From positions 1 to 49,421 of the IMG/VR virus record IMGVR_UViG_3300027980_000041: a stretch of 49,421 nucleotides of DNA; one strand, 5' to 3'. This DNA is from a virus. The position numbers and the translations under genes are program-made. Positions 1 to 49,421 of the stretch are shown here, in pieces; position 1 is the stretch's first letter; each line of letters opens with the position of its first letter. The notes beneath the pieces are model-generated. The model saw only the letters and a program-made list of their open reading frames with translations, was not told where the DNA came from and did no database searches.

Positions 1-377
1 CTCCTTTTCATTCTTTTTAACCATTTTTGCATTTGTTGATTAGTCATTCCAGTATGGTATTTAAACATACAAACCATTAAACCAGTAAATTCATCAAATT
101 GTTCATCAGGACTACACTTAGCTTGAATAAGTTTTCCATCTTTGAACTTAATAGTTGTTACTTTCTTTTTTTCATTTGAATTAATAAATTCAACTTTTGG
201 GAAAGAAGTTCTATTTCTTTGTCGAGCAGCTTCAAGTACAGAAAATTGTTGCTTTTCAATAGATTTTAATTGAGCATTTTCTTGTTTTGCAATATCACTT
301 AATATATTCATTAATAAAAAATCATCGTATGACAAATTTACACCTTTATTTTCTTTTTTCTTTTTAAAAATTTTCAT
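1..377 (-). CDS. Hypothetical protein, cut by the window edge
   Basis: The reading frame opens at an ATG that overlaps the stop of the upstream gene (TAATG) and stays open for about 125 residues to the window edge, so its C-terminus is missing. It starts with a lysine-rich stretch (MKIFKKKKENKG) and has a charged middle; no family is recognised. It is the last visible member of a coupled leftward operon that holds the replisome organizer, so a role in replication is possible but only from context. Confidence 0.75.
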   Translation of the reverse strand, partial: MKIFKKKKENKGVNLSYDDFLLMNILSDIAKQENAQLKSIEKQQFSVLEAARQRNRTSFPKVEFINSNEKKKVTTIKFKDGKLIQAKCSPDEQFDEFTGLMVCMFKYHTGMTNQQMQKWLKRMKR

Positions 378-592
378 TATTTTTCTCCTCTAATTAATTT
401 TTTTAGTGTAAGTAACAAGTACTCACCATTACTATAAATCTTTGAGATGTGTTTAACTCTAACATTATATGTTTTACCTTTAGAACCTAATAATTCAGCC
501 CACATAACATCTCTAGTCATTCTTTCAACTTTAATATCTTTAATTCTTTTGTACCTTACTACATTACCTCTTTTAATAACTTTAACTACCAT
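377..592 (-). CDS. Small basic protein
   Basis: A 71-residue lysine/arginine-rich protein not recognised as a family. The ATG overlaps the stop of the previous gene by one base and follows an AGGTGAT site, so translation looks coupled. The short beta-strand-like blocks and high positive charge would suit nucleic-acid binding, but this is inference. Confidence 0.7.
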   Translation of the reverse strand: MVVKVIKRGNVVRYKRIKDIKVERMTRDVMWAELLGSKGKTYNVRVKHISKIYSNGEYLLLTLKKLIRGEK

Positions 593-816
593 TATAAATC
601 ACCTCTACAACCAACACACCAAAATTCTCCGATACTCCCTACTAATTCAATGTGTTCTTTTTTATGCCATTCTTTACAAGAACCCTCGCATTGTTTGTAA
701 TTTAGGAAGCAATCTTCTTTACAAACATTTTTAAATCTTCCATCTACTTCAATTGTTTCAATTTGACTATCATCAAATTCTTTTCCACAATCATCACATA
801 TAATCTTTTTTACCAT
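592..816 (-). CDS. Cysteine-rich zinc-finger-like protein
   Basis: A 74-residue protein with several cysteine pairs: CDDC near residues 7-10, CKEDC in the middle, CEGSC, and CVGC near the C-terminus. This pattern suggests one or two structural zinc sites. It begins with an ATG overlapping the upstream stop, preceded by a good AGGAGAA site. Small zinc-finger proteins are common in phage replication operons, but no substrate can be named here. Confidence 0.75.
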   Translation of the reverse strand: MVKKIICDDCGKEFDDSQIETIEVDGRFKNVCKEDCFLNYKQCEGSCKEWHKKEHIELVGSIGEFWCVGCRGDL

Positions 817-1406
817 TATTCTTCTCCTAACATTATTTTATTAAATTGTTTCTTAACATCTGGATGCATCAAATTAGCATTTCCAATACTCCCATATTTT
901 TGTTCAAGCAATTTTGGATTTTGTTTATTCATTTGTTCTAATGTCTCAACTGATTTCTCCATTTCTTTAATTAAGAATGTTTGTTGAGTTGAATAAGTTT
1001 TACTTTTACCAAATTGGTCTCCATATTGTTTGAATAATGCTCTTGTAACCATTCCACCTTGTTCTTCACAATAATCTAATGCTTTAGAATAATTGCTAGG
1101 TTCTTCACCTGAAGAAGATGTAATTCTATTTCTACTTGTTCCATATTTTCTTATTGCAACTCTAACAATTCCAACGTGATCTGTTGTCGATTGTACTTTC
1201 ATATACTTATTTATATTCGCAATGTTTAGAAATTGTTCGTTCATAACAGTTTGTTGACAAGCGATTTTTAATAATTCAACATCAACCTTATCCATCACAA
1301 GAAGTTCAATCCAATTTATAATAGTGTTTTTTTCAACCTTGTTACCCATTGAAACATTTGTTTTAAGTAATATATCTCTAATTCTTATTGAATATTCAGT
1401 TGCCAT
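816..1406 (-). CDS. Hypothetical protein, replication operon
   Basis: A 196-residue, mostly helical protein lying directly downstream of the replisome organizer with a one-base stop/start overlap. Genes at this position in Firmicute phages often encode a helicase loader, but no Walker A motif (GxxxxGK[ST]) is visible, so a DnaC/DnaI-type ATPase is not supported. It may be a non-ATPase loader or partner of the organizer. The function is unassigned. Confidence 0.75.
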   Translation of the reverse strand: MATEYSIRIRDILLKTNVSMGNKVEKNTIINWIELLVMDKVDVELLKIACQQTVMNEQFLNIANINKYMKVQSTTDHVGIVRVAIRKYGTSRNRITSSSGEEPSNYSKALDYCEEQGGMVTRALFKQYGDQFGKSKTYSTQQTFLIKEMEKSVETLEQMNKQNPKLLEQKYGSIGNANLMHPDVKKQFNKIMLGEE

Positions 1407-2149
1407 TATAACTCACTCCACGGTTTATAGGTTTTAATTTCCTCTTCTTGTTTACTCATTTCAACTTTAGCATTTTGTTTGTAACTTTCAAAATTTGTAC
1501 CAAATAAAGTAGATGGTCTAAGGTATTGTCTATAATGTTCATCATTAAGCCATTTAAAGGCTTTAAAGTCTATGACTAATTTAAAATCATCTAAGTTATA
1601 GCCATCTTTAACTCTAGCATTGATTAATGATTGAGTTTTTTTAGTTGATGGTTTATAAGTTGTTCCACAAACTTTATTCAAATGTTCAACTATCTCGACA
1701 TATAAAGAACTATTCTCATCTATACTAGACTCTTCTATACTAACCTTAACTATACTAGACTCTTCTATACTAGGTTGACAATTCGCAACCAAACGACAAC
1801 CAACATCTTTTTCAGTATATACACCGTTATCTTTTTCTTTTAACGTGCTTTTTTCTTCAATATAGTTGGTTGGTTTTGATCTGTCCTTTCTAATTGCATT
1901 ATGCATCTTCCAATGTTTGATAACACATACACCACTTTCAAAAGGCATTACATATCTTTTTGCAACTAATACTTTCATATCATCTTCTCTAGCTCCTATA
2001 ATTCGCATAACCTTTTTAGGACTAGATACAAAACCCTCGTCATCAGCATTTAGATTTAGATGAAAGTACAAACATTGAGTAGATAGTGGCATTGCTAGAA
2101 AAACATCTGTTTCAGTTATTTTTTTTGTGAACATTCTTTTTTCGGCCAC
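1406..2149 (-). CDS. DnaD-like phage replisome organizer
   Basis: About 247 residues if translation starts at the GTG at 2149, giving MAEKRMFTKK; that GTG sits 9 bases after AAAGGGA. An upstream GTG at 2158 lies on the ribosome site. The N-terminal half has the winged-helix pattern of phage replisome organizers (LYFHLNLNADDEGFV, then VIKHWKMHN and IRKDRSKPT). The C-terminal half matches the conserved phage C-terminal domain (YLRPSTLFGTNFESY). Such proteins bind the phage origin and recruit the helicase. The middle has two near-identical short serine-rich blocks (residues around SIEESSIVKV and SIEESSIDEN), a repeated linker that could vary in length. Confidence 0.88.
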   Translation of the reverse strand: MAEKRMFTKKITETDVFLAMPLSTQCLYFHLNLNADDEGFVSSPKKVMRIIGAREDDMKVLVAKRYVMPFESGVCVIKHWKMHNAIRKDRSKPTNYIEEKSTLKEKDNGVYTEKDVGCRLVANCQPSIEESSIVKVSIEESSIDENSSLYVEIVEHLNKVCGTTYKPSTKKTQSLINARVKDGYNLDDFKLVIDFKAFKWLNDEHYRQYLRPSTLFGTNFESYKQNAKVEMSKQEEEIKTYKPWSEL

Positions 2150-2150
2150 A

Positions 2151-2309
2151 TCACTCACTCCCTTTGTCTTTCAAATATTTTTTCACTTCTTCATAATCAA
2201 ATCTAACAGACTTTCCAACTTTATAGAATGGTAAACCAGTTTTCATATGTCTATTAATTGTCATTATTGATACTTTTAATTTTTCTGCCAATTCTTTTTT
2301 AGTTAACAT
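2151..2309 (-). CDS. Excisionase-like helix-turn-helix protein
   Basis: A 52-residue protein starting at the ATG after AAAGGAGAAATGTA; a longer frame up to 2369 lacks a ribosome site. The sequence MLTKKELAEKLKVSIMTINR followed by PFYKVGKSVRFDYEEVKKYL is the classic single MerR-type winged helix of the excisionase/HTH_17 family, a small DNA-binding protein. It is the first gene of an operon with a near-consensus promoter and precedes the replisome organizer, so it is more likely a regulator or architectural protein than an excisionase; no integrase is visible. Confidence 0.85.
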   Translation of the reverse strand: MLTKKELAEKLKVSIMTINRHMKTGLPFYKVGKSVRFDYEEVKKYLKDKGSE

Positions 2310-2330
2310 TACATTTCTCCTTTCATACTT

Positions 2331-2359
2331 ATTGTAACATAACGTTTCATCAGTTTCAA
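2331..2359 (-). promoter_or_regulatory. Promoter of the replisome-organizer operon
   Basis: Read leftward: TTGAAA (2354-2359), a 17-base spacer, TACAAT (2331-2336), with TGT just before the -10 (extended -10). The excisionase-like gene starts about 20 bases downstream. It sits just after a terminator of the preceding operon. Confidence 0.7.
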
Positions 2360-2367
2360 TAGTTTCC

Positions 2368-2398
2368 AAAAAAAATACACAATCAAGTGCATTTTTTA
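2368..2398 (-). terminator. Rho-independent terminator
   Basis: On the minus strand a TGCAC/GTGTA stem with a 6-base loop is flanked by A-run and T-run (eight T). It ends the operon closing with the gene at 2401-2631. On the plus strand the stem has an A-C mismatch, so the leftward direction is the better fit. Confidence 0.65.
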
Positions 2399-2400
2399 AA

Positions 2401-2631
2401 TCATATCAAGAACTCGTCATATCTTTTCATAACGAATACTTGTAAGGAAGATTTCAATAATCTTCTTTTTTCTCTTCTTGCTTCTTTTTTGCTATCGTAT
2501 GTTCCTAATAATTCTTCTTTGTGCATTACATTGAAAGCAATTAAGATGCCTTTCCAATATACACGTTTTATGTGTACATCAATCTTATCAACTTTTCCAA
2601 CTAATTGTCCGTCTTGATTAATAACTATCAT
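2401..2631 (-). CDS. Small conserved-type phage protein
   Basis: 76 residues starting MIVINQDGQLVG, with a middle GTYDSKKEARREKRRL. This layout (INQDG, a beta-rich half, then YxSxxEAxxxL) recalls a family of uncharacterised small proteins in Firmicute phages; the similarity is from memory and weak. It has a good AAAGGGG site and is followed by a terminator. Confidence 0.7.
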   Translation of the reverse strand: MIVINQDGQLVGKVDKIDVHIKRVYWKGILIAFNVMHKEELLGTYDSKKEARREKRRLLKSSLQVFVMKRYDEFLI

Positions 2632-2679
2632 AATAAAACCCCTTTCATTATATTATATGCAATAAAAGAGTTTTGTATA

Positions 2680-2985
2680 CTACTTTTTAATTCTTCTAAT
2701 TTGTCTATCAACTTTAAATAACATTCTTTCTTCAACATTAGAACTTATTGAAAATTTTCTAAACAACTTATCAAGCATATTGAATACATCTGCAGATTCA
2801 TCAATAAATCTTTCTGTATCAATTTCTCTAGTTTCAATAGCCAGATCAATAACTTCTAGTAATTCATTAAGTTCTTCTGAAGTTTTCTTTAAAGTTTCTT
2901 CAAATCCATAATGGTCCATTAAAATTTTTTGTTTCTCGTGATAAGTTAAACTTTCAATTTCAACTTCATTAATAGTTTTTTTCAT
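2680..2985 (-). CDS. MazG-like nucleotide pyrophosphohydrolase
   Basis: A 101-residue all-helical protein with the metal-binding pattern of all-alpha NTP pyrophosphatases: E38xxE41 in SEELNELLEVIDL, then E63xxD66 in IDESADVFNML. MazG-like enzymes hydrolyse nucleoside triphosphates (or ppGpp-like nucleotides) to monophosphates and in phages may tune nucleotide pools. The start ATG follows AGGAGATAATT. It overlaps the previous gene by 17 bases. Confidence 0.75.
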   Translation of the reverse strand: MKKTINEVEIESLTYHEKQKILMDHYGFEETLKKTSEELNELLEVIDLAIETREIDTERFIDESADVFNMLDKLFRKFSISSNVEERMLFKVDRQIRRIKK

Positions 2986-3193
2986 AATTATCTCCTATTA
3001 TAAATTCCTCAATAGTAATTTGCCCTTGAGGTGGTTCATTCTTTTTATTCTTTTTTATCTCATTAATAATTTTATTCATTTGTTGCAATTCAAGTTCAGC
3101 TCTTTCCAACTCAATATCACTCACTTTATCTAATTTCTTATTTTTCTTTTTTCTTCTTAGGATATTACAATTCTTAAAAAAATTATTAGTCAT
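2969..3193 (-). CDS. Small lysine-rich coiled-coil protein
   Basis: 74 residues, rich in K/E/N, with a predicted helical middle (ELERAELELQQMNKIINEIKK) and a short hydrophobic tail ITIEEFIIGD. No family is recognised. Its ATG overlaps the stop of the upstream 52-residue gene by one base. Confidence 0.65.
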   Translation of the reverse strand: MTNNFFKNCNILRRKKKNKKLDKVSDIELERAELELQQMNKIINEIKKNKKNEPPQGQITIEEFIIGDNYEKNY

Positions 3194-3351
3194 TAGTATC
3201 TAACTTTTCTTATTCTTTTTTTGTCATTATGCTGATATAGTAAAGTGAAAGTGTTGTGAGTTTTTTTCACCATCAACCAATTTTCAGGATTGATGTTTTT
3301 ACTTCTCAATATTTCTCTTTGAGTTCGTGTTAATTTTTTTCCGTGTTTCAT
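3193..3351 (-). CDS. DUF6906-like small protein
   Basis: 52 residues beginning MKHGKKLTRTQREILRSKNI and continuing NPENWLMVKKT. The pattern MKxGKxxTxxQxxIL...GLxPENWLVVK is that of a widespread family of very short phage proteins (I recall it as DUF6906) of unknown function. It fills exactly the gap between its neighbours, with one-base stop/start overlaps (TAATG) on both sides and a GAGGTGAAATA site. Confidence 0.75.
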   Translation of the reverse strand: MKHGKKLTRTQREILRSKNINPENWLMVKKTHNTFTLLYQHNDKKRIRKVRY

Positions 3352-3719
3352 TATTTCACCTCAGTTTTCATAGAATTAAATTGTTCTTTTGTTACGAATG
3401 ATTTAACTTCATCTGAATAAATAATTCCGCCAGTTGTTTCAACTGCATTTTGAAGTGAATTAACATTTTTTCTGAATAGTTGCCATACTTGATAACCATT
3501 CACATAATCTCCAACTTCTATTAAATCTATTATGTTATGTGATGCGTTTTGTATTTCTTTTTCAATTAATAGATAACTCCCGGGACTATAATAAGTTAAT
3601 CCAAATTGTTGTTTGTTGTCCCTTACATATCCACATTCTTTAATTTCGTTAATACGATTACCAATAGTTCTTATTCCATGTTTTAAATATTCAACATACA
3701 TTCTTTTTTCTAATTTCAT
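3351..3719 (-). CDS. Hypothetical protein
   Basis: 122 residues, not recognised. It has an N-terminal helix, a tyrosine-rich stretch (FGLTYYSPGSYLLIEKE) and a C-terminal threonine-rich segment. The start is supported by GGAGATTGA, and it overlaps the RusA-like gene by four bases (ATGA), indicating coupled expression. Confidence 0.75.
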   Translation of the reverse strand: MKLEKRMYVEYLKHGIRTIGNRINEIKECGYVRDNKQQFGLTYYSPGSYLLIEKEIQNASHNIIDLIEVGDYVNGYQVWQLFRKNVNSLQNAVETTGGIIYSDEVKSFVTKEQFNSMKTEVK

Positions 3720-4147
3720 TCAATCTCCTCCACTCTAGTAATAGTAACTTCAGTTCTAGGATTTTCTTTATCGAATCTAACTCTTGAACCATCAGTACTT
3801 TCAATTATTTTATAATCATCATCCTTTAAAACTCCACCTTTAACTAATGTATCGTGAAGAGCTGAATGAAGATTATTTAAATCAACTGTATGTTTAGTTT
3901 TTCTATAATATATTGCTTTAACATTAACTTTCTCACTAATAGGTTCACCCATATGGAAGAATTTAATTAATGGTAGAATTGCTTTTTCATAGTTAGTATA
4001 CTTCTTACCATTTATTAATCTTAGTTGTTTGAATAACCAATATTGTTTATTTTTGAATATAAGTGGTTTACCAACAGATATGATTATTTTACTATTCTTT
4101 TTAGTTATAGGATTAAGAGGAATTGTGAATTTAATTTCATTATTCAT
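3716..4147 (-). CDS. rusA: RusA-like Holliday junction resolvase
   Basis: 143 residues with the RusA pattern: an N-terminal strand ending FTIPLNPITKKNSK, the signature VDLNNLHSALHDTL (residues 88-101), then GGVLKDDDYKI and a C-terminal PRTEVTITRV strand. RusA dimers cut four-way DNA junctions, debranching replicative DNA before packaging. An oddity: the second acidic residue of the usual D-x-D-N signature is asparagine (N91), so one metal ligand may be missing. D89 and D109-D111 are kept. Confidence 0.85.
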   Translation of the reverse strand: MNNEIKFTIPLNPITKKNSKIIISVGKPLIFKNKQYWLFKQLRLINGKKYTNYEKAILPLIKFFHMGEPISEKVNVKAIYYRKTKHTVDLNNLHSALHDTLVKGGVLKDDDYKIIESTDGSRVRFDKENPRTEVTITRVEEIE

Positions 4148-4436
4148 AATTTTCAGATCTTTCTATTCCTAATTTAATATCTTCTTGTATACATCTAAGA
4201 AAAATATTTGCTTTGACTCCCGGTTGTACAGCATCTGCAAACCTAATAAACGTATTCTTGAATGAGTCTCCTCGTATTCCAAATTCTTCTGCAATTGAAT
4301 TACAAAAAGTAGTTAAGTCATAAAGGTCAATGTTGAAATGCTCGACTAAATATATAGCGTAATTATAACCTCTTAAATGAATGTGTTTCTTAAAGTTTTT
4401 GTAAAAGTATCTTCTAATTTTTTCTTGTTGTTCCAT
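4140..4436 (-). CDS. Spo0A C-terminal-domain-like protein
   Basis: 98 residues from the second of two adjacent ATGs, six bases after AGGAGG; a longer frame to 4514 runs into the neighbour. The order of features follows the Spo0A effector domain: HIHLRGYNYAIYLVEHF (compare HIKGYxYLREAI), a short helix, SIAEEFGI (compare DIAKKFNT), then FIRFADAVQPG (compare AIRHAIEVAWSRG). That domain is a DNA-binding helix-turn-helix of sporulation regulators. Small phage proteins with it are known, but their targets are not clear. The assignment comes from reading the sequence and should be tested by profile search. Confidence 0.6.
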   Translation of the reverse strand: MEQQEKIRRYFYKNFKKHIHLRGYNYAIYLVEHFNIDLYDLTTFCNSIAEEFGIRGDSFKNTFIRFADAVQPGVKANIFLRCIQEDIKLGIERSENYE

Positions 4437-4734
4437 CATTATCCTCCTCAATAGTTTTTTCGTTTTCATAAATAACATTTTTACATAACGGTCTCGAATA
4501 TTGAGATATATCATTTTCCCAATATTCTACGATTTGTCCTTTATCGTTAAAACTGAAATCGTATGTTGTACCACAATCGTGGCAATACAATATTGTTGTA
4601 ATATTATCTTTATAAGATATGGTTGTACTTTTGTAGGGTATGCCATCTTTCCTTATTTTTCTTTCTTTAGATACCCACAAGGCTTCTCTTATTGACAATT
4701 CGCCCTTACATCTTAAACAATGTATTGTTTTAAT
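4414..4734 (-). CDS. Zinc-ribbon-like protein, possible ATT start
   Basis: The conventional start would be TTG at 4698 (MSIREALW), but the frame is open further upstream and encodes CLRCKGEL, giving a first CxxC that pairs with CHDC about 45 residues later, as in a zinc ribbon. The only start-like codon there is ATT at 4734, eight bases after GAGGAGGA and overlapping the upstream stop in the way most neighbours do. I therefore extend the gene to 4734 (about 106 residues). The function is unknown. If the TTG is used the protein loses one zinc knuckle. Confidence 0.6.
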   Translation of the reverse strand: MKTIHCLRCKGELSIREALWVSKERKIRKDGIPYKSTTISYKDNITTILYCHDCGTTYDFSFNDKGQIVEYWENDISQYSRPLCKNVIYENEKTIEEDNDGTTRKN

Positions 4735-4957
4735 TGGTTGTATCCTCCTCTAAAATATATTCACAATACTTAACCTTATCATTGTATCTATTTCTAGTAT
4801 AAACCCATTTGCTTTCAACAACATAATTCATTCTTATTTGTCTAATGTATTCACTTAATCTAGTACACCCATATAATTCTATCGCTTCCCAAGAAGTAAT
4901 ATGACCATATTTTTTTAAATGGTTCAATATCCTATCTTTCATAATTATTCTTTTCAT
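4730..4957 (-). CDS. Winged-helix DNA-binding protein
   Basis: 75 residues; MKDRILNHLKKYGHITSWEAIELYG followed by TRLSEYIRQIR and a C-terminal hairpin (WVYTRNRYND, YCEYIL) is the helix-turn-helix-plus-wing layout of a small phage HTH family (Pfam HTH_39-like). It probably binds DNA as a regulator. The ATG is five bases after GAGGAGG, which itself lies in the last codons of the upstream gene. Confidence 0.75.
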   Translation of the reverse strand: MKRIIMKDRILNHLKKYGHITSWEAIELYGCTRLSEYIRQIRMNYVVESKWVYTRNRYNDKVKYCEYILEEDTTN

Positions 4958-5377
4958 CTAATCCTCCTCATATTCATTTAGTCCACTACAATCCATTACC
5001 ATTGGTGGACTTTTGATTAGTTCTTCATTAATATAAACTTCGAATATACTTCTATGATACTTGATACCATACATTTTAACATCAGCATTCCCATCAACTA
5101 GATTACAAAACACATACTCACTATATTTTTCTAATTTTTTAATTTTACTCTCATATTTCAATCTCATTAAATAATGTGATTCAGTTAAATCTTCATATCT
5201 TTTGATAGATGCAGCTAACTCATTATTCCTCACAATTTCTTCATCATACTTTTGTGTTAAGGCATCATATTTTGAATTTAAATGTAAATAGTTTATATGG
5301 TGATACGCGTTTGATGATATCAAAGCAAACATTAGAACTAAGAATACAATCACACTATTTTTCAGATCATTCATCAT
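4958..5377 (-). CDS. Membrane-anchored coiled-coil protein
   Basis: 139 residues: one N-terminal transmembrane segment (SVIVFLVLMFALISSNAY, about residues 8-25), a long helix with coiled-coil character (residues 35-85), then a globular tail starting KLEKYSEYVFCNLVDG. The same YSEYVxCNL motif after a membrane anchor and coiled coil occurs in the protein at 48074-48352, so the two look like paralogs. The role is unknown; the topology would place the tail on one face of the cell membrane. Confidence 0.7.
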   Translation of the reverse strand: MMNDLKNSVIVFLVLMFALISSNAYHHINYLHLNSKYDALTQKYDEEIVRNNELAASIKRYEDLTESHYLMRLKYESKIKKLEKYSEYVFCNLVDGNADVKMYGIKYHRSIFEVYINEELIKSPPMVMDCSGLNEYEED

Positions 5378-5765
5378 TTTTTCTTTCTAACACTTCCATA
5401 TCGTAATTTGATTCAATAAATTTAATACATAAACTTCTATTACAATTATTCCCTAAGTGTGTATATATTTCACTCAAATCGTCTTTGTTGAAATTAGTTC
5501 CTAGAAATTTATTAAGACCATCTCTATGATATTTGTGGGAATGATTAGTGCCACCTTTATGTGAAGGTCTTGATACCCATTCTAGCACCTTGCATTTAAG
5601 TTCTAATTCATTTTCAATATTATGTAATATAAAATAAGAATTAATTCTAGGCAACACTATAAACTCATCTCGTGAATTAATAAACGATTGAGGAAAACAA
5701 TCTCTTAAATCATATACTAAATTTTTATGTATTTTTAATTCTAAATCTCTAACTAATTTTTTCAT
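5367..5765 (-). CDS. Hypothetical protein
   Basis: 132 residues, charged, with a histidine-rich stretch (HKGGTNHSHKYHRDGL, about residues 73-88) and no recognised family. The layout looks like a small globular protein, and a GGAGAATAGAG site precedes the ATG. It overlaps the next gene's start by 11 bases. Confidence 0.75.
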   Translation of the reverse strand: MKKLVRDLELKIHKNLVYDLRDCFPQSFINSRDEFIVLPRINSYFILHNIENELELKCKVLEWVSRPSHKGGTNHSHKYHRDGLNKFLGTNFNKDDLSEIYTHLGNNCNRSLCIKFIESNYDMEVLERKNDE

Positions 5766-5789
5766 CTCTATTCTCCTTATTTGTATTTT

Positions 5790-6185
5790 TTATTTAAAAA
5801 CAATAATCTCAAGCTCATTAACTTTTGAATCGTCTAAATACCAATTCCACCAATAAGTAACTTCTGTTTTTAAATTTTCAAGTTGCATATTATATTGTGT
5901 TATAGTTTTTACTAAATTAATTTTCTCAAGATCTGAAATATCTTCGTTTTTAATTGATTCTTCAATAACCATTTTTGAATTGTTCCAATTTCTAATACGC
6001 ATATCATATTTTTTTTGATGGATATCTTTACCTATAAAACCACCTAACAACGTGCATAAAATCAATAAGAATAAACCTACTCCTTTGAATAACAATTCCA
6101 AGTAATAACTATTATCTCCTATGGCGAAAAATACTATCAAAATTATTAAACCTGCCATTAATCCTAAAAATAAACCTAAAATCAT
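5790..6185 (-). CDS. Membrane protein with two transmembrane helices
   Basis: 131 residues from the ATG at 6185, eight bases after AAGGAGGA; an in-frame TTG at 6212 overlaps that site and is less likely. Two hydrophobic segments (MILGLFLGLMAGLIILIVFF and LLFKGVGLFLLILCTLLGGF) are followed by a cytoplasmic-type basic, helical tail of about 75 residues. No family is recognised. It is too long for a simple holin and lies outside the lysis cassette. Confidence 0.7.
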   Translation of the reverse strand: MILGLFLGLMAGLIILIVFFAIGDNSYYLELLFKGVGLFLLILCTLLGGFIGKDIHQKKYDMRIRNWNNSKMVIEESIKNEDISDLEKINLVKTITQYNMQLENLKTEVTYWWNWYLDDSKVNELEIIVFK

Positions 6186-6198
6186 AATTAAATCCTCC

Positions 6199-6333
6199 TT
6201 ATAGTCTTTCAATTAAATTATTAATCATTTCTCCAACAGACATTTCATTTACAATATCAGGTGATACACCAAGTACATTAATGAAATAACTTTTAAGTTG
6301 TTCAACTTGTTCTTTTGTAAATGTAACTTCCAT
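6199..6333 (-). CDS. Very small acidic protein
   Basis: 44 residues starting MEVTFTKEQVEQLKSYFINV. A run of five G precedes the ATG, and the gene fits exactly between the stop of the zinc-like gene (6334) and the ribosome site of the membrane protein. Two amphipathic helices seem likely. Codon use matches its neighbours. Not recognised. Confidence 0.6.
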   Translation of the reverse strand: MEVTFTKEQVEQLKSYFINVLGVSPDIVNEMSVGEMINNLIERL

Positions 6334-6555
6334 TTAATCCCCCTCCAAACATTCATTTATTTTTTGTTTCAATAGTTTCAAACATTCTTCACAAAGTGTC
6401 ATTGACATAAATTGATTACTATTTTTTGAACTTACACTTAACTTATATAGAACATAATTATGTTTATTTTTCATAACATCACTAATATAATTCAATTTTG
6501 AACATTGATTGCAACTACCGATATTGATTTTCTCTTCATTTATTTTAATTGCCAT
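6334..6555 (-). CDS. Small CxxC-containing protein
   Basis: 73 residues with two cysteine pairs, CNQC near residues 15-18 and CEEC near residues 55-58, separated by a beta-rich stretch. The pattern suggests a small zinc-binding fold. Its ATG follows directly after the methyltransferase stop, in the same operon. Function unknown. Confidence 0.7.
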   Translation of the reverse strand: MAIKINEEKINIGSCNQCSKLNYISDVMKNKHNYVLYKLSVSSKNSNQFMSMTLCEECLKLLKQKINECLEGD

Positions 6556-7989
6556 TTATTCTTTCTCCTCATATTTAAATAAATTTTTAAAGATGTAGTA
6601 CATAATATCTACTATTATGCTATTTCCAAATAATTTGAATAAAACACTATCACTAAATCCAATCTCAATTAACTTATCAATATCTTCATCACTCACACCC
6701 ATTAATCTACCAGCTTCTTTAGGTGTTAACTTTCTAATTTTTAATGGTTCTTCTTCTTTTACAATAAAGCTGCTACTTGTTGTAGTTCCATTTAAAGTAG
6801 GACATTTTTCTTTGAATACTCTATTACCCTTGTTATATCCATTAGGGAAAGAAATATCAGCCACATCTCCTACATTAAATTCATCTACAATATCACTATC
6901 AACATATCGTTTGATGTTCCCATCTTGAGTAATCATATCAGCTTGAACTTTAGTGAATGTACTTTTACGTTCAAAATAATCATCGATGCTTTTATCAACA
7001 TCGTATGAGTTAACAATAAAGTTATCGTTTGCTTGTGAACCACCACTTGTAGTAACAGTACCAGCTACACTATCACAATCTAAATCGTGCAAATTATTAG
7101 TTGCATTAATATGATGTGAACCTTGTTTAGTTCTTGACATAATATAATCAATCATTGCATCACTCAAATAATATTTTTCATCTACATCTTCTTCAACAAA
7201 ATCTTTTAGTTTCAATTCTAAATCAAAAGGTTTTGGTTCGTTATAATAATGACCATCAAAATATTCTTTATCTATTAACAACAAGAATACTCTATTTCTA
7301 GTTTGAGGTATACTATAATCAGATCCTTTTAAAGTCATAGGGATTACCTCGTATTCAAGTTTTTCTAACTCTTGTTTAAATTGTTTGAACATACCTATAT
7401 GTTTTTTATCTATAATTCCAGTAACATTTTCAAATAGACCAAACAAAGGTTTTTTATTATGTTCTTTTAATTCTTTTAACACTCTAACACTTTCAAAAGT
7501 CAAACTACCTTTAAGACTATCAAAGCCACCACGATTACCACCTATTGAGAACTCTTGACAAGGTGTAGAAAATGTAAACAATTGTACATAAGGTAAATCC
7601 TCACCTTTAACATTGAACACATTAACTTTATTTTTTGTTAGATGATGTGCTAAGTATAATTGTTTTAACTTTTGTTCTTTCAACCTCTTAATGTTAACTT
7701 CCTTTTCATTCTTCCAATATCCAAAAGGGATTAAAAATTCTTGCATCTCTTCTTTAGTTGGGAACTTAAACTTCTTCATCACATCTAGTAAATGATGATG
7801 CAATGTTGCGTGTGCAATTGTAGCTTCCATATCAATTTCAACAATATAACTTCTTGATACATTCATACCCAACTTTTTAATTGCTAACATTTGGCTACCA
7901 TAACCACTAAATAATTCTCCAATAGCAATATTGTCTTCCCAATGCGTTAAAGGTTCGTTCATCATCTCGAAAATATTAAGTTGTTCCAC
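6556..7989 (-). CDS. C5-cytosine DNA methyltransferase
   Basis: 477 residues, GTG start eight bases after AAGGAGA. The family motifs appear in order: SAM-binding ELFSGYGSQ (25-33), catalytic TPCQ with C144 (142-145), ENV (187-189), QTRNRV (229-234), a target-recognition region, and GNSI (455-458). The enzyme transfers a methyl group from SAM to carbon 5 of cytosine in a specific DNA site. No restriction endonuclease is adjacent, so it is probably an orphan methyltransferase that protects phage DNA from host restriction. It shares an operon with the XRE gene just upstream. Confidence 0.93.
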   Translation of the reverse strand: MEQLNIFEMMNEPLTHWEDNIAIGELFSGYGSQMLAIKKLGMNVSRSYIVEIDMEATIAHATLHHHLLDVMKKFKFPTKEEMQEFLIPFGYWKNEKEVNIKRLKEQKLKQLYLAHHLTKNKVNVFNVKGEDLPYVQLFTFSTPCQEFSIGGNRGGFDSLKGSLTFESVRVLKELKEHNKKPLFGLFENVTGIIDKKHIGMFKQFKQELEKLEYEVIPMTLKGSDYSIPQTRNRVFLLLIDKEYFDGHYYNEPKPFDLELKLKDFVEEDVDEKYYLSDAMIDYIMSRTKQGSHHINATNNLHDLDCDSVAGTVTTSGGSQANDNFIVNSYDVDKSIDDYFERKSTFTKVQADMITQDGNIKRYVDSDIVDEFNVGDVADISFPNGYNKGNRVFKEKCPTLNGTTTSSSFIVKEEEPLKIRKLTPKEAGRLMGVSDEDIDKLIEIGFSDSVLFKLFGNSIIVDIMYYIFKNLFKYEEKE

Positions 7990-8015
7990 TATATCTCTCC
8001 TTTCATATATATTGT

Positions 8016-8225
8016 TTATTTGTCATAATGTTTCAATCTTGCTCTATGGTTTAATTCAGAAAAACCTATCCCAAAGAATTTACAATATTTAATTAACTTA
8101 GCATCTTTAGGAAACCTTTGACCACATTCCCATTTCTCAACTGCAGATTTAGATACTCCTAATTTAATTGCTAATTCTTTTTGTGTTAAGTCTTTCTCAA
8201 CTCTTAACCTTTTAAATACATTCAT
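8016..8225 (-). CDS. XRE/Cro-CI family repressor-like regulator
   Basis: 69 residues: MNVFKRLRVEKDLTQKELAIKLGVSKSAVEKWECGQRFP is a clear five-helix HTH of the Cro/CI (XRE) family, recognition helix around SKSAVEKWE. It lacks an oligomerization or protease domain. Its promoter contains a 13-bp sequence repeated exactly at the lysis-cassette promoter, so it may regulate both itself and lysis. It heads the operon that continues into the cytosine methyltransferase. Confidence 0.88.
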   Translation of the reverse strand: MNVFKRLRVEKDLTQKELAIKLGVSKSAVEKWECGQRFPKDAKLIKYCKFFGIGFSELNHRARLKHYDK

Positions 8226-8236
8226 TTAATCACCTC

Positions 8237-8257
8237 CTTGCACATTATCGCACATTT
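8237..8257 (-). promoter_or_regulatory. Promoter and putative operator of the XRE gene
   Basis: Read leftward, TGC-GATAAT (8244-8252) forms an extended -10 and an AAGGAGGTG site follows. The 13-bp block TTATCGCACATTT (8245-8257, plus strand) covers the -10 and is an exact copy of the block at 9392-9404; a second CACATT (8241-8246) lies next to it. Confidence 0.5.
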
Positions 8258-8261
8258 GTTT

Positions 8262-8301
8262 TAATAAAAAAGTTGCCCTCCAACAACCAAGAAGAGGGCA
8301 A
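8262..8301 (-). terminator. Terminator of the lysis cassette
   Basis: An 8-bp stem (TTGCCCTC 8273-8280 with GAGGGCAA 8294-8301) is followed on the minus strand by CTTTTTTATT. It closes the holin-amidase transcript and isolates it from the XRE-methyltransferase operon. Confidence 0.85.
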
Positions 8302-8408
8302 TGGTCTTTAGCGACCGACTCTATTTGTGATATTGAGAACTATATCCTACAAATAGTTAGGAAAGATTCGCTCTCTTTTATTGTACTAAACTTATTTATT
8401 CTTTACAA
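8302..8408 (-). other. Structured 3' region after the amidase gene
   Basis: Between the amidase stop and the terminator the leftward transcript can form an 8-bp stem CTATTTGT/ACAAATAG with a loop of about 20 bases, and a short GGTC/GACC hairpin. No open frame is seen. It could stabilise the mRNA or be a small RNA; nothing shows which. Confidence 0.35.
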
Positions 8409-9065
8409 CTATTTTTTTGGTTTAACTGGTGTAACCCAGTCTAGGACATCTTTACTACCAAACTTAATTGCTAAGTTGAAACCTAGTTTGTCTGCAAAAA
8501 TTTGTGCATCTCTCATACAATCTTCTTCTAATTTGTATGCACCTAATTGAATGTAAAAATATTCATCTTCTTTTAACTTAGGTTTTTCTTCTAAATATTC
8601 TACAACTAAACTCAAAAATCTTTTCCAACCCAGATCTAAAGTTCTATGAGGGCAATACTTCCCACTATGGACTTCGTGCGTATACACTTTGCCAATTCCC
8701 CAACCATATTGTTTTAATTTCATTGCAGTTAATTTTGCAGCATTTCTTTCAGCTTTAGTAAATCTTATACCACCACTTTTAGAATAACAAATTTCAATAC
8801 AAATAGTTTTTCTATTCCCAAATCCTTTTACACCATCACCAGCGTGCCAAGCATTTCTATTGTCTGGAATTTTTTGGATTACATCATCATACCCTACATA
8901 GTAGTGAGATGATAGATATTTGTCATTCGACTCCATATATTCACTTTCTTGCAATGGTGTAGCATCATTTGCAGTGTTGTGAATAGTTATACCTTGTGGC
9001 TTCATTTTGTATTTCGATTTCTTTTTGTACAAATCCTTGTGGATAAAATCTTCAATTATCCTCAT
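8409..9065 (-). CDS. N-acetylmuramoyl-L-alanine amidase endolysin with SPOR-like tail
   Basis: 218 residues. The N-terminal two-thirds is an Amidase_2 (T7 lysozyme-like) domain: ITIHNTAND with H29, SSHYYV with H54, WHAGDG, and THEVHSGKYCPH with candidate zinc ligands H130 and C138. It cuts the amide bond between muramic acid and the stem peptide. The last 50 residues (FYIQLGAYKLEEDCMRDAQIFADKLG) resemble a SPOR repeat, a peptidoglycan-binding module that favours denuded glycans. It has no signal peptide and starts at the stop of the holin gene, so release depends on the holin. Confidence 0.92.
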   Translation of the reverse strand: MRIIEDFIHKDLYKKKSKYKMKPQGITIHNTANDATPLQESEYMESNDKYLSSHYYVGYDDVIQKIPDNRNAWHAGDGVKGFGNRKTICIEICYSKSGGIRFTKAERNAAKLTAMKLKQYGWGIGKVYTHEVHSGKYCPHRTLDLGWKRFLSLVVEYLEEKPKLKEDEYFYIQLGAYKLEEDCMRDAQIFADKLGFNLAIKFGSKDVLDWVTPVKPKK

Positions 9066-9340
9066 TACTTGTCACCACCTAAGCCTTGTTTATATTGCTT
9101 GATTAAATTTTCACCATATACAGCTAATCCTGTTACGATGATACCATTCATAATTGCATTAGGAGTTACACCTAATAAAGCAATTGCAAATCCAATTCCA
9201 ACTACTAACAAAATAACTGGAATTAACTCATTTTTGATGTACTTAGTTCCTTTAACAATTCTTCCTAGTACATACAATACTACTACTAATGATAAGAACT
9301 CAACTGGTAAGTTAAATTCCATTAACGAATTTTCTAACAT
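9065..9340 (-). CDS. Holin (phage holin 5_2-like)
   Basis: 91 residues, with hydrophobic segments at about 12-27, 41-57 and 63-78, a central KNELIPVILLVVGIGF, and a C-terminal NGIIVTGLAVYGENLIKQYKQG. This layout matches the A118 Hol118/Phage_holin_5_2 group of Firmicute phages. It would form holes in the membrane at the programmed time and let the amidase reach the wall. First gene of the lysis cassette, with a GGAGAGATTTTT site and its own promoter. Confidence 0.88.
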   Translation of the reverse strand: MLENSLMEFNLPVEFLSLVVVLYVLGRIVKGTKYIKNELIPVILLVVGIGFAIALLGVTPNAIMNGIIVTGLAVYGENLIKQYKQGLGGDK

Positions 9341-9371
9341 AAAAATCTCTCCTTTTCTTTTTTGTAATTTT

Positions 9372-9404
9372 ATTATAACACATTTACGTTAAAATGTGCG
9401 ATAA
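9372..9404 (-). promoter_or_regulatory. Lysis promoter with palindromic operator
   Basis: Leftward extended -10 TGT-TATAAT (TATAAT complement at 9372-9377). Directly upstream lie CACATTT (9379-9385) and its inverted copy AAATGTG (9392-9398), and AAATGTGCGATAA (9392-9404) is the exact reverse complement of the block at the XRE promoter (8245-8257). A protein bound here would cover the -35 region. Confidence 0.55.
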
Positions 9405-9497
9405 ATCCAAGCCATCATTTTCTTTTCTAATGAACGAAAGAGGTTGAGGGTTATATTGACACCAAACAACCAAAAACGTTCATCTGACACTAATTAA

Positions 9498-9614
9498 TTA
9501 ATTTTTGGAGCTATTCTGGTGTTTCTTTTTACGTTTATAATGTCCTCCACCTAGCAAAATGTACAAAATCAGGTACAAAACACTCAAAAATAAGAACGCA
9601 TATTCAATTTTCAT
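9498..9614 (-). CDS. 38-residue single-span membrane peptide
   Basis: MKIEYAFLFLSVLYLILYIL (residues 1-20) is one transmembrane helix, followed by GGGHYKRKKKHQNSSKN, a strongly basic tail. GAGGTATAGT precedes the ATG, which lies just after the stop of an XRE gene. Its position just upstream of the lysis promoter suggests a lysis modulator or an antiholin, but this is only context. Confidence 0.6.
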   Translation of the reverse strand: MKIEYAFLFLSVLYLILYILLGGGHYKRKKKHQNSSKN

Positions 9615-9615
9615 A

Positions 9616-9819
9616 CTATACCTCATAATATTCTTTAGGAATATCTTTCAATTTAATTTTTAGAATCTTACTAAGTTTACAAAAAGTATGTAACTTCATT
9701 TGGCAAACTCCTTTTTCAATTCTTAGGTATTGATGTTCACTAATATTGATTAGAGTTGCTATATCTTTTTGTGTGTATCTCATATTATTTCTTGCATCAA
9801 TTAGCCATTGTTGTTTCAT
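9616..9819 (-). CDS. XRE-family transcriptional regulator
   Basis: 67 residues with a Cro/CI-type helix-turn-helix: WLIDARNNMRYTQKDIATLINISEHQYLRIEKGVCQM, recognition helix near SEHQYLRIE. No effector domain. It is in the leftward operon immediately before the small membrane peptide and the lysis cassette, and could be the other partner acting at the shared operator. Confidence 0.82.
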   Translation of the reverse strand: MKQQWLIDARNNMRYTQKDIATLINISEHQYLRIEKGVCQMKLHTFCKLSKILKIKLKDIPKEYYEV

Positions 9820-9828
9820 ACTAACCTC

Positions 9829-10368
9829 CTACCAACTCGAATTATAAAAAACAATTTCGTTATCCCAATCAGTTCCATCTAAAATTTTTTTCAATTGAGA
9901 AATAGTATACAAGATATCTTGCAAATACCGTTTGTCATAATCTTGGCTACCAAAGAAGAAACCACTTTCGCTAGGTAATAACTTCTTACATATTTTTTTG
10001 TCTAAGTGAATGTTGTCATCACTAACTTCAGATTGTTCTGCAATCTCATTACATATTGATAATAACTTTCTCAAATCATCAGATCTAACTTGATACATTC
10101 CACAATCGTCTTCGCCATCTTGAACGTTATCAACGAACCATTTGTGAACTTGATTAGCTTTTCTCCAATAGGCAATCTCATTACATATTGACTTCCAATT
10201 GTAATTTTCATCACCTCTTAATAGTATTTTGAAACCTCTAAATTCCTCTCCAACATTTAGTTTTTCAAATTCTTCGTAACCATCTTCTTGATAATAATTG
10301 TAAACCTCTTTAAACTCCTTGAAACTTTTATTCGTTCTAACTTTATCTAAATACATATCTAATCCCAT
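9829..10368 (-). CDS. Conserved-type phage protein of unknown function
   Basis: 179 residues from the ATG (MGLDMYLDKV) nine bases after AAGGAG; a longer frame to 10401 ignores that site. The pattern MGLDMYL, EIAYWRKANQVHKWFVDNVQDGEDDCGMYQV, a region with LRKLLSICN, and FFFGSQDYDKRYLQDI is typical of a protein found in many phages and never given a function. The CDC/Y and paired helices suggest a compact globular protein. It sits in the operon with the XRE regulator. Confidence 0.85.
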   Translation of the reverse strand: MGLDMYLDKVRTNKSFKEFKEVYNYYQEDGYEEFEKLNVGEEFRGFKILLRGDENYNWKSICNEIAYWRKANQVHKWFVDNVQDGEDDCGMYQVRSDDLRKLLSICNEIAEQSEVSDDNIHLDKKICKKLLPSESGFFFGSQDYDKRYLQDILYTISQLKKILDGTDWDNEIVFYNSSW

Positions 10369-10393
10369 ACTATTTTTCTCCTTTTTATTTTTA

Positions 10394-11350
10394 TTATTCA
10401 AAAATTCTTTCTATGACTTTAATGAAGTATTCAGAAGATGGAGTAAAATTTTCATCTTTCTTAGCTTCGATAAAATCATTTATTATTCTTTGGAAGTATG
10501 CCATATCTACACCAGTCAATTGTTCTTCAAGTATAGTGGCATCTAATAAATCCATATCATTCAATTGAAAAGCCATTTTTAAATATTGACCTGCATCTAT
10601 CCTAAAGTCTCTCAAGATAAATTTCTTTGCTCTAAATATACTTGCTAGAGGATATCTACTACCTCTATAAATTAAAGTCTTTGATAACAAACATTCTAGT
10701 GCTTCAGTATTAGTATAGAGTTTAGAGTCTTCACTTAACCAATAATTAGTTGCGTGAACAAAATCAAAGTTCTTATGAATTTCGGTATGGTCACCATAGA
10801 ACCTAGTAATTATTTGAATTTTATCACTAAGAGTAATTGCATTGGCACTAATGAATTGAACGTGATATTTTTGTTTAGCATACTCTTCAGATATTTCTTG
10901 ATTACTAACACCATCTTCATTTTCACCCATATCTTCATCTTTTAACATTGAATAAATCTTAACTCTATGTTCATCATATTCAAATGTTGCCTTGAAATTT
11001 CTAATGTGCCTACTTGTTACTTTGAAAAAACCTCTACCCTTGATGCGTAAATCTTGCAATTCACCATTAATATGGTACATTGCATCATCATAATTTAAGA
11101 CTACTAGGTTAGTACTCTTTTTTCTATTAGATTCTTCGACATAATATTTAGCCACAGCTTCAACAGTTTCTTTGTTAGTGAAATACAGATCATAATCATT
11201 GACTGGTTCTTGTAAGAACATTGAAGCAATAGAACCACCAGTTATGATAGTATTCTTTTCAACTAACTTTTTGACATTTTCATCAGTGATGCTTTCTTTC
11301 CAATCAGTAAATGCTTTATTCAATTCTTTTTTAATAGTTTTAGTTTTCAA
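10394..11350 (-). CDS. Nucleotidyltransferase-fold protein
   Basis: About 318 residues from TTG at 11350, seven bases after GGAGGG; an upstream TTG at 11371 has no site. Residues 36-56 (ITGGSIASMFL then NDYDLYF) give the GGS...DxD signature of the Pol-beta nucleotidyltransferase superfamily (D52, D54). Phage members of this group resemble adenylyl- or tRNA-type transferases, but acceptors are unknown. The C-terminal 170 residues are helical and carry a basic stretch, perhaps for nucleic-acid binding. Overlaps the upstream membrane protein gene. Confidence 0.7.
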   Translation of the reverse strand: MKTKTIKKELNKAFTDWKESITDENVKKLVEKNTIITGGSIASMFLQEPVNDYDLYFTNKETVEAVAKYYVEESNRKKSTNLVVLNYDDAMYHINGELQDLRIKGRGFFKVTSRHIRNFKATFEYDEHRVKIYSMLKDEDMGENEDGVSNQEISEEYAKQKYHVQFISANAITLSDKIQIITRFYGDHTEIHKNFDFVHATNYWLSEDSKLYTNTEALECLLSKTLIYRGSRYPLASIFRAKKFILRDFRIDAGQYLKMAFQLNDMDLLDATILEEQLTGVDMAYFQRIINDFIEAKKDENFTPSSEYFIKVIERIFE

Positions 11351-11540
11351 ATTCTTTACCCTCCAATTCAACCATTAACTTACCTATAAATACTCCATCT
11401 ACTATCATCAACGCTAACAAGATTAATTTGCTAGTGATGAACAATTTTAAATCTTGTACTTCTGCAGAAATTAATACTAACATAAATAATTCTAGTGCTA
11501 CTAAAAACATTATAAGTAATTCTTTCAATTTAGTTTTCAT
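11340..11540 (-). CDS. Small membrane protein, two helices
   Basis: 66 residues with two hydrophobic spans (LLIMFLVALELFMLVLISAE and LFITSKLILLALMIVDGVF). The ATG is seven bases after GGAGG. The gene overlaps the nucleotidyltransferase-like gene by 11 bases. Not recognised. Confidence 0.65.
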   Translation of the reverse strand: MKTKLKELLIMFLVALELFMLVLISAEVQDLKLFITSKLILLALMIVDGVFIGKLMVELEGKEFEN

Positions 11541-11543
11541 CAA

Positions 11544-11873
11544 TTATCCTCCATATATTATTTTATAACCTAATTCAGTTTCAATTTCTTTTTTAGTCAT
11601 TGGTATAACTAATTCAAAAACTTCATCTTTAATTAACTCGAATACAACATCAGGCATCAATGCAATAAGATTTGCACCATTTAATGGTTTGTATTTATTA
11701 TAAATTAATACCTCCCTATTGTGGTAATCTCTAGCATTAACTAAAATACAAAACTCACCAATATTTTTATCATCTTCAAAGACATATTCATAGACACCTT
11801 TAGTGTCCTTTACTTCACCAAATCCATAACGCTTTAAATCTTGTAAATTATAATCACTATTAACTCTTATCAT
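11544..11873 (-). CDS. Hypothetical protein
   Basis: 109 residues with alternating strands and helices; contains GEVKDTKGVYEYVFEDD and a C-terminal PMTKKEIETELGYKI. Preceded by AAGGAGAAAAAACAA. Family not recognised; it lies within the coupled leftward operon. Confidence 0.7.
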   Translation of the reverse strand: MIRVNSDYNLQDLKRYGFGEVKDTKGVYEYVFEDDKNIGEFCILVNARDYHNREVLIYNKYKPLNGANLIALMPDVVFELIKDEVFELVIPMTKKEIETELGYKIIYGG

Positions 11874-12028
11874 TTGTTTTTTCTCCTTTTCTTTTTAGAA
11901 TTTCTTTTTGGTACGAACCTAGCACTACCACTAGGTTCTTTTTTATAACTAAGACTTGCATTACTATATGGATTATTATTCATACCCATAGCAATTGCCA
12001 TCAACATACCTAATTTATTTTTACCCAT
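11870..12028 (-). CDS. Small basic protein
   Basis: 52 residues from the ATG that follows the upstream stop (MGKNKLGMLMAIAMGM); a longer frame to 12088 only overlaps the neighbour. The methionine-rich N-terminal half is hydrophobic and the tail (RFVPKRNSKKKRRKNK) is highly basic, so it could associate with membrane or nucleic acid. Not recognised. Confidence 0.6.
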   Translation of the reverse strand: MGKNKLGMLMAIAMGMNNNPYSNASLSYKKEPSGSARFVPKRNSKKKRRKNK

Positions 12029-12029
12029 A

Positions 12030-12497
12030 CTACAACTCACTATAATATTCGTGACCAAACATTTTTTTACAACTATCACATAATTCATCTTTCGAGTCTA
12101 AAGTGATTGTATATTGATGTTTACAATATTTGCATTGATGCACTTTAATTCTTTCATCTAGTGGTTCAATAGATGCACCTTTAGGTAAATTAAATACGTT
12201 ACCTTTCATATCCATAATAACTACTCTAGTACGATTAACCTTACACAAGATGTATTTCTCATTTTTGAATAAGAACGTATCTCCAATTCTCATATCTTCA
12301 AAGCTATCACCCTTAAATTCTTTTTCATACAACGCAACTTTATCCATAGCCATTGCATCTAATTCTTTCATTTCTCTGATCTGAGTTTTTATAAACCCAT
12401 TTCTTTTGTATGAGAACATAACCATCTTAGTTCGTTTATTCTCAATGAATACATATTTTTCTCCAACTTCATTTAACACTACTTGACCTTTTTTCAT
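12030..12497 (-). CDS. Protein with C-terminal zinc ribbon
   Basis: 155 residues. Two similar beta-rich segments (GEKYVFIENKRTKMVMFSY and GDTFLFKNEKYILCKVNRT) look like a duplicated small barrel, followed by a zinc ribbon HQCKYCKHQYTITLDSK then CDSCKK (CxxC-x15-CxxC). Such architecture suggests a nucleic-acid or protein adaptor. No family name can be given. Confidence 0.75.
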   Translation of the reverse strand: MKKGQVVLNEVGEKYVFIENKRTKMVMFSYKRNGFIKTQIREMKELDAMAMDKVALYEKEFKGDSFEDMRIGDTFLFKNEKYILCKVNRTRVVIMDMKGNVFNLPKGASIEPLDERIKVHQCKYCKHQYTITLDSKDELCDSCKKMFGHEYYSEL

Positions 12498-12730
12498 AAT
12501 GTAATCTCCTTTTCATTTATTCCATTGCATATTTTATCAATCAAACTTCTTATACCATTAAAGCTAGAGTCACTCAATAACTCTAGGAATATATTAACTC
12601 TTGTCATTTCCCACCAACATCTATTTGGGTAGTGTTTCTCAATAACATCTTGCATACTAATTTCTAAAGCCTTGATACTTCCACCATTTATAGAAGCAAT
12701 CACTAAATCTTTTTTTAAGCTATTAGCCAT
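12494..12730 (-). CDS. Hypothetical protein
   Basis: 78 residues, helical, beginning MANSLKKDLVIASINGGSIK. Good GAGGATTAGAGTT site. Overlaps the next gene by four bases. No family is recognised. Confidence 0.7.
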   Translation of the reverse strand: MANSLKKDLVIASINGGSIKALEISMQDVIEKHYPNRCWWEMTRVNIFLELLSDSSFNGIRSLIDKICNGINEKEITL

Positions 12731-12734
12731 AACT

Positions 12735-13091
12735 CTAATCCTCTCTTTCTTTGTTTTTGATTATGATGCATCTACTTATATCTTTAGGTGCTTCAACTTC
12801 AACACCATACTTCTCTATTAATTCATTTAATCTTTCACACAAAGTTTTAATCTCTTCAATATCTTCTAGTGAATAACTAATAACGTGACTATTATAATCT
12901 TCAAAATCAACACTATCTTTATTCATTCCACTAGTATAATATTTAACGTGGATATATCTATCAATTCCTTTTTCATACATTTCTGCACTATGGCAAGTAT
13001 TACAACATTTGGTACTAGTTGTTGCACTATCTAAATTAAATTCTTTCTTAATCTTTCTAAACGCATTACTCAATTCTCTTTTGGTTAACAT
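12735..13091 (-). CDS. Hypothetical protein with CCNTC motif
   Basis: 118 residues, starting MLTKRELSNAFRKIKKEFNL, with CCNTCHSAEMYEK at about residues 29-41 and an acidic middle. The N-terminal helix plus a paired-cysteine turn recalls a family of small bacterial and phage proteins of unknown function (DUF6891-like by memory, weak). It has a GGAGGATTTAAAA site. Confidence 0.7.
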   Translation of the reverse strand: MLTKRELSNAFRKIKKEFNLDSATTSTKCCNTCHSAEMYEKGIDRYIHVKYYTSGMNKDSVDFEDYNSHVISYSLEDIEEIKTLCERLNELIEKYGVEVEAPKDISRCIIIKNKERED

Positions 13092-13186
13092 TTTTAAATC
13101 CTCCCATTATATTTTTTTAAAGTTTAATTAACTTTTAGATAGATTTTAATATAAGTGTATTGTTATCGCCTTACTATTAAAACCTA

Positions 13187-13206
13187 TTTAAAAGGCAATT
13201 AAGCCT
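13187..13206 (-). terminator. Weak terminator
   Basis: Minus-strand hairpin AAGGC-TTAATT-GCCTT followed by TTAAAT, just after the stop of the gene at 13216. The stem is short, so some readthrough is likely. Confidence 0.4.
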
Positions 13207-13215
13207 TAGCAATCC

Positions 13216-13734
13216 TTAAAATCTTACTTTTCTACTAAATCTATTGATGTAATTACCATTAGTCAATATATCTCTTAGTTTATAACTATTGCTTTCTTCA
13301 AATTCTTTTAACTTATCTATCAAGTTATTATATTCTTTGCACTTATCCTCAATAACAATTAACTCTTGATTAAGTTTGTCAATATCTCTATATTTTTTAT
13401 CTAGTGTTTGGTTCAAAACTTTCAAATACTCTTCATTACTAAATGCTTTCCCACCATCAATATGTTCAAAGTTATAGAATGTAAGTTCAATCTTCACTAT
13501 ACTATTTTTATCACTATAATATATTTCCCAATTTGAACCATAGTAAGATTGATGAAACCTTAGATACCTACTTTCACCAATAAACTTATTCATATGCGTT
13601 TCTATTCTTTTAGTTAACTTCTTACCATCATACTTAGATACATCAATCTTGATTAACTCTTGAAGCAATACGCATTGACTATTAAGTTCGTCAATCTCTT
13701 TTACTAAACCTTGCTTAACTTCATTAATATTCAT
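13216..13734 (-). CDS. Coiled-coil protein
   Basis: 172 residues: a helical N-terminus (residues 1-50), a central strand-rich part with GSNWEIYYSDKNSIVKIELTFYNF, and a long C-terminal coiled coil (about 100-150) with heptad-like leucines. Not recognised; probably an oligomer. AAGGAGATGTTAAGAGT precedes the ATG. Confidence 0.75.
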   Translation of the reverse strand: MNINEVKQGLVKEIDELNSQCVLLQELIKIDVSKYDGKKLTKRIETHMNKFIGESRYLRFHQSYYGSNWEIYYSDKNSIVKIELTFYNFEHIDGGKAFSNEEYLKVLNQTLDKKYRDIDKLNQELIVIEDKCKEYNNLIDKLKEFEESNSYKLRDILTNGNYINRFSRKVRF

Positions 13735-13777
13735 ACTCTTAACATCTCCTTTTTTATTTAGATTTTAAAACAAACTA

Positions 13778-13802
13778 AAGAGTATTAGAGTTAATACCCT
13801 TT
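13778..13802 (-). terminator. Possible weak terminator
   Basis: Inverted repeat GTATTA/TAATAC extended by G-T pairs, followed on the minus strand by CTTTAG. It lies just upstream of the 13216-13734 gene and after the gene at 13817. The T-run is poor. Confidence 0.3.
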
Positions 13803-13816
13803 TATTCATATTAAAA

Positions 13817-14011
13817 TTATTCCTGACGTAGATAGTCCAACAGATCCTCAAGACTATCATAACCCTCACCAATCGTACTACAACCAACATTAGTACAACA
13901 TAACTCATAGTATTTATCATCTTCACCACTTAAACCAATACTACTATGTTGCCATTCACCATTTTTATCTAGGTGTTCAAAGTCACCTATACCCTTAAAT
14001 TTTTCTTTCAT
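13817..14011 (-). CDS. Small acidic protein
   Basis: 64 residues, with a glycine-rich N-terminal half, ELCCTNVGCSTIGEGYDSLEDLLDYLRQE at the C-terminal end, and three cysteines. Its ATG overlaps the stop of the zinc-type gene upstream (ATGA). Not recognised. Confidence 0.65.
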   Translation of the reverse strand: MKEKFKGIGDFEHLDKNGEWQHSSIGLSGEDDKYYELCCTNVGCSTIGEGYDSLEDLLDYLRQE

Positions 14012-14142
14012 AACTCTTTCTCCTCGTCTTCATAATGGTTAGTATCTAAGATACAACCACATTCTTCACAATAAAATTCATCATAATCCAAATCAATTGT
14101 TATATCAATTTGGCAATGGTAACACTTAACATCTAATTTCAT
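14008..14142 (-). CDS. 44-residue zinc-ribbon peptide
   Basis: MKLDVKCYHCQIDITIDLDY followed by DEFYCEECGCILD gives CxxC-x16-CxxC, a minimal zinc ribbon. AAGGAGATAATGAT precedes the ATG and the stop overlaps the next start (ATGA). Peptides like this may be small nucleic-acid or protein adaptors. Confidence 0.7.
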   Translation of the reverse strand: MKLDVKCYHCQIDITIDLDYDEFYCEECGCILDTNHYEDEEKEL

Positions 14143-14154
14143 ATCATTATCTCC

Positions 14155-14427
14155 TTAAATATTTTCAACATTAAACATATGATAATGCTTACTATCTTTA
14201 GTGACCTTAGTTATCTTAGAGTTGTAACTACCCTCGATATCTTTTCTAACATCACTCATTTTAGCTTTACAATTAGCAAAGTTGTATGCCTGATTAGTCA
14301 CTCTATTGATAGCAATTTTACCATTGTAAATACTATAATTATTTCTTCTGGTAGTGATTAGATATAATGTATCTTTATCCAACCCTTTAACATACTCTCT
14401 ACTAATACCATAAATATCTTTAGCCAT
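14155..14427 (-). CDS. Hypothetical protein
   Basis: 90 residues from MAKDIYGI, six bases after GAGGTGG; the in-frame ATG at 14442 lacks a site. Mixed strands and helices with a tyrosine-rich middle. Not recognised. Overlaps the upstream gene by eight bases. Confidence 0.6.
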   Translation of the reverse strand: MAKDIYGISREYVKGLDKDTLYLITTRRNNYSIYNGKIAINRVTNQAYNFANCKAKMSDVRKDIEGSYNSKITKVTKDSKHYHMFNVENI

Positions 14428-14704
14428 TTGTATCCACCTCATTCATCATATTTTTAAAGCAATCGTATATGTCATCAAGATTGATAATATAACCTTGTAT
14501 TTCAATCCACGCATAATCTACATAAGGTTTATCAAGATATGGATTAAACTCACTATAAAATACATATGACAATAATTCTTTTAATGCTATGTGATAATCA
14601 GTTAACATACTACCATTTGCAATCCAAACTTGTTTAAAATCTTCATCTTCTAGTAAAAAAGTATATAATTCTTTTTCAATTTCTTTTACTTGCTTTTCAT
14701 TCAT
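14420..14704 (-). CDS. Hypothetical protein
   Basis: 94 residues, acidic and aromatic-rich (SEFNPYLDKPYVDYAWIEIQGYIINLDDIYDCF). GGAGAATTAAGT precedes the ATG. A TGCGTTGTTGTT repeat lies 25-30 bases upstream of the start. Not recognised. Confidence 0.65.
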   Translation of the reverse strand: MNEKQVKEIEKELYTFLLEDEDFKQVWIANGSMLTDYHIALKELLSYVFYSEFNPYLDKPYVDYAWIEIQGYIINLDDIYDCFKNMMNEVDTNG

Positions 14705-14745
14705 ACTTAATTCTCCTATTTATTATAATTAACAACAACGCATAA

Positions 14746-15213
14746 CTAACGTTCTACTTTAGTCCATATGAAGCAATAACCCATAGAGTAGTACTTAACA
14801 TCATCTATAATGCTAGGCTCACTAATATAAGTATCTTCTTCATCTTCTTCATCTCCATAATCTTTATCCCAGATTTTGAATATATCTTTATCTTTATCAT
14901 AAGTTACTAAATCATAATTTAATTGATAATTCCAATCTTTCATAATTTCTAGCATAACCTCATATGTGAATAATGGACATTCCCAACCATTCCAATGTTG
15001 ACCATATGTCATACCTTTAAAGCTATTATCTTCATCATCAATACATACTTCTATTGGTTTAAGAGGTGCATCTTTATAAATGACCTCTATAATATCATTA
15101 TGTCTATCCATTATTTCTTTAGTTCGCTCAACTCTATTAACACTATCATTAGCAAAGTCATATTTATAATCTTTGCCATTACTAGCATTAGTTACAACTC
15201 TAATCTCTAACAT
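14746..15213 (-). CDS. Acidic hypothetical protein
   Basis: 155 residues from the ATG at 15213, eight bases after AAGGAGA; TTG at 15216 is an in-frame alternative. Strongly acidic towards the C-terminus (KDYGDEEDEEDTYI). A GGTGCGTTGTTGTT repeat lies about 25 bases upstream of the start. Such acidic proteins are sometimes DNA mimics, but nothing here proves it. Confidence 0.65.
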   Translation of the reverse strand: MLEIRVVTNASNGKDYKYDFANDSVNRVERTKEIMDRHNDIIEVIYKDAPLKPIEVCIDDEDNSFKGMTYGQHWNGWECPLFTYEVMLEIMKDWNYQLNYDLVTYDKDKDIFKIWDKDYGDEEDEEDTYISEPSIIDDVKYYSMGYCFIWTKVER

Positions 15214-15259
15214 CAAATCATCTCCTTATATTTAGTAACAACAACGCACCATTAACAAT

Positions 15260-15529
15260 CTACTTATATGCCACTCTAGTGAGTACATCCATAACAAGTG
15301 CCATATCACTATTACAAGTTACATTAATCTCATACTTAGCACCATTGTCACAATAGATTGTTACATATTCACCAATACTATTATCTTCATACTTTAAACC
15401 TTTATACCACTTCTTGTTGATTGTTAATAATTCATTTAAATTTATTATCGTTTTAATTCTTTCGTTTCTTAATTCACCAATTATTGTTACTTCATTCTCA
15501 TTAATCGTCATTCCTTTTAATTCTTGCAT
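15260..15529 (-). CDS. Hypothetical protein
   Basis: 89 residues starting MQELKGMTINENEVTIIGEL, beta-rich; contains TIYCDNGAKYEINVTCNSDMALVMDVL. GGAGGAATTAAGA precedes the ATG. Not recognised. Confidence 0.65.
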   Translation of the reverse strand: MQELKGMTINENEVTIIGELRNERIKTIINLNELLTINKKWYKGLKYEDNSIGEYVTIYCDNGAKYEINVTCNSDMALVMDVLTRVAYK

Positions 15530-15558
15530 CTTAATTCCTCCTATTTTTTAGTTTGAAA

Positions 15559-15641
15559 TCCTTAATACTATGTATTAGGAAATCGTTAGTAATTTTTAAT
15601 ACCTCACAACAAGGACTAAATAGGGTGAATAATTTAGTCCT
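15559..15641 (-). other. Two strong intergenic hairpins
   Basis: The first (15559-15580) pairs TCCTTAATAC with GTATTAGGA around a 3-base loop, with one bulge. The second (15612-15641) has a perfect 10-bp stem AGGACTAAAT/ATTTAGTCCT and a 10-base loop. Neither has a U-tract, so they may be RNA-processing or stability elements in the leftward leader rather than terminators. Confidence 0.45.
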
Positions 15642-15662
15642 CGTAATCAAATATTTAAAATT

Positions 15663-15755
15663 TTACACACTCATTCTAATCATTAACACCACCAACAATA
15701 AGATACCAACAAATATTGTATCTCTCAGAAATATATAGCTACCTTTCTTGTTCAT
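15663..15755 (-). CDS. 30-residue membrane peptide (tentative)
   Basis: MNKKGSYIFLRDTIFVGILL followed by LVVLMIRMSV, a single transmembrane helix with basic N-terminus. Its ATG lies two bases after the stop of the gene at 15757 (TAATATG), a coupling pattern used by its neighbours. No separate ribosome site is seen. Confidence 0.4.
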   Translation of the reverse strand: MNKKGSYIFLRDTIFVGILLLVVLMIRMSV

Positions 15756-15756
15756 A

Positions 15757-16059
15757 TTAATATAAGTCCATAATCATTTTACTAAATTCAACACCACTAA
15801 CTAACTTAATGTCACCATCTTTAACCATCTTATGCAACTCTTTAGTACTCTCACATTCAAAGAATATAGTTGTATACTTAGTAGTAGTGGCACTATACTT
15901 ATAATAATCTTCATTGATAATCTTAGTATTATCGAAAGTATTAAATATTGCTATCGTACTTTCATAACTTTGAAAGATGTAAGTAGAACCAATACTTATT
16001 TCGAATTGGTTCGCTACCTTGTTACCATTTGGACTTTTCAAATTGCTTACTTTAATCAT
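15757..16059 (-). CDS. Hypothetical protein, first gene of the leftward operon
   Basis: 100 residues from the second ATG, eight bases after AAAGGAG; the ATG at 16065 is only two bases from it. Starts MIKVSNLKSPNGNKVANQFE. Beta-rich, no family recognised. It is the first gene after the non-coding divergent region and follows a candidate promoter at about 16134-16164. Confidence 0.65.
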   Translation of the reverse strand: MIKVSNLKSPNGNKVANQFEISIGSTYIFQSYESTIAIFNTFDNTKIINEDYYKYSATTTKYTTIFFECESTKELHKMVKDGDIKLVSGVEFSKMIMDLY

Positions 16060-16133
16060 AATCATATCTCCTTTAGTTTATTTTCATTGCTTAAAAGTAG
16101 TAATGACCATACCCACAAAGTGAATGCGTTATT

Positions 16134-16164
16134 ATTATAACCTCATTACATAACCTTTAAGCAA
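16134..16164 (-). promoter_or_regulatory. Candidate leftward promoter
   Basis: Read leftward: TTGCTT (16159-16164), a 19-base spacer, TATAAT (16134-16139). The spacer is longer than ideal and the -35 overlaps the 16160-16187 hairpin. It would feed the gene at 15757. Confidence 0.35.
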
Positions 16165-16187
16165 CCAACAAACTTGCGTTAGTTGCT
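16160..16187. repeat. Inverted repeat in the divergent region
   Basis: AGCAAC pairs with GTTGCT and, after a mismatched base, AAC with GTT, giving a nine-pair stem with an 8-base loop. No T-run follows on either strand, so it is not a terminator; it lies at the -35 of the candidate leftward promoter. Confidence 0.4.
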
Positions 16188-17052
16188 ACGATTTCCATAT
16201 CTTGATTGTAACTAAAGATAAACTAGTTTTGATAGTGTGAGGGTATATCAACCCATTTTCAAAGCCATAATATATATGATTAATTATCGTGATGCTAACT
16301 TTTATAATCACTATATAGTATGATGCTTTATCTAGTTTCACACTAAAGGCATACTAACTTGTATTGCTTTCTACCTTATATACGTTTATCTTGTTAGGAC
16401 TCTCGCCACCTTATGGTGCTTATGTATAGTTAAGAACTCCATAATAACTATATAATTATGTTTTGCTTATTACCTTGTTTACTTATTCAAGACTTAGTCT
16501 ATTATAATACTTGAGTCTCTAGCGACTCTAGATGCTTGAATTTTCAATCCCTTTCGCTTTGTCTTAGTATATGATATGCACTTGATTTCCAAATGATACC
16601 AATTAACTAGAATTAATTAATAATATATATGAGACTTGTTAACCTCTTTGCTTGATTGCTTAAGGTGTCTCTCTTGCTACACCAATAATTTACCATACAA
16701 CTAACATTTATGTGAACCCTTAACTTCCATTTGTGTTAGAAAGTTTATACCAGAATGAACCTTAAAACTATTTTTTTGCTATATATAATAGGGTTGTGTT
16801 GCCTTTGGTGTGTTTTATGAGTCATTAGATAATAAAAAAAGATACCCCCCATACAGAAAAAGCAAACGTTTGTTCGATAAGTGAGGTGGTAGTGGGGAAC
16901 TGAGCTGCTTATAATATATAATTGGTACACTCGCCCTATTTTCACTAAAATTAACCCTTACTTAAACATTAAAATAACATTAAAGCATTTGATTAACTCA
17001 TTATTAAGTCATATAATAAAGAAAAATAATAAAAAAGAAATGGGGTAAACGT

Positions 17053-17415
17053 ATGGCTGCTATAAGGTTAGAAGTAGAAAGTCCAAAGAAGATAGTGTCT
17101 GGGATATATAAATGGACCAATAATAAAAATGGGAAAGTATATATAGGAAAGGCCGAACACCTCTTAAAACGTAGAAAAAGGCATTTAACACTATATAAAA
17201 TGTATAATAAGAATAAAGTAGAACTAGAGGAAAGTAAGACGAACAAACGTTTGTATAATGCAATGATAGAAGATGGAGTAATGAATTTCAAGTTTGAGAT
17301 AATAGAGAGATGTGAGAATGCAGATTTAGATCTGAGAGAAGATTATTGGATTTGTGAATATAACTCAATCGAAGATGGATATAATATGATTGAAGCTCAA
17401 AATACGTTTGAATAA
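17053..17415 (+). CDS. Free-standing GIY-YIG endonuclease
   Basis: 120 residues with the full GIY-YIG core: GIY 17-19, YIG 30-32, R40, catalytic E96 in DLREDYWI, and N111 in GYNM. These metal-dependent nucleases cut DNA on one strand at a time; many are mobile homing enzymes. There is no C-terminal NUMOD or zinc-finger DNA-binding domain, so specificity is unclear. No intron is visible around it. A GGGGTAAACGT site precedes the ATG. It opens the rightward half of the genome and is flanked by an inverted pair of a 14-bp sequence. Confidence 0.88.
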   Translation: MAAIRLEVESPKKIVSGIYKWTNNKNGKVYIGKAEHLLKRRKRHLTLYKMYNKNKVELEESKTNKRLYNAMIEDGVMNFKFEIIERCENADLDLREDYWICEYNSIEDGYNMIEAQNTFE

Positions 17416-17442
17416 CAAGAATCGCAAAATTGGATTTGTCGC

Positions 17443-17460
17443 TTTGGCTTCGCCAAGTTT
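17443..17460 (+). terminator. Weak hairpin after GIY-YIG gene
   Basis: TTGGC-TTC-GCCAA with a T-G extension, followed by TTTA. It is a small stem, possibly a partial terminator. Confidence 0.3.
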
Positions 17461-17489
17461 AGATGTAGTACCCTGTGCTGGTGGTAGTA

Positions 17490-17503
17490 GGTGCGTTGTT
17501 GTT
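17490..17503 (+). repeat. GGTGCGTTGTTGTT repeat copy
   Basis: Exact 14-base match to the minus-strand sequence at 15237-15250, and 12 bases match at 14731-14742. It lies upstream of the tRNA-gene promoter. All copies are followed within a few bases by an AT-rich TATA-like sequence. Confidence 0.5.
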
Positions 17504-17525
17504 TATACAAATATGCTTGAAACTA

Positions 17526-17554
17526 TTGTGTACTGATATCGACTATGATATAAT
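17526..17554 (+). promoter_or_regulatory. Promoter of the tRNA genes
   Basis: TTGTGT (17526-17531), 17-base spacer, TATAAT (17549-17554) with TGA before it (extended -10). The expected start is near 17561, exactly at a strong hairpin. Confidence 0.7.
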
Positions 17555-17560
17555 TAATAC

Positions 17561-17587
17561 GAGATAGAAAACCCCCCTTTCTATCTC
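17561..17587 (+). ncRNA. 5' stem-loop with C-rich loop
   Basis: A perfect 10-bp stem (GAGATAGAAA with TTTCTATCTC) closes a loop ACCCCCC at the expected 5' end of the tRNA transcript. The C6 loop is complementary to the GGGG of the acceptor strand of the next RNA (17595-17598), so a loop-to-acceptor pairing is possible. Whether it is a leader, processing element or small RNA is unknown. Confidence 0.45.
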
Positions 17588-17593
17588 ATAAAT

Positions 17594-17663
17594 TGGGGTG
17601 GTTCTGGGAACAAATGAGCTTCCAAACCTTACAAGAAGAGTTCGATTCTCTTCGCCCCGGCCA
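17594..17663 (+). tRNA. tRNA-Trp(CCA)-like gene with shrunken D-arm
   Basis: 70 bases ending in encoded CCA. A 7-bp acceptor stem (TGGGGTG with CGCCCCG, two G-U pairs, U1-G72 at the top), a normal T-arm (AAGAG-TTCGATT-CTCTT), 4-base variable region and a 7-base anticodon loop TTCCAAA give anticodon CCA with U33 and A37; discriminator G73 also fits tRNA-Trp. The D-arm is reduced to GTTC-TGG-GAAC (3-base loop) without the usual joining bases, and the anticodon stem has a C-C mismatch. It may be degenerate or function unusually. Confidence 0.55.
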
Positions 17664-17665
17664 TT

Positions 17666-17741
17666 GCTGGATTAGTATAATTGGCATTACGACTGAATTG
17701 TAATCAGTAAGATGTAGGTTCGAGTCCTATGTCCAGCACCA
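17666..17741 (+). tRNA. tRNA-Thr(TGT)
   Basis: 76-base cloverleaf: acceptor GCTGGAT/GTCCAGC (one T-G pair), D-arm, anticodon stem ACTGA/TCAGT with loop ATTGTAA (anticodon TGT, U33, A37), T-arm GTAGG/CCTAT, discriminator A and encoded CCA. Reads ACA (and possibly ACN) threonine codons, common in this AT-rich genome. It starts two bases after the CCA of the previous tRNA-like gene, so the pair is likely one transcript. Confidence 0.88.
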
Positions 17742-17766
17742 TAATAAAACATAAGGGAGGTATAAT

Positions 17767-17988
17767 ATGGAAACTATGAATAAAGTTGAATTTAATTTAG
17801 AAGAAGATATAACAACTGAAGATATGGAATCAACACCAATTGCTAGAAATTTCAAAAGACCTATGACTGCAGAAATAGAATTACACTTACAAGTTGGTCT
17901 TAGCAATAGATTATATACTAAAGTTAATTGTGAAGTTAAAAACGTTATGGAATTAAAAGCAATCATAAACGAAATTAAATCATTGTAA
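17767..17988 (+). CDS. Small hypothetical protein
   Basis: 73 residues, beginning METMNKVEFNLEEDITTEDM and ending with KNVMELKAIINEIKSL. Mixed strand/helix, acidic N-terminus. GGGAGGTATAAT precedes the ATG and a terminator follows the stop. It is downstream of the tRNAs, likely in the same transcript. Not recognised. Confidence 0.65.
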   Translation: METMNKVEFNLEEDITTEDMESTPIARNFKRPMTAEIELHLQVGLSNRLYTKVNCEVKNVMELKAIINEIKSL

Positions 17989-17995
17989 CAAAAAC

Positions 17996-18023
17996 GGAAA
18001 GACTATTAATTTAGTCTTTTTTT
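17996..18023 (+). terminator. Rho-independent terminator
   Basis: AAAGACTA (17998-18005) pairs with TAGTCTTT (18012-18019), loop TTAATT, then a T-run. It ends the tRNA/73-residue-gene transcript. The same 23-base hairpin occurs on the minus strand at 47536-47558. Confidence 0.85.
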
Positions 18024-18077
18024 ATGTATATAATTAATCCCTTTTACATATAATTAGATATAGAAAGGAAAGATATT

Positions 18078-18650
18078 ATGATAAAGAAAATAGGTTTTAT
18101 AATCTTCTTATGTATTGCAATATTATTTGTAAATAGTTTGAATCCATTTAAGTCACCTCTTAGTTATTTCGAAAAGGAAGAAGAGATTATTAAAAAGGTT
18201 ATTTTAGTTGAAGAAGAACTATCGTTACAAGGAGAAGTAATAGTTAATAAAGGAATAATGGTATATGAAAAGAATATAGTGAGTGATAGTGTATTACCAT
18301 TTGATAGGAGTGAATTAGATGTTAGGATAACGTATCAATTTATAATTACTTATAAATTAGAAAATATAACTGTAATTAAAGTTGGGCCCGAATGTTTTGT
18401 AACTCTTCCAGATCAATTTTATAAGTTACAACCTATTCAAGTAGATGAAAAGTTTATGGAAGATAGAGAAGTGTTTGGTGTTAAGTTTGATAAAAGTGAT
18501 TTTGAAACTATATTATATTTAGGTAGAGAAGATACTATACAAAAAATTGCAATGTTAGATACGAAGCCTTATCGAGCTGCAGTAGAAGAAAATATAGAAT
18601 TACTATTACAAAAGTTCGGAGTTACAAAGATTAATTATGATTGGAAATAA
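18078..18650 (+). CDS. DUF4230-like membrane-anchored protein
   Basis: 190 residues: an N-terminal membrane anchor or signal-like helix (MIKKIGFIIFLCIAILFVNS), then a domain with ITYQFIITYKLENITVIKVGPE, FVTLPDQFYKLQPIQVDEKF, and a C-terminal helix AVEENIELLLQKFGV. The order (hydrophobic anchor, LP-type strand, amphipathic helix) resembles DUF4230, a family of surface proteins of unknown function. The assignment is from memory and needs a profile search. A phage copy could alter the host surface or block superinfection. A TATAAT-type promoter lies just upstream, and it stands apart from the late operon. Confidence 0.6.
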   Translation: MIKKIGFIIFLCIAILFVNSLNPFKSPLSYFEKEEEIIKKVILVEEELSLQGEVIVNKGIMVYEKNIVSDSVLPFDRSELDVRITYQFIITYKLENITVIKVGPECFVTLPDQFYKLQPIQVDEKFMEDREVFGVKFDKSDFETILYLGREDTIQKIAMLDTKPYRAAVEENIELLLQKFGVTKINYDWK

Positions 18651-18750
18651 TTATGAGGTATTGTTCTTGTAAATGTTGTTGTTGTATGATAAGATAAAGA
18701 TGTATTATACATATACCTTTATTCTTATTTTATATATCTCCTATGACTTG

Positions 18751-18776
18751 CCTAGAATTAATTTTCTAGGTTTTTC
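18751..18776 (+). terminator. Rho-independent terminator
   Basis: CCTAGAA/TTCTAGG stem (18751-18770) followed by TTTTTC, downstream of the DUF4230-like gene. It separates that gene from the late operon. Confidence 0.8.
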
Positions 18777-18804
18777 TGTGTTTAAATATAACTTTTCACA
18801 TAAA

Positions 18805-18834
18805 GAAAACCATCCAGTTCAATGGATGGCTTTC
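18805..18834 (+). terminator. Second hairpin, backup terminator
   Basis: CCATCCA/TGGATGG stem with a 6-base loop, flanked by GAAA and TTTC; only a short T-stretch follows. Probably a weaker backup to the terminator 40 bases upstream. Confidence 0.5.
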
Positions 18835-18871
18835 AAACAGAAAGAAAAATACACATAAAGGGGTAACTAGT

Positions 18872-18967
18872 ATGACTACTAGATTACATACTTATTATAA
18901 CTCTAAAACTATTGTTAGTAAAGAAGAATTTATTTTTAACTATATAAATGATATACTTTATATATGA
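18872..18967 (+). CDS. 31-residue peptide (tentative)
   Basis: MTTRLHTYYNSKTIVSKEEF and a further 11 residues, starting eight bases after AAAGGGGT and ending before the late promoter. The strong ribosome site is the only support. Not recognised. Confidence 0.35.
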   Translation: MTTRLHTYYNSKTIVSKEEFIFNYINDILYI

Positions 18968-18978
18968 AAGGGCTATGG

Positions 18979-18984
18979 TATAAT
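18979..18984 (+). promoter_or_regulatory. Extended -10 promoter of the terminase operon
   Basis: TGG-TATAAT (extended -10). No good -35 is visible at 17 bases. Transcripts would start just before the AGAGGTGATGAT ribosome site of the small terminase gene. An activator may be needed. Confidence 0.45.
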
Positions 18985-19002
18985 TATAAAAGAGGTGATG
19001 AT

Positions 19003-19782
19003 ATGGCTAATTATTGTGACAAACCTTGCAAATATTTTGTAGAAAATGAATGTAACCATCCTGATTTCAAAAGGAATAAAATCTTTTTAGAAGAAGATGG
19101 AAAGAAATGTGGTGGTTTTACTCCTATCAAGGGATTGAATGATAAGACTGCTTTACAAAGAGCAAGGAACTTAATTAAAAAAGAAGAAAGAAAAGAAGAA
19201 ATGTTACAAAAGAAAGAAGAAGAAAAGGCTAAATATGAATTAACAATTCAAAAAATTAAAGAAGATGGATTTGATGCAAAAGATGGTTTTAATTACTTTT
19301 TCGATTTATCTTCAATAGAACAATATTATGTATGGGAAACTTTAGTTAAAAAAAGAAAGCCTTTAAATGTAATGCGTGAAGTAAATCAAGAATTAGGTAA
19401 AAGTTGTGAAGCCACAAATGTTAGAGCAAAGATTAGAAGATGGTCTATGCGACCAAACATTATGAAAGCAACTGGAGAAATAACTAATATTATTGCTAAG
19501 AAATCTAAACAAAAATTAGATTTAATAGTTGATGAAATGGTAGATAAAGTTGCTGAAGCTGTTGGTAATATTGATATCGAACATACTATGCCTGAAGATG
19601 TTATTAGAATGGGTAAAGATGTATTAGATATGAGAAATAAGATACAAGATAAAAATGCTGCTATTAATATACAAGATAGTGTATTAGTATTCGGTGATGG
19701 TTCATCATTTGGAGATATTTATAAAAAGAACTCTTATGATTTACCAACCGAAGTTATTGAAGCAGATTTTGAGGAAAGGTGA
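19003..19782 (+). CDS. Small terminase subunit (TerS)
   Basis: 259 residues from the ATG after AGAGGTGATGAT (MANYCDKPCKYF). An N-terminal cysteine cluster (CDKPCKYFVENECNHPD) suggests a zinc knuckle. The middle contains a helix-turn-helix region (FYVWETLVKKRKPLNVMREVNQ-like) and a helical oligomerisation segment up to residue 200. Its position before TerL and the overall layout support TerS, which recognises packaging sites on phage DNA and loads TerL. Gene order is unusual, since a giant gene separates it from TerL. The stop overlaps the ribosome site of the next gene. Confidence 0.7.
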   Translation: MANYCDKPCKYFVENECNHPDFKRNKIFLEEDGKKCGGFTPIKGLNDKTALQRARNLIKKEERKEEMLQKKEEEKAKYELTIQKIKEDGFDAKDGFNYFFDLSSIEQYYVWETLVKKRKPLNVMREVNQELGKSCEATNVRAKIRRWSMRPNIMKATGEITNIIAKKSKQKLDLIVDEMVDKVAEAVGNIDIEHTMPEDVIRMGKDVLDMRNKIQDKNAAINIQDSVLVFGDGSSFGDIYKKNSYDLPTEVIEADFEER

Positions 19783-19787
19783 TAAGT

Positions 19788-22700
19788 ATGGGAAATGGAA
19801 ATGAAAATTTAAATAAAGAGTTTGCAGAAAAGACTAGTATATTAACTCAAGAACAAGTTACTAGTCCAACTGGATTAAATAACTTTTTTGTAAGTGTATT
19901 AAAAGATAGTACATTTAATTATGAACCACAAGATAAGATTTATACTCCTACTGAACAACTAATAGATAACTATGCACAAGCAAGAACTGTTGAGTTACAG
20001 TTCCAAAAAGATTATGGTTATTCTGATACTGATATGGCTATCTTTAGATATCAACAAGATAACTTTGCTAAGTTTCAACAACAAGGTTATAAAATGGATA
20101 CAAACGAGTATCAAACTGCTATATCTGCTTATCAAATAGATAATCAAGCATTTCATAATTTAAGTAATAATTATAATTACTTTGCAACTGCTGGGGATAA
20201 TGACCCGTTTGTTGAATTAACTAATCGTTATATGAATGATTTAAATGGATTAACTGATGAAGAATTTAATGAATGGTATAGTAAATTAAGTCCACTTCAA
20301 AAATACCAATTAGAAGCATCTGGATTTGGTGATACTCAAAAGATTAAAAATACTTTAATTGGTGCAGATTTAAAACGTGCTGCAGATGATGGTGATGTTG
20401 AAAAGGTAGATGATTTTTTTGGAGAACACGCAAAAACTGGTATAGCTAGTATTGCTATTGCTGGTATCTTAACTCCTGAACCTCTTACTACTATTGGTGG
20501 ATTAATAACTTTAGGTGTAGCTGGTATTGGTGGTTTTCTAGGTTCAATAGGATTAGAAAAGGCCGCAGAAGAAGAAATACCAGTATTAAAAGATATGGAT
20601 AATGCAGTTAAACATTTAAGAAATGCATTATTCAATACTACTATTGGCTCGATTGCAGGAACAATTGATATGGGTGGAACTTTAATTAGTTATGCTACAA
20701 CTGGAATATATAATACAATTACTGGTCAAGATATAGATACTAAAGATAGTTATATTTATAAACCATTTGATTTTGCAAGTGGATTAATTGATGGTCTTAA
20801 TGAAAGTCTTCAAACTAAAGATGTAAAAGAATATTCAGGACTTGAAAAAGTATTTTATCAAGGTATACCTCAAGTTATGGGTTCTATTTCGGGTTATATG
20901 TTTTTAGGTAGTGCTATGGCTAAAATCCCGGGTATGTCTGGTGAAGTTAAAATGGGTAATTCATTTGTCAATGCATTATTAGGTGGTAGTAAGGCCGAAC
21001 TTGCAACTAGAACAATGATTTCAATGAGTGAGGGTAATGATGTATTTAACAATGCTAAAGCACAAGGAATAGATGATAATAAAGCAATAACTGGTGCATT
21101 AATGAGTATGGGTGGAAACTGGGCATTGTTAGCTGGTACTGGTGCTATTCCGGGTAAAGTTACTCGTGGAACTAATAAAACATTTGGTAATTTAAATGCA
21201 ACACAATTATTAAAAACTATTAGTGCTGATGCAGCTCTAGAGGGTATAGAAGAGGTAGGACAATTATTAATTAGTGATATTGCTAATATAACTACTGGCT
21301 CTCAACAAGAGTTTACTGAAGCACAACAATATATAGAAACTGGTCTATATGGTATGTTTGGTGGTATGTTTGGTGGAGGTATTGAAACATTTAATGTATC
21401 TAAAACAATAAATAAAACATATGACCAGATCTTACAAGACCAACCAATAGGTAATCAAGTTAGTATTGAACAAATTAAAAATGAATATATTGCTAAAGGT
21501 GATAGTCAAATACAAGCAAAAGATAAAGCAATTAACTTTGTTTTAGAAAATGGTATTGATAATCAAGTAGCAGCTAAACTTTATAGGAACTTACTATTTA
21601 CTGCTGGTGAGGGTTTTGTTGAGGGTTATAAAGTATTCGAAGATTATAAAACAAAAGTGGACCAACTAGCAAAAGAGAACTTTGAAAAAGAAGGTAAAAC
21701 TCCTAATGCTAAAGAACTTGAAGCAGAAGTAATTAAAATAATTAGTAATGATTATTCACAAGATACTTTCTATAAAATGGCAGATGAACAAAATAAAGAA
21801 TTAATCAATAAGATTGATTTACAAAATCAAGAAAAACTAGAAAGTATATCTGTTAATGATAGAGTTGATTTAATAAATGAAACTAGAACTGTTTTAAATA
21901 ATATAGTTAGAGATGAAAATGTTGCAGATTGGAATGGAGAAAAATTCGATTCTCCTAAACGTTATGGACTCCAAAAAATAAAAGGTGAAATAGTAAGTTC
22001 TACATTTGATAAGAAACATAATAAGTTCAATATATTAAAACGTATGAATAACTATAATATTACTCCAACAGACTTTACAATGATGCAACAACGTGAAGAG
22101 GGTTCTTGGGTTGATAGTACACAAGTTAGAAATATGAATAATGAGATTACTAATATTAAAAAGACTTTAGATGATGTTGTTGGTACTACTAAAAAACGTA
22201 TTGATAAGTTTAATAAAGAAAATAAGTTAGAATCAAAAGATTATGAATATATGTATGAACAAGGAATCTTGAATAAAGAAGATTATATCTCTTTATTAAA
22301 GAAAACTGATTTAGAAACAACAGATCAAGAAATTCAAAATATATTAAATATATCAAATGAAATTGAAAGTTTTTATAACAAATTATCTAAAGTTGATAAT
22401 GTATTAGATATGGAAAAGGATTATAAAAAGTTACAAAATTTTATTGATAAAACATTTGAAACACAAACTGAATATGATGAATTTATTGAGAAGAATAAAA
22501 AGTTTATTAGTAAAAAAGCATTAAGTAGTTTTGAAAACTTCAAACAAACTTTTGAAAATGCTAAGAAAGAACAAGCACTCGAAATAGAAAGAGTCGCTAA
22601 AGAAAAGGCTGTTCAAAAGGCCGAAGAGAAACGTTTGGCTAAAGAGAAAGAAGTTGAAAAAGATGCGAGTTTGGAAAAAGAAATCACTAAGAAACAAGAA

Positions 22701-25700
22701 CAAATTAATAAGCTCGAAGAAAAAGAAAAGAAACAAAAACAAAAGATAGTTGAAGAGAAACCTAATACTAAAATTTCTGAAAAAGAGTTTATCGAAAAGA
22801 CTCAAGATGAAGATAAGAAAAAGGTTATCAAGAAAACTAAGCAACATAAAAGTGTAAAAGTAAGTCAAGTTGCTAATAAAGTTGAAGTAGATGAAAAGGT
22901 TAAGAAAGAATTAAATCTTAAAGATAAGATGAATATTATTAAAGATAAGTTCTCATTACCTATTAAAGCTAATACAAAATACTTAAATCAAGTTAGAAGC
23001 AATTTAGAACAAAATCCTGATGTGGATAAGTTTGTAGTTGGATATTCAGTTGAACAAGATACATTTAAAATATTACCAGTTGAGACAACTCAAAAGAAAG
23101 CAAAGAATGATATTAAAGAAAAACTTAATGGTCCTAAAGATTATAAAACTAAAGTTATTTCAAGGGATAAAATTAATGATGATGTTATTAATGCTAATCC
23201 TAAGAATAAGAAACAAGTAAAAGAATCTATTGAAAAGAATGAAGCATTAAGGAAAAGTGAAGTATCTAAAGGGTTTAATAATTCTAATTCAACTAAATTA
23301 GATAATCAAATTGATAAAAAGATTAATGAATCTATAAAGGTAACTAAAGAATTAAAACCTAAAAGAGATGATCTGCTTGAAGAAATTAAAGTTAAAGAAG
23401 CAAAAGCAAATAAATATAGAAGCGATATAAAAACATATATGGCCGATATTGCTAAAAATGGGCCCGACAAAAATATCGAGTTTAGACTTAACTTTAGTGA
23501 AAGTGCATTAAGGAATGTAATAGGAGATATAGACTTATTAAAAGCACAACATAAAGTTGCTAATGAGAAAACTATTGATACTGATATGAGTATTGCTTAT
23601 GAGAGTGAACAAGGTATTACTCCTAAAGTATTGAAAAAGAATATTAAGAAGATACCGGGTAGAGTTACAAACTTTATTGCTACATTAAATAAAACGTTAC
23701 CATCTAATGCACAATTAACAGTTGTGTTTGATGAAACATTAGAAAAGAATGAAGCTGGTAAATATGAAAATGGTGTTATTTATTTAAATCCAAATTCTAA
23801 AACTCAATTTCTAGATACTGTTACTCACGAACTCTTTCATCATTTAGAAAGAGGAACTAGTAAAGAACTAGATAAGTTTATGAATAGTGTTGAAGATTAT
23901 TTAACTCAAAAAGGTGTATATGAAGAACAATTAAATTCAATTATGAAAAGATATGTTCCTGTTTACGAAGCTAAAGGTAGAGAGTTTACCGAAGAAAATG
24001 CTAGAAGTGAAATAGTTGCTAACTTTGTAAAAGATGAATTATTTAAACAAGAAGCATATACAAGTGGTAAAAAGAAAGGGCAAACTTATTTTGTTAATGA
24101 TACATTATTAAAAGATATTACTAAAGATAGTAGTGTTGCAAGAAAAGTTTTTATTTGGCTTAATCAAGCTCTAGGTTATTTAAGAAAAAGTCAATTAAGT
24201 CCTAATGAAATAAAATTAAGAATAGCATTTGAAGATGCTAAAGACCACTTTGAAAGTTTAGTTAGAAAAGAAAAGGCAATAGTTGAAAAACGTGGCGAAA
24301 AGTATTTACTAGAAGTTGATGAAGAAATTGAAACATTCAATGATGCAATTGATTTGGAGAAGAAAAGTAATACAGATCAAATGAAAGAATTAGTAATAGT
24401 TAATGCTAAAGCAAGTAAAAAAGAAACAGTTAGCATAACTGAAAAATTAAAGAATTGGTGGAGTGAACATTCTACTAAATATGGAGTTATAGCACATTTA
24501 AATTCACTTGTATCTTCTGCAGCTAATGTTTATCAAAACAAATTAAACAAGAATACTAAACAAACACAAGAACTAGTATCTAGAATATTTGGTGGAATGA
24601 ATGCAGATGATTATGTAACATTCTCAACTTATTTATTAACAAGAAGTATGTTTGAAGATACTCAAAATTATGATATGAAAGATTTACCTTTTGAAGATAT
24701 TATAAAATTAGAAGATGGTCAAACATATGATGAAGAAGTAGTTAAGATGTTAAAACAACTACAACAAGAGATTGATGCAAGTGAGTTTTTAACTAATAAA
24801 TTAGATATGTATGATTATGTTAAAGATACAACTGATGCAATGCTAATTGCTAAGAACTGGGAAGTTCGTGGTGAAGATCTGTCTGGTAAATTAAATCGTG
24901 CCAATTACTTTAAAAATCAAGTATTAAGAGAATTTGATACATATCAAAAAGATAAAGGTGCATATAAACAAAATGGTAGAATGAAAGGATTTATTGATTT
25001 CTACGAGAAAAAAGGTACTAGAAAAGCAATAAATACTGATGTAATTGGATTGTTTGCTTTAACTCATTTGACTGCTAAGAATGAAATAACTGCTTTAGAG
25101 TTTGTCGAAGAAGTTAAAACACTAGATGCTAAAAATGAAGTATTAAGTGGAATCGAAGAAGAATTAGTTGATGTTAAAGATAAAGTTATTAAAGATATTG
25201 CTAATAGTGAAAATGAAGAAACATTTAAAAGAATGACTTCTATAATTGAAACTATAATATCTAATCCAGAAATACCAAATATTGATAAAGGTATTTTAAG
25301 TGCATATCTAGAAAACACTAATATTTATGATGGTACTGAAACTAATATTGTTCAAGAAATAGAAACTATTGTAAGTGATTACAAAGAAAATATTATTAAT
25401 AGAATCAAATCTTATGCCAAAGATGGTGTATATGACTTGTCTAAGGATTATAGAGATGTTATCAATTACTTCAACGGGAAACAAAGAAGTGTCTCAGAAA
25501 AGGATTTAGAGAGGTTTGCAAACTATGTTTATACTAACCCAAATATTCTAAATGGTAAAAACGAAAGTAAACATTTATTATATGCATTCGAAATTCAAAA
25601 TACATTAAACAACTTAGTTGAAGATGTTGGTTTAGAATATCTTGATGATGTTCAAATGATGATACCTGACGGACACGTTGTTACTGATGGTTATGGGAAT

Positions 25701-27731
25701 ATATTAGGACAAAATGCTAATGAGAAACAAGTTGGTAAATTAGGAAGTATGTTCTTGAGTGATTTAGATAATATGGAATTTATGACTAAATCAATTATTA
25801 ATCAATTAATGTATAACGAAAATGAAACTGGGTATATATTAGATAATCTTAAAGATAATAAATTTATGATATTAGATAATCAAACAGCTAAGATAATTAA
25901 TGAAATGGTTAATCCAATTAGGTTGCCTGATAATGCTCTTAGAAAATTAACTAAAGTATTCAAACGTGGTGCATTATTTAGTCCTGAAAATATTATGAGA
26001 TTTACTAAGAATGCAATTGGTATGGACTTCTATCGTATTGCTTTAGAAAATCCACCTGCAGTATTAAGTGTTCCAGATGCATTTGGTTATGTTATGGAAA
26101 GATATACTGGTAAAGTTTCTAAGAAGATATCACCTGAAAGAAAAGCAGAATTAAATTCATTATGGAATGTATTTGAAGATGTTTATGGTGGTGGAGAAAT
26201 CTCATTCGAATTAGAAACTATGGGTAAAGATTTAGTGCCAGAACTTCATAAAGAATTAGAAGTAATGACTAAAAACTTAACTGGAGAAAAAGATTTAAAA
26301 ACAATTGGTGGAGTTGCAAATAAAGTATTCAAAAAAATGTTTGATTCTACTAAAAACTTTTCAAATCATAGAGAAGCTATCTTGCGTTTTGCTTATATGC
26401 TTGATGCAGTTAAAAGAGTTGAAAGTGGAACTGGATTAAATTATGGTGCATCTAATAAAAAAGAAATTAGTGCTTTAATGCAAGAAGCCAATAAGTTTGA
26501 GGGTAATAAAAAGAAAGAAGTTCAATTAAGAGCATTAGCTTTAATGGCAAACCAAAACTTTATTAACTATTCTGAGAGTTCTAAATTTACTATGAAAATG
26601 TCTCAAGGTGGAGTACCTTTCGTTGCTTTCCAAGAGGGTAACTTAAAACTACATTATAGACAATTAAATAATATATTTAGTGATATGTTTAGTAGACAAT
26701 CATCTATGAGAAGAAGAATAGGTGGTGCTTCAAGAGGTGCTGCTGCAATGATGATTATGTCTAATATTGCACAAACTGGTTGGAACTTATTAGCAAGAGC
26801 ATTAGGTATTGCTCCAGAAGATGAAGAAATACCTGAATACTTAAAAACATTAAGTTATACAATACCGGGAACAGATATAAATATAGATGGTTATACATTA
26901 ATGCCAACTCCATTTGGTTCTATTATTTTAAATAAAGCAAATGGTATGCTTGAATTATTAGATTATTTACCTTTCTCAAATGAAGCAAAAGGAACACCAC
27001 CAGTAGAACACATATTAAATAAAGGTATTTCTATGGCTAATCCATTTTATAAAATGCCATTAGAATTAATGCAAGGTGTTAATTATTATGGTGCTGTACC
27101 AGCTCCTATTGATAAACAATGGAATATGTTAGACCACGCAATTGAAAAAGTTGGTAATACATTAGGGTTTGGTAAAACTACTCAAAGTGCAATTAATGTT
27201 GCAAAAGGTGTGCCAACTAAATATCACGAAAGTGCTAATTCAGTTCCAGAAGCATTATTACATTTTGGTATAGGTACTGCATCAGGAATATTTGATAATT
27301 CATTTAAACGAATTTCAAGTGGAGAAAAAACTTCATATACTACAATGATAAGTAAACAATATGATTACTTAGGAGATGTACTAGATAGACCTGACTATGG
27401 AACAATTGTTGGTAGTGAGAAAACTGAAAATGCTAGATTAAAAGATGCAATTAAAAAAGGTTTCAAATTTGGTGACAATGAATATATGATGCGAAATATG
27501 GTCCAATTAATTACTAATCTTGAAGAAGATGGTAAAACTTCAAAACAGATCAAGAATGAAGTTAAACAAACATTGAAACAAAGTTTGTCTATAACTGGTA
27601 AGATACCTCAAAAAAATATGGACCATTATTTGAATGAATATTTAAATGAAACTGAAAAACACTTATTCCTAGAAGCAATGGAATATGAGAAACGTATGTT
27701 TGGTGAGTTCTATGGGTTAATTTATGATTAA
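19788..27731 (+). CDS. Giant 2647-residue protein with zinc protease motif
   Basis: Start is the ATG at 19788 after AAAGGTGATAAGT. Order: a mixed N-terminal region; glycine-rich hydrophobic stretches at about residues 217-254 and 365-395; helical parts; a lysine/glutamate coiled coil at about 920-1025; VTHELFHHLERG with the zinc motif HExxH at 1347-1351 and a possible third ligand E1408; a long middle; and a C-terminal region with RRIGGASRGAAAMMIMSNIA, as in large polyvalent phage proteins. No RNA polymerase motifs are seen. The layout resembles podovirus ejection or internal virion proteins that enter the host with the DNA. The protease could process itself, a virion protein or a host target. 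Confidence 0.75.
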   Translation: MGNGNENLNKEFAEKTSILTQEQVTSPTGLNNFFVSVLKDSTFNYEPQDKIYTPTEQLIDNYAQARTVELQFQKDYGYSDTDMAIFRYQQDNFAKFQQQGYKMDTNEYQTAISAYQIDNQAFHNLSNNYNYFATAGDNDPFVELTNRYMNDLNGLTDEEFNEWYSKLSPLQKYQLEASGFGDTQKIKNTLIGADLKRAADDGDVEKVDDFFGEHAKTGIASIAIAGILTPEPLTTIGGLITLGVAGIGGFLGSIGLEKAAEEEIPVLKDMDNAVKHLRNALFNTTIGSIAGTIDMGGTLISYATTGIYNTITGQDIDTKDSYIYKPFDFASGLIDGLNESLQTKDVKEYSGLEKVFYQGIPQVMGSISGYMFLGSAMAKIPGMSGEVKMGNSFVNALLGGSKAELATRTMISMSEGNDVFNNAKAQGIDDNKAITGALMSMGGNWALLAGTGAIPGKVTRGTNKTFGNLNATQLLKTISADAALEGIEEVGQLLISDIANITTGSQQEFTEAQQYIETGLYGMFGGMFGGGIETFNVSKTINKTYDQILQDQPIGNQVSIEQIKNEYIAKGDSQIQAKDKAINFVLENGIDNQVAAKLYRNLLFTAGEGFVEGYKVFEDYKTKVDQLAKENFEKEGKTPNAKELEAEVIKIISNDYSQDTFYKMADEQNKELINKIDLQNQEKLESISVNDRVDLINETRTVLNNIVRDENVADWNGEKFDSPKRYGLQKIKGEIVSSTFDKKHNKFNILKRMNNYNITPTDFTMMQQREEGSWVDSTQVRNMNNEITNIKKTLDDVVGTTKKRIDKFNKENKLESKDYEYMYEQGILNKEDYISLLKKTDLETTDQEIQNILNISNEIESFYNKLSKVDNVLDMEKDYKKLQNFIDKTFETQTEYDEFIEKNKKFISKKALSSFENFKQTFENAKKEQALEIERVAKEKAVQKAEEKRLAKEKEVEKDASLEKEITKKQEQINKLEEKEKKQKQKIVEEKPNTKISEKEFIEKTQDEDKKKVIKKTKQHKSVKVSQVANKVEVDEKVKKELNLKDKMNIIKDKFSLPIKANTKYLNQVRSNLEQNPDVDKFVVGYSVEQDTFKILPVETTQKKAKNDIKEKLNGPKDYKTKVISRDKINDDVINANPKNKKQVKESIEKNEALRKSEVSKGFNNSNSTKLDNQIDKKINESIKVTKELKPKRDDLLEEIKVKEAKANKYRSDIKTYMADIAKNGPDKNIEFRLNFSESALRNVIGDIDLLKAQHKVANEKTIDTDMSIAYESEQGITPKVLKKNIKKIPGRVTNFIATLNKTLPSNAQLTVVFDETLEKNEAGKYENGVIYLNPNSKTQFLDTVTHELFHHLERGTSKELDKFMNSVEDYLTQKGVYEEQLNSIMKRYVPVYEAKGREFTEENARSEIVANFVKDELFKQEAYTSGKKKGQTYFVNDTLLKDITKDSSVARKVFIWLNQALGYLRKSQLSPNEIKLRIAFEDAKDHFESLVRKEKAIVEKRGEKYLLEVDEEIETFNDAIDLEKKSNTDQMKELVIVNAKASKKETVSITEKLKNWWSEHSTKYGVIAHLNSLVSSAANVYQNKLNKNTKQTQELVSRIFGGMNADDYVTFSTYLLTRSMFEDTQNYDMKDLPFEDIIKLEDGQTYDEEVVKMLKQLQQEIDASEFLTNKLDMYDYVKDTTDAMLIAKNWEVRGEDLSGKLNRANYFKNQVLREFDTYQKDKGAYKQNGRMKGFIDFYEKKGTRKAINTDVIGLFALTHLTAKNEITALEFVEEVKTLDAKNEVLSGIEEELVDVKDKVIKDIANSENEETFKRMTSIIETIISNPEIPNIDKGILSAYLENTNIYDGTETNIVQEIETIVSDYKENIINRIKSYAKDGVYDLSKDYRDVINYFNGKQRSVSEKDLERFANYVYTNPNILNGKNESKHLLYAFEIQNTLNNLVEDVGLEYLDDVQMMIPDGHVVTDGYGNILGQNANEKQVGKLGSMFLSDLDNMEFMTKSIINQLMYNENETGYILDNLKDNKFMILDNQTAKIINEMVNPIRLPDNALRKLTKVFKRGALFSPENIMRFTKNAIGMDFYRIALENPPAVLSVPDAFGYVMERYTGKVSKKISPERKAELNSLWNVFEDVYGGGEISFELETMGKDLVPELHKELEVMTKNLTGEKDLKTIGGVANKVFKKMFDSTKNFSNHREAILRFAYMLDAVKRVESGTGLNYGASNKKEISALMQEANKFEGNKKKEVQLRALALMANQNFINYSESSKFTMKMSQGGVPFVAFQEGNLKLHYRQLNNIFSDMFSRQSSMRRRIGGASRGAAAMMIMSNIAQTGWNLLARALGIAPEDEEIPEYLKTLSYTIPGTDINIDGYTLMPTPFGSIILNKANGMLELLDYLPFSNEAKGTPPVEHILNKGISMANPFYKMPLELMQGVNYYGAVPAPIDKQWNMLDHAIEKVGNTLGFGKTTQSAINVAKGVPTKYHESANSVPEALLHFGIGTASGIFDNSFKRISSGEKTSYTTMISKQYDYLGDVLDRPDYGTIVGSEKTENARLKDAIKKGFKFGDNEYMMRNMVQLITNLEEDGKTSKQIKNEVKQTLKQSLSITGKIPQKNMDHYLNEYLNETEKHLFLEAMEYEKRMFGEFYGLIYD

Positions 27732-27763
27732 CCCTTTCACCTCTTTATGAAAGGAGTGAGTAT

Positions 27764-29269
27764 ATGAGTGTGGTTCTTAATTTTACGCCATTTGAAAGAC
27801 AAGAAGAATTTTTAGTATCAACTGAAAAAAGAATACTTTATGGAGGTAGTGCTGGTGGTGGTAAATCTGCAGCACTAGTTATGAAAGCGTTTTTATATGC
27901 TTCTACTTTTAAAGGAGCTCACGTTGGATTATTTCGTGAAAGTATTAAACAAGCAAAAGAAAGTTTGTATTATAAATGGTTAGAGTTTATTCCAGAAAAA
28001 GATCCGAAAACAGGAAGACGTATTTGGACTTGGAGAGCAAGTGAAAACCAATTTATAATTGAAGCAACTGGAAGTCGTGTATCATTGAATTATATGGAGA
28101 GTTATGGAGATGCCCAAAAATATCAAGGGGTTGAATTTGATGTTATTGGTATAGACGAATTAACAAAACACGATAAAATGACCATAGATTTCATTATTAC
28201 TCGTTTAAGAAGTGGTAAAGGTTATCCAACACAATTTCTAGGAACTTCTAATCCGGGTTCTAAAGGACACTTATGGGTTAAAAAATTATTTATTGATGCA
28301 ACTGATAATGGTACTAAAAGAGTTATTAAGAAAGTTAAAAATAAATTCGGTAAAATTTTACAAACATCATATAGATATATTAAATCAACCTTATATGATA
28401 ATCCATATTTAGTTGGATCTGATTATGAAGCAACCTTGTTGGAAATGCCAGAACATTTACAAAGAATGTTTTTATATGGGGATTGGGATATTGCAGATGG
28501 TCAATTCTTAACTAACTTCCAACCTAAAGAACATATCTATGAACCGGGTGAAATAACTATTGAGTCTCATTGGAAATGTAATTTACATATGGACTGGGGT
28601 CATAATGATGCATTCAAAGTAGGGTTCACATTCCACGATGAAGATGGATTTGCATTTACTGATAAAGTTTTACAAGGGAATAGAATGAACTTAGAAGATG
28701 TATGTGATGAAATATTAAAAGGTATCTCAACATATGGATTTGATTTGAATATACAAGGAATAGTATTACCACACGATATGTTTAGACAGAAAGATACATA
28801 TGTTCGTGATGGTAAAGGTGATATTATAGGTTCTACATCTGCAGAAATAGTAGAAACATTAACTGGATTAACAATTTTAAGAGCTCCAACAAGACCCGGA
28901 GTTAGAGTTGAGGGTTGGAGAAAAGTACATAGACTTATGTATTTTAATCGAGATAAATTAGAAAAACAATATGAAGAGGGATTAATTGATTTTAAAGATA
29001 TTAGACCAAAGTGGAGAATTAATAGTCAATGTGTTGAAACAATAGAAGAAATTAAAACTATTGTAACAGACCCGAATAATCCAGAAGATATCCAACCTAA
29101 TCAAGAAGACCACGGTGTAGATATGATTAGATACTATGCAATCACAGTATTTGATAATGAAACATCAACTAGACCAAAAGAAAAAGAAAATAAAGATTGT
29201 ATGGCTTATGTAAAGAAACAATTAGAAAATAAAAAAGGTATGCAAGATTTATCTCCTTTATATGGTTAG
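27764..29269 (+). CDS. terL: Large terminase subunit (TerL)
   Basis: 501 residues. Walker A GGSAGGGKS (27-35), Walker B VIGIDE (D131, E132), coupling residues in FLGTSNPGSKG, then an RNase H-like nuclease domain starting CNLHMDWGHND (D277) and ending DHGVDMIRYY. The ATPase pumps DNA into the procapsid; the nuclease cuts concatemers. Strong RBS AAAGGAGTGAGTAT. Confidence 0.95.
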   Translation: MSVVLNFTPFERQEEFLVSTEKRILYGGSAGGGKSAALVMKAFLYASTFKGAHVGLFRESIKQAKESLYYKWLEFIPEKDPKTGRRIWTWRASENQFIIEATGSRVSLNYMESYGDAQKYQGVEFDVIGIDELTKHDKMTIDFIITRLRSGKGYPTQFLGTSNPGSKGHLWVKKLFIDATDNGTKRVIKKVKNKFGKILQTSYRYIKSTLYDNPYLVGSDYEATLLEMPEHLQRMFLYGDWDIADGQFLTNFQPKEHIYEPGEITIESHWKCNLHMDWGHNDAFKVGFTFHDEDGFAFTDKVLQGNRMNLEDVCDEILKGISTYGFDLNIQGIVLPHDMFRQKDTYVRDGKGDIIGSTSAEIVETLTGLTILRAPTRPGVRVEGWRKVHRLMYFNRDKLEKQYEEGLIDFKDIRPKWRINSQCVETIEEIKTIVTDPNNPEDIQPNQEDHGVDMIRYYAITVFDNETSTRPKEKENKDCMAYVKKQLENKKGMQDLSPLYG

Positions 29270-29270
29270 A

Positions 29271-29299
29271 TTTACAAACAACTCAAAGTATAGTATATT
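29271..29299 (+). promoter_or_regulatory. Promoter upstream of the acidic gene
   Basis: TTTACA (29271-29276), 17-base spacer, TATATT (29294-29299), in the gap after TerL. Supports extra transcription of the portal-containing segment. Confidence 0.5.
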
Positions 29300-29337
29300 T
29301 AATATATAAACAATAAAAAAGAAAAGAGGAAAAATGA

Positions 29338-29853
29338 ATGTTTAAATTAATTTTAACTAAAAGCATTAAAGGTCGCAATGTTAAAAGACGTTGCGAATTA
29401 TCACAAAGAAGAAAGTTTGCTGATATGGCAATTGCAAAAGATGGTCAAGGTGTAGGTAGATGGTACTTCTTGAGAAAAGAATATCTATTAGATGCAATTA
29501 AAAATGCAGATGAAAGTATTAAAGAAGAAATTTTCGAATTGTTAAAAGATGAATTTATTGTTGAAGATTTAGAAGATGAAGATAACTTAGATGATGATGT
29601 TTTAGAAGAATTAGAAATTATTAAAAAAGCTACGGAAATTTTAAAAGAAGATGATGAAGATGATGAATTAGAAAGTTTGAATCTAGATGAAATTCCAGTT
29701 GAAACAATAATAATTACTGATGAAGAACCAATTGAAGAAGTAGTTGATTTAGATAAAATCAAAGAAGAAGCTAAAGAATTAGGTGTTACAGTTAGAAGTA
29801 ATTCAACAAAAGAAACTTTAATCAGAAAAATCAAAGAAGCTAAAGGGGAATAA
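29338..29853 (+). CDS. Acidic protein with C-terminal HeH/SAP-like motif
   Basis: 171 residues. An arginine-rich N-terminus (VKRRCELSQRRKFADMAIAK, WYFLRKEYLL), a very acidic middle (EDLEDEDNLDDDVLEELE), and a C-terminal motif EAKELGVTVRSNSTKETLI which fits the helix-extended-helix/SAP-like fold seen in phage head and tail accessory proteins. AGAGGAAAAATGA precedes the ATG. Role likely in assembly, unproven. Confidence 0.7.
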   Translation: MFKLILTKSIKGRNVKRRCELSQRRKFADMAIAKDGQGVGRWYFLRKEYLLDAIKNADESIKEEIFELLKDEFIVEDLEDEDNLDDDVLEELEIIKKATEILKEDDEDDELESLNLDEIPVETIIITDEEPIEEVVDLDKIKEEAKELGVTVRSNSTKETLIRKIKEAKGE

Positions 29854-29855
29854 TT

Positions 29856-30146
29856 ATGGGATATACTAATTTAATTATAGTTTTTTCAATGGTTCAAATA
29901 GTTTTTATCGGTATTATTATAGCAATTATTTACTTCTTCTTAAAAAGAATTGATAAGATTGAAAACGCTTGGCTAGAAGAAAGAGATAAATATATTAGCA
30001 CTATTTTAGAAAGTGCTTCTAATAATAATATGTTGAATCAATTGAATGAAAGTGCTAAAAATATTAAATTTATTAATGAAGATGAATATTTAAATCAATA
30101 TAAAAATGAATTAGAATTTGCATATGAAGAATCAAATCCAAAATAG
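29856..30146 (+). CDS. Small membrane protein
   Basis: 96 residues with one N-terminal transmembrane helix (LIIVFSMVQIVFIGIIIAII) followed by a charged, helical tail. AAAGGGGAATAATT precedes the ATG. In a late operon it could be a holin-like or assembly protein; unassigned. Confidence 0.7.
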   Translation: MGYTNLIIVFSMVQIVFIGIIIAIIYFFLKRIDKIENAWLEERDKYISTILESASNNNMLNQLNESAKNIKFINEDEYLNQYKNELEFAYEESNPK

Positions 30147-30158
30147 TAGGTGATGAAT

Positions 30159-32177
30159 ATGGCTTATGGTACAAATAGTAAAAGAATGAAAGAAAATAAA
30201 AGCACAACCAACAATGAGGTTGGTGCTTTTATTAATGATTTGTATAATGAAGCACAAATGAAAGTTAGACCTCAACAATATTCTTGGCTATTACAACTAG
30301 CCTATGTATCAGGTGACCAATATAAAACCTTTGATAGTAATAACTTTAAAATAACAGAGTTATCAAAAGCATATGGTTATGAAGAAAGAGAAGTATTTAA
30401 TAAAATGCGAACTATAAGAAATACTTTCTTAGCTCGTATTACTTTAAATAAACCATTACCGTGGGCTGAACCTAAATCTTTAAAAGATAAAGATAAAAAG
30501 GTTGCTAAAATAACTAATGCAGTTATACAAAATGCTTGGGAAACTTTAGAAATAGGTGACAAATATGATACTATTGGTGAATATCTAACTGATTATGGTA
30601 GTGCTTTCTTAAAAGTTGGTTGGGATAATACTTTAGGTAAAAAAATTGTAAGTAGAGTCGATGTTTTATTAGATGAATTAGGAAATTCTAATTATTTAAA
30701 CGAGGATTATAAACAAAAACTTCAACAAGGATTATTATATAAGAAAAGTATTTATGAGGGTGATGTAACAACATCTGTTATATCTCCATTTGAAATCTAT
30801 GTAGATAATCCAACAAGAAGAAATTTAGAAGAAAGTCCGTGGCTTTTACACGTTAGAGCGTTTCCAAAAGAAGTTGTTAAAAAAGTATATATGTTAGAAG
30901 ATAGTGATATCAAAGATGAAATTACTAACTCGATAACTTTACAAACTGGTGCAATGAGTTATGGTATCGGTTATTATTCAGGTTCATATGGATATAAAAC
31001 CAATCAATTGGAAGATGTTGTATCAGTAAAAGAATATTATGAAAGACCTACAAATGATTTCCCAAATGGTAGAATGATTATTTCAGTAGGTGACAAAGTA
31101 GTTTATTATGATGAATTACCTTACAATATAGGTAGAGATGGTAAAAAAGATATACCATTCATTAGAATGATTGCAACTCCTGAAACTGGTAACTTTTATG
31201 GTGCTACACCTTTAGCAGATCTTAGACCTTTACAAAGAAGATATAATGCTGTTCGTAATAGAGCTGCAGAAGCATTAAATAGAAAAGCAATAGGACAATG
31301 GATAGCATATGAGGGTAGTTTACATTCTCAAACTAGAATTACTAATAAACCCGGAAATGTTATTATAGTTAAAAATGGTAAAGCTGCACCAGTTCGTGTT
31401 CAAGATAATGCACAAACTGGAGAGTTTAGAGCAGAAAATCAAGACCTTAATCAAGAGTTTTATAGTTTAAGTGGTTTAAATATGATGTCAATTGAGGGTA
31501 ATATATCAAGTGCTATTCGTAGTGCAACTCAAATGAGTATGTTAACTGAACAAGAAGATAATCGTATTAGATTAACTACAAAGAGTATGGCTAAAGGTAT
31601 TGAGAAGTGGGCAAAATTCATTATTAGATTATACCAACAATATACTAATGGAAGTAGATTTGTTAAATTTAATGATGGTTGGGAAGATGGAATTGAGTGG
31701 GATAAGAATTTAATTAATGATAAAATTGCAATTAAGAATATTAGTCACTTAGCAATTCAACCGGCCCAAAGACAACAAATGATTTTAGACTTAACTAATC
31801 TAGGATTATTTAGTGAACAAAACGCTTATGGTGTAGATGGTACTAAAAACTTATTAGAAGCATTAGATTTAAAATATATGGAGTTGGACCATTTAATACC
31901 ATTCAAAAAAGATTTAGATAAAGTAAAACGTGAAAATAGAAGAATACTTAGTATGCAAGCTATTGTAGTAGATGATTTAGACAATCACGCAATTCATTTA
32001 AAAGAACATAGAGAATTAATAATAAGTGAAGAGTGGGAAGATTTTATAAGAGAACTAGCAACTCAAGATTTAGAAAAGGCTAAACAAATAGAACTTATGG
32101 CTAGAGAACATATCAAACAACATAAGACACAAATACAAGTTGCACAAATGCAACAAAATATTGCAATGTCTCAATAA
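30159..32177 (+). CDS. Portal protein
   Basis: About 672 residues (MAYGTNSK), ATG after AGGTGATGAAT. Length, location after TerL and before scaffold and capsid, and regions such as FYGATPLADLRPLQRRYNAVRNR and the helical C-terminus with SIEGNISSAIRSATQMSMLTEQEDN fit the T7/P22-type portal of podoviruses, a dodecameric ring through which DNA passes. The 5' end encodes an intragenic hairpin (30198-30230). A 12-base tandem duplication ATGTCTCAATAA lies at the stop codon. Confidence 0.88.
   Translation: MAYGTNSKRMKENKSTTNNEVGAFINDLYNEAQMKVRPQQYSWLLQLAYVSGDQYKTFDSNNFKITELSKAYGYEEREVFNKMRTIRNTFLARITLNKPLPWAEPKSLKDKDKKVAKITNAVIQNAWETLEIGDKYDTIGEYLTDYGSAFLKVGWDNTLGKKIVSRVDVLLDELGNSNYLNEDYKQKLQQGLLYKKSIYEGDVTTSVISPFEIYVDNPTRRNLEESPWLLHVRAFPKEVVKKVYMLEDSDIKDEITNSITLQTGAMSYGIGYYSGSYGYKTNQLEDVVSVKEYYERPTNDFPNGRMIISVGDKVVYYDELPYNIGRDGKKDIPFIRMIATPETGNFYGATPLADLRPLQRRYNAVRNRAAEALNRKAIGQWIAYEGSLHSQTRITNKPGNVIIVKNGKAAPVRVQDNAQTGEFRAENQDLNQEFYSLSGLNMMSIEGNISSAIRSATQMSMLTEQEDNRIRLTTKSMAKGIEKWAKFIIRLYQQYTNGSRFVKFNDGWEDGIEWDKNLINDKIAIKNISHLAIQPAQRQQMILDLTNLGLFSEQNAYGVDGTKNLLEALDLKYMELDHLIPFKKDLDKVKRENRRILSMQAIVVDDLDNHAIHLKEHRELIISEEWEDFIRELATQDLEKAKQIELMAREHIKQHKTQIQVAQMQQNIAMSQ
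30198..30230 (+). terminator. Intragenic terminator-like hairpin in portal gene
   Basis: AAAAGC (198-203) pairs with GCTTTT (225-230) and ACCAAC (207-212) with GTTGGT (219-224), with a 3-base bulge and 6-base loop, inside codons 14-24 of the portal gene. It looks like a terminator but is followed by ATTAATG rather than a run of T, so any attenuation would be partial. Confidence 0.35.
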
Positions 32178-32199
32178 ATGTCTCAATAAAAACAGTAAT

Positions 32200-32228
32200 T
32201 TGACATTTTCAAAAGTCAATGCTATTAT
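32200..32228 (+). promoter_or_regulatory. Near-consensus promoter of scaffold and capsid genes
   Basis: TTGACA (32200-32205), 17-base spacer, TATTAT (32223-32228) with TGC before it. It is the best match to a sigma-A promoter in the window and drives the two most abundant head proteins. Confidence 0.85.
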
Positions 32229-32269
32229 TTAAGTAAGTACAATTGAATATAATTGTTTTACTAAAAAAG

Positions 32270-32337
32270 GGCAGTCAGACCTTATTATAAATGAAGAACC
32301 TATTTAGGCAGTCGGAGTTTATTTTAAATAAAGAACC
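32270..32337 (+). repeat. Pair of 31-bp imperfect direct repeats in the scaffold leader
   Basis: GGCAGTC...AAGAACC at 32270-32300 and at 32307-32337 match at about 26 of 31 bases. They lie between the strong promoter and the scaffold ribosome site, so they would be in the untranslated leader. A regulatory RNA or protein-binding role is possible. Confidence 0.55.
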
Positions 32338-32356
32338 CAAAATTAAGGAGAAAACA

Positions 32357-33160
32357 ATGAAAAATGACCAAAAAATGAAATTAAACATTCAATTGTTTAA
32401 TGATGGAACAACACCGGAAGCAGGAACTCCTGCCAGTCCAGAGGTACTAAATGGAACTCAACCGAGCAGTCCAGAAGCACCTAAACCAATTTATGACTTT
32501 GCTGGAATCAAAGTATCTAGCGAAGACACTTCTGTTGCTAATGCACATAATTCTTATGTTCATTTACAAGGAGAGTACAATAATTTGAAAAATGAAATTA
32601 AAGAATTAAGAAGTAAGCAAGTAGAACCTCCTAAACAGGAAACTACTAAAACAGAACAACAAATTCAAAAAGATGCAAGACTTGATTATTTATATAATAA
32701 AGCAATGTCTAGTGATTTTGAAACAAGAAAAAATATGGAATATAAAAACTTGGAAAATACTCTAGGTGAAAAATTCAACGAAATTAAACCACTTTTAGAT
32801 AAGGCTATTGATAATATGCCATTAGATAAAAGAATGGAATTAAATTTAAATGGCTTAGCTAAAGTTGCTTTAGGTGAGATTATGTATTCAGGATTAACAA
32901 AAAGTCCAGAACAACAATTACAAACTAATCAACAAATGCAACAAGCAGCTATTAATGATCCGGCAATTAGGCAACAAGTGATTGCAGGTGAATTAAATAA
33001 ATATGGAAATCAAGAAGGATTGCCTCCTACAATGCCAAATTCTGGTGGTGCAGCTCCAGTTGCACCAAGCAATGGTCCTACTAAAAGTTTTAGAGAAGCA
33101 GGGCGAAAAGCGAAACAAGCTAGATTGGATAAACAAAATGTTAGGCAAGGACTTCGTTAA
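32357..33160 (+). CDS. Scaffold protein
   Basis: 267 residues from the ATG after AAGGAGAAAACA (MKNDQKMKLNIQLFNDG); a longer frame from 32291 lies in the repeat leader and lacks a ribosome site. Proline/threonine-rich N-terminus, a long coiled coil at about 60-110, glutamine-rich C-terminal region ending with a basic tail (RKAKQARLDKQNVRQGLR). This composition and the place just before the capsid gene fit a scaffold that shapes the procapsid and leaves it. Could carry an assembly protease site, none is seen. Confidence 0.78.
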   Translation: MKNDQKMKLNIQLFNDGTTPEAGTPASPEVLNGTQPSSPEAPKPIYDFAGIKVSSEDTSVANAHNSYVHLQGEYNNLKNEIKELRSKQVEPPKQETTKTEQQIQKDARLDYLYNKAMSSDFETRKNMEYKNLENTLGEKFNEIKPLLDKAIDNMPLDKRMELNLNGLAKVALGEIMYSGLTKSPEQQLQTNQQMQQAAINDPAIRQQVIAGELNKYGNQEGLPPTMPNSGGAAPVAPSNGPTKSFREAGRKAKQARLDKQNVRQGLR

Positions 33161-33178
33161 AAAAAGGAGCGAACTTAT

Positions 33179-34474
33179 ATGTTAGGCGATGGAGCAAAAT
33201 TTAACTTACAAGATATTCAAAACTCTCTATACGAATTTTATTTACCTACGTTTAGAGAAAATACGAACAATGATAGTCACTATTTCTTAAATGAATTGAA
33301 ATCAGTTGGTTATAATAAAATTTCAGGTAAATTTGCTGTTTACGGATTAAGAAAAGGTAAACAGGGTGGTGCTGGTGCAATTGCAGATGGTGCAAATTAT
33401 AAATCACCAAGTACTACTGGTAAAGAAAGACAAATCGTTAATATGAAAAACTTAACAGTTCAAGGAGCAATTGATTTAAAAACAATTCACGCTGGAACTG
33501 ATGATGGTGCATTTGAAGATTTATTAGCTGATGAAATGGAAACTGCTTATGAAGCTGCTAAAGATGATATGGCTAGACAAGTAGTTACTGGTGAAGATGG
33601 TGTAATTGATAAATTTACAGCCTTTGACCCATTAACTCCGGGTAGTGGAACTCACCCATCTGGATTAACATTACCACTTGCATTAACTACTACAACTCCA
33701 AAAACGTTACCAGTTGAAAATACAGATCGTTATGACATCGGTTTAGTTATTGATATTTATACAGCTTCTACTTTAAAAGCAGATAATATTGAAATTGTAG
33801 ATGTAGACCAAGATTTACAAACAATTAGTGTTGTTAGTACTGTTGATACAACTACTGGTGGTACTTATGCAGTAGCCGAAGGTGATGTATTTGTAACTAA
33901 TGGTAGTTTCGGAATTGGTATTACTGGTATTGAAGATGCATTAGCAAAAGATGCTAATACTTATCACGGAATTGATAGAACATCTAACAAGTGGTATAAA
34001 GCAACTAAACGTGATGGTGGAAATGCTTTATTAACTGAAAGATTTTTAAGAGGTGCTAAAGATAGCGTTGATATTCGTTCAGGAAAACCAATTGATTTAC
34101 TTACTGCTAGACATTTAGTAGTACAAGGATATGAAGATGAACTACAAGTATTCAAACAATATAATAATGCTGTTCAAGATGGTATGAATGGTGCAGTTAC
34201 ATTAGCTGGTGGTTATTCTTACTTAACATTTGATAATATGCCATTCGTTAAAGATAGATTTATGACTAAGAATAAGTGTTATGGTTTATCAAAACAAACT
34301 TGGTTCAAACCAACTTATCAAGAGTGGACTTACGATGATTTCGATGGAAATGTATTCAAGTTTACTGCAAGTCAAAAATATAACTTTAGAATGTATGAGT
34401 TCTGTAATATGAATACAGATTCTCCTAGAGCGAACTTTGTAATTAATAACGTTCTTGAAGATGTAGATGCTTAG
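33179..34474 (+). CDS. Major capsid protein
   Basis: 431 residues, starting MLGDGAKFNLQDIQNSLYEF after AAAAGGAGCGAACTTAT. Regions rich in glycine and charged residues, a long beta-rich middle with TTTPKTLPVENTDRYDIGLV, and a C-terminal strand end with RFMTKNKCYGLSKQTWFKP suit an HK97-fold capsid protein. It is between scaffold and connectors and closed by a terminator, as expected for a highly expressed product. The insertion around residues 150-230 could be a surface domain; assignment rests on position and general form. Confidence 0.82.
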   Translation: MLGDGAKFNLQDIQNSLYEFYLPTFRENTNNDSHYFLNELKSVGYNKISGKFAVYGLRKGKQGGAGAIADGANYKSPSTTGKERQIVNMKNLTVQGAIDLKTIHAGTDDGAFEDLLADEMETAYEAAKDDMARQVVTGEDGVIDKFTAFDPLTPGSGTHPSGLTLPLALTTTTPKTLPVENTDRYDIGLVIDIYTASTLKADNIEIVDVDQDLQTISVVSTVDTTTGGTYAVAEGDVFVTNGSFGIGITGIEDALAKDANTYHGIDRTSNKWYKATKRDGGNALLTERFLRGAKDSVDIRSGKPIDLLTARHLVVQGYEDELQVFKQYNNAVQDGMNGAVTLAGGYSYLTFDNMPFVKDRFMTKNKCYGLSKQTWFKPTYQEWTYDDFDGNVFKFTASQKYNFRMYEFCNMNTDSPRANFVINNVLEDVDA

Positions 34475-34480
34475 AACTTA

Positions 34481-34507
34481 AAAAGGACTTTATAAGTCCT
34501 TTTTTTT
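34481..34507 (+). terminator. Rho-independent terminator after the capsid gene
   Basis: A 10-bp stem (AAAAGGACTT with AAGTCCTTTT) around a TAT loop, then a T-run. It likely lowers expression of the downstream genes relative to the capsid. Confidence 0.92.
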
Positions 34508-34512
34508 GTATT

Positions 34513-34541
34513 TTGGTAAAAGATTATTATTATGATATAAT
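34513..34541 (+). promoter_or_regulatory. Promoter of the connector and tail genes
   Basis: TTGGTA (34513-34518), 17-base spacer, TATAAT (34536-34541) with TGA before it. It restarts transcription right after the capsid terminator. Confidence 0.82.
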
Positions 34542-34563
34542 AATATAAGAAAGGGGTTTGATT

Positions 34564-34989
34564 ATGGAATTTACAAAAGAAGACCGAAAATTAATTAAAT
34601 TCGTACTAAAAAACGAAAAAAATCTAGTGCCTATTTTTAATACACCAAATAAATTACCTCAAAGAGTTAAAGACTTTGATGAAAGTGTATTTATTGTAAG
34701 AAATTTAGAGAGAGATAGATATGAAATACACAGTTTAAAAAGTTATTTCCCTAGATTTTATGATTGGACTACACATCAAGCTGATATTTATTTTGACCAA
34801 TTAGATGAAAGAGTATTGAAATATATGCACAGTAATAGTATCAAGCATAATGGTAAAGAATTATTCATTGAACTCACTAGAGAAAATGACCTTATGCAAT
34901 CAGAAATGGCTAAAAGGGCTAAAAGGAGAATTAGAAATTCAATTAATGAAGTAATGAGAACTGCTAAAGGGTATAATAACGCATTTTAA
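34564..34989 (+). CDS. Hypothetical head or connector protein
   Basis: 141 residues from the ATG (MEFTKEDRKLIKF) after AAAGGGGTTTGATT; a TTG at 34558 is an in-frame alternative. Basic, helical C-terminus (AKRAKRRIRNSINEVM). First gene of the tail operon, between capsid and adaptor, so a head-completion role is plausible but the family is not recognised. Confidence 0.72.
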   Translation: MEFTKEDRKLIKFVLKNEKNLVPIFNTPNKLPQRVKDFDESVFIVRNLERDRYEIHSLKSYFPRFYDWTTHQADIYFDQLDERVLKYMHSNSIKHNGKELFIELTRENDLMQSEMAKRAKRRIRNSINEVMRTAKGYNNAF

Positions 34990-35005
34990 AGAAAGGAGTT
35001 ATACT

Positions 35006-35737
35006 ATGGCTAAATTATCAGAATTAAAAAAGAGTGCAGAATTAACTATAAGAAAAGTTTTGAACAAAGAAAACTTTTTAATTTGGACCAATGAGATGTT
35101 ACAAGATTTAAGTGAAATTGCTAAACAAGAAGCAGATCTATTAGAAGCACAATTAAATACAACATCTTTTCTATTAGATAGAGATGTGAATGGAGTTATA
35201 GAACAATTAGAAGTTGATGGTAATTCAATTCAACTACCTAGTGATTTTATGCAAATAGTAAAGGTTGAAGCTGATATAAGAGATAGAAGATATTTATTTT
35301 ATCAAAGAAGTTTAGGTGATAGTGAAATAACAACACTTCAAAATCATCCTAATCAAAGACAATTACCACATAATAATGTAAGCAATTTGTATTTCATTGA
35401 TTATACTTCGAATAAATTAGTTCTTAAATCTAGTTTATTAGATAATACTAACTCTATAAAAGTTAGAATTTATTACTATAAAGAATTACCACCATTTGAT
35501 GCAACAGATACTAATTTAGATTTAAGTACAACAACATTACCATTTGAAAAACGTTTTCATAAGTTATTGACTTATTATGCTATTAAAAAGTATTATGAAA
35601 CGTGGCAAGATGAAAATAAAACTATTTTATATGACGGTTTCTATTCAAGAACAAGAGAAGAATTTGATAGTGCTGTTTTAAGAAGACACCAAGAAAACGA
35701 ACCATCTCAACAATTATTAGAAAGTAGATGGGTTTAG
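35006..35737 (+). CDS. Head-to-tail adaptor (T7 gp11-like)
   Basis: 243 residues. Length, place just before the nozzle gene, and the strand/helix layout (VDGNSIQLPSDFMQIVKVEA, VRIYYYKELPPFDATDTNLD, then FHKLLTYYAIKKYYETWQDENK) fit the adaptor or gatekeeper family that forms a ring below the portal. Strong GAAAGGAGTTATACT site. Confidence 0.78.
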   Translation: MAKLSELKKSAELTIRKVLNKENFLIWTNEMLQDLSEIAKQEADLLEAQLNTTSFLLDRDVNGVIEQLEVDGNSIQLPSDFMQIVKVEADIRDRRYLFYQRSLGDSEITTLQNHPNQRQLPHNNVSNLYFIDYTSNKLVLKSSLLDNTNSIKVRIYYYKELPPFDATDTNLDLSTTTLPFEKRFHKLLTYYAIKKYYETWQDENKTILYDGFYSRTREEFDSAVLRRHQENEPSQQLLESRWV

Positions 35738-35752
35738 AAAGGAGGATTTACT

Positions 35753-38587
35753 ATGGAAGATTTCTATTTGAATAGTTTTCGTGGAGGATTAGTAACAAAC
35801 GTTTCTAATGATGCGTTAGCTAATGAGGAATTTCCAATATTAGAAAATGTTGACTTTGATAATCGTGCTTCTTTAATTAGAAGATTAGGTTACAAAAATA
35901 TTGTTCCAACAATTGAAAGTTTGGAAAGAAAATATCCTTTTCTATCTACAAGTGAAATAGAAAGTAGATATAATGCTAATGTTTTTAATGGTAGGCATCA
36001 AGGATATCTAAGATTAATAGGAAGACCATACACTTCAGATGATTTATATGATTTTGGTAATCATTCATTACCTTTATTCAATGCTAGGAAATTTGAAACT
36101 AGATTAAGTGCTGTTGATGGAGCGTTATATATTTCTGATATAAAGACAACGGTAGACTCATTTTCATATATTGGAGATGTTAGGCCCGAAAATAATAATC
36201 CTCAATTCGATGAAGATAACCCAGCATTAGAACCTATATCTTTTTCAGAAGTATTTCCAGATGGATTTTTAAGAATAAATGCATTAGAAAAAGGTACTAG
36301 TTTTGAAGCTCTAAGATATGATATAACAAGAAATATTAAAACTTCATTTGCAGTTATTGAATTTGATATGAGGATAATAAAAACATTACCAGCTAATAGT
36401 AGTGGTATATTCTTCTTCTTTTTAGGAGATAATACATTTTACTCACCTATTATTTTTGAGGGTGGTATTGATGCACAAATAGATAATGGTAATGGTAGAA
36501 TAATAAATATTGGAAATGATGATGGAGAATTTCATACATACAAGTTTGAAATTAATTGTACTAATGGAGATGTTAAAACATTCTTTGACGGTTTAGAAGT
36601 TGACTTTGAAAAAAGAGCGTTTTATCCAGCAGGGGAAAGTGATACAACTCAATTTAATTTTGGTACAAAGAATTTTGGGCAGATACAAACAGATGTAATT
36701 GCAGATTGGAAAAATGTGAATGTAACATTTACTGAAAATACAAATCCTACTCAATTTGAAAGTGATTTAATTTATCCTATTGATGGAATACATACTATTA
36801 CAAGTTTTCAAGATGATGAAGTAATAGAAGCTAAACAATTAGAAAATGAATTGATTGTTGCAACTGGAACTAAATTAATTTCTGTTAGAGGTGTAATAAA
36901 TGGAGATGGAACAACAAAAATAGTTGCACAAGAAATGGATACTTTTCCTTATGTACCTACAACAAAAGAGTTTTTATTTGGTGGTGCTAATATTTTAGCT
37001 GTTGACCCGTTTAATGATATTCAAGATAGACAAGGTGCTACTACATCATTTAGTGTTGACTTATTTAGAACTAGTAAACCAATAGGTGTTGTAGATACAG
37101 ATATTACAATTAAAGCATTTGTAACATTAGCAACTGGAAAAGTTATAAGTGATTATGAATTTAAATGGGAGTTCAAAAAAAGTGAAGATGATACTTTTAG
37201 TGAATTACAAGCGACTCTAGGTGGAGATGCAGGTAGACAAACTTTATTTAATGTAGATACAGCGACTAATTATGATATTAGAGTTACAATGAATGAGATT
37301 GGTCAACCAACTCCTACTTCACAAAAACAAATTAGTAATTATAAAGTTACTGAAATTGATGAAAATCTTAATTTAGATAAAACAGTTGATGAATTAAATG
37401 CTTGTACTAAGATAGAAACTTATTATGGGAAGATAGTTCTATATAAAAATGGAACTACTAATATTTATAAATCATTTAGTGGTAAGTTTAATTGGTTTGC
37501 AACTAGTGGAGTAATACCTTTTAATAATATTAGGCAAGAAGCATTACAAAAAGTAATACCTTTGAGAAATACAATCTTAGGATTTACAGATAATTCTACT
37601 ATTGGTCTAAGAGGTAAAGGTGATGATATTGCTTATCCCGGAAGACCATTTGAACCATTTAGTGAGTTCGTTACATTTAACGCAAATATCGGTTGTATAG
37701 CACCTGAAAGTGTTGCTATAACAAATGATGATAAAGCTGTATTCTTATCGAATAGAGGATTACATTATGTTGATACACTTGCAGTTGATGCTGGTAGAGC
37801 AGATGTTATTAAAATAGATGATAAAATAAACAATATTGTTTTTAGAGATAAAGATGCTAGTGGTATTGTATATGATAATAAATACTATTTATCTTACCCT
37901 AGAAAGAACAAAATAATTAAATGGCATTATGTTTACAATGGTATCTTTAGCCTTGATACAAGCAAAGAGGTTGGATTCTATGCTATGTATGTTTATGATG
38001 ATGAAATGTTTGGAATTTCAAATCGAGCAAAGATAATGCAACAACAAGTAGTACCATTAATTGATACATTAAATGATGTTGTTGAAATATCTGATATCGG
38101 ATTATTTATAGATGATAGTTTTGTATATGAAATGAAAGTTGAAACTAAATTATTCTCATTTGATCTGGAACAATATCTAAAACGAGTATTTGAATTTATA
38201 ATTGGATTCTCAAGTGTATCCGATAAACAAATAGAATTATTCTTAGATGTGTTTGCAGATAATTATAAAATAATTGATAGCAATACTAGTTTTGGTGAAA
38301 TACAAGAAATAGATGGAGAAAGAACATCTGTTTGGGTTGATGAAGAAACACCATTTGTAACTGGTGACTCTCCTACTACATTAGGTGACTGGTTATTGGC
38401 TATTGCATCTTTAGGAAATGTTCAAGAAACATTTAGATTTTTCGAAATAATGAATAGTCCTGAAGTATTTAAAACAAAAGCAATTATAAGAAATAAACAA
38501 GATGCTTTTGTTAGAATTACAAGTTTAGGTTTCATTTATCAAGTAGGTTATATACCTAGAGAGATTAATGGAAGAATAAATAATTAA
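35753..38587 (+). CDS. Tail nozzle protein (T7 gp12-like) with inserted domains
   Basis: 944 residues beginning with the family hallmark MEDFYLNSFRGGLVTNVSND, then NVDFDNRASLIRRLGYKN. The C-terminal half (KIETYYGKIVLYKNGTTNIY, IPLRNTILGFTDNSTIGLRG, GCIAPESVAITNDDKAVFLS) is the beta-propeller-like body of podovirus nozzles. A segment at about 165-325 resembles a lectin/LamG-like jelly roll (RITRNIKT, DNTFYSPIIFEGG, TYKFEINCTNGDVKTFFDG), and an Ig-like stretch sits near 455-530. Those insertions probably face outward. AGAAAGGAGGATTTACT site. Confidence 0.83.
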   Translation: MEDFYLNSFRGGLVTNVSNDALANEEFPILENVDFDNRASLIRRLGYKNIVPTIESLERKYPFLSTSEIESRYNANVFNGRHQGYLRLIGRPYTSDDLYDFGNHSLPLFNARKFETRLSAVDGALYISDIKTTVDSFSYIGDVRPENNNPQFDEDNPALEPISFSEVFPDGFLRINALEKGTSFEALRYDITRNIKTSFAVIEFDMRIIKTLPANSSGIFFFFLGDNTFYSPIIFEGGIDAQIDNGNGRIINIGNDDGEFHTYKFEINCTNGDVKTFFDGLEVDFEKRAFYPAGESDTTQFNFGTKNFGQIQTDVIADWKNVNVTFTENTNPTQFESDLIYPIDGIHTITSFQDDEVIEAKQLENELIVATGTKLISVRGVINGDGTTKIVAQEMDTFPYVPTTKEFLFGGANILAVDPFNDIQDRQGATTSFSVDLFRTSKPIGVVDTDITIKAFVTLATGKVISDYEFKWEFKKSEDDTFSELQATLGGDAGRQTLFNVDTATNYDIRVTMNEIGQPTPTSQKQISNYKVTEIDENLNLDKTVDELNACTKIETYYGKIVLYKNGTTNIYKSFSGKFNWFATSGVIPFNNIRQEALQKVIPLRNTILGFTDNSTIGLRGKGDDIAYPGRPFEPFSEFVTFNANIGCIAPESVAITNDDKAVFLSNRGLHYVDTLAVDAGRADVIKIDDKINNIVFRDKDASGIVYDNKYYLSYPRKNKIIKWHYVYNGIFSLDTSKEVGFYAMYVYDDEMFGISNRAKIMQQQVVPLIDTLNDVVEISDIGLFIDDSFVYEMKVETKLFSFDLEQYLKRVFEFIIGFSSVSDKQIELFLDVFADNYKIIDSNTSFGEIQEIDGERTSVWVDEETPFVTGDSPTTLGDWLLAIASLGNVQETFRFFEIMNSPEVFKTKAIIRNKQDAFVRITSLGFIYQVGYIPREINGRINN

Positions 38588-38611
38588 TGAATATTGAAAG
38601 GAGAAAAAAAT

Positions 38612-41600
38612 ATGGCAAAAGTAGATAGAAATTCGTTTTCTGATTTTGATGGTAAACAATCTAGTAAAACTCCTGTTGTCGCAAAAGATTTAAATCAAGA
38701 TAGAACGGTCTTGGCTAATGCTGTTGATGATAATCAAGACCAAATCACTATTTTGACTGGTGGAGATTTAAAAGAAAAAGCAAATTTAGAAGATGTAATA
38801 TTGAATGATTTTATTGCAAGCTATGAAGCAACACTTGACTTATTTACTGGAGATAAGTTTGTTATTCAAGGTGGAGCCGACCCAGATAAAAATTTTGTTG
38901 TTGATTTTAATACTGTAAGGCAAAAAATATCAGGAGCAGTTTTCTTTGGACCAACTGATGGTAGTGGTGTGTTTGCTACTAGAACACAATTATTTACTGA
39001 AGCAGCATTAAGACCGGGAGAATTAGTTGATGGTGCGTTTGCATTTGTTACTAATGCAGAGGGTGATGGAAATAATGATAGTACTTGGTATTATTCTTCT
39101 ATAAATGAAGAATTTCAAAATAGTAATACTCCTCAAAGTGCAACAGTAAACTTTGTTCTAGGTATAACTGGTGATATTGCTGATTTAGATACAACTGATA
39201 AAACTAATTTAGTAGTAGCAATTAATGAAACTTTTGGAATAGCAAGTACAAATGCAACAAATATAGCAACAAATACTGATGATATAACGCAAAACGAATT
39301 AGATATAGGACAGAATGCAGATGCGATATCGACTAATCAAACTAATATTTCTAATTTACAAACTGCAACTACTGATTTAGACACTAGAATGACTCAAGCC
39401 GAAGCTGATATTATTGCTTTAGATGGTAGAGTTGGTGATAATGATACTGATATTGCACAAAATGCAAGTGATATCACTCAATTACAAGCTGATATTTTAG
39501 ATAAATTAGACGAAGTTATTATACAAGATAGTGGTGTTCAAAGAGGAACTGGAATTAACACTATTAATTTTGACGCTAATTTAGGTGTAACAGATAATGG
39601 TGGAGGGAAAGTTACGATAACTGCTGTTGGTGGAACTGGTGGAGAAGTTGTTCAAACCATAGTTGAAGTAGACCCATTAACTACACCGGTGGCTATTCCT
39701 ACTTCTCCAACAATTGTTCCTGTTATTGTTAAAGAAATAACTAATGATCCGTCAGTTATTACAACAAATGGTTCAAATAATCCTGTACTAGTTGTGGCAG
39801 GAGATTATACATTAGATAGTTCATCGCAACTTAGAAATGAAAGTATGGCAAGTGTTGCAAATATAACTATTGAAACTTTATTTAATGGAATTGTTGCTAA
39901 TACCATTAATTTAACGATACCGGAATCTATTGCTGGAAATGATGGTATAATAACATATTCTCCTACTAATATTTATACTGAACAAGCAATATTAGCTTTA
40001 ACTACTTTCCCTGTAACTATTACTGCTAGAGTAACTTCTGATGTTGTTGGAGCATTTATTGATTTTGCAACGGTAGCTGTAAGAACAACAACATCTGTTG
40101 ATGATGCTATGAGTAAAAGTATTTATGATACTAATTCGAATGGTAAAGTTGATAATGCTGATTATGATGGTAGTGGTACTAATTTCCTAACTAGTGATGA
40201 TAATACTCAAGATGCTATTACTTCTCTAGACACTCAATTAAATACAACTAATGTTAGATCTGTTGCTAATGAAAGTAATATTGATGATAACGCTAATAAT
40301 ATAAGTAATAATACTTCATCTATTGTTGTTACAAATAATAGGATAGATGAATTAGAAGCACAAACAGTACAAACAGCTAAAGTAACGGTTGACTTGACTA
40401 CACCAGATCTAACATTATTAGATGGTGTAGAACAAACTAGAATTGGTTTTACAAAGTCAAATGTAACTAATGCTGCTATACTAGACTTTGATGATATTTT
40501 AGAAGAGTTTATTATTAATCAAAATGGTTTATATACGGCTAATAGATTATTTACATTTACTACAACTGGTGCTGAAGTTAATGATAGAATAGTTACTGTT
40601 AATAGATATAGAGTTAGTGATGATGCTTTATTAGGAACTACTGATTATATTGTACCAAAAAATTCTGTTAATTTTATTATAAATGAACCAGCAGTCGAAC
40701 AAGATGTAACTGGAGCTCCTGTTAGAATTTATTTAGGGTTTGAATCTAATGGTGGAGATGTAATTTTAAACGATTATAATAGTACTGTTGAAACTATTAC
40801 TGGAGGTATTGCTTCTAGCAATATAGATATAGAAAATGATGAAAGTATTAGTGGTACATCAATTACTCAAAGAGAAACTAATATTGAATTTGTTAGTGAA
40901 ATTTCAAGCAACAATAATGATATTGGGAACTTGCAAAATTCTACGTCAGAAAATAAACAAGGTCACTTTATTAATCAAGCTGAAGTAGTTAAAACGATTG
41001 GTAACACTTCTACTGGTCAATTATATACAATGACTAGTGATGTTTTGCCAGTTCCATTTGTAGCGAGCAGAACAGCAGTTGGAGATGTAGGTTTTTTAAG
41101 TAGTGCATGGAACGCATATGATAATAACAACGGTACTAGTTCTGGCTGCACTTTTGTTGCAGATGCTGAAGGAATGGATAGTAAGATTGATTTAGGGGCG
41201 GGCAATACCTTCACACCTAAAGAAATGTTATTGAGGATAGGAAGTAATTTAGGGGGGACGGCTTCAATTACTATCACTTTTGAAGATGATTCTTCAAATA
41301 CAGAAATTGTTTATAGCAACGCCACAACTTCATTCAATACTGATATTGTAATACCAATTACTACCACAATAACTCCACGATTCATAACAACTAGAATCGT
41401 TAGAGCAGGAAGTGGTGGAACAGAATTTTATATCTTTAAGTCACAGGTGACTGAATGGTATATAGAACCACCTTTAATACAAAACTTAAAGGTTAAGATG
41501 AATGATGATAAATATACTGACGAGGATAATTATTTAATTAATTGTCAAATGGAAGATAGTCAAGATATGGAAAATCCTGTTTTTATACCAACCACTTTAG

Positions 41601-42172
41601 GTGTTTATTCCAAAGATGGTTTAGCTGAATTATTAGCACCAGTAGATTATGATGGTTTTGCAATTGGTAATAATCATAATGTTAAATTAAAAAGAGATAC
41701 CCCAAACAATAAAATAGAGCAAGTTTTTAATTATTCGGATAAATTCGGTAAAGTTGTAGCAAGTGCCACGGGATTTAGTGGCAGTGACAATGACATAATC
41801 GTTGATTTAGAACAATATGGAGTAGGTAGTTTTAAATTATACTTTTTTAACTTCACTTCGCCAACTTTAGTAAGATATGATTTAGGAGTAAGCAGTGCAG
41901 GTAGAAATGTAGATGCGAACGATAATCCAACTGCAAGGACTGATATGGTAGCGTATTCAACGCTAGGTTCTAGTGAAGTAGAAGTAGATGGAAGTCCTTT
42001 TATATTTGTAAACGCTAATCAAACTTTTATATCTAGTAATGTGATAGTAGCTACAACTTCACCCGCAAGCCAGGTTAAAAGAGAACTACTAGGTGCTAGT
42101 AAAATAATTTATCTTGCTTCGGACTATCTAACAGGTACATTTGATTGGATATTAGTTAAATTACACGATTAG
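38612..42172 (+). CDS. Tail fibre / receptor-binding protein
   Basis: 1186 residues from the ATG after GAAAGGAGAAAAAAAT. A short virion-binding N-terminus (MAKVDRNSFSDFDGKQ), a heptad-rich segment at about 200-310 (DITQNELDIGQNADAIS, NISNLQTATTDLDTRMTQAE), beta-rich domains, a second heptad stretch near 750-800, then a C-terminal region with SSAWNAYDNNNGTSSG and SKIDLGAGNTFTPKEMLLRI that recalls F5/8-type C carbohydrate-binding folds. Fibres of this type bind host surface sugars. The end of the gene has unusually GC-rich codons, as if acquired separately. Confidence 0.83.
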   Translation: MAKVDRNSFSDFDGKQSSKTPVVAKDLNQDRTVLANAVDDNQDQITILTGGDLKEKANLEDVILNDFIASYEATLDLFTGDKFVIQGGADPDKNFVVDFNTVRQKISGAVFFGPTDGSGVFATRTQLFTEAALRPGELVDGAFAFVTNAEGDGNNDSTWYYSSINEEFQNSNTPQSATVNFVLGITGDIADLDTTDKTNLVVAINETFGIASTNATNIATNTDDITQNELDIGQNADAISTNQTNISNLQTATTDLDTRMTQAEADIIALDGRVGDNDTDIAQNASDITQLQADILDKLDEVIIQDSGVQRGTGINTINFDANLGVTDNGGGKVTITAVGGTGGEVVQTIVEVDPLTTPVAIPTSPTIVPVIVKEITNDPSVITTNGSNNPVLVVAGDYTLDSSSQLRNESMASVANITIETLFNGIVANTINLTIPESIAGNDGIITYSPTNIYTEQAILALTTFPVTITARVTSDVVGAFIDFATVAVRTTTSVDDAMSKSIYDTNSNGKVDNADYDGSGTNFLTSDDNTQDAITSLDTQLNTTNVRSVANESNIDDNANNISNNTSSIVVTNNRIDELEAQTVQTAKVTVDLTTPDLTLLDGVEQTRIGFTKSNVTNAAILDFDDILEEFIINQNGLYTANRLFTFTTTGAEVNDRIVTVNRYRVSDDALLGTTDYIVPKNSVNFIINEPAVEQDVTGAPVRIYLGFESNGGDVILNDYNSTVETITGGIASSNIDIENDESISGTSITQRETNIEFVSEISSNNNDIGNLQNSTSENKQGHFINQAEVVKTIGNTSTGQLYTMTSDVLPVPFVASRTAVGDVGFLSSAWNAYDNNNGTSSGCTFVADAEGMDSKIDLGAGNTFTPKEMLLRIGSNLGGTASITITFEDDSSNTEIVYSNATTSFNTDIVIPITTTITPRFITTRIVRAGSGGTEFYIFKSQVTEWYIEPPLIQNLKVKMNDDKYTDEDNYLINCQMEDSQDMENPVFIPTTLGVYSKDGLAELLAPVDYDGFAIGNNHNVKLKRDTPNNKIEQVFNYSDKFGKVVASATGFSGSDNDIIVDLEQYGVGSFKLYFFNFTSPTLVRYDLGVSSAGRNVDANDNPTARTDMVAYSTLGSSEVEVDGSPFIFVNANQTFISSNVIVATTSPASQVKRELLGASKIIYLASDYLTGTFDWILVKLHD

Positions 42173-42182
42173 GAGGAATAAT

Positions 42183-42653
42183 ATGAATTACATAATTAAA
42201 GAATTAGATAAAACTTTTAATAATGTATGTGTATTTGGTACGAAAGTATCATTTGCACCTACATTAAAATTAAACAAAGTGCATATGCGTGAGAATGTCA
42301 AAATATGGGCTTTAGATGAAGATTCAATTGATAAGGTTAATTCTATCGAAGATGCTACAAATTGCTTTGATATGTTAGAGAATGAAGTTGTATGGCTTGA
42401 AAATGAATATCAAACTAAATTAAGTGAATTGAACCTTTCAAGTATTGAACAACAAAAAGAAAAACTAAGAGAACAAAGAAAAACAGAGTGCTTTGAGTAT
42501 TGGAATCGACAATGGATTATAGAACCTGAACCAAATAAACCACATCAAGTAACTCAAAAACAATTTGATGAAATGGAATTATGGTATGAAAATTGGTTGA
42601 ATGTAACTGATACTATGGTTACACCAACTAGACCAACGTGGTTAAGTTATTAA
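42183..42653 (+). CDS. Tail fibre assembly chaperone-like protein
   Basis: 156 residues. The C-terminal part (KLREQRKTECFEYWNRQWII, QKQFDEMELWYENWLNVTDT, TPTRPTWLSY) has the ordering RxxR...W...QxxxYxxWLxxTD...P of the tail-fibre assembly/DUF4376 type. It follows the fibre gene directly, as such chaperones do. GGAGGAATAAT site. Confidence 0.7.
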   Translation: MNYIIKELDKTFNNVCVFGTKVSFAPTLKLNKVHMRENVKIWALDEDSIDKVNSIEDATNCFDMLENEVVWLENEYQTKLSELNLSSIEQQKEKLREQRKTECFEYWNRQWIIEPEPNKPHQVTQKQFDEMELWYENWLNVTDTMVTPTRPTWLSY

Positions 42654-42675
42654 ATAATAGAGAGGAGTAACAATT

Positions 42676-43296
42676 ATGGGTAAAATATTTATAAAACCAG
42701 TTCAATTTGATGATCTGGTTGCTACAATAGGTGGAGAAAATTTGGAAAAGGCAAGAACTCGTGAGGAAAGTTTCTTTGCAACACATTCATTTGTTGGAGT
42801 TTCAGATACTGATACAGTTAGATTTGCTATTGAGGTTAAACCAAAAGAAAGTATTTATTTACATTTTGCTGAACTTTATGTCAATTCTATTACAAATGAT
42901 AGTGCTTATAGTTTGACTTCATTTAGTGGTGAAATAGATGCTATAACTGGTGGTAGTTCGCCAGATACAGAAGTAAATGAAATTACAGGAGATGCAATAA
43001 GTAGAGTAACAGTAGACCCTACTGCAGTAGTACCGTTTAATGTTCCATTTAGTCAACAAATAGTAAAAGATATTCAAATCACACAAGGTGCATCAACATT
43101 TATAGATTTATCGGTTGTTATAAATGACTTTAGAGATTTATCTAAACAACCTATATTGTTGAAAAATTCAAATGAAGTAGGTAGTAAATATATAATTTTG
43201 CAAGCTGATGTTGTAGATTTATTAGACCTAGCAGCTTCTAATGCCATCAATGTTCAAGTTGGTATATTCTATTCAATCGTTAACAAACAAGATTAA
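42676..43296 (+). CDS. Small virion or tail accessory protein
   Basis: 206 residues, beta-rich (KPKESIYLHFAELYVNSITN, SFSGEIDAITGG, STFIDLSVVINDF). AGAGGAGTAACAATT site. Likely a structural accessory protein of the tail tip, from position. Not recognised as a family. Confidence 0.65.
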   Translation: MGKIFIKPVQFDDLVATIGGENLEKARTREESFFATHSFVGVSDTDTVRFAIEVKPKESIYLHFAELYVNSITNDSAYSLTSFSGEIDAITGGSSPDTEVNEITGDAISRVTVDPTAVVPFNVPFSQQIVKDIQITQGASTFIDLSVVINDFRDLSKQPILLKNSNEVGSKYIILQADVVDLLDLAASNAINVQVGIFYSIVNKQD

Positions 43297-43301
43297 GATA
43301 T

Positions 43302-43321
43302 GGGGAGATTAATTTCTCCCC
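43302..43321 (+). terminator. Hairpin terminator after the tail genes
   Basis: GGGGAGA/TCTCCCC, a strong 7-bp stem with loop TTAATT, followed by TAAAC rather than a clean T-run, so it may be incomplete. Confidence 0.6.
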
Positions 43322-43333
43322 TAAACAAAAATT

Positions 43334-43362
43334 TTTATTAAATAGAATGGTTGTGCTATAAT
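43334..43362 (+). promoter_or_regulatory. Extended -10 promoter
   Basis: TGC-TATAAT (43357-43362) with a weak TTTATT at about 43334. It restarts transcription after the hairpin for the last late genes. Confidence 0.5.
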
Positions 43363-43500
43363 GAATGTAGGAATGTATATCGAAATTATTTTAGGTAAAA
43401 TAGGAGATTTATTATTAGAATTTATGGATATGTATAGTCTTAATACTTAGTTGAAGTAAAAGCAGAACAATTGAAAAAATTATGGAGCGAAGAGGACTAG
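43361..43500 (+). pseudogene. Disrupted small membrane gene (tentative)
   Basis: From ATG 43361 (or 43373) a frame gives MNVGMYIEIILGKIGDLLLE followed by FMDMYSLNT and a stop. In the minus-one frame the sequence continues YLVEVKAEQLKKLWSEED up to a stop just before the next gene's ATG. The two halves look like the ends of one protein whose middle has been lost or frame-shifted. A sequencing error cannot be excluded. Confidence 0.4.
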
Positions 43501-43503
43501 CAT

Positions 43504-43803
43504 ATGAATGAATTACCAACAACATTTTGGATATCAACATTTATTAATTTAATAGTAGTTATAGGAGGGTTAGCATTTTCTTATGGTAAATTAAATAATA
43601 AAGTTGGTTCAGTAGGTGACAACTTAGATAGACTAGAAGTGAAACAAGATAAGTATAACAATTTACAAGAAAGAACTGTTATTGTAGAACAATCAACTAA
43701 ATCATCACATCGTAGACTTGATGAATTTAAAAAAGATTTTAAAGAAGATTTTAAAGGAATGAGTGAAAAACTAGATTTATTATTACAAAGAGCGATTAAA
43801 TAA
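43504..43803 (+). CDS. Small membrane/coiled-coil protein (holin-like)
   Basis: 99 residues: one N-terminal transmembrane helix (TFWISTFINLIVVIGGLAF) then a long coiled coil (GDNLDRLEVKQDKYNNLQERTVI, RRLDEFKKDFKEDFK). The layout resembles small late-gene proteins of the BhlA/holin-like type. AGCGAAGAGGACTAGCAT precedes the ATG. A second lysis or assembly role is possible. Confidence 0.65.
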   Translation: MNELPTTFWISTFINLIVVIGGLAFSYGKLNNKVGSVGDNLDRLEVKQDKYNNLQERTVIVEQSTKSSHRRLDEFKKDFKEDFKGMSEKLDLLLQRAIK

Positions 43804-43815
43804 GGAGTTGTTATT

Positions 43816-44208
43816 ATGGAAGACAACAGAATTACAATGGGTTATAGGAGAAATGGTTTAGAGTATCAACCATCTTCTAATGCATTACAAAGTAATTATG
43901 ATATGTATATGTCAATTGATGAAATTCAAAAGAACCCAGAAAAGTTTGGAACATTCGTTGCTAATGCTTTACAAGAAAGTAATCCATTAACAACAATGCA
44001 ACTTATGAGTTTATTACCAAGTATATTAGAAGTTAATGAGACAACTTATATGCCAAACAATGAAGAAAATTATATTGGAATGAAAGGTGCTTACAACTTA
44101 AATTCTATCAATCCAATAAATAATGGTGGTAGAGTTAAAATGAGACAAAATGATAAGGCACACAATCCACAAATGAAATCGAATAAATATTATTCGAATA
44201 ATTATTAA
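43816..44208 (+). CDS. Hypothetical late protein
   Basis: 130 residues, N-terminal MEDNRITMGYRRNGLEYQPS, helical middle (EIQKNPEKFGTFVANALQES) and a basic, asparagine-rich C-terminus (RVKMRQNDKAHNPQMKSN). AAGGAGTTGTTATT site. Possibly a structural protein of the core or tail, not recognised. Confidence 0.65.
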   Translation: MEDNRITMGYRRNGLEYQPSSNALQSNYDMYMSIDEIQKNPEKFGTFVANALQESNPLTTMQLMSLLPSILEVNETTYMPNNEENYIGMKGAYNLNSINPINNGGRVKMRQNDKAHNPQMKSNKYYSNNY

Positions 44209-44219
44209 GGAGTGATAAT

Positions 44220-45104
44220 ATGCCAAGAGGTAGAGGGATTTTTGAAAAGCCAAAAGAAAAATATCTTACTAGGTCACAAATGATAAAAGATAGCCTTAGT
44301 TCGAAACAAGAAACAACACCACAAACTGGTTATACACATAGAGACTTCCTAAACGGAGGAACAACACAAACTGGATTTGCACATAGAGACTTGCTAGAGG
44401 AAATAACACCAACAACAAAGAAAACAACACCACAAACTGGTTATTCTCAAGTTAGAGACTATTTCAAACAGGAAAAAACAACACAACCAACTGCTACTAG
44501 ACAACCATCTACTCCACAACAAACAGTTGATTATGGAAGATTAGAGAGCCAAGCTAAGGAAATGGCTAAACAAGAAAGAATGAGACAACAAGCTGGATTA
44601 GAAAGTCAATTAAGTTTGTTAGATATTTTATCAAGTCAAGCATTAGGTTTAGCAGAAACTGGTGCAATAGGTATGGGGTTAGGCTTAGAAGAAGCACAAC
44701 AAAAATATGGAATTAGTGGTGGATTGGCTTTAGCTGAACAAAGTAATTTACAAGCACAATTTGCACAACAACTAGGAAGTATTTATGGTGAGAAAGCAAT
44801 TCAAGAAGCTGAACTTAGAGGACAAATTGGTGGTTTAGAGGGAATGGAAGACTTATCTTATTTAGGTTACTATTCAGATCTATTAAATTTAGAGGGTCAA
44901 GAAAAAGGATTAGAAGCAATGGGGTTAGATATTGGCACTCAACAATTACAACAATTGTTATTAGGTCAACAAATTGCAGGAGCAAAAGAAAGTGTTAAAG
45001 GGCAACAATTACAAAACTTATTAGCTAAAAGAACTTATGACTTCGGTGGAATGTCACAAGAGGACCAATTAAGATACTTAGCAAGTTTGCCACAACAATA
45101 TTAA
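44220..45104 (+). CDS. Glutamine-rich late protein with peptide repeats
   Basis: 294 residues. The N-terminal third has three related repeats: TPQTGYTHRDFL, TTQTGFAHRDLL and TPQTGYSQVRDYF. The rest (about 100-294) is rich in Q, L, A and G, with helical blocks (SLLDILSSQALGLAETGAIG, GLEEAQQKYGISGGLALAEQ). This composition is like internal core or ejection proteins. AAGGAGTGATAAT site. Last gene of the late region. Confidence 0.7.
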   Translation: MPRGRGIFEKPKEKYLTRSQMIKDSLSSKQETTPQTGYTHRDFLNGGTTQTGFAHRDLLEEITPTTKKTTPQTGYSQVRDYFKQEKTTQPTATRQPSTPQQTVDYGRLESQAKEMAKQERMRQQAGLESQLSLLDILSSQALGLAETGAIGMGLGLEEAQQKYGISGGLALAEQSNLQAQFAQQLGSIYGEKAIQEAELRGQIGGLEGMEDLSYLGYYSDLLNLEGQEKGLEAMGLDIGTQQLQQLLLGQQIAGAKESVKGQQLQNLLAKRTYDFGGMSQEDQLRYLASLPQQY

Positions 45105-45135
45105 AAAAAGAGTAGAAATTAATCTACTCTTTTTC
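45103..45135. terminator. Bidirectional terminator
   Basis: AAAAAGAGTAG pairs with CTACTCTTTTT around an 8-base loop, with T-runs on both strands. It ends the late genes and the GroEL operon, which converge here. Confidence 0.9.
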
Positions 45136-45300
45136 TTATGCTATTTCTTTTAAAATATGACTTTCAAGTTCTTTTAAAGGACACATTTCTTTATCCCAAA
45201 CTTTCTTAACAAGTTCAAAGCCATAAGTATCAGCTAAACGTTTGAAAACTTTTTTCTCTTTTTTCAAATGGTTTCTTTCCATCTTTCTTTTTAAACTCAC
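45136..45300 (-). CDS. Small basic protein, last gene of the GroE operon
   Basis: 54 residues from GTG at 45300, which overlaps the GroEL stop by one base and follows AGGAGAAAGAATA; a longer frame to 45345 starts inside GroEL. Lysine-rich helical N-terminus (MSLKRKMERNHLKKEKKVFK) and EKELESHILKEIA-like C-terminus. It is a coupled partner of the chaperonin genes of unknown role. Confidence 0.65.
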   Translation of the reverse strand: MSLKRKMERNHLKKEKKVFKRLADTYGFELVKKVWDKEMCPLKELESHILKEIA

Positions 45301-46928
45301 TATTCTTTCTCCTTTACAGTAATTGAACCTCCGACTCTCAAGCACATTGTAGCACTACTCAATGCATTTAGAATCGACATTCTAGCACCTAAGAAAGTAT
45401 CAATAACACCTTTATCCATCATATTACCAACCTCTCCATTGAACACATTAACACCTAAACCTTGTGGTAAATCCATAAACTTTTCAATTTCTTCATCAGT
45501 GTATTCTGCATTTCTAAGTATTTGAATAAATGGCGAATATAGAGTATTTAATACAATTTCTCTTCCTAAATTGAACTCTTTACCGTACTCACCTTGTTCA
45601 AATGAATTTCTAAGAGAGTTTGTTGCATCTTTCAACCCAACAGCTCCCCCCGGTAGTAATCCCTCGCTAAGAGCCGATTTTGCACTTCTTAATGCATCTT
45701 CAGTTCTTTCCCATTTATCATCTAATGCTTCTTGAGTTGGTGCATAAATTCTAATTAATGCAACACCACTTGTTAACTTAGCAATTCTTTCTTTTAACAT
45801 TGCTCTTTTCAGATCAGTATTAATTAATTCTTTATCTTCTAAAATAGTTTTTAAATAAGAAACTCTATTTTCGATTGCTTTAACTATATTTTCATCTTTT
45901 TCTTTATATAAAGAACTTTCATTAATTTTAATAATTGCTTTGTTCAAGTTACCCAGATCTTCAAGTTCAGCTTCTTCTAACTTATTCCCTCCGTGTATTT
46001 CGAATATTTCTCCTTGAGTTATAGTTTGAATATCAAGTAAATTTTCTAATTTATCATTGTCATTAACTCCCGGAGTGTTAAAGACTTGAATTTTTAGATC
46101 TGTTCTATTATTGTTGGCAATTAAGAATGAAAGAACTTCATCACTAAAATCATTTGCAATAATTAAAACTTTATCACTAGAAACTTCATCACTAAGTATT
46201 TTATTGAAAATATTTCCTAATGGTTTAGGTCTAGTGAGATTATCATTAATTAAAATTACAAAAGGATTTTCTAGTTGTTCAACCATTGTTTCTTTGTTAG
46301 AAATTAATTCAGGAGTTAACCAACCACTATTTACTTTCATTCCTTCTGCAAATTCTAAATAATCTTCATCTTTTTGAGACTTAATAATATGAATAACACC
46401 ATTATCCCCAGCTTTATCAATTGCTTGAACTATTAAATTAGATACACTTTCATCTCTTGAAGCAATATGAGCTACATTAAACAGATCTTGAGGAGAAGAA
46501 ACTTGAGTTCTCATTCCCATTAATTCTTTCAATACTTCATTTGCTTGATAATGCATTCCATTAACTAAATGTACTGCTTTAAGTTTTTCGTTTTCTTTTA
46601 ATGCGGCCCAACCTTTTTCAACAAACTTGTAAGTTAAGATAGTTGTCATTGATGTATTGTCACCAACTTTACTAGCAGTTCTATCTGCAGCACTAACAAT
46701 TAATTGAGCTCCTAAGTTCTCCAATTTATCTTCTAGCCAAATATCTTTTGTGATATTGACTCCGTCATTAATTATTTTTGGCATCCCAAAGTCATTCTCA
46801 ATAATTATATGTCTTCCTAGACTACCAGTTGTAATTGCTACTTTGTCATATACTTGTTTCATTCCATCAAGTATACCTTGCATTGTTGTAGTTCTATCGT
46901 ATAGATTTTTATTAATTTTATATCCCAT
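45300..46928 (-). CDS. groEL: Phage chaperonin GroEL
   Basis: 542 residues of group I chaperonin. Equatorial signatures: LGRHII near residue 37, NDGV with D55 (D52 of E. coli), GDNTSMTT (89-96, D90 equals D87; the usual GDGTTT has changed), and EDALRSAKSALSEG with D411 (D398). The apical domain keeps LIIANDFSDEVLSFLIAN, matching LIIAEDVEGEALATLVVN, the GroES- and substrate-binding helices. The C-terminal GGM tail is missing (ends GSITVKEKE). It should fold proteins by ATP-driven cycling, likely for virion proteins. Gene overlaps GroES by 11 bases. Confidence 0.95.
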   Translation of the reverse strand: MGYKINKNLYDRTTTMQGILDGMKQVYDKVAITTGSLGRHIIIENDFGMPKIINDGVNITKDIWLEDKLENLGAQLIVSAADRTASKVGDNTSMTTILTYKFVEKGWAALKENEKLKAVHLVNGMHYQANEVLKELMGMRTQVSSPQDLFNVAHIASRDESVSNLIVQAIDKAGDNGVIHIIKSQKDEDYLEFAEGMKVNSGWLTPELISNKETMVEQLENPFVILINDNLTRPKPLGNIFNKILSDEVSSDKVLIIANDFSDEVLSFLIANNNRTDLKIQVFNTPGVNDNDKLENLLDIQTITQGEIFEIHGGNKLEEAELEDLGNLNKAIIKINESSLYKEKDENIVKAIENRVSYLKTILEDKELINTDLKRAMLKERIAKLTSGVALIRIYAPTQEALDDKWERTEDALRSAKSALSEGLLPGGAVGLKDATNSLRNSFEQGEYGKEFNLGREIVLNTLYSPFIQILRNAEYTDEEIEKFMDLPQGLGVNVFNGEVGNMMDKGVIDTFLGARMSILNALSSATMCLRVGGSITVKEKE

Positions 46929-47307
46929 AAGGTAGTTCTCCCGTTCCTATAATTCCACATTTTCTGCATTTACCTTTTACTCGATTGTTTAATGTGTCTT
47001 TCGAAAATTCCCAATCGTGGTTACAATTTTCTTCTACCACTTTTCCTATAATATCATTATAATCTAATAAAATTTGTTCTTGACCATCAGTATAAGTGAT
47101 AGGAATATTAATCCCAGCAAAAGGATTAAAAACAATCTTTTCTCCTATTTTGAAAACATCATCAACTTTTTCACCTAGAGAAACTATAATTCCCATAGAT
47201 GGTCTTGATTTATTGTTGTCTTGAATAACTAATGTTCTTGTATCAGTATGTTCTTCAACTTTATCTACTCTAACAATAATATGTTCATTAAATGCTTCTA
47301 TTCTCAT
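46918..47307 (-). CDS. groES: GroES co-chaperonin with C-terminal zinc ribbon
   Basis: 129 residues. The first 90 are a GroES-fold domain with a mobile loop holding LVI at 26-28 (the hydrophobic tripeptide that docks on GroEL), MGIIVSLG, GEKIVFNPFAGI and LDYNDIIGKV. The last 35 residues add a CxH...CxxC zinc ribbon (C95, H97, C114, C117), not present in usual GroES (about 95 residues). The ATG follows GAGGGAAGACA and overlaps the XRE stop (ATGA). Confidence 0.9.
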   Translation of the reverse strand: MRIEAFNEHIIVRVDKVEEHTDTRTLVIQDNNKSRPSMGIIVSLGEKVDDVFKIGEKIVFNPFAGINIPITYTDGQEQILLDYNDIIGKVVEENCNHDWEFSKDTLNNRVKGKCRKCGIIGTGELPYGI

Positions 47308-47486
47308 TGTCTTCCCTCACTTTCTTTCAATTCTACTTTAAGGTCCTCTAGTTTCTTTTGATTTTCTTCAGATGGATTAGTAACTTCTTGTTCCCATCTT
47401 TGAACAGTTGTAATAGAAACACCTATTGCTCTTGCTACATCTACTTGAGTAAGATTATATTTTTTTCTCAATTCGTAAATATTCAT
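47304..47486 (-). CDS. XRE regulator of the GroE operon
   Basis: 60 residues from the ATG after TTGGAGGTTGATATA; a TTG at 47501 overlaps that site. MNIYELRKKYNLTQVDVARAIGVSITTVQRWEQEVTNP is a textbook Cro/CI helix-turn-helix, recognition helix near SITTVQRWE. Heads the operon with GroES and GroEL, so it may autoregulate chaperonin expression. No CIRCE element is seen. Confidence 0.85.
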   Translation of the reverse strand: MNIYELRKKYNLTQVDVARAIGVSITTVQRWEQEVTNPSEENQKKLEDLKVELKESEGRQ

Positions 47487-47505
47487 TATATCAACCTCCA
47501 ATTAA

Positions 47506-47534
47506 ATTCTACCACAAACAACAACAACAAACAA
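47506..47534 (-). promoter_or_regulatory. Promoter of the XRE-GroES-GroEL operon
   Basis: Read leftward: TTGTTT (47529-47534), 17-base spacer, TAGAAT (47506-47511) with TGG before it. The spacer contains GTTGTTGTTGTTTG, similar to the GCGTTGTTGTT repeats elsewhere. Confidence 0.6.
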
Positions 47535-47535
47535 G

Positions 47536-47558
47536 AAAAGACTAAATTAATAGTCTTT
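47536..47558 (-). terminator. Terminator after the 47547 gene
   Basis: On the minus strand the AAAGACTA/TAGTCTTT hairpin with loop TTAATT is followed by CTTG. It is a 23-base exact copy of the plus-strand terminator at 17998-18020 and overlaps the stop codon of the gene. Confidence 0.7.
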
Positions 47559-47960
47559 GTTTTCTTCTTTGTTAAAATTAACCCCCAATAACCATTTAGA
47601 AAAGATTTCCATTGCTTCTTTAGTATCTTTAATAGTCTTAGGACACCAATATGCAACCTTATCAAGTTCTTTTATTGCACCTATACTACTTCCACTATCA
47701 CGATATTCTCGATATGTTTGTTGTAATTGGATTATTTTATCTTCTTTCAAACCTTTTACTATCTTGTTTGCAACATATCTCGCTTTATCAACGGAACAAG
47801 CCATACCCTCAATATCACTAAAATAGCTACTGAAGAATGTTTTAAAAATCTTAGTTGAATCTATGAAATCATACTCAAAATTATTATAATTTCTTTTAGG
47901 TATACTTTTTGCTAATGCATTTATAACTTTTTCAATATCTTCTTTTTTTATCTCTTTCAT
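47547..47960 (-). CDS. Hypothetical helical protein
   Basis: 137 residues, all-helical in appearance (EDIEKVINALAKSIPKRNY, ARYVANKIVKGLKEDKI, DTKEAMEIFSKWLLGVNF). No family is recognised. GGAGATAAATAAA precedes the ATG. Confidence 0.7.
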   Translation of the reverse strand: MKEIKKEDIEKVINALAKSIPKRNYNNFEYDFIDSTKIFKTFFSSYFSDIEGMACSVDKARYVANKIVKGLKEDKIIQLQQTYREYRDSGSSIGAIKELDKVAYWCPKTIKDTKEAMEIFSKWLLGVNFNKEENKDY

Positions 47961-47961
47961 T

Positions 47962-48074
47962 TTATTTATCTCCTTTATTATGTCGATTACAAGCTACTTG
48001 ATTCCTAACTTTAATATCAGTTGCTTTACTATGAGAAAAACCTATAATTTTACATTTGTAATAGTTTTTCCCAT
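47962..48074 (-). pseudogene. Small gene with apparent -1 frameshift
   Basis: An ATG overlaps the upstream stop (TAATG) as in neighbouring genes, but the frame closes after MGKTITNVKL. Shifting by -1 at GGGAAAAAC continues as NYYKCKIIGFSHSKATDIKV and RNQVACNRHNKGDK to a stop at 47962. The heptamer G AAA AAC is a possible slippery site; loss of one A in a run of A, real or a sequencing error, explains it equally well. The result would be 37 residues with two cysteines. Confidence 0.5.
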
Positions 48075-48352
48075 TATATGAAGTACGAACCTTTGTTCGC
48101 TTTTATGAATGAATCACCTACTGTTAAATTACAATATACATATTCGCTATATTTTTCTAACTCAGTTATTCTATTTTCTAATTCTGCCACTTCATTCACT
48201 TCAAGGCTATATTTAGCCTCTATGCGTTTTTCTTCTAAATAGGTATCAATGCTTACCCATTGTGTGTTTGATGCCTTAGAGATGATGTTTTCTATCTTAA
48301 ACAGGCTGATTAGTAGCAATAACATTATAATTATACTTGTTAGTTTATTCAT
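48074..48352 (-). CDS. Membrane-anchored coiled-coil protein
   Basis: 92 residues: N-terminal transmembrane helix (LTSIIIMLLLLISLFKI), a charged helix with coiled-coil features (EKRIEAKYSLEVNEVAELEN), then ELEKYSEYVYCNLTVGDSF. The YSEYVxCNL motif and layout match the protein at 4958-5377. The ATG overlaps the upstream stop. Role unknown. Confidence 0.7.
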   Translation of the reverse strand: MNKLTSIIIMLLLLISLFKIENIISKASNTQWVSIDTYLEEKRIEAKYSLEVNEVAELENRITELEKYSEYVYCNLTVGDSFIKANKGSYFI

Positions 48353-48672
48353 TATTCAATTACCCTAATTATAACTTCAGGAATTCTAATTGTATATTTT
48401 TCAATTATTTTACCATTATATCCTAAACCATCAAATACAGGTGCTTTATGAATAATTTTAACAAATGGTATATCAGGCATTTCCCCTAATTCTTGTCTAA
48501 CATCTAAAATATTAGTAATCCACATAGATAATTTATGGTTTTCATCACTGAGATTACGATTGCACATTTGTTCGTTACATAATCTATTTTTTAGTTCATT
48601 TTTTTCTTCAAATAATTCTGTTAGTCTTTCTTTTTGTTTCTCAATTAATTCTTTCATTTCCTTTTTACTCAT
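48352..48672 (-). CDS. Coiled-coil protein
   Basis: 106 residues: coiled coil in the first 60 (LIEKQKERLTELFEEKNELK), then a beta-rich tail KIIHKAPVFDGLGYNGKIIEKY. GGAGGGGAAGAGA precedes the ATG. Family not recognised. Together with the next gene it makes a coupled pair. Confidence 0.7.
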   Translation of the reverse strand: MSKKEMKELIEKQKERLTELFEEKNELKNRLCNEQMCNRNLSDENHKLSMWITNILDVRQELGEMPDIPFVKIIHKAPVFDGLGYNGKIIEKYTIRIPEVIIRVIE

Positions 48673-48784
48673 TCTCTTCCCCTCCTATAAAAGTATCTAT
48701 AAATTTATTCTTAGCTTGTTGTAAATAATTATCTGATTCTTCGATGTCTTCTGTGAAGAAAGATAGTATGAAGTTTTTAATCAT
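48665..48784 (-). CDS. 39-residue acidic peptide
   Basis: MIKNFILSFFTEDIEESDNY followed by LQQAKNKFIDTFIGGEENE. GGAGAAAAACA precedes the ATG, which overlaps the stop of the upstream gene (ATGA). One hydrophobic turn then a helical acidic tail. Not recognised. Confidence 0.55.
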   Translation of the reverse strand: MIKNFILSFFTEDIEESDNYLQQAKNKFIDTFIGGEENE

Positions 48785-49323
48785 TGTTTTTCTCCTCTCA
48801 GTGCTTTAGGTAACACATTTCTAAATTCATATTTCTTTTCACCACTTTTAATCATATCAAACCATTTTTGATGTATTGAAACTAAAATTGCTTTTTCTCC
48901 AGTTTCAGGACAAATAATGTATTGAAACGATTGTGGCAATCTTTTTACCAAGTCATCATAATCTTCACCTTGCCATTTCAAAATAACCCTTCCTCTAAGG
49001 TCATCAAAACAACTAGCACAATCTTCAATATCGTGTTGCCAACCAGTAAAAGGCTTGCTACACCCTTCGCAATAATCTGTAAGATATATACATTCTTCCC
49101 TAAAATCTTTAATCTGTATTGCAAACTTTTGATTGGTGTAACCTTGTTTAATTGCGTTTTCTAAATTTATGTATCTTGAAATATTATCTCCTAATGTATA
49201 ACCACCAATTTTATTGTAAACATTGTTAGTTTTTACTTTCATTAGTTGACCGACTATCTCACCTACTTCAAAACTACCTGCCACTTTTCCCCCTGTTCCA
49301 GTTATTCCTAGATAATATCTCAT
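48781..49323 (-). CDS. Protein with truncated ASCH-like C-terminus
   Basis: 180 residues. The N-terminal half resembles nothing known but carries a zinc-like set of cysteines (YCEGC, then CASC). The last 40 residues (ILVSIHQKWFDMIKSGEKKYEFRN) match the start of an ASCH/PUA-like domain (HPxxxxxIxSGEKxxExR), which usually extends about 60 residues more; here it stops at once. Either it is a truncated RNA-binding module or a minimal one. GGAGAAAGAAA precedes the ATG. Confidence 0.65.
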   Translation of the reverse strand: MRYYLGITGTGGKVAGSFEVGEIVGQLMKVKTNNVYNKIGGYTLGDNISRYINLENAIKQGYTNQKFAIQIKDFREECIYLTDYCEGCSKPFTGWQHDIEDCASCFDDLRGRVILKWQGEDYDDLVKRLPQSFQYIICPETGEKAILVSIHQKWFDMIKSGEKKYEFRNVLPKALRGEKQ

Positions 49324-49344
49324 TTTCTTTCTCCTTTTTTATTT

Positions 49345-49421
49345 TTAGAACGGCAAATCATCATCAGAGATATCTATATTGCTCCCAATATTAAACGGAT
49401 CATCTTTTTTATCTTGAGATT
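49345..49421 (-). CDS. ssb: Single-stranded DNA-binding protein, C-terminal end
   Basis: Only the last 24 residues are in the window: an acidic tail ending DISDDDLPF. The DDDLPF end is the hallmark of bacterial and phage SSB, which binds partner proteins such as helicases and repair enzymes. The OB-fold lies outside. Confirms that DNA replication genes extend beyond the right edge. Confidence 0.85.
   Translation of the reverse strand, partial: SQDKKDDPFNIGSNIDISDDDLPF

Follow-up and report, generated by a model that had tools for sequence, protein, structure and literature searches.

A giant phage protein with a predicted zincin domain, encoded directly upstream of the large terminase gene, and its kinship with polyvalent proteins

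The giant gene and its neighbours

The window, by which we mean the whole analysed stretch of 49,421 nucleotides (IMG/VR record IMGVR_UViG_3300027980_000041), contains an unbroken frame of 2,647 codons at positions 19788-27731, encoding a protein of 2,647 aa that we call the giant. All features of this gene, as well as the terminase, portal and capsid genes around it, lie on the plus strand. The frame is preceded by a putative small terminase gene (TerS, 259 aa, 19003-19782) and followed by the gene of the large terminase TerL (27764-29269). Translation of the giant might also start from a GTG at 19779, but the ATG at 19788 is preferred because AGGAAAGGTGAT stands immediately 5´ of it; a Shine-Dalgarno-like AAAGGTGAT is located at 19775-19783, before this ATG.

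The giant gene is real. The order TerS candidate, giant and TerL is kept in contig IMGVR_UViG_3300005609_000201, which was compared with window positions 16956-37728 (20.8 kb) and differs by three mismatches, all of them synonymous and all inside the giant. Another contig spans the 5´ half of the gene with a single change (T1439I), and a third one covers the 3´ half with no changes. An artefactual joined reading frame or an assembly error is ruled out by the second contig with its identical gene order. GC content of the gene is unremarkable. The 2647-residue frame reported in the preliminary description of this DNA thus stands, with a good ribosome-binding site and a second contig in agreement.

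The same description placed the giant between TerS and TerL. The TerL side of this claim is secured by a PHROG match (E 9e-37), whereas the TerS label for 19003-19782 is unproven and was given for position and size: searches of Pfam, PHROG, tblastn and PDB returned no significant match, and the single-sequence model is all-helical but poor (pLDDT 42.6).

Further downstream lie genes of a P22/SU10-like portal protein (30150-32177; phrog_156), whose nearest relatives are found in Microbacterium phage Shocker and Arthrobacter phage Jasmine, and of a major capsid protein (33179-34474; phrog_14242), whose only INPHARED relatives are those of Jasmine-type Arthrobacter phages. A SU10-type adaptor is encoded in the window as well, beside the P22-type portal and capsid. 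TerL and portal protein used as single queries matched the same virus only. With TerL, portal and capsid present, the window carries the gene set of a phage with portal-terminase packaging.

The zincin domain

A zincin metallopeptidase domain is recognised at about residues 1295-1425 of the giant (23670-24062), on the grounds of homologues, PHROG matches, a structural model and a fold search. Its core is the motif HELFH (residues 1347-1351; 23826-23840), predicted to supply two zinc ligands and the general base. The motif is present once in the giant, and the chance expectation for HExxH in a protein of such composition is 0.02. The predicted third zinc ligand is E1408 (24009-24011), which is embedded in an ExxA[N/D] motif.

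A search with slices of the protein led to a gut phage scaffold (L005) with a frame that stays open for 1,692 aa or more. When the aligned pair was scanned against IMG/VR, it retrieved the giant frame L014 and then L016-L019; these five frames measure 2,209 to 4,409 aa. The zincin matches to the six giants have E-values of 1e-7 (L014), 1e-6 (L016), 3e-6 (L005), 3e-6 (L017), 5e-5 (L018) and 1e-4 (L019), and significant similarity to the window protein is confined to residues about 1292-1422. In a six-row alignment of the window protein with five full-length homologues, G1324, Y1326, N1336, H1347, E1348, H1351, E1408 and A1411 are invariant. Both the HExxH at 1347-1351 and the possible third ligand E1408, pointed out earlier from the sequence, are therefore upheld by conservation. 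Residue 1412 is Asn in the window protein (ExxAN) and Asp in all five aligned homologues (ExxAD). Further members can be sought with the invariant set G-x-Y, N, HExxH and ExxA[D/N] as a signature. One more candidate, a 172 kb contig with a short GxYxxGVIYL match, was set aside; in standard code, its region is split into short frames.

Two of these homologues, L014 (5204-17068) and L017 (4403-17632), encode giants of 3,954 and 4,409 aa that are 45% alike over long stretches. The L014 giant has no significant Pfam match. Since its gene adjoins an integrase-like gene, L014 is probably a prophage.

The isolated domain of the window protein matches phrog_87, annotated as "metallo-protease", at E 2.8e-5, and phrog_22978, a 3,513-residue PHROG of unknown function, at E 2.1e-8. 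The Pfam model MPTase-PolyVal (PF18818) gave no match to the giant at E up to 10. In the metallopeptidases of polyvalent proteins, HExxH is carried by one helix and the Glu ligand by the next (Iyer et al. 2017; PMC5512222), and the window domain has the same HExxH...Glu pattern.

Predicted structure of the domain

The AlphaFold model of the domain reaches a pLDDT of 61 overall and 75-88 around the active-site helix. Its elements follow in the order expected for a zincin: helix, strand, hairpin (three strands in all), then the helix with HExxH and, after additional helices, the one with E1408. HExxH lies on model helix 87-101 and E1408 on model helix 148-171. The preliminary description would have been refuted by HELFHH in a surface loop outside any metalloprotease fold; the model puts the motif on a helix that follows the three strands.

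Foldseek alone found nothing significant for this model in the PDB. The best chains selected by VIA-align were mostly zincins, namely IrrE/PprI (Z 5.1), a DNA-protein cross-link repair protease (4.6), lethal factor (4.4), ArdC (4.1) and Wss1 (4.1), all of them modest scores with a maximum of 5.1. In BFVD, the best matches were largely podo- and myovirus proteins whose names mark them as polyvalent or as carriers of ART. Taken together, homology, the invariant ligands, the topology of the model and its structural neighbours point to a true zincin domain around the HELFHH motif. The domain looks intact and may be an active zinc-binding peptidase.

The remaining parts of the protein

Searches with the whole protein in Pfam, PHROG, PDB sequences and INPHARED gave nothing significant, and the matches described here came from slices. 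In whole-length comparison, the Jasmine giant was found at E 0.004 only and the Shocker giant gave nothing. Besides the one enzymatic domain, two modules are recognised, one towards each end, and no second enzymatic domain was recognised in the giant; residues 540-1290 and 1430-2160 received no domain assignment.

The N-terminal module is Gly/Ala-rich (residues about 388-530; 20949-21377) and common to other giant phage proteins. A profile built from Gly/Ala-rich N-terminal parts of five zincin-bearing giants matched it with 12.6 bits in hmmsearch, where none of 500 shuffles exceeded 8.7, and with 32.4 in hhalign, where 60 shuffles reached at most 17.7. The C-terminal module (residues 2168-2434; 26289-27089) appears related to C-termini of the Jasmine, Shocker and ctEqG8 giants. 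Their profile scored 16.7 bits in hmmsearch, where none of 500 shuffles exceeded 4.2, and 42 in hhalign, where 60 shuffles gave 22.5 and 49 genuine segments of 480 residues from other giants gave 28.3. The module regions were picked by eye, and of two C-terminal profiles tried, one (LPD38) failed. Both matches are good leads, short of proof. The C-terminal one fits the virion genes, for which Shocker and Jasmine provide the nearest portal proteins and Jasmine-type phages the only capsid matches.

The label LPD38 for the C-terminus was rejected. The order of motifs looks alike by eye, but Pfam LPD38 (PF18857) has no match in the window and a profile of four LPD38-related giants did not score above shuffles. 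The C-terminal region of large polyvalent type that had been proposed therefore survives in part: it matches C-termini of podovirus giants and has no Pfam LPD family match. Among the zincin homologues, LPD38 exceeds the Pfam cut-off in L016 and L019, ART is also present in L019, and the L005 giant contains three LPD3 domains and one PBECR3, so that several of these giants are genuine polyvalent proteins.

As to the hydrophobic stretches and the coiled coil that had also been described, the Kyte-Doolittle scan shows one clear Gly/Ala/Ile-rich stretch (residues 218-254; 20439-20549) and no other passed the cut. The supposed coiled coil corresponds to a K/E-rich, presumably helical linker (residues about 880-1010; 22425-22817), which is not outstanding in a crude heptad count, so that the coiled coil is not strongly supported. 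A single-subunit RNA polymerase module of the N4 type found no match in Pfam, NCBIfam or PDB sequences. Pfam slice matches to DUF3939 (E 0.006), RSF (0.004) and Med23 (0.01) were taken as chance or coil effects, and a Marinitoga virus match (H45, E 4) and PhoH matches as chance.

Vibrio phage 1.211.A (L024, 12708-20855) encodes a 2,715-aa giant that contains HExxH (HEMAH, 1716), matches the N-terminal giant profile at E 8e-6 and is annotated only as N-6 adenine methylase. To judge by these two sequence features, the annotation hides a polyvalent-type protein.

Position of the gene compared with relatives

The gene of the giant comes after those of capsid and tail in the phages Jasmine, Casserole, Shocker, ctEqG8, Vibrio phage 1.211.A and Bacillus phage Palmer, and likewise in L016, L018, L019 and L036. 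The largest gene of ctLwi270 (1,416 aa), a candidate giant by its size, has the same placement. No TerL was recognised beside the giants of L014 and L017 within the stretch covered. In phage JC1, TerS and TerL are far apart as well, but the giant is encoded elsewhere (PMC9144972). Among the relatives compared, the window alone has its giant directly upstream of TerL, and this slot is unusual. The nearest structural relatives (L010, L011, L027) have giants that lack HExxH, so in comparison with them the window phage has a zincin and a differently placed giant gene.

The first scan of bacterial genomes found no homologue. The second one found an Oscillospiraceae contig that is identical to L018 across the giant, and also a Bacillales contig. 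Together with strong Shine-Dalgarno sites in the window, these host contigs of relatives hint at a Bacillota-like host.

Relation to known systems

The closest likeness is to the polyvalent proteins of Iyer et al. 2017 (PMC5512222). Shared with them are the huge size, a centrally placed HExxH...E zincin whose modelled elements follow in the same order, and a gene situated in the late structural block of a portal-terminase phage. The giant is a large protein whose zincin is homologous to those of the LPD3/PBECR3 protein L005 and the LPD38/ART protein L019. It differs in having neither a match to Pfam MPTase-PolyVal or LPD38 nor a recognised second enzyme, and in the position of its gene directly upstream of TerL. 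On these grounds it would be a very diverged giant of the polyvalent or ejection type.

Giants of the Jasmine type (Jasmine gp29, 1,803 aa; Shocker gp37, 1,743 aa; ctEqG8, 1,106 aa) probably have the C-terminal module in common with the window protein. In contrast to it, they lack HExxH and their genes follow the tail genes. Jasmine is a podovirus by microscopy (PMC5513430).

Giant proteins do occur in podovirus virions. For gp69 of JC1 (a DarB-like protein of the JC1/Bcep22 podovirus kind; 4,515 aa, with LPD38 and LPD3), 51 unique peptides were detected in CsCl-purified virions (PMC9144972). It is set beside the window giant by description, as a distantly comparable giant podovirus protein, and differs by methylase/helicase-like and transglycosylase domains. 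Virion RNA polymerase of coliphage N4 (about 3,500 aa) is ejected and contains a zincin-like C1 domain with HExxH (PMC12633501). The HExxH domain is what the two proteins have in common, whereas no RNA polymerase module was detected in the window giant. T7 gp16 and P22 gp16 resemble it in that two regions, set apart by a large body, are proposed to traverse the membrane (PMC8954989), a likeness that does not come from sequence; T7 gp16 differs by its length of 1,318 aa, its transglycosylase and the absence of a protease. The kind of protein is thus already known from Iyer et al. 2017 and from the LPD38 giant in JC1 virions, and the window giant is a remote variant, not a new kind of system.

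Proposed role of the giant

We consider it probable that the giant of this podovirus-like phage belongs to the polyvalent or ejection type, resides inside the virion and is ejected together with DNA, and that its zincin cuts after entry. The earlier suggestion of an ejected protein that brings an active metalloprotease into the host is plausible and fits a known class. The family of the zincin, its invariant ligands and the kinship of the end modules with giants from structural gene blocks of phages were computed; packaging, ejection, membrane insertion, catalysis and target are inferred. The giant would be expressed together with the late genes, be taken into the head and leave it along with DNA. 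The Gly/Ala-rich modules (388-530 and 2168-2434) are probably packed at the portal and would later insert into the host membrane or pass through it. In the central zincin (1295-1425), zinc would be bound by H1347, H1351 and E1408, with E1348 as general base, and the domain might then cut a peptide bond once entry has taken place. This bond could belong to the giant, whose parts would thereby be released, or to a protein of the host.

This reading is supported by the zincin homology of six giants, invariant ligands, the zincin-like order of elements in the model and its structural neighbours. It is also backed by polyvalent domains in L005, L016 and L019, end modules scoring above shuffles, virion peptides of JC1 gp69, and the P22-type portal and capsid with the SU10-type adaptor. 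It is weakened by the location of the gene outside the tail-end slot used by relatives, Asn at residue 1412, the moderate model (pLDDT 61), Z-scores of at most 5.1, and the lack of a second enzyme and of LPD38 or MPTase-PolyVal matches in Pfam.

A clearly less probable possibility is that the zincin acts in assembly. It would cut the giant or scaffold and head proteins ahead of packaging or while it proceeds; the head would then take up fragments only, and no active protease would reach the host. The same was proposed for P1 DdrB, which undergoes processing before it is packaged and was proposed to cut itself (Iyer et al., PMC5512222), and the giant gene lies among packaging genes, adjoining TerL. 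Since the N4 virion RNA polymerase with its HExxH domain is packaged uncut (PMC5512222), such domains need not act before packaging. By analogy with DdrB, the zincin may cut the giant itself, or else be cryptic.

Catalysis may be weakened because N1412 replaces the Asp of the homologues. One can imagine, with rather low probability, that the zincin has lost its catalytic function and that an ejected giant retains it for structural purposes; in favour of this stands Asn in the place where all five aligned homologues have Asp. However, all three ligands and the general base are retained despite divergence of the domain to below 35% identity.

Alternatively, the giant might be no part of the virion and instead assist the packaging motor, being made between the terminase subunits and acting together with them. 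The place of its gene, directly after putative TerS and directly upstream of TerL, suggests this; we regard it as very unlikely, because the modules of the giant have their relatives in giants encoded among structural genes rather than beside TerL, and because TerS itself is unproven. Slightly less probable still is a head-assembly zinc protease that is made between the terminase subunits and stays at the packaging vertex, which would cleave itself or a head protein once packaging ends and then become ejectable; if true, the protease would be a timer that links DNA packaging to loading of the ejection machine.

Returning to the ejected internal protein that we favor, the giant adds a remote branch to zincin-bearing phage giants, one that is invisible to Pfam and barely visible to PHROGs. 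The locus demonstrates that a zincin-bearing giant gene can occupy the slot directly before TerL instead of the ejection-protein slot. The question of self-cleavage versus cleavage of host proteins is addressable, for the whole class, on the short domain 1255-1480.

Other genes of the window

The end of the tail block (44220-45104) encodes a 294-aa Gln/Leu/Gly-rich protein with no family match, which could, judged by composition only, belong with small ejection proteins such as P22 gp7/gp20. A GroEL-like chaperonin (542 aa, Cpn60 E 4e-34) and an adjacent GroES (E 8e-12) are encoded on the minus strand at 45300-47307, where the virion gene block ends. Another minus-strand gene, located among the early genes (6556-7989), encodes a cytosine-5 DNA methyltransferase (TIGR00675 E 2e-42). 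The only tRNA gene, tRNA-Thr(TGT), is found at 17666-17741, 250 bp from a GIY-YIG homing-endonuclease-like gene (17053-17415; TIGR01453 E 2e-20).

In the tail-fibre-like gene (38594-42172), contig 3300005609_000201 of the same virus differs from the window at 18 positions within 57 bp (41699-41755), which amounts to seven amino-acid changes in residues 1036-1054, against three differences over the initial 21.5 kb of the comparison. The tail fibre may thus contain a local variable patch, at whose edge, exactly at window position 41698, a third contig terminates.
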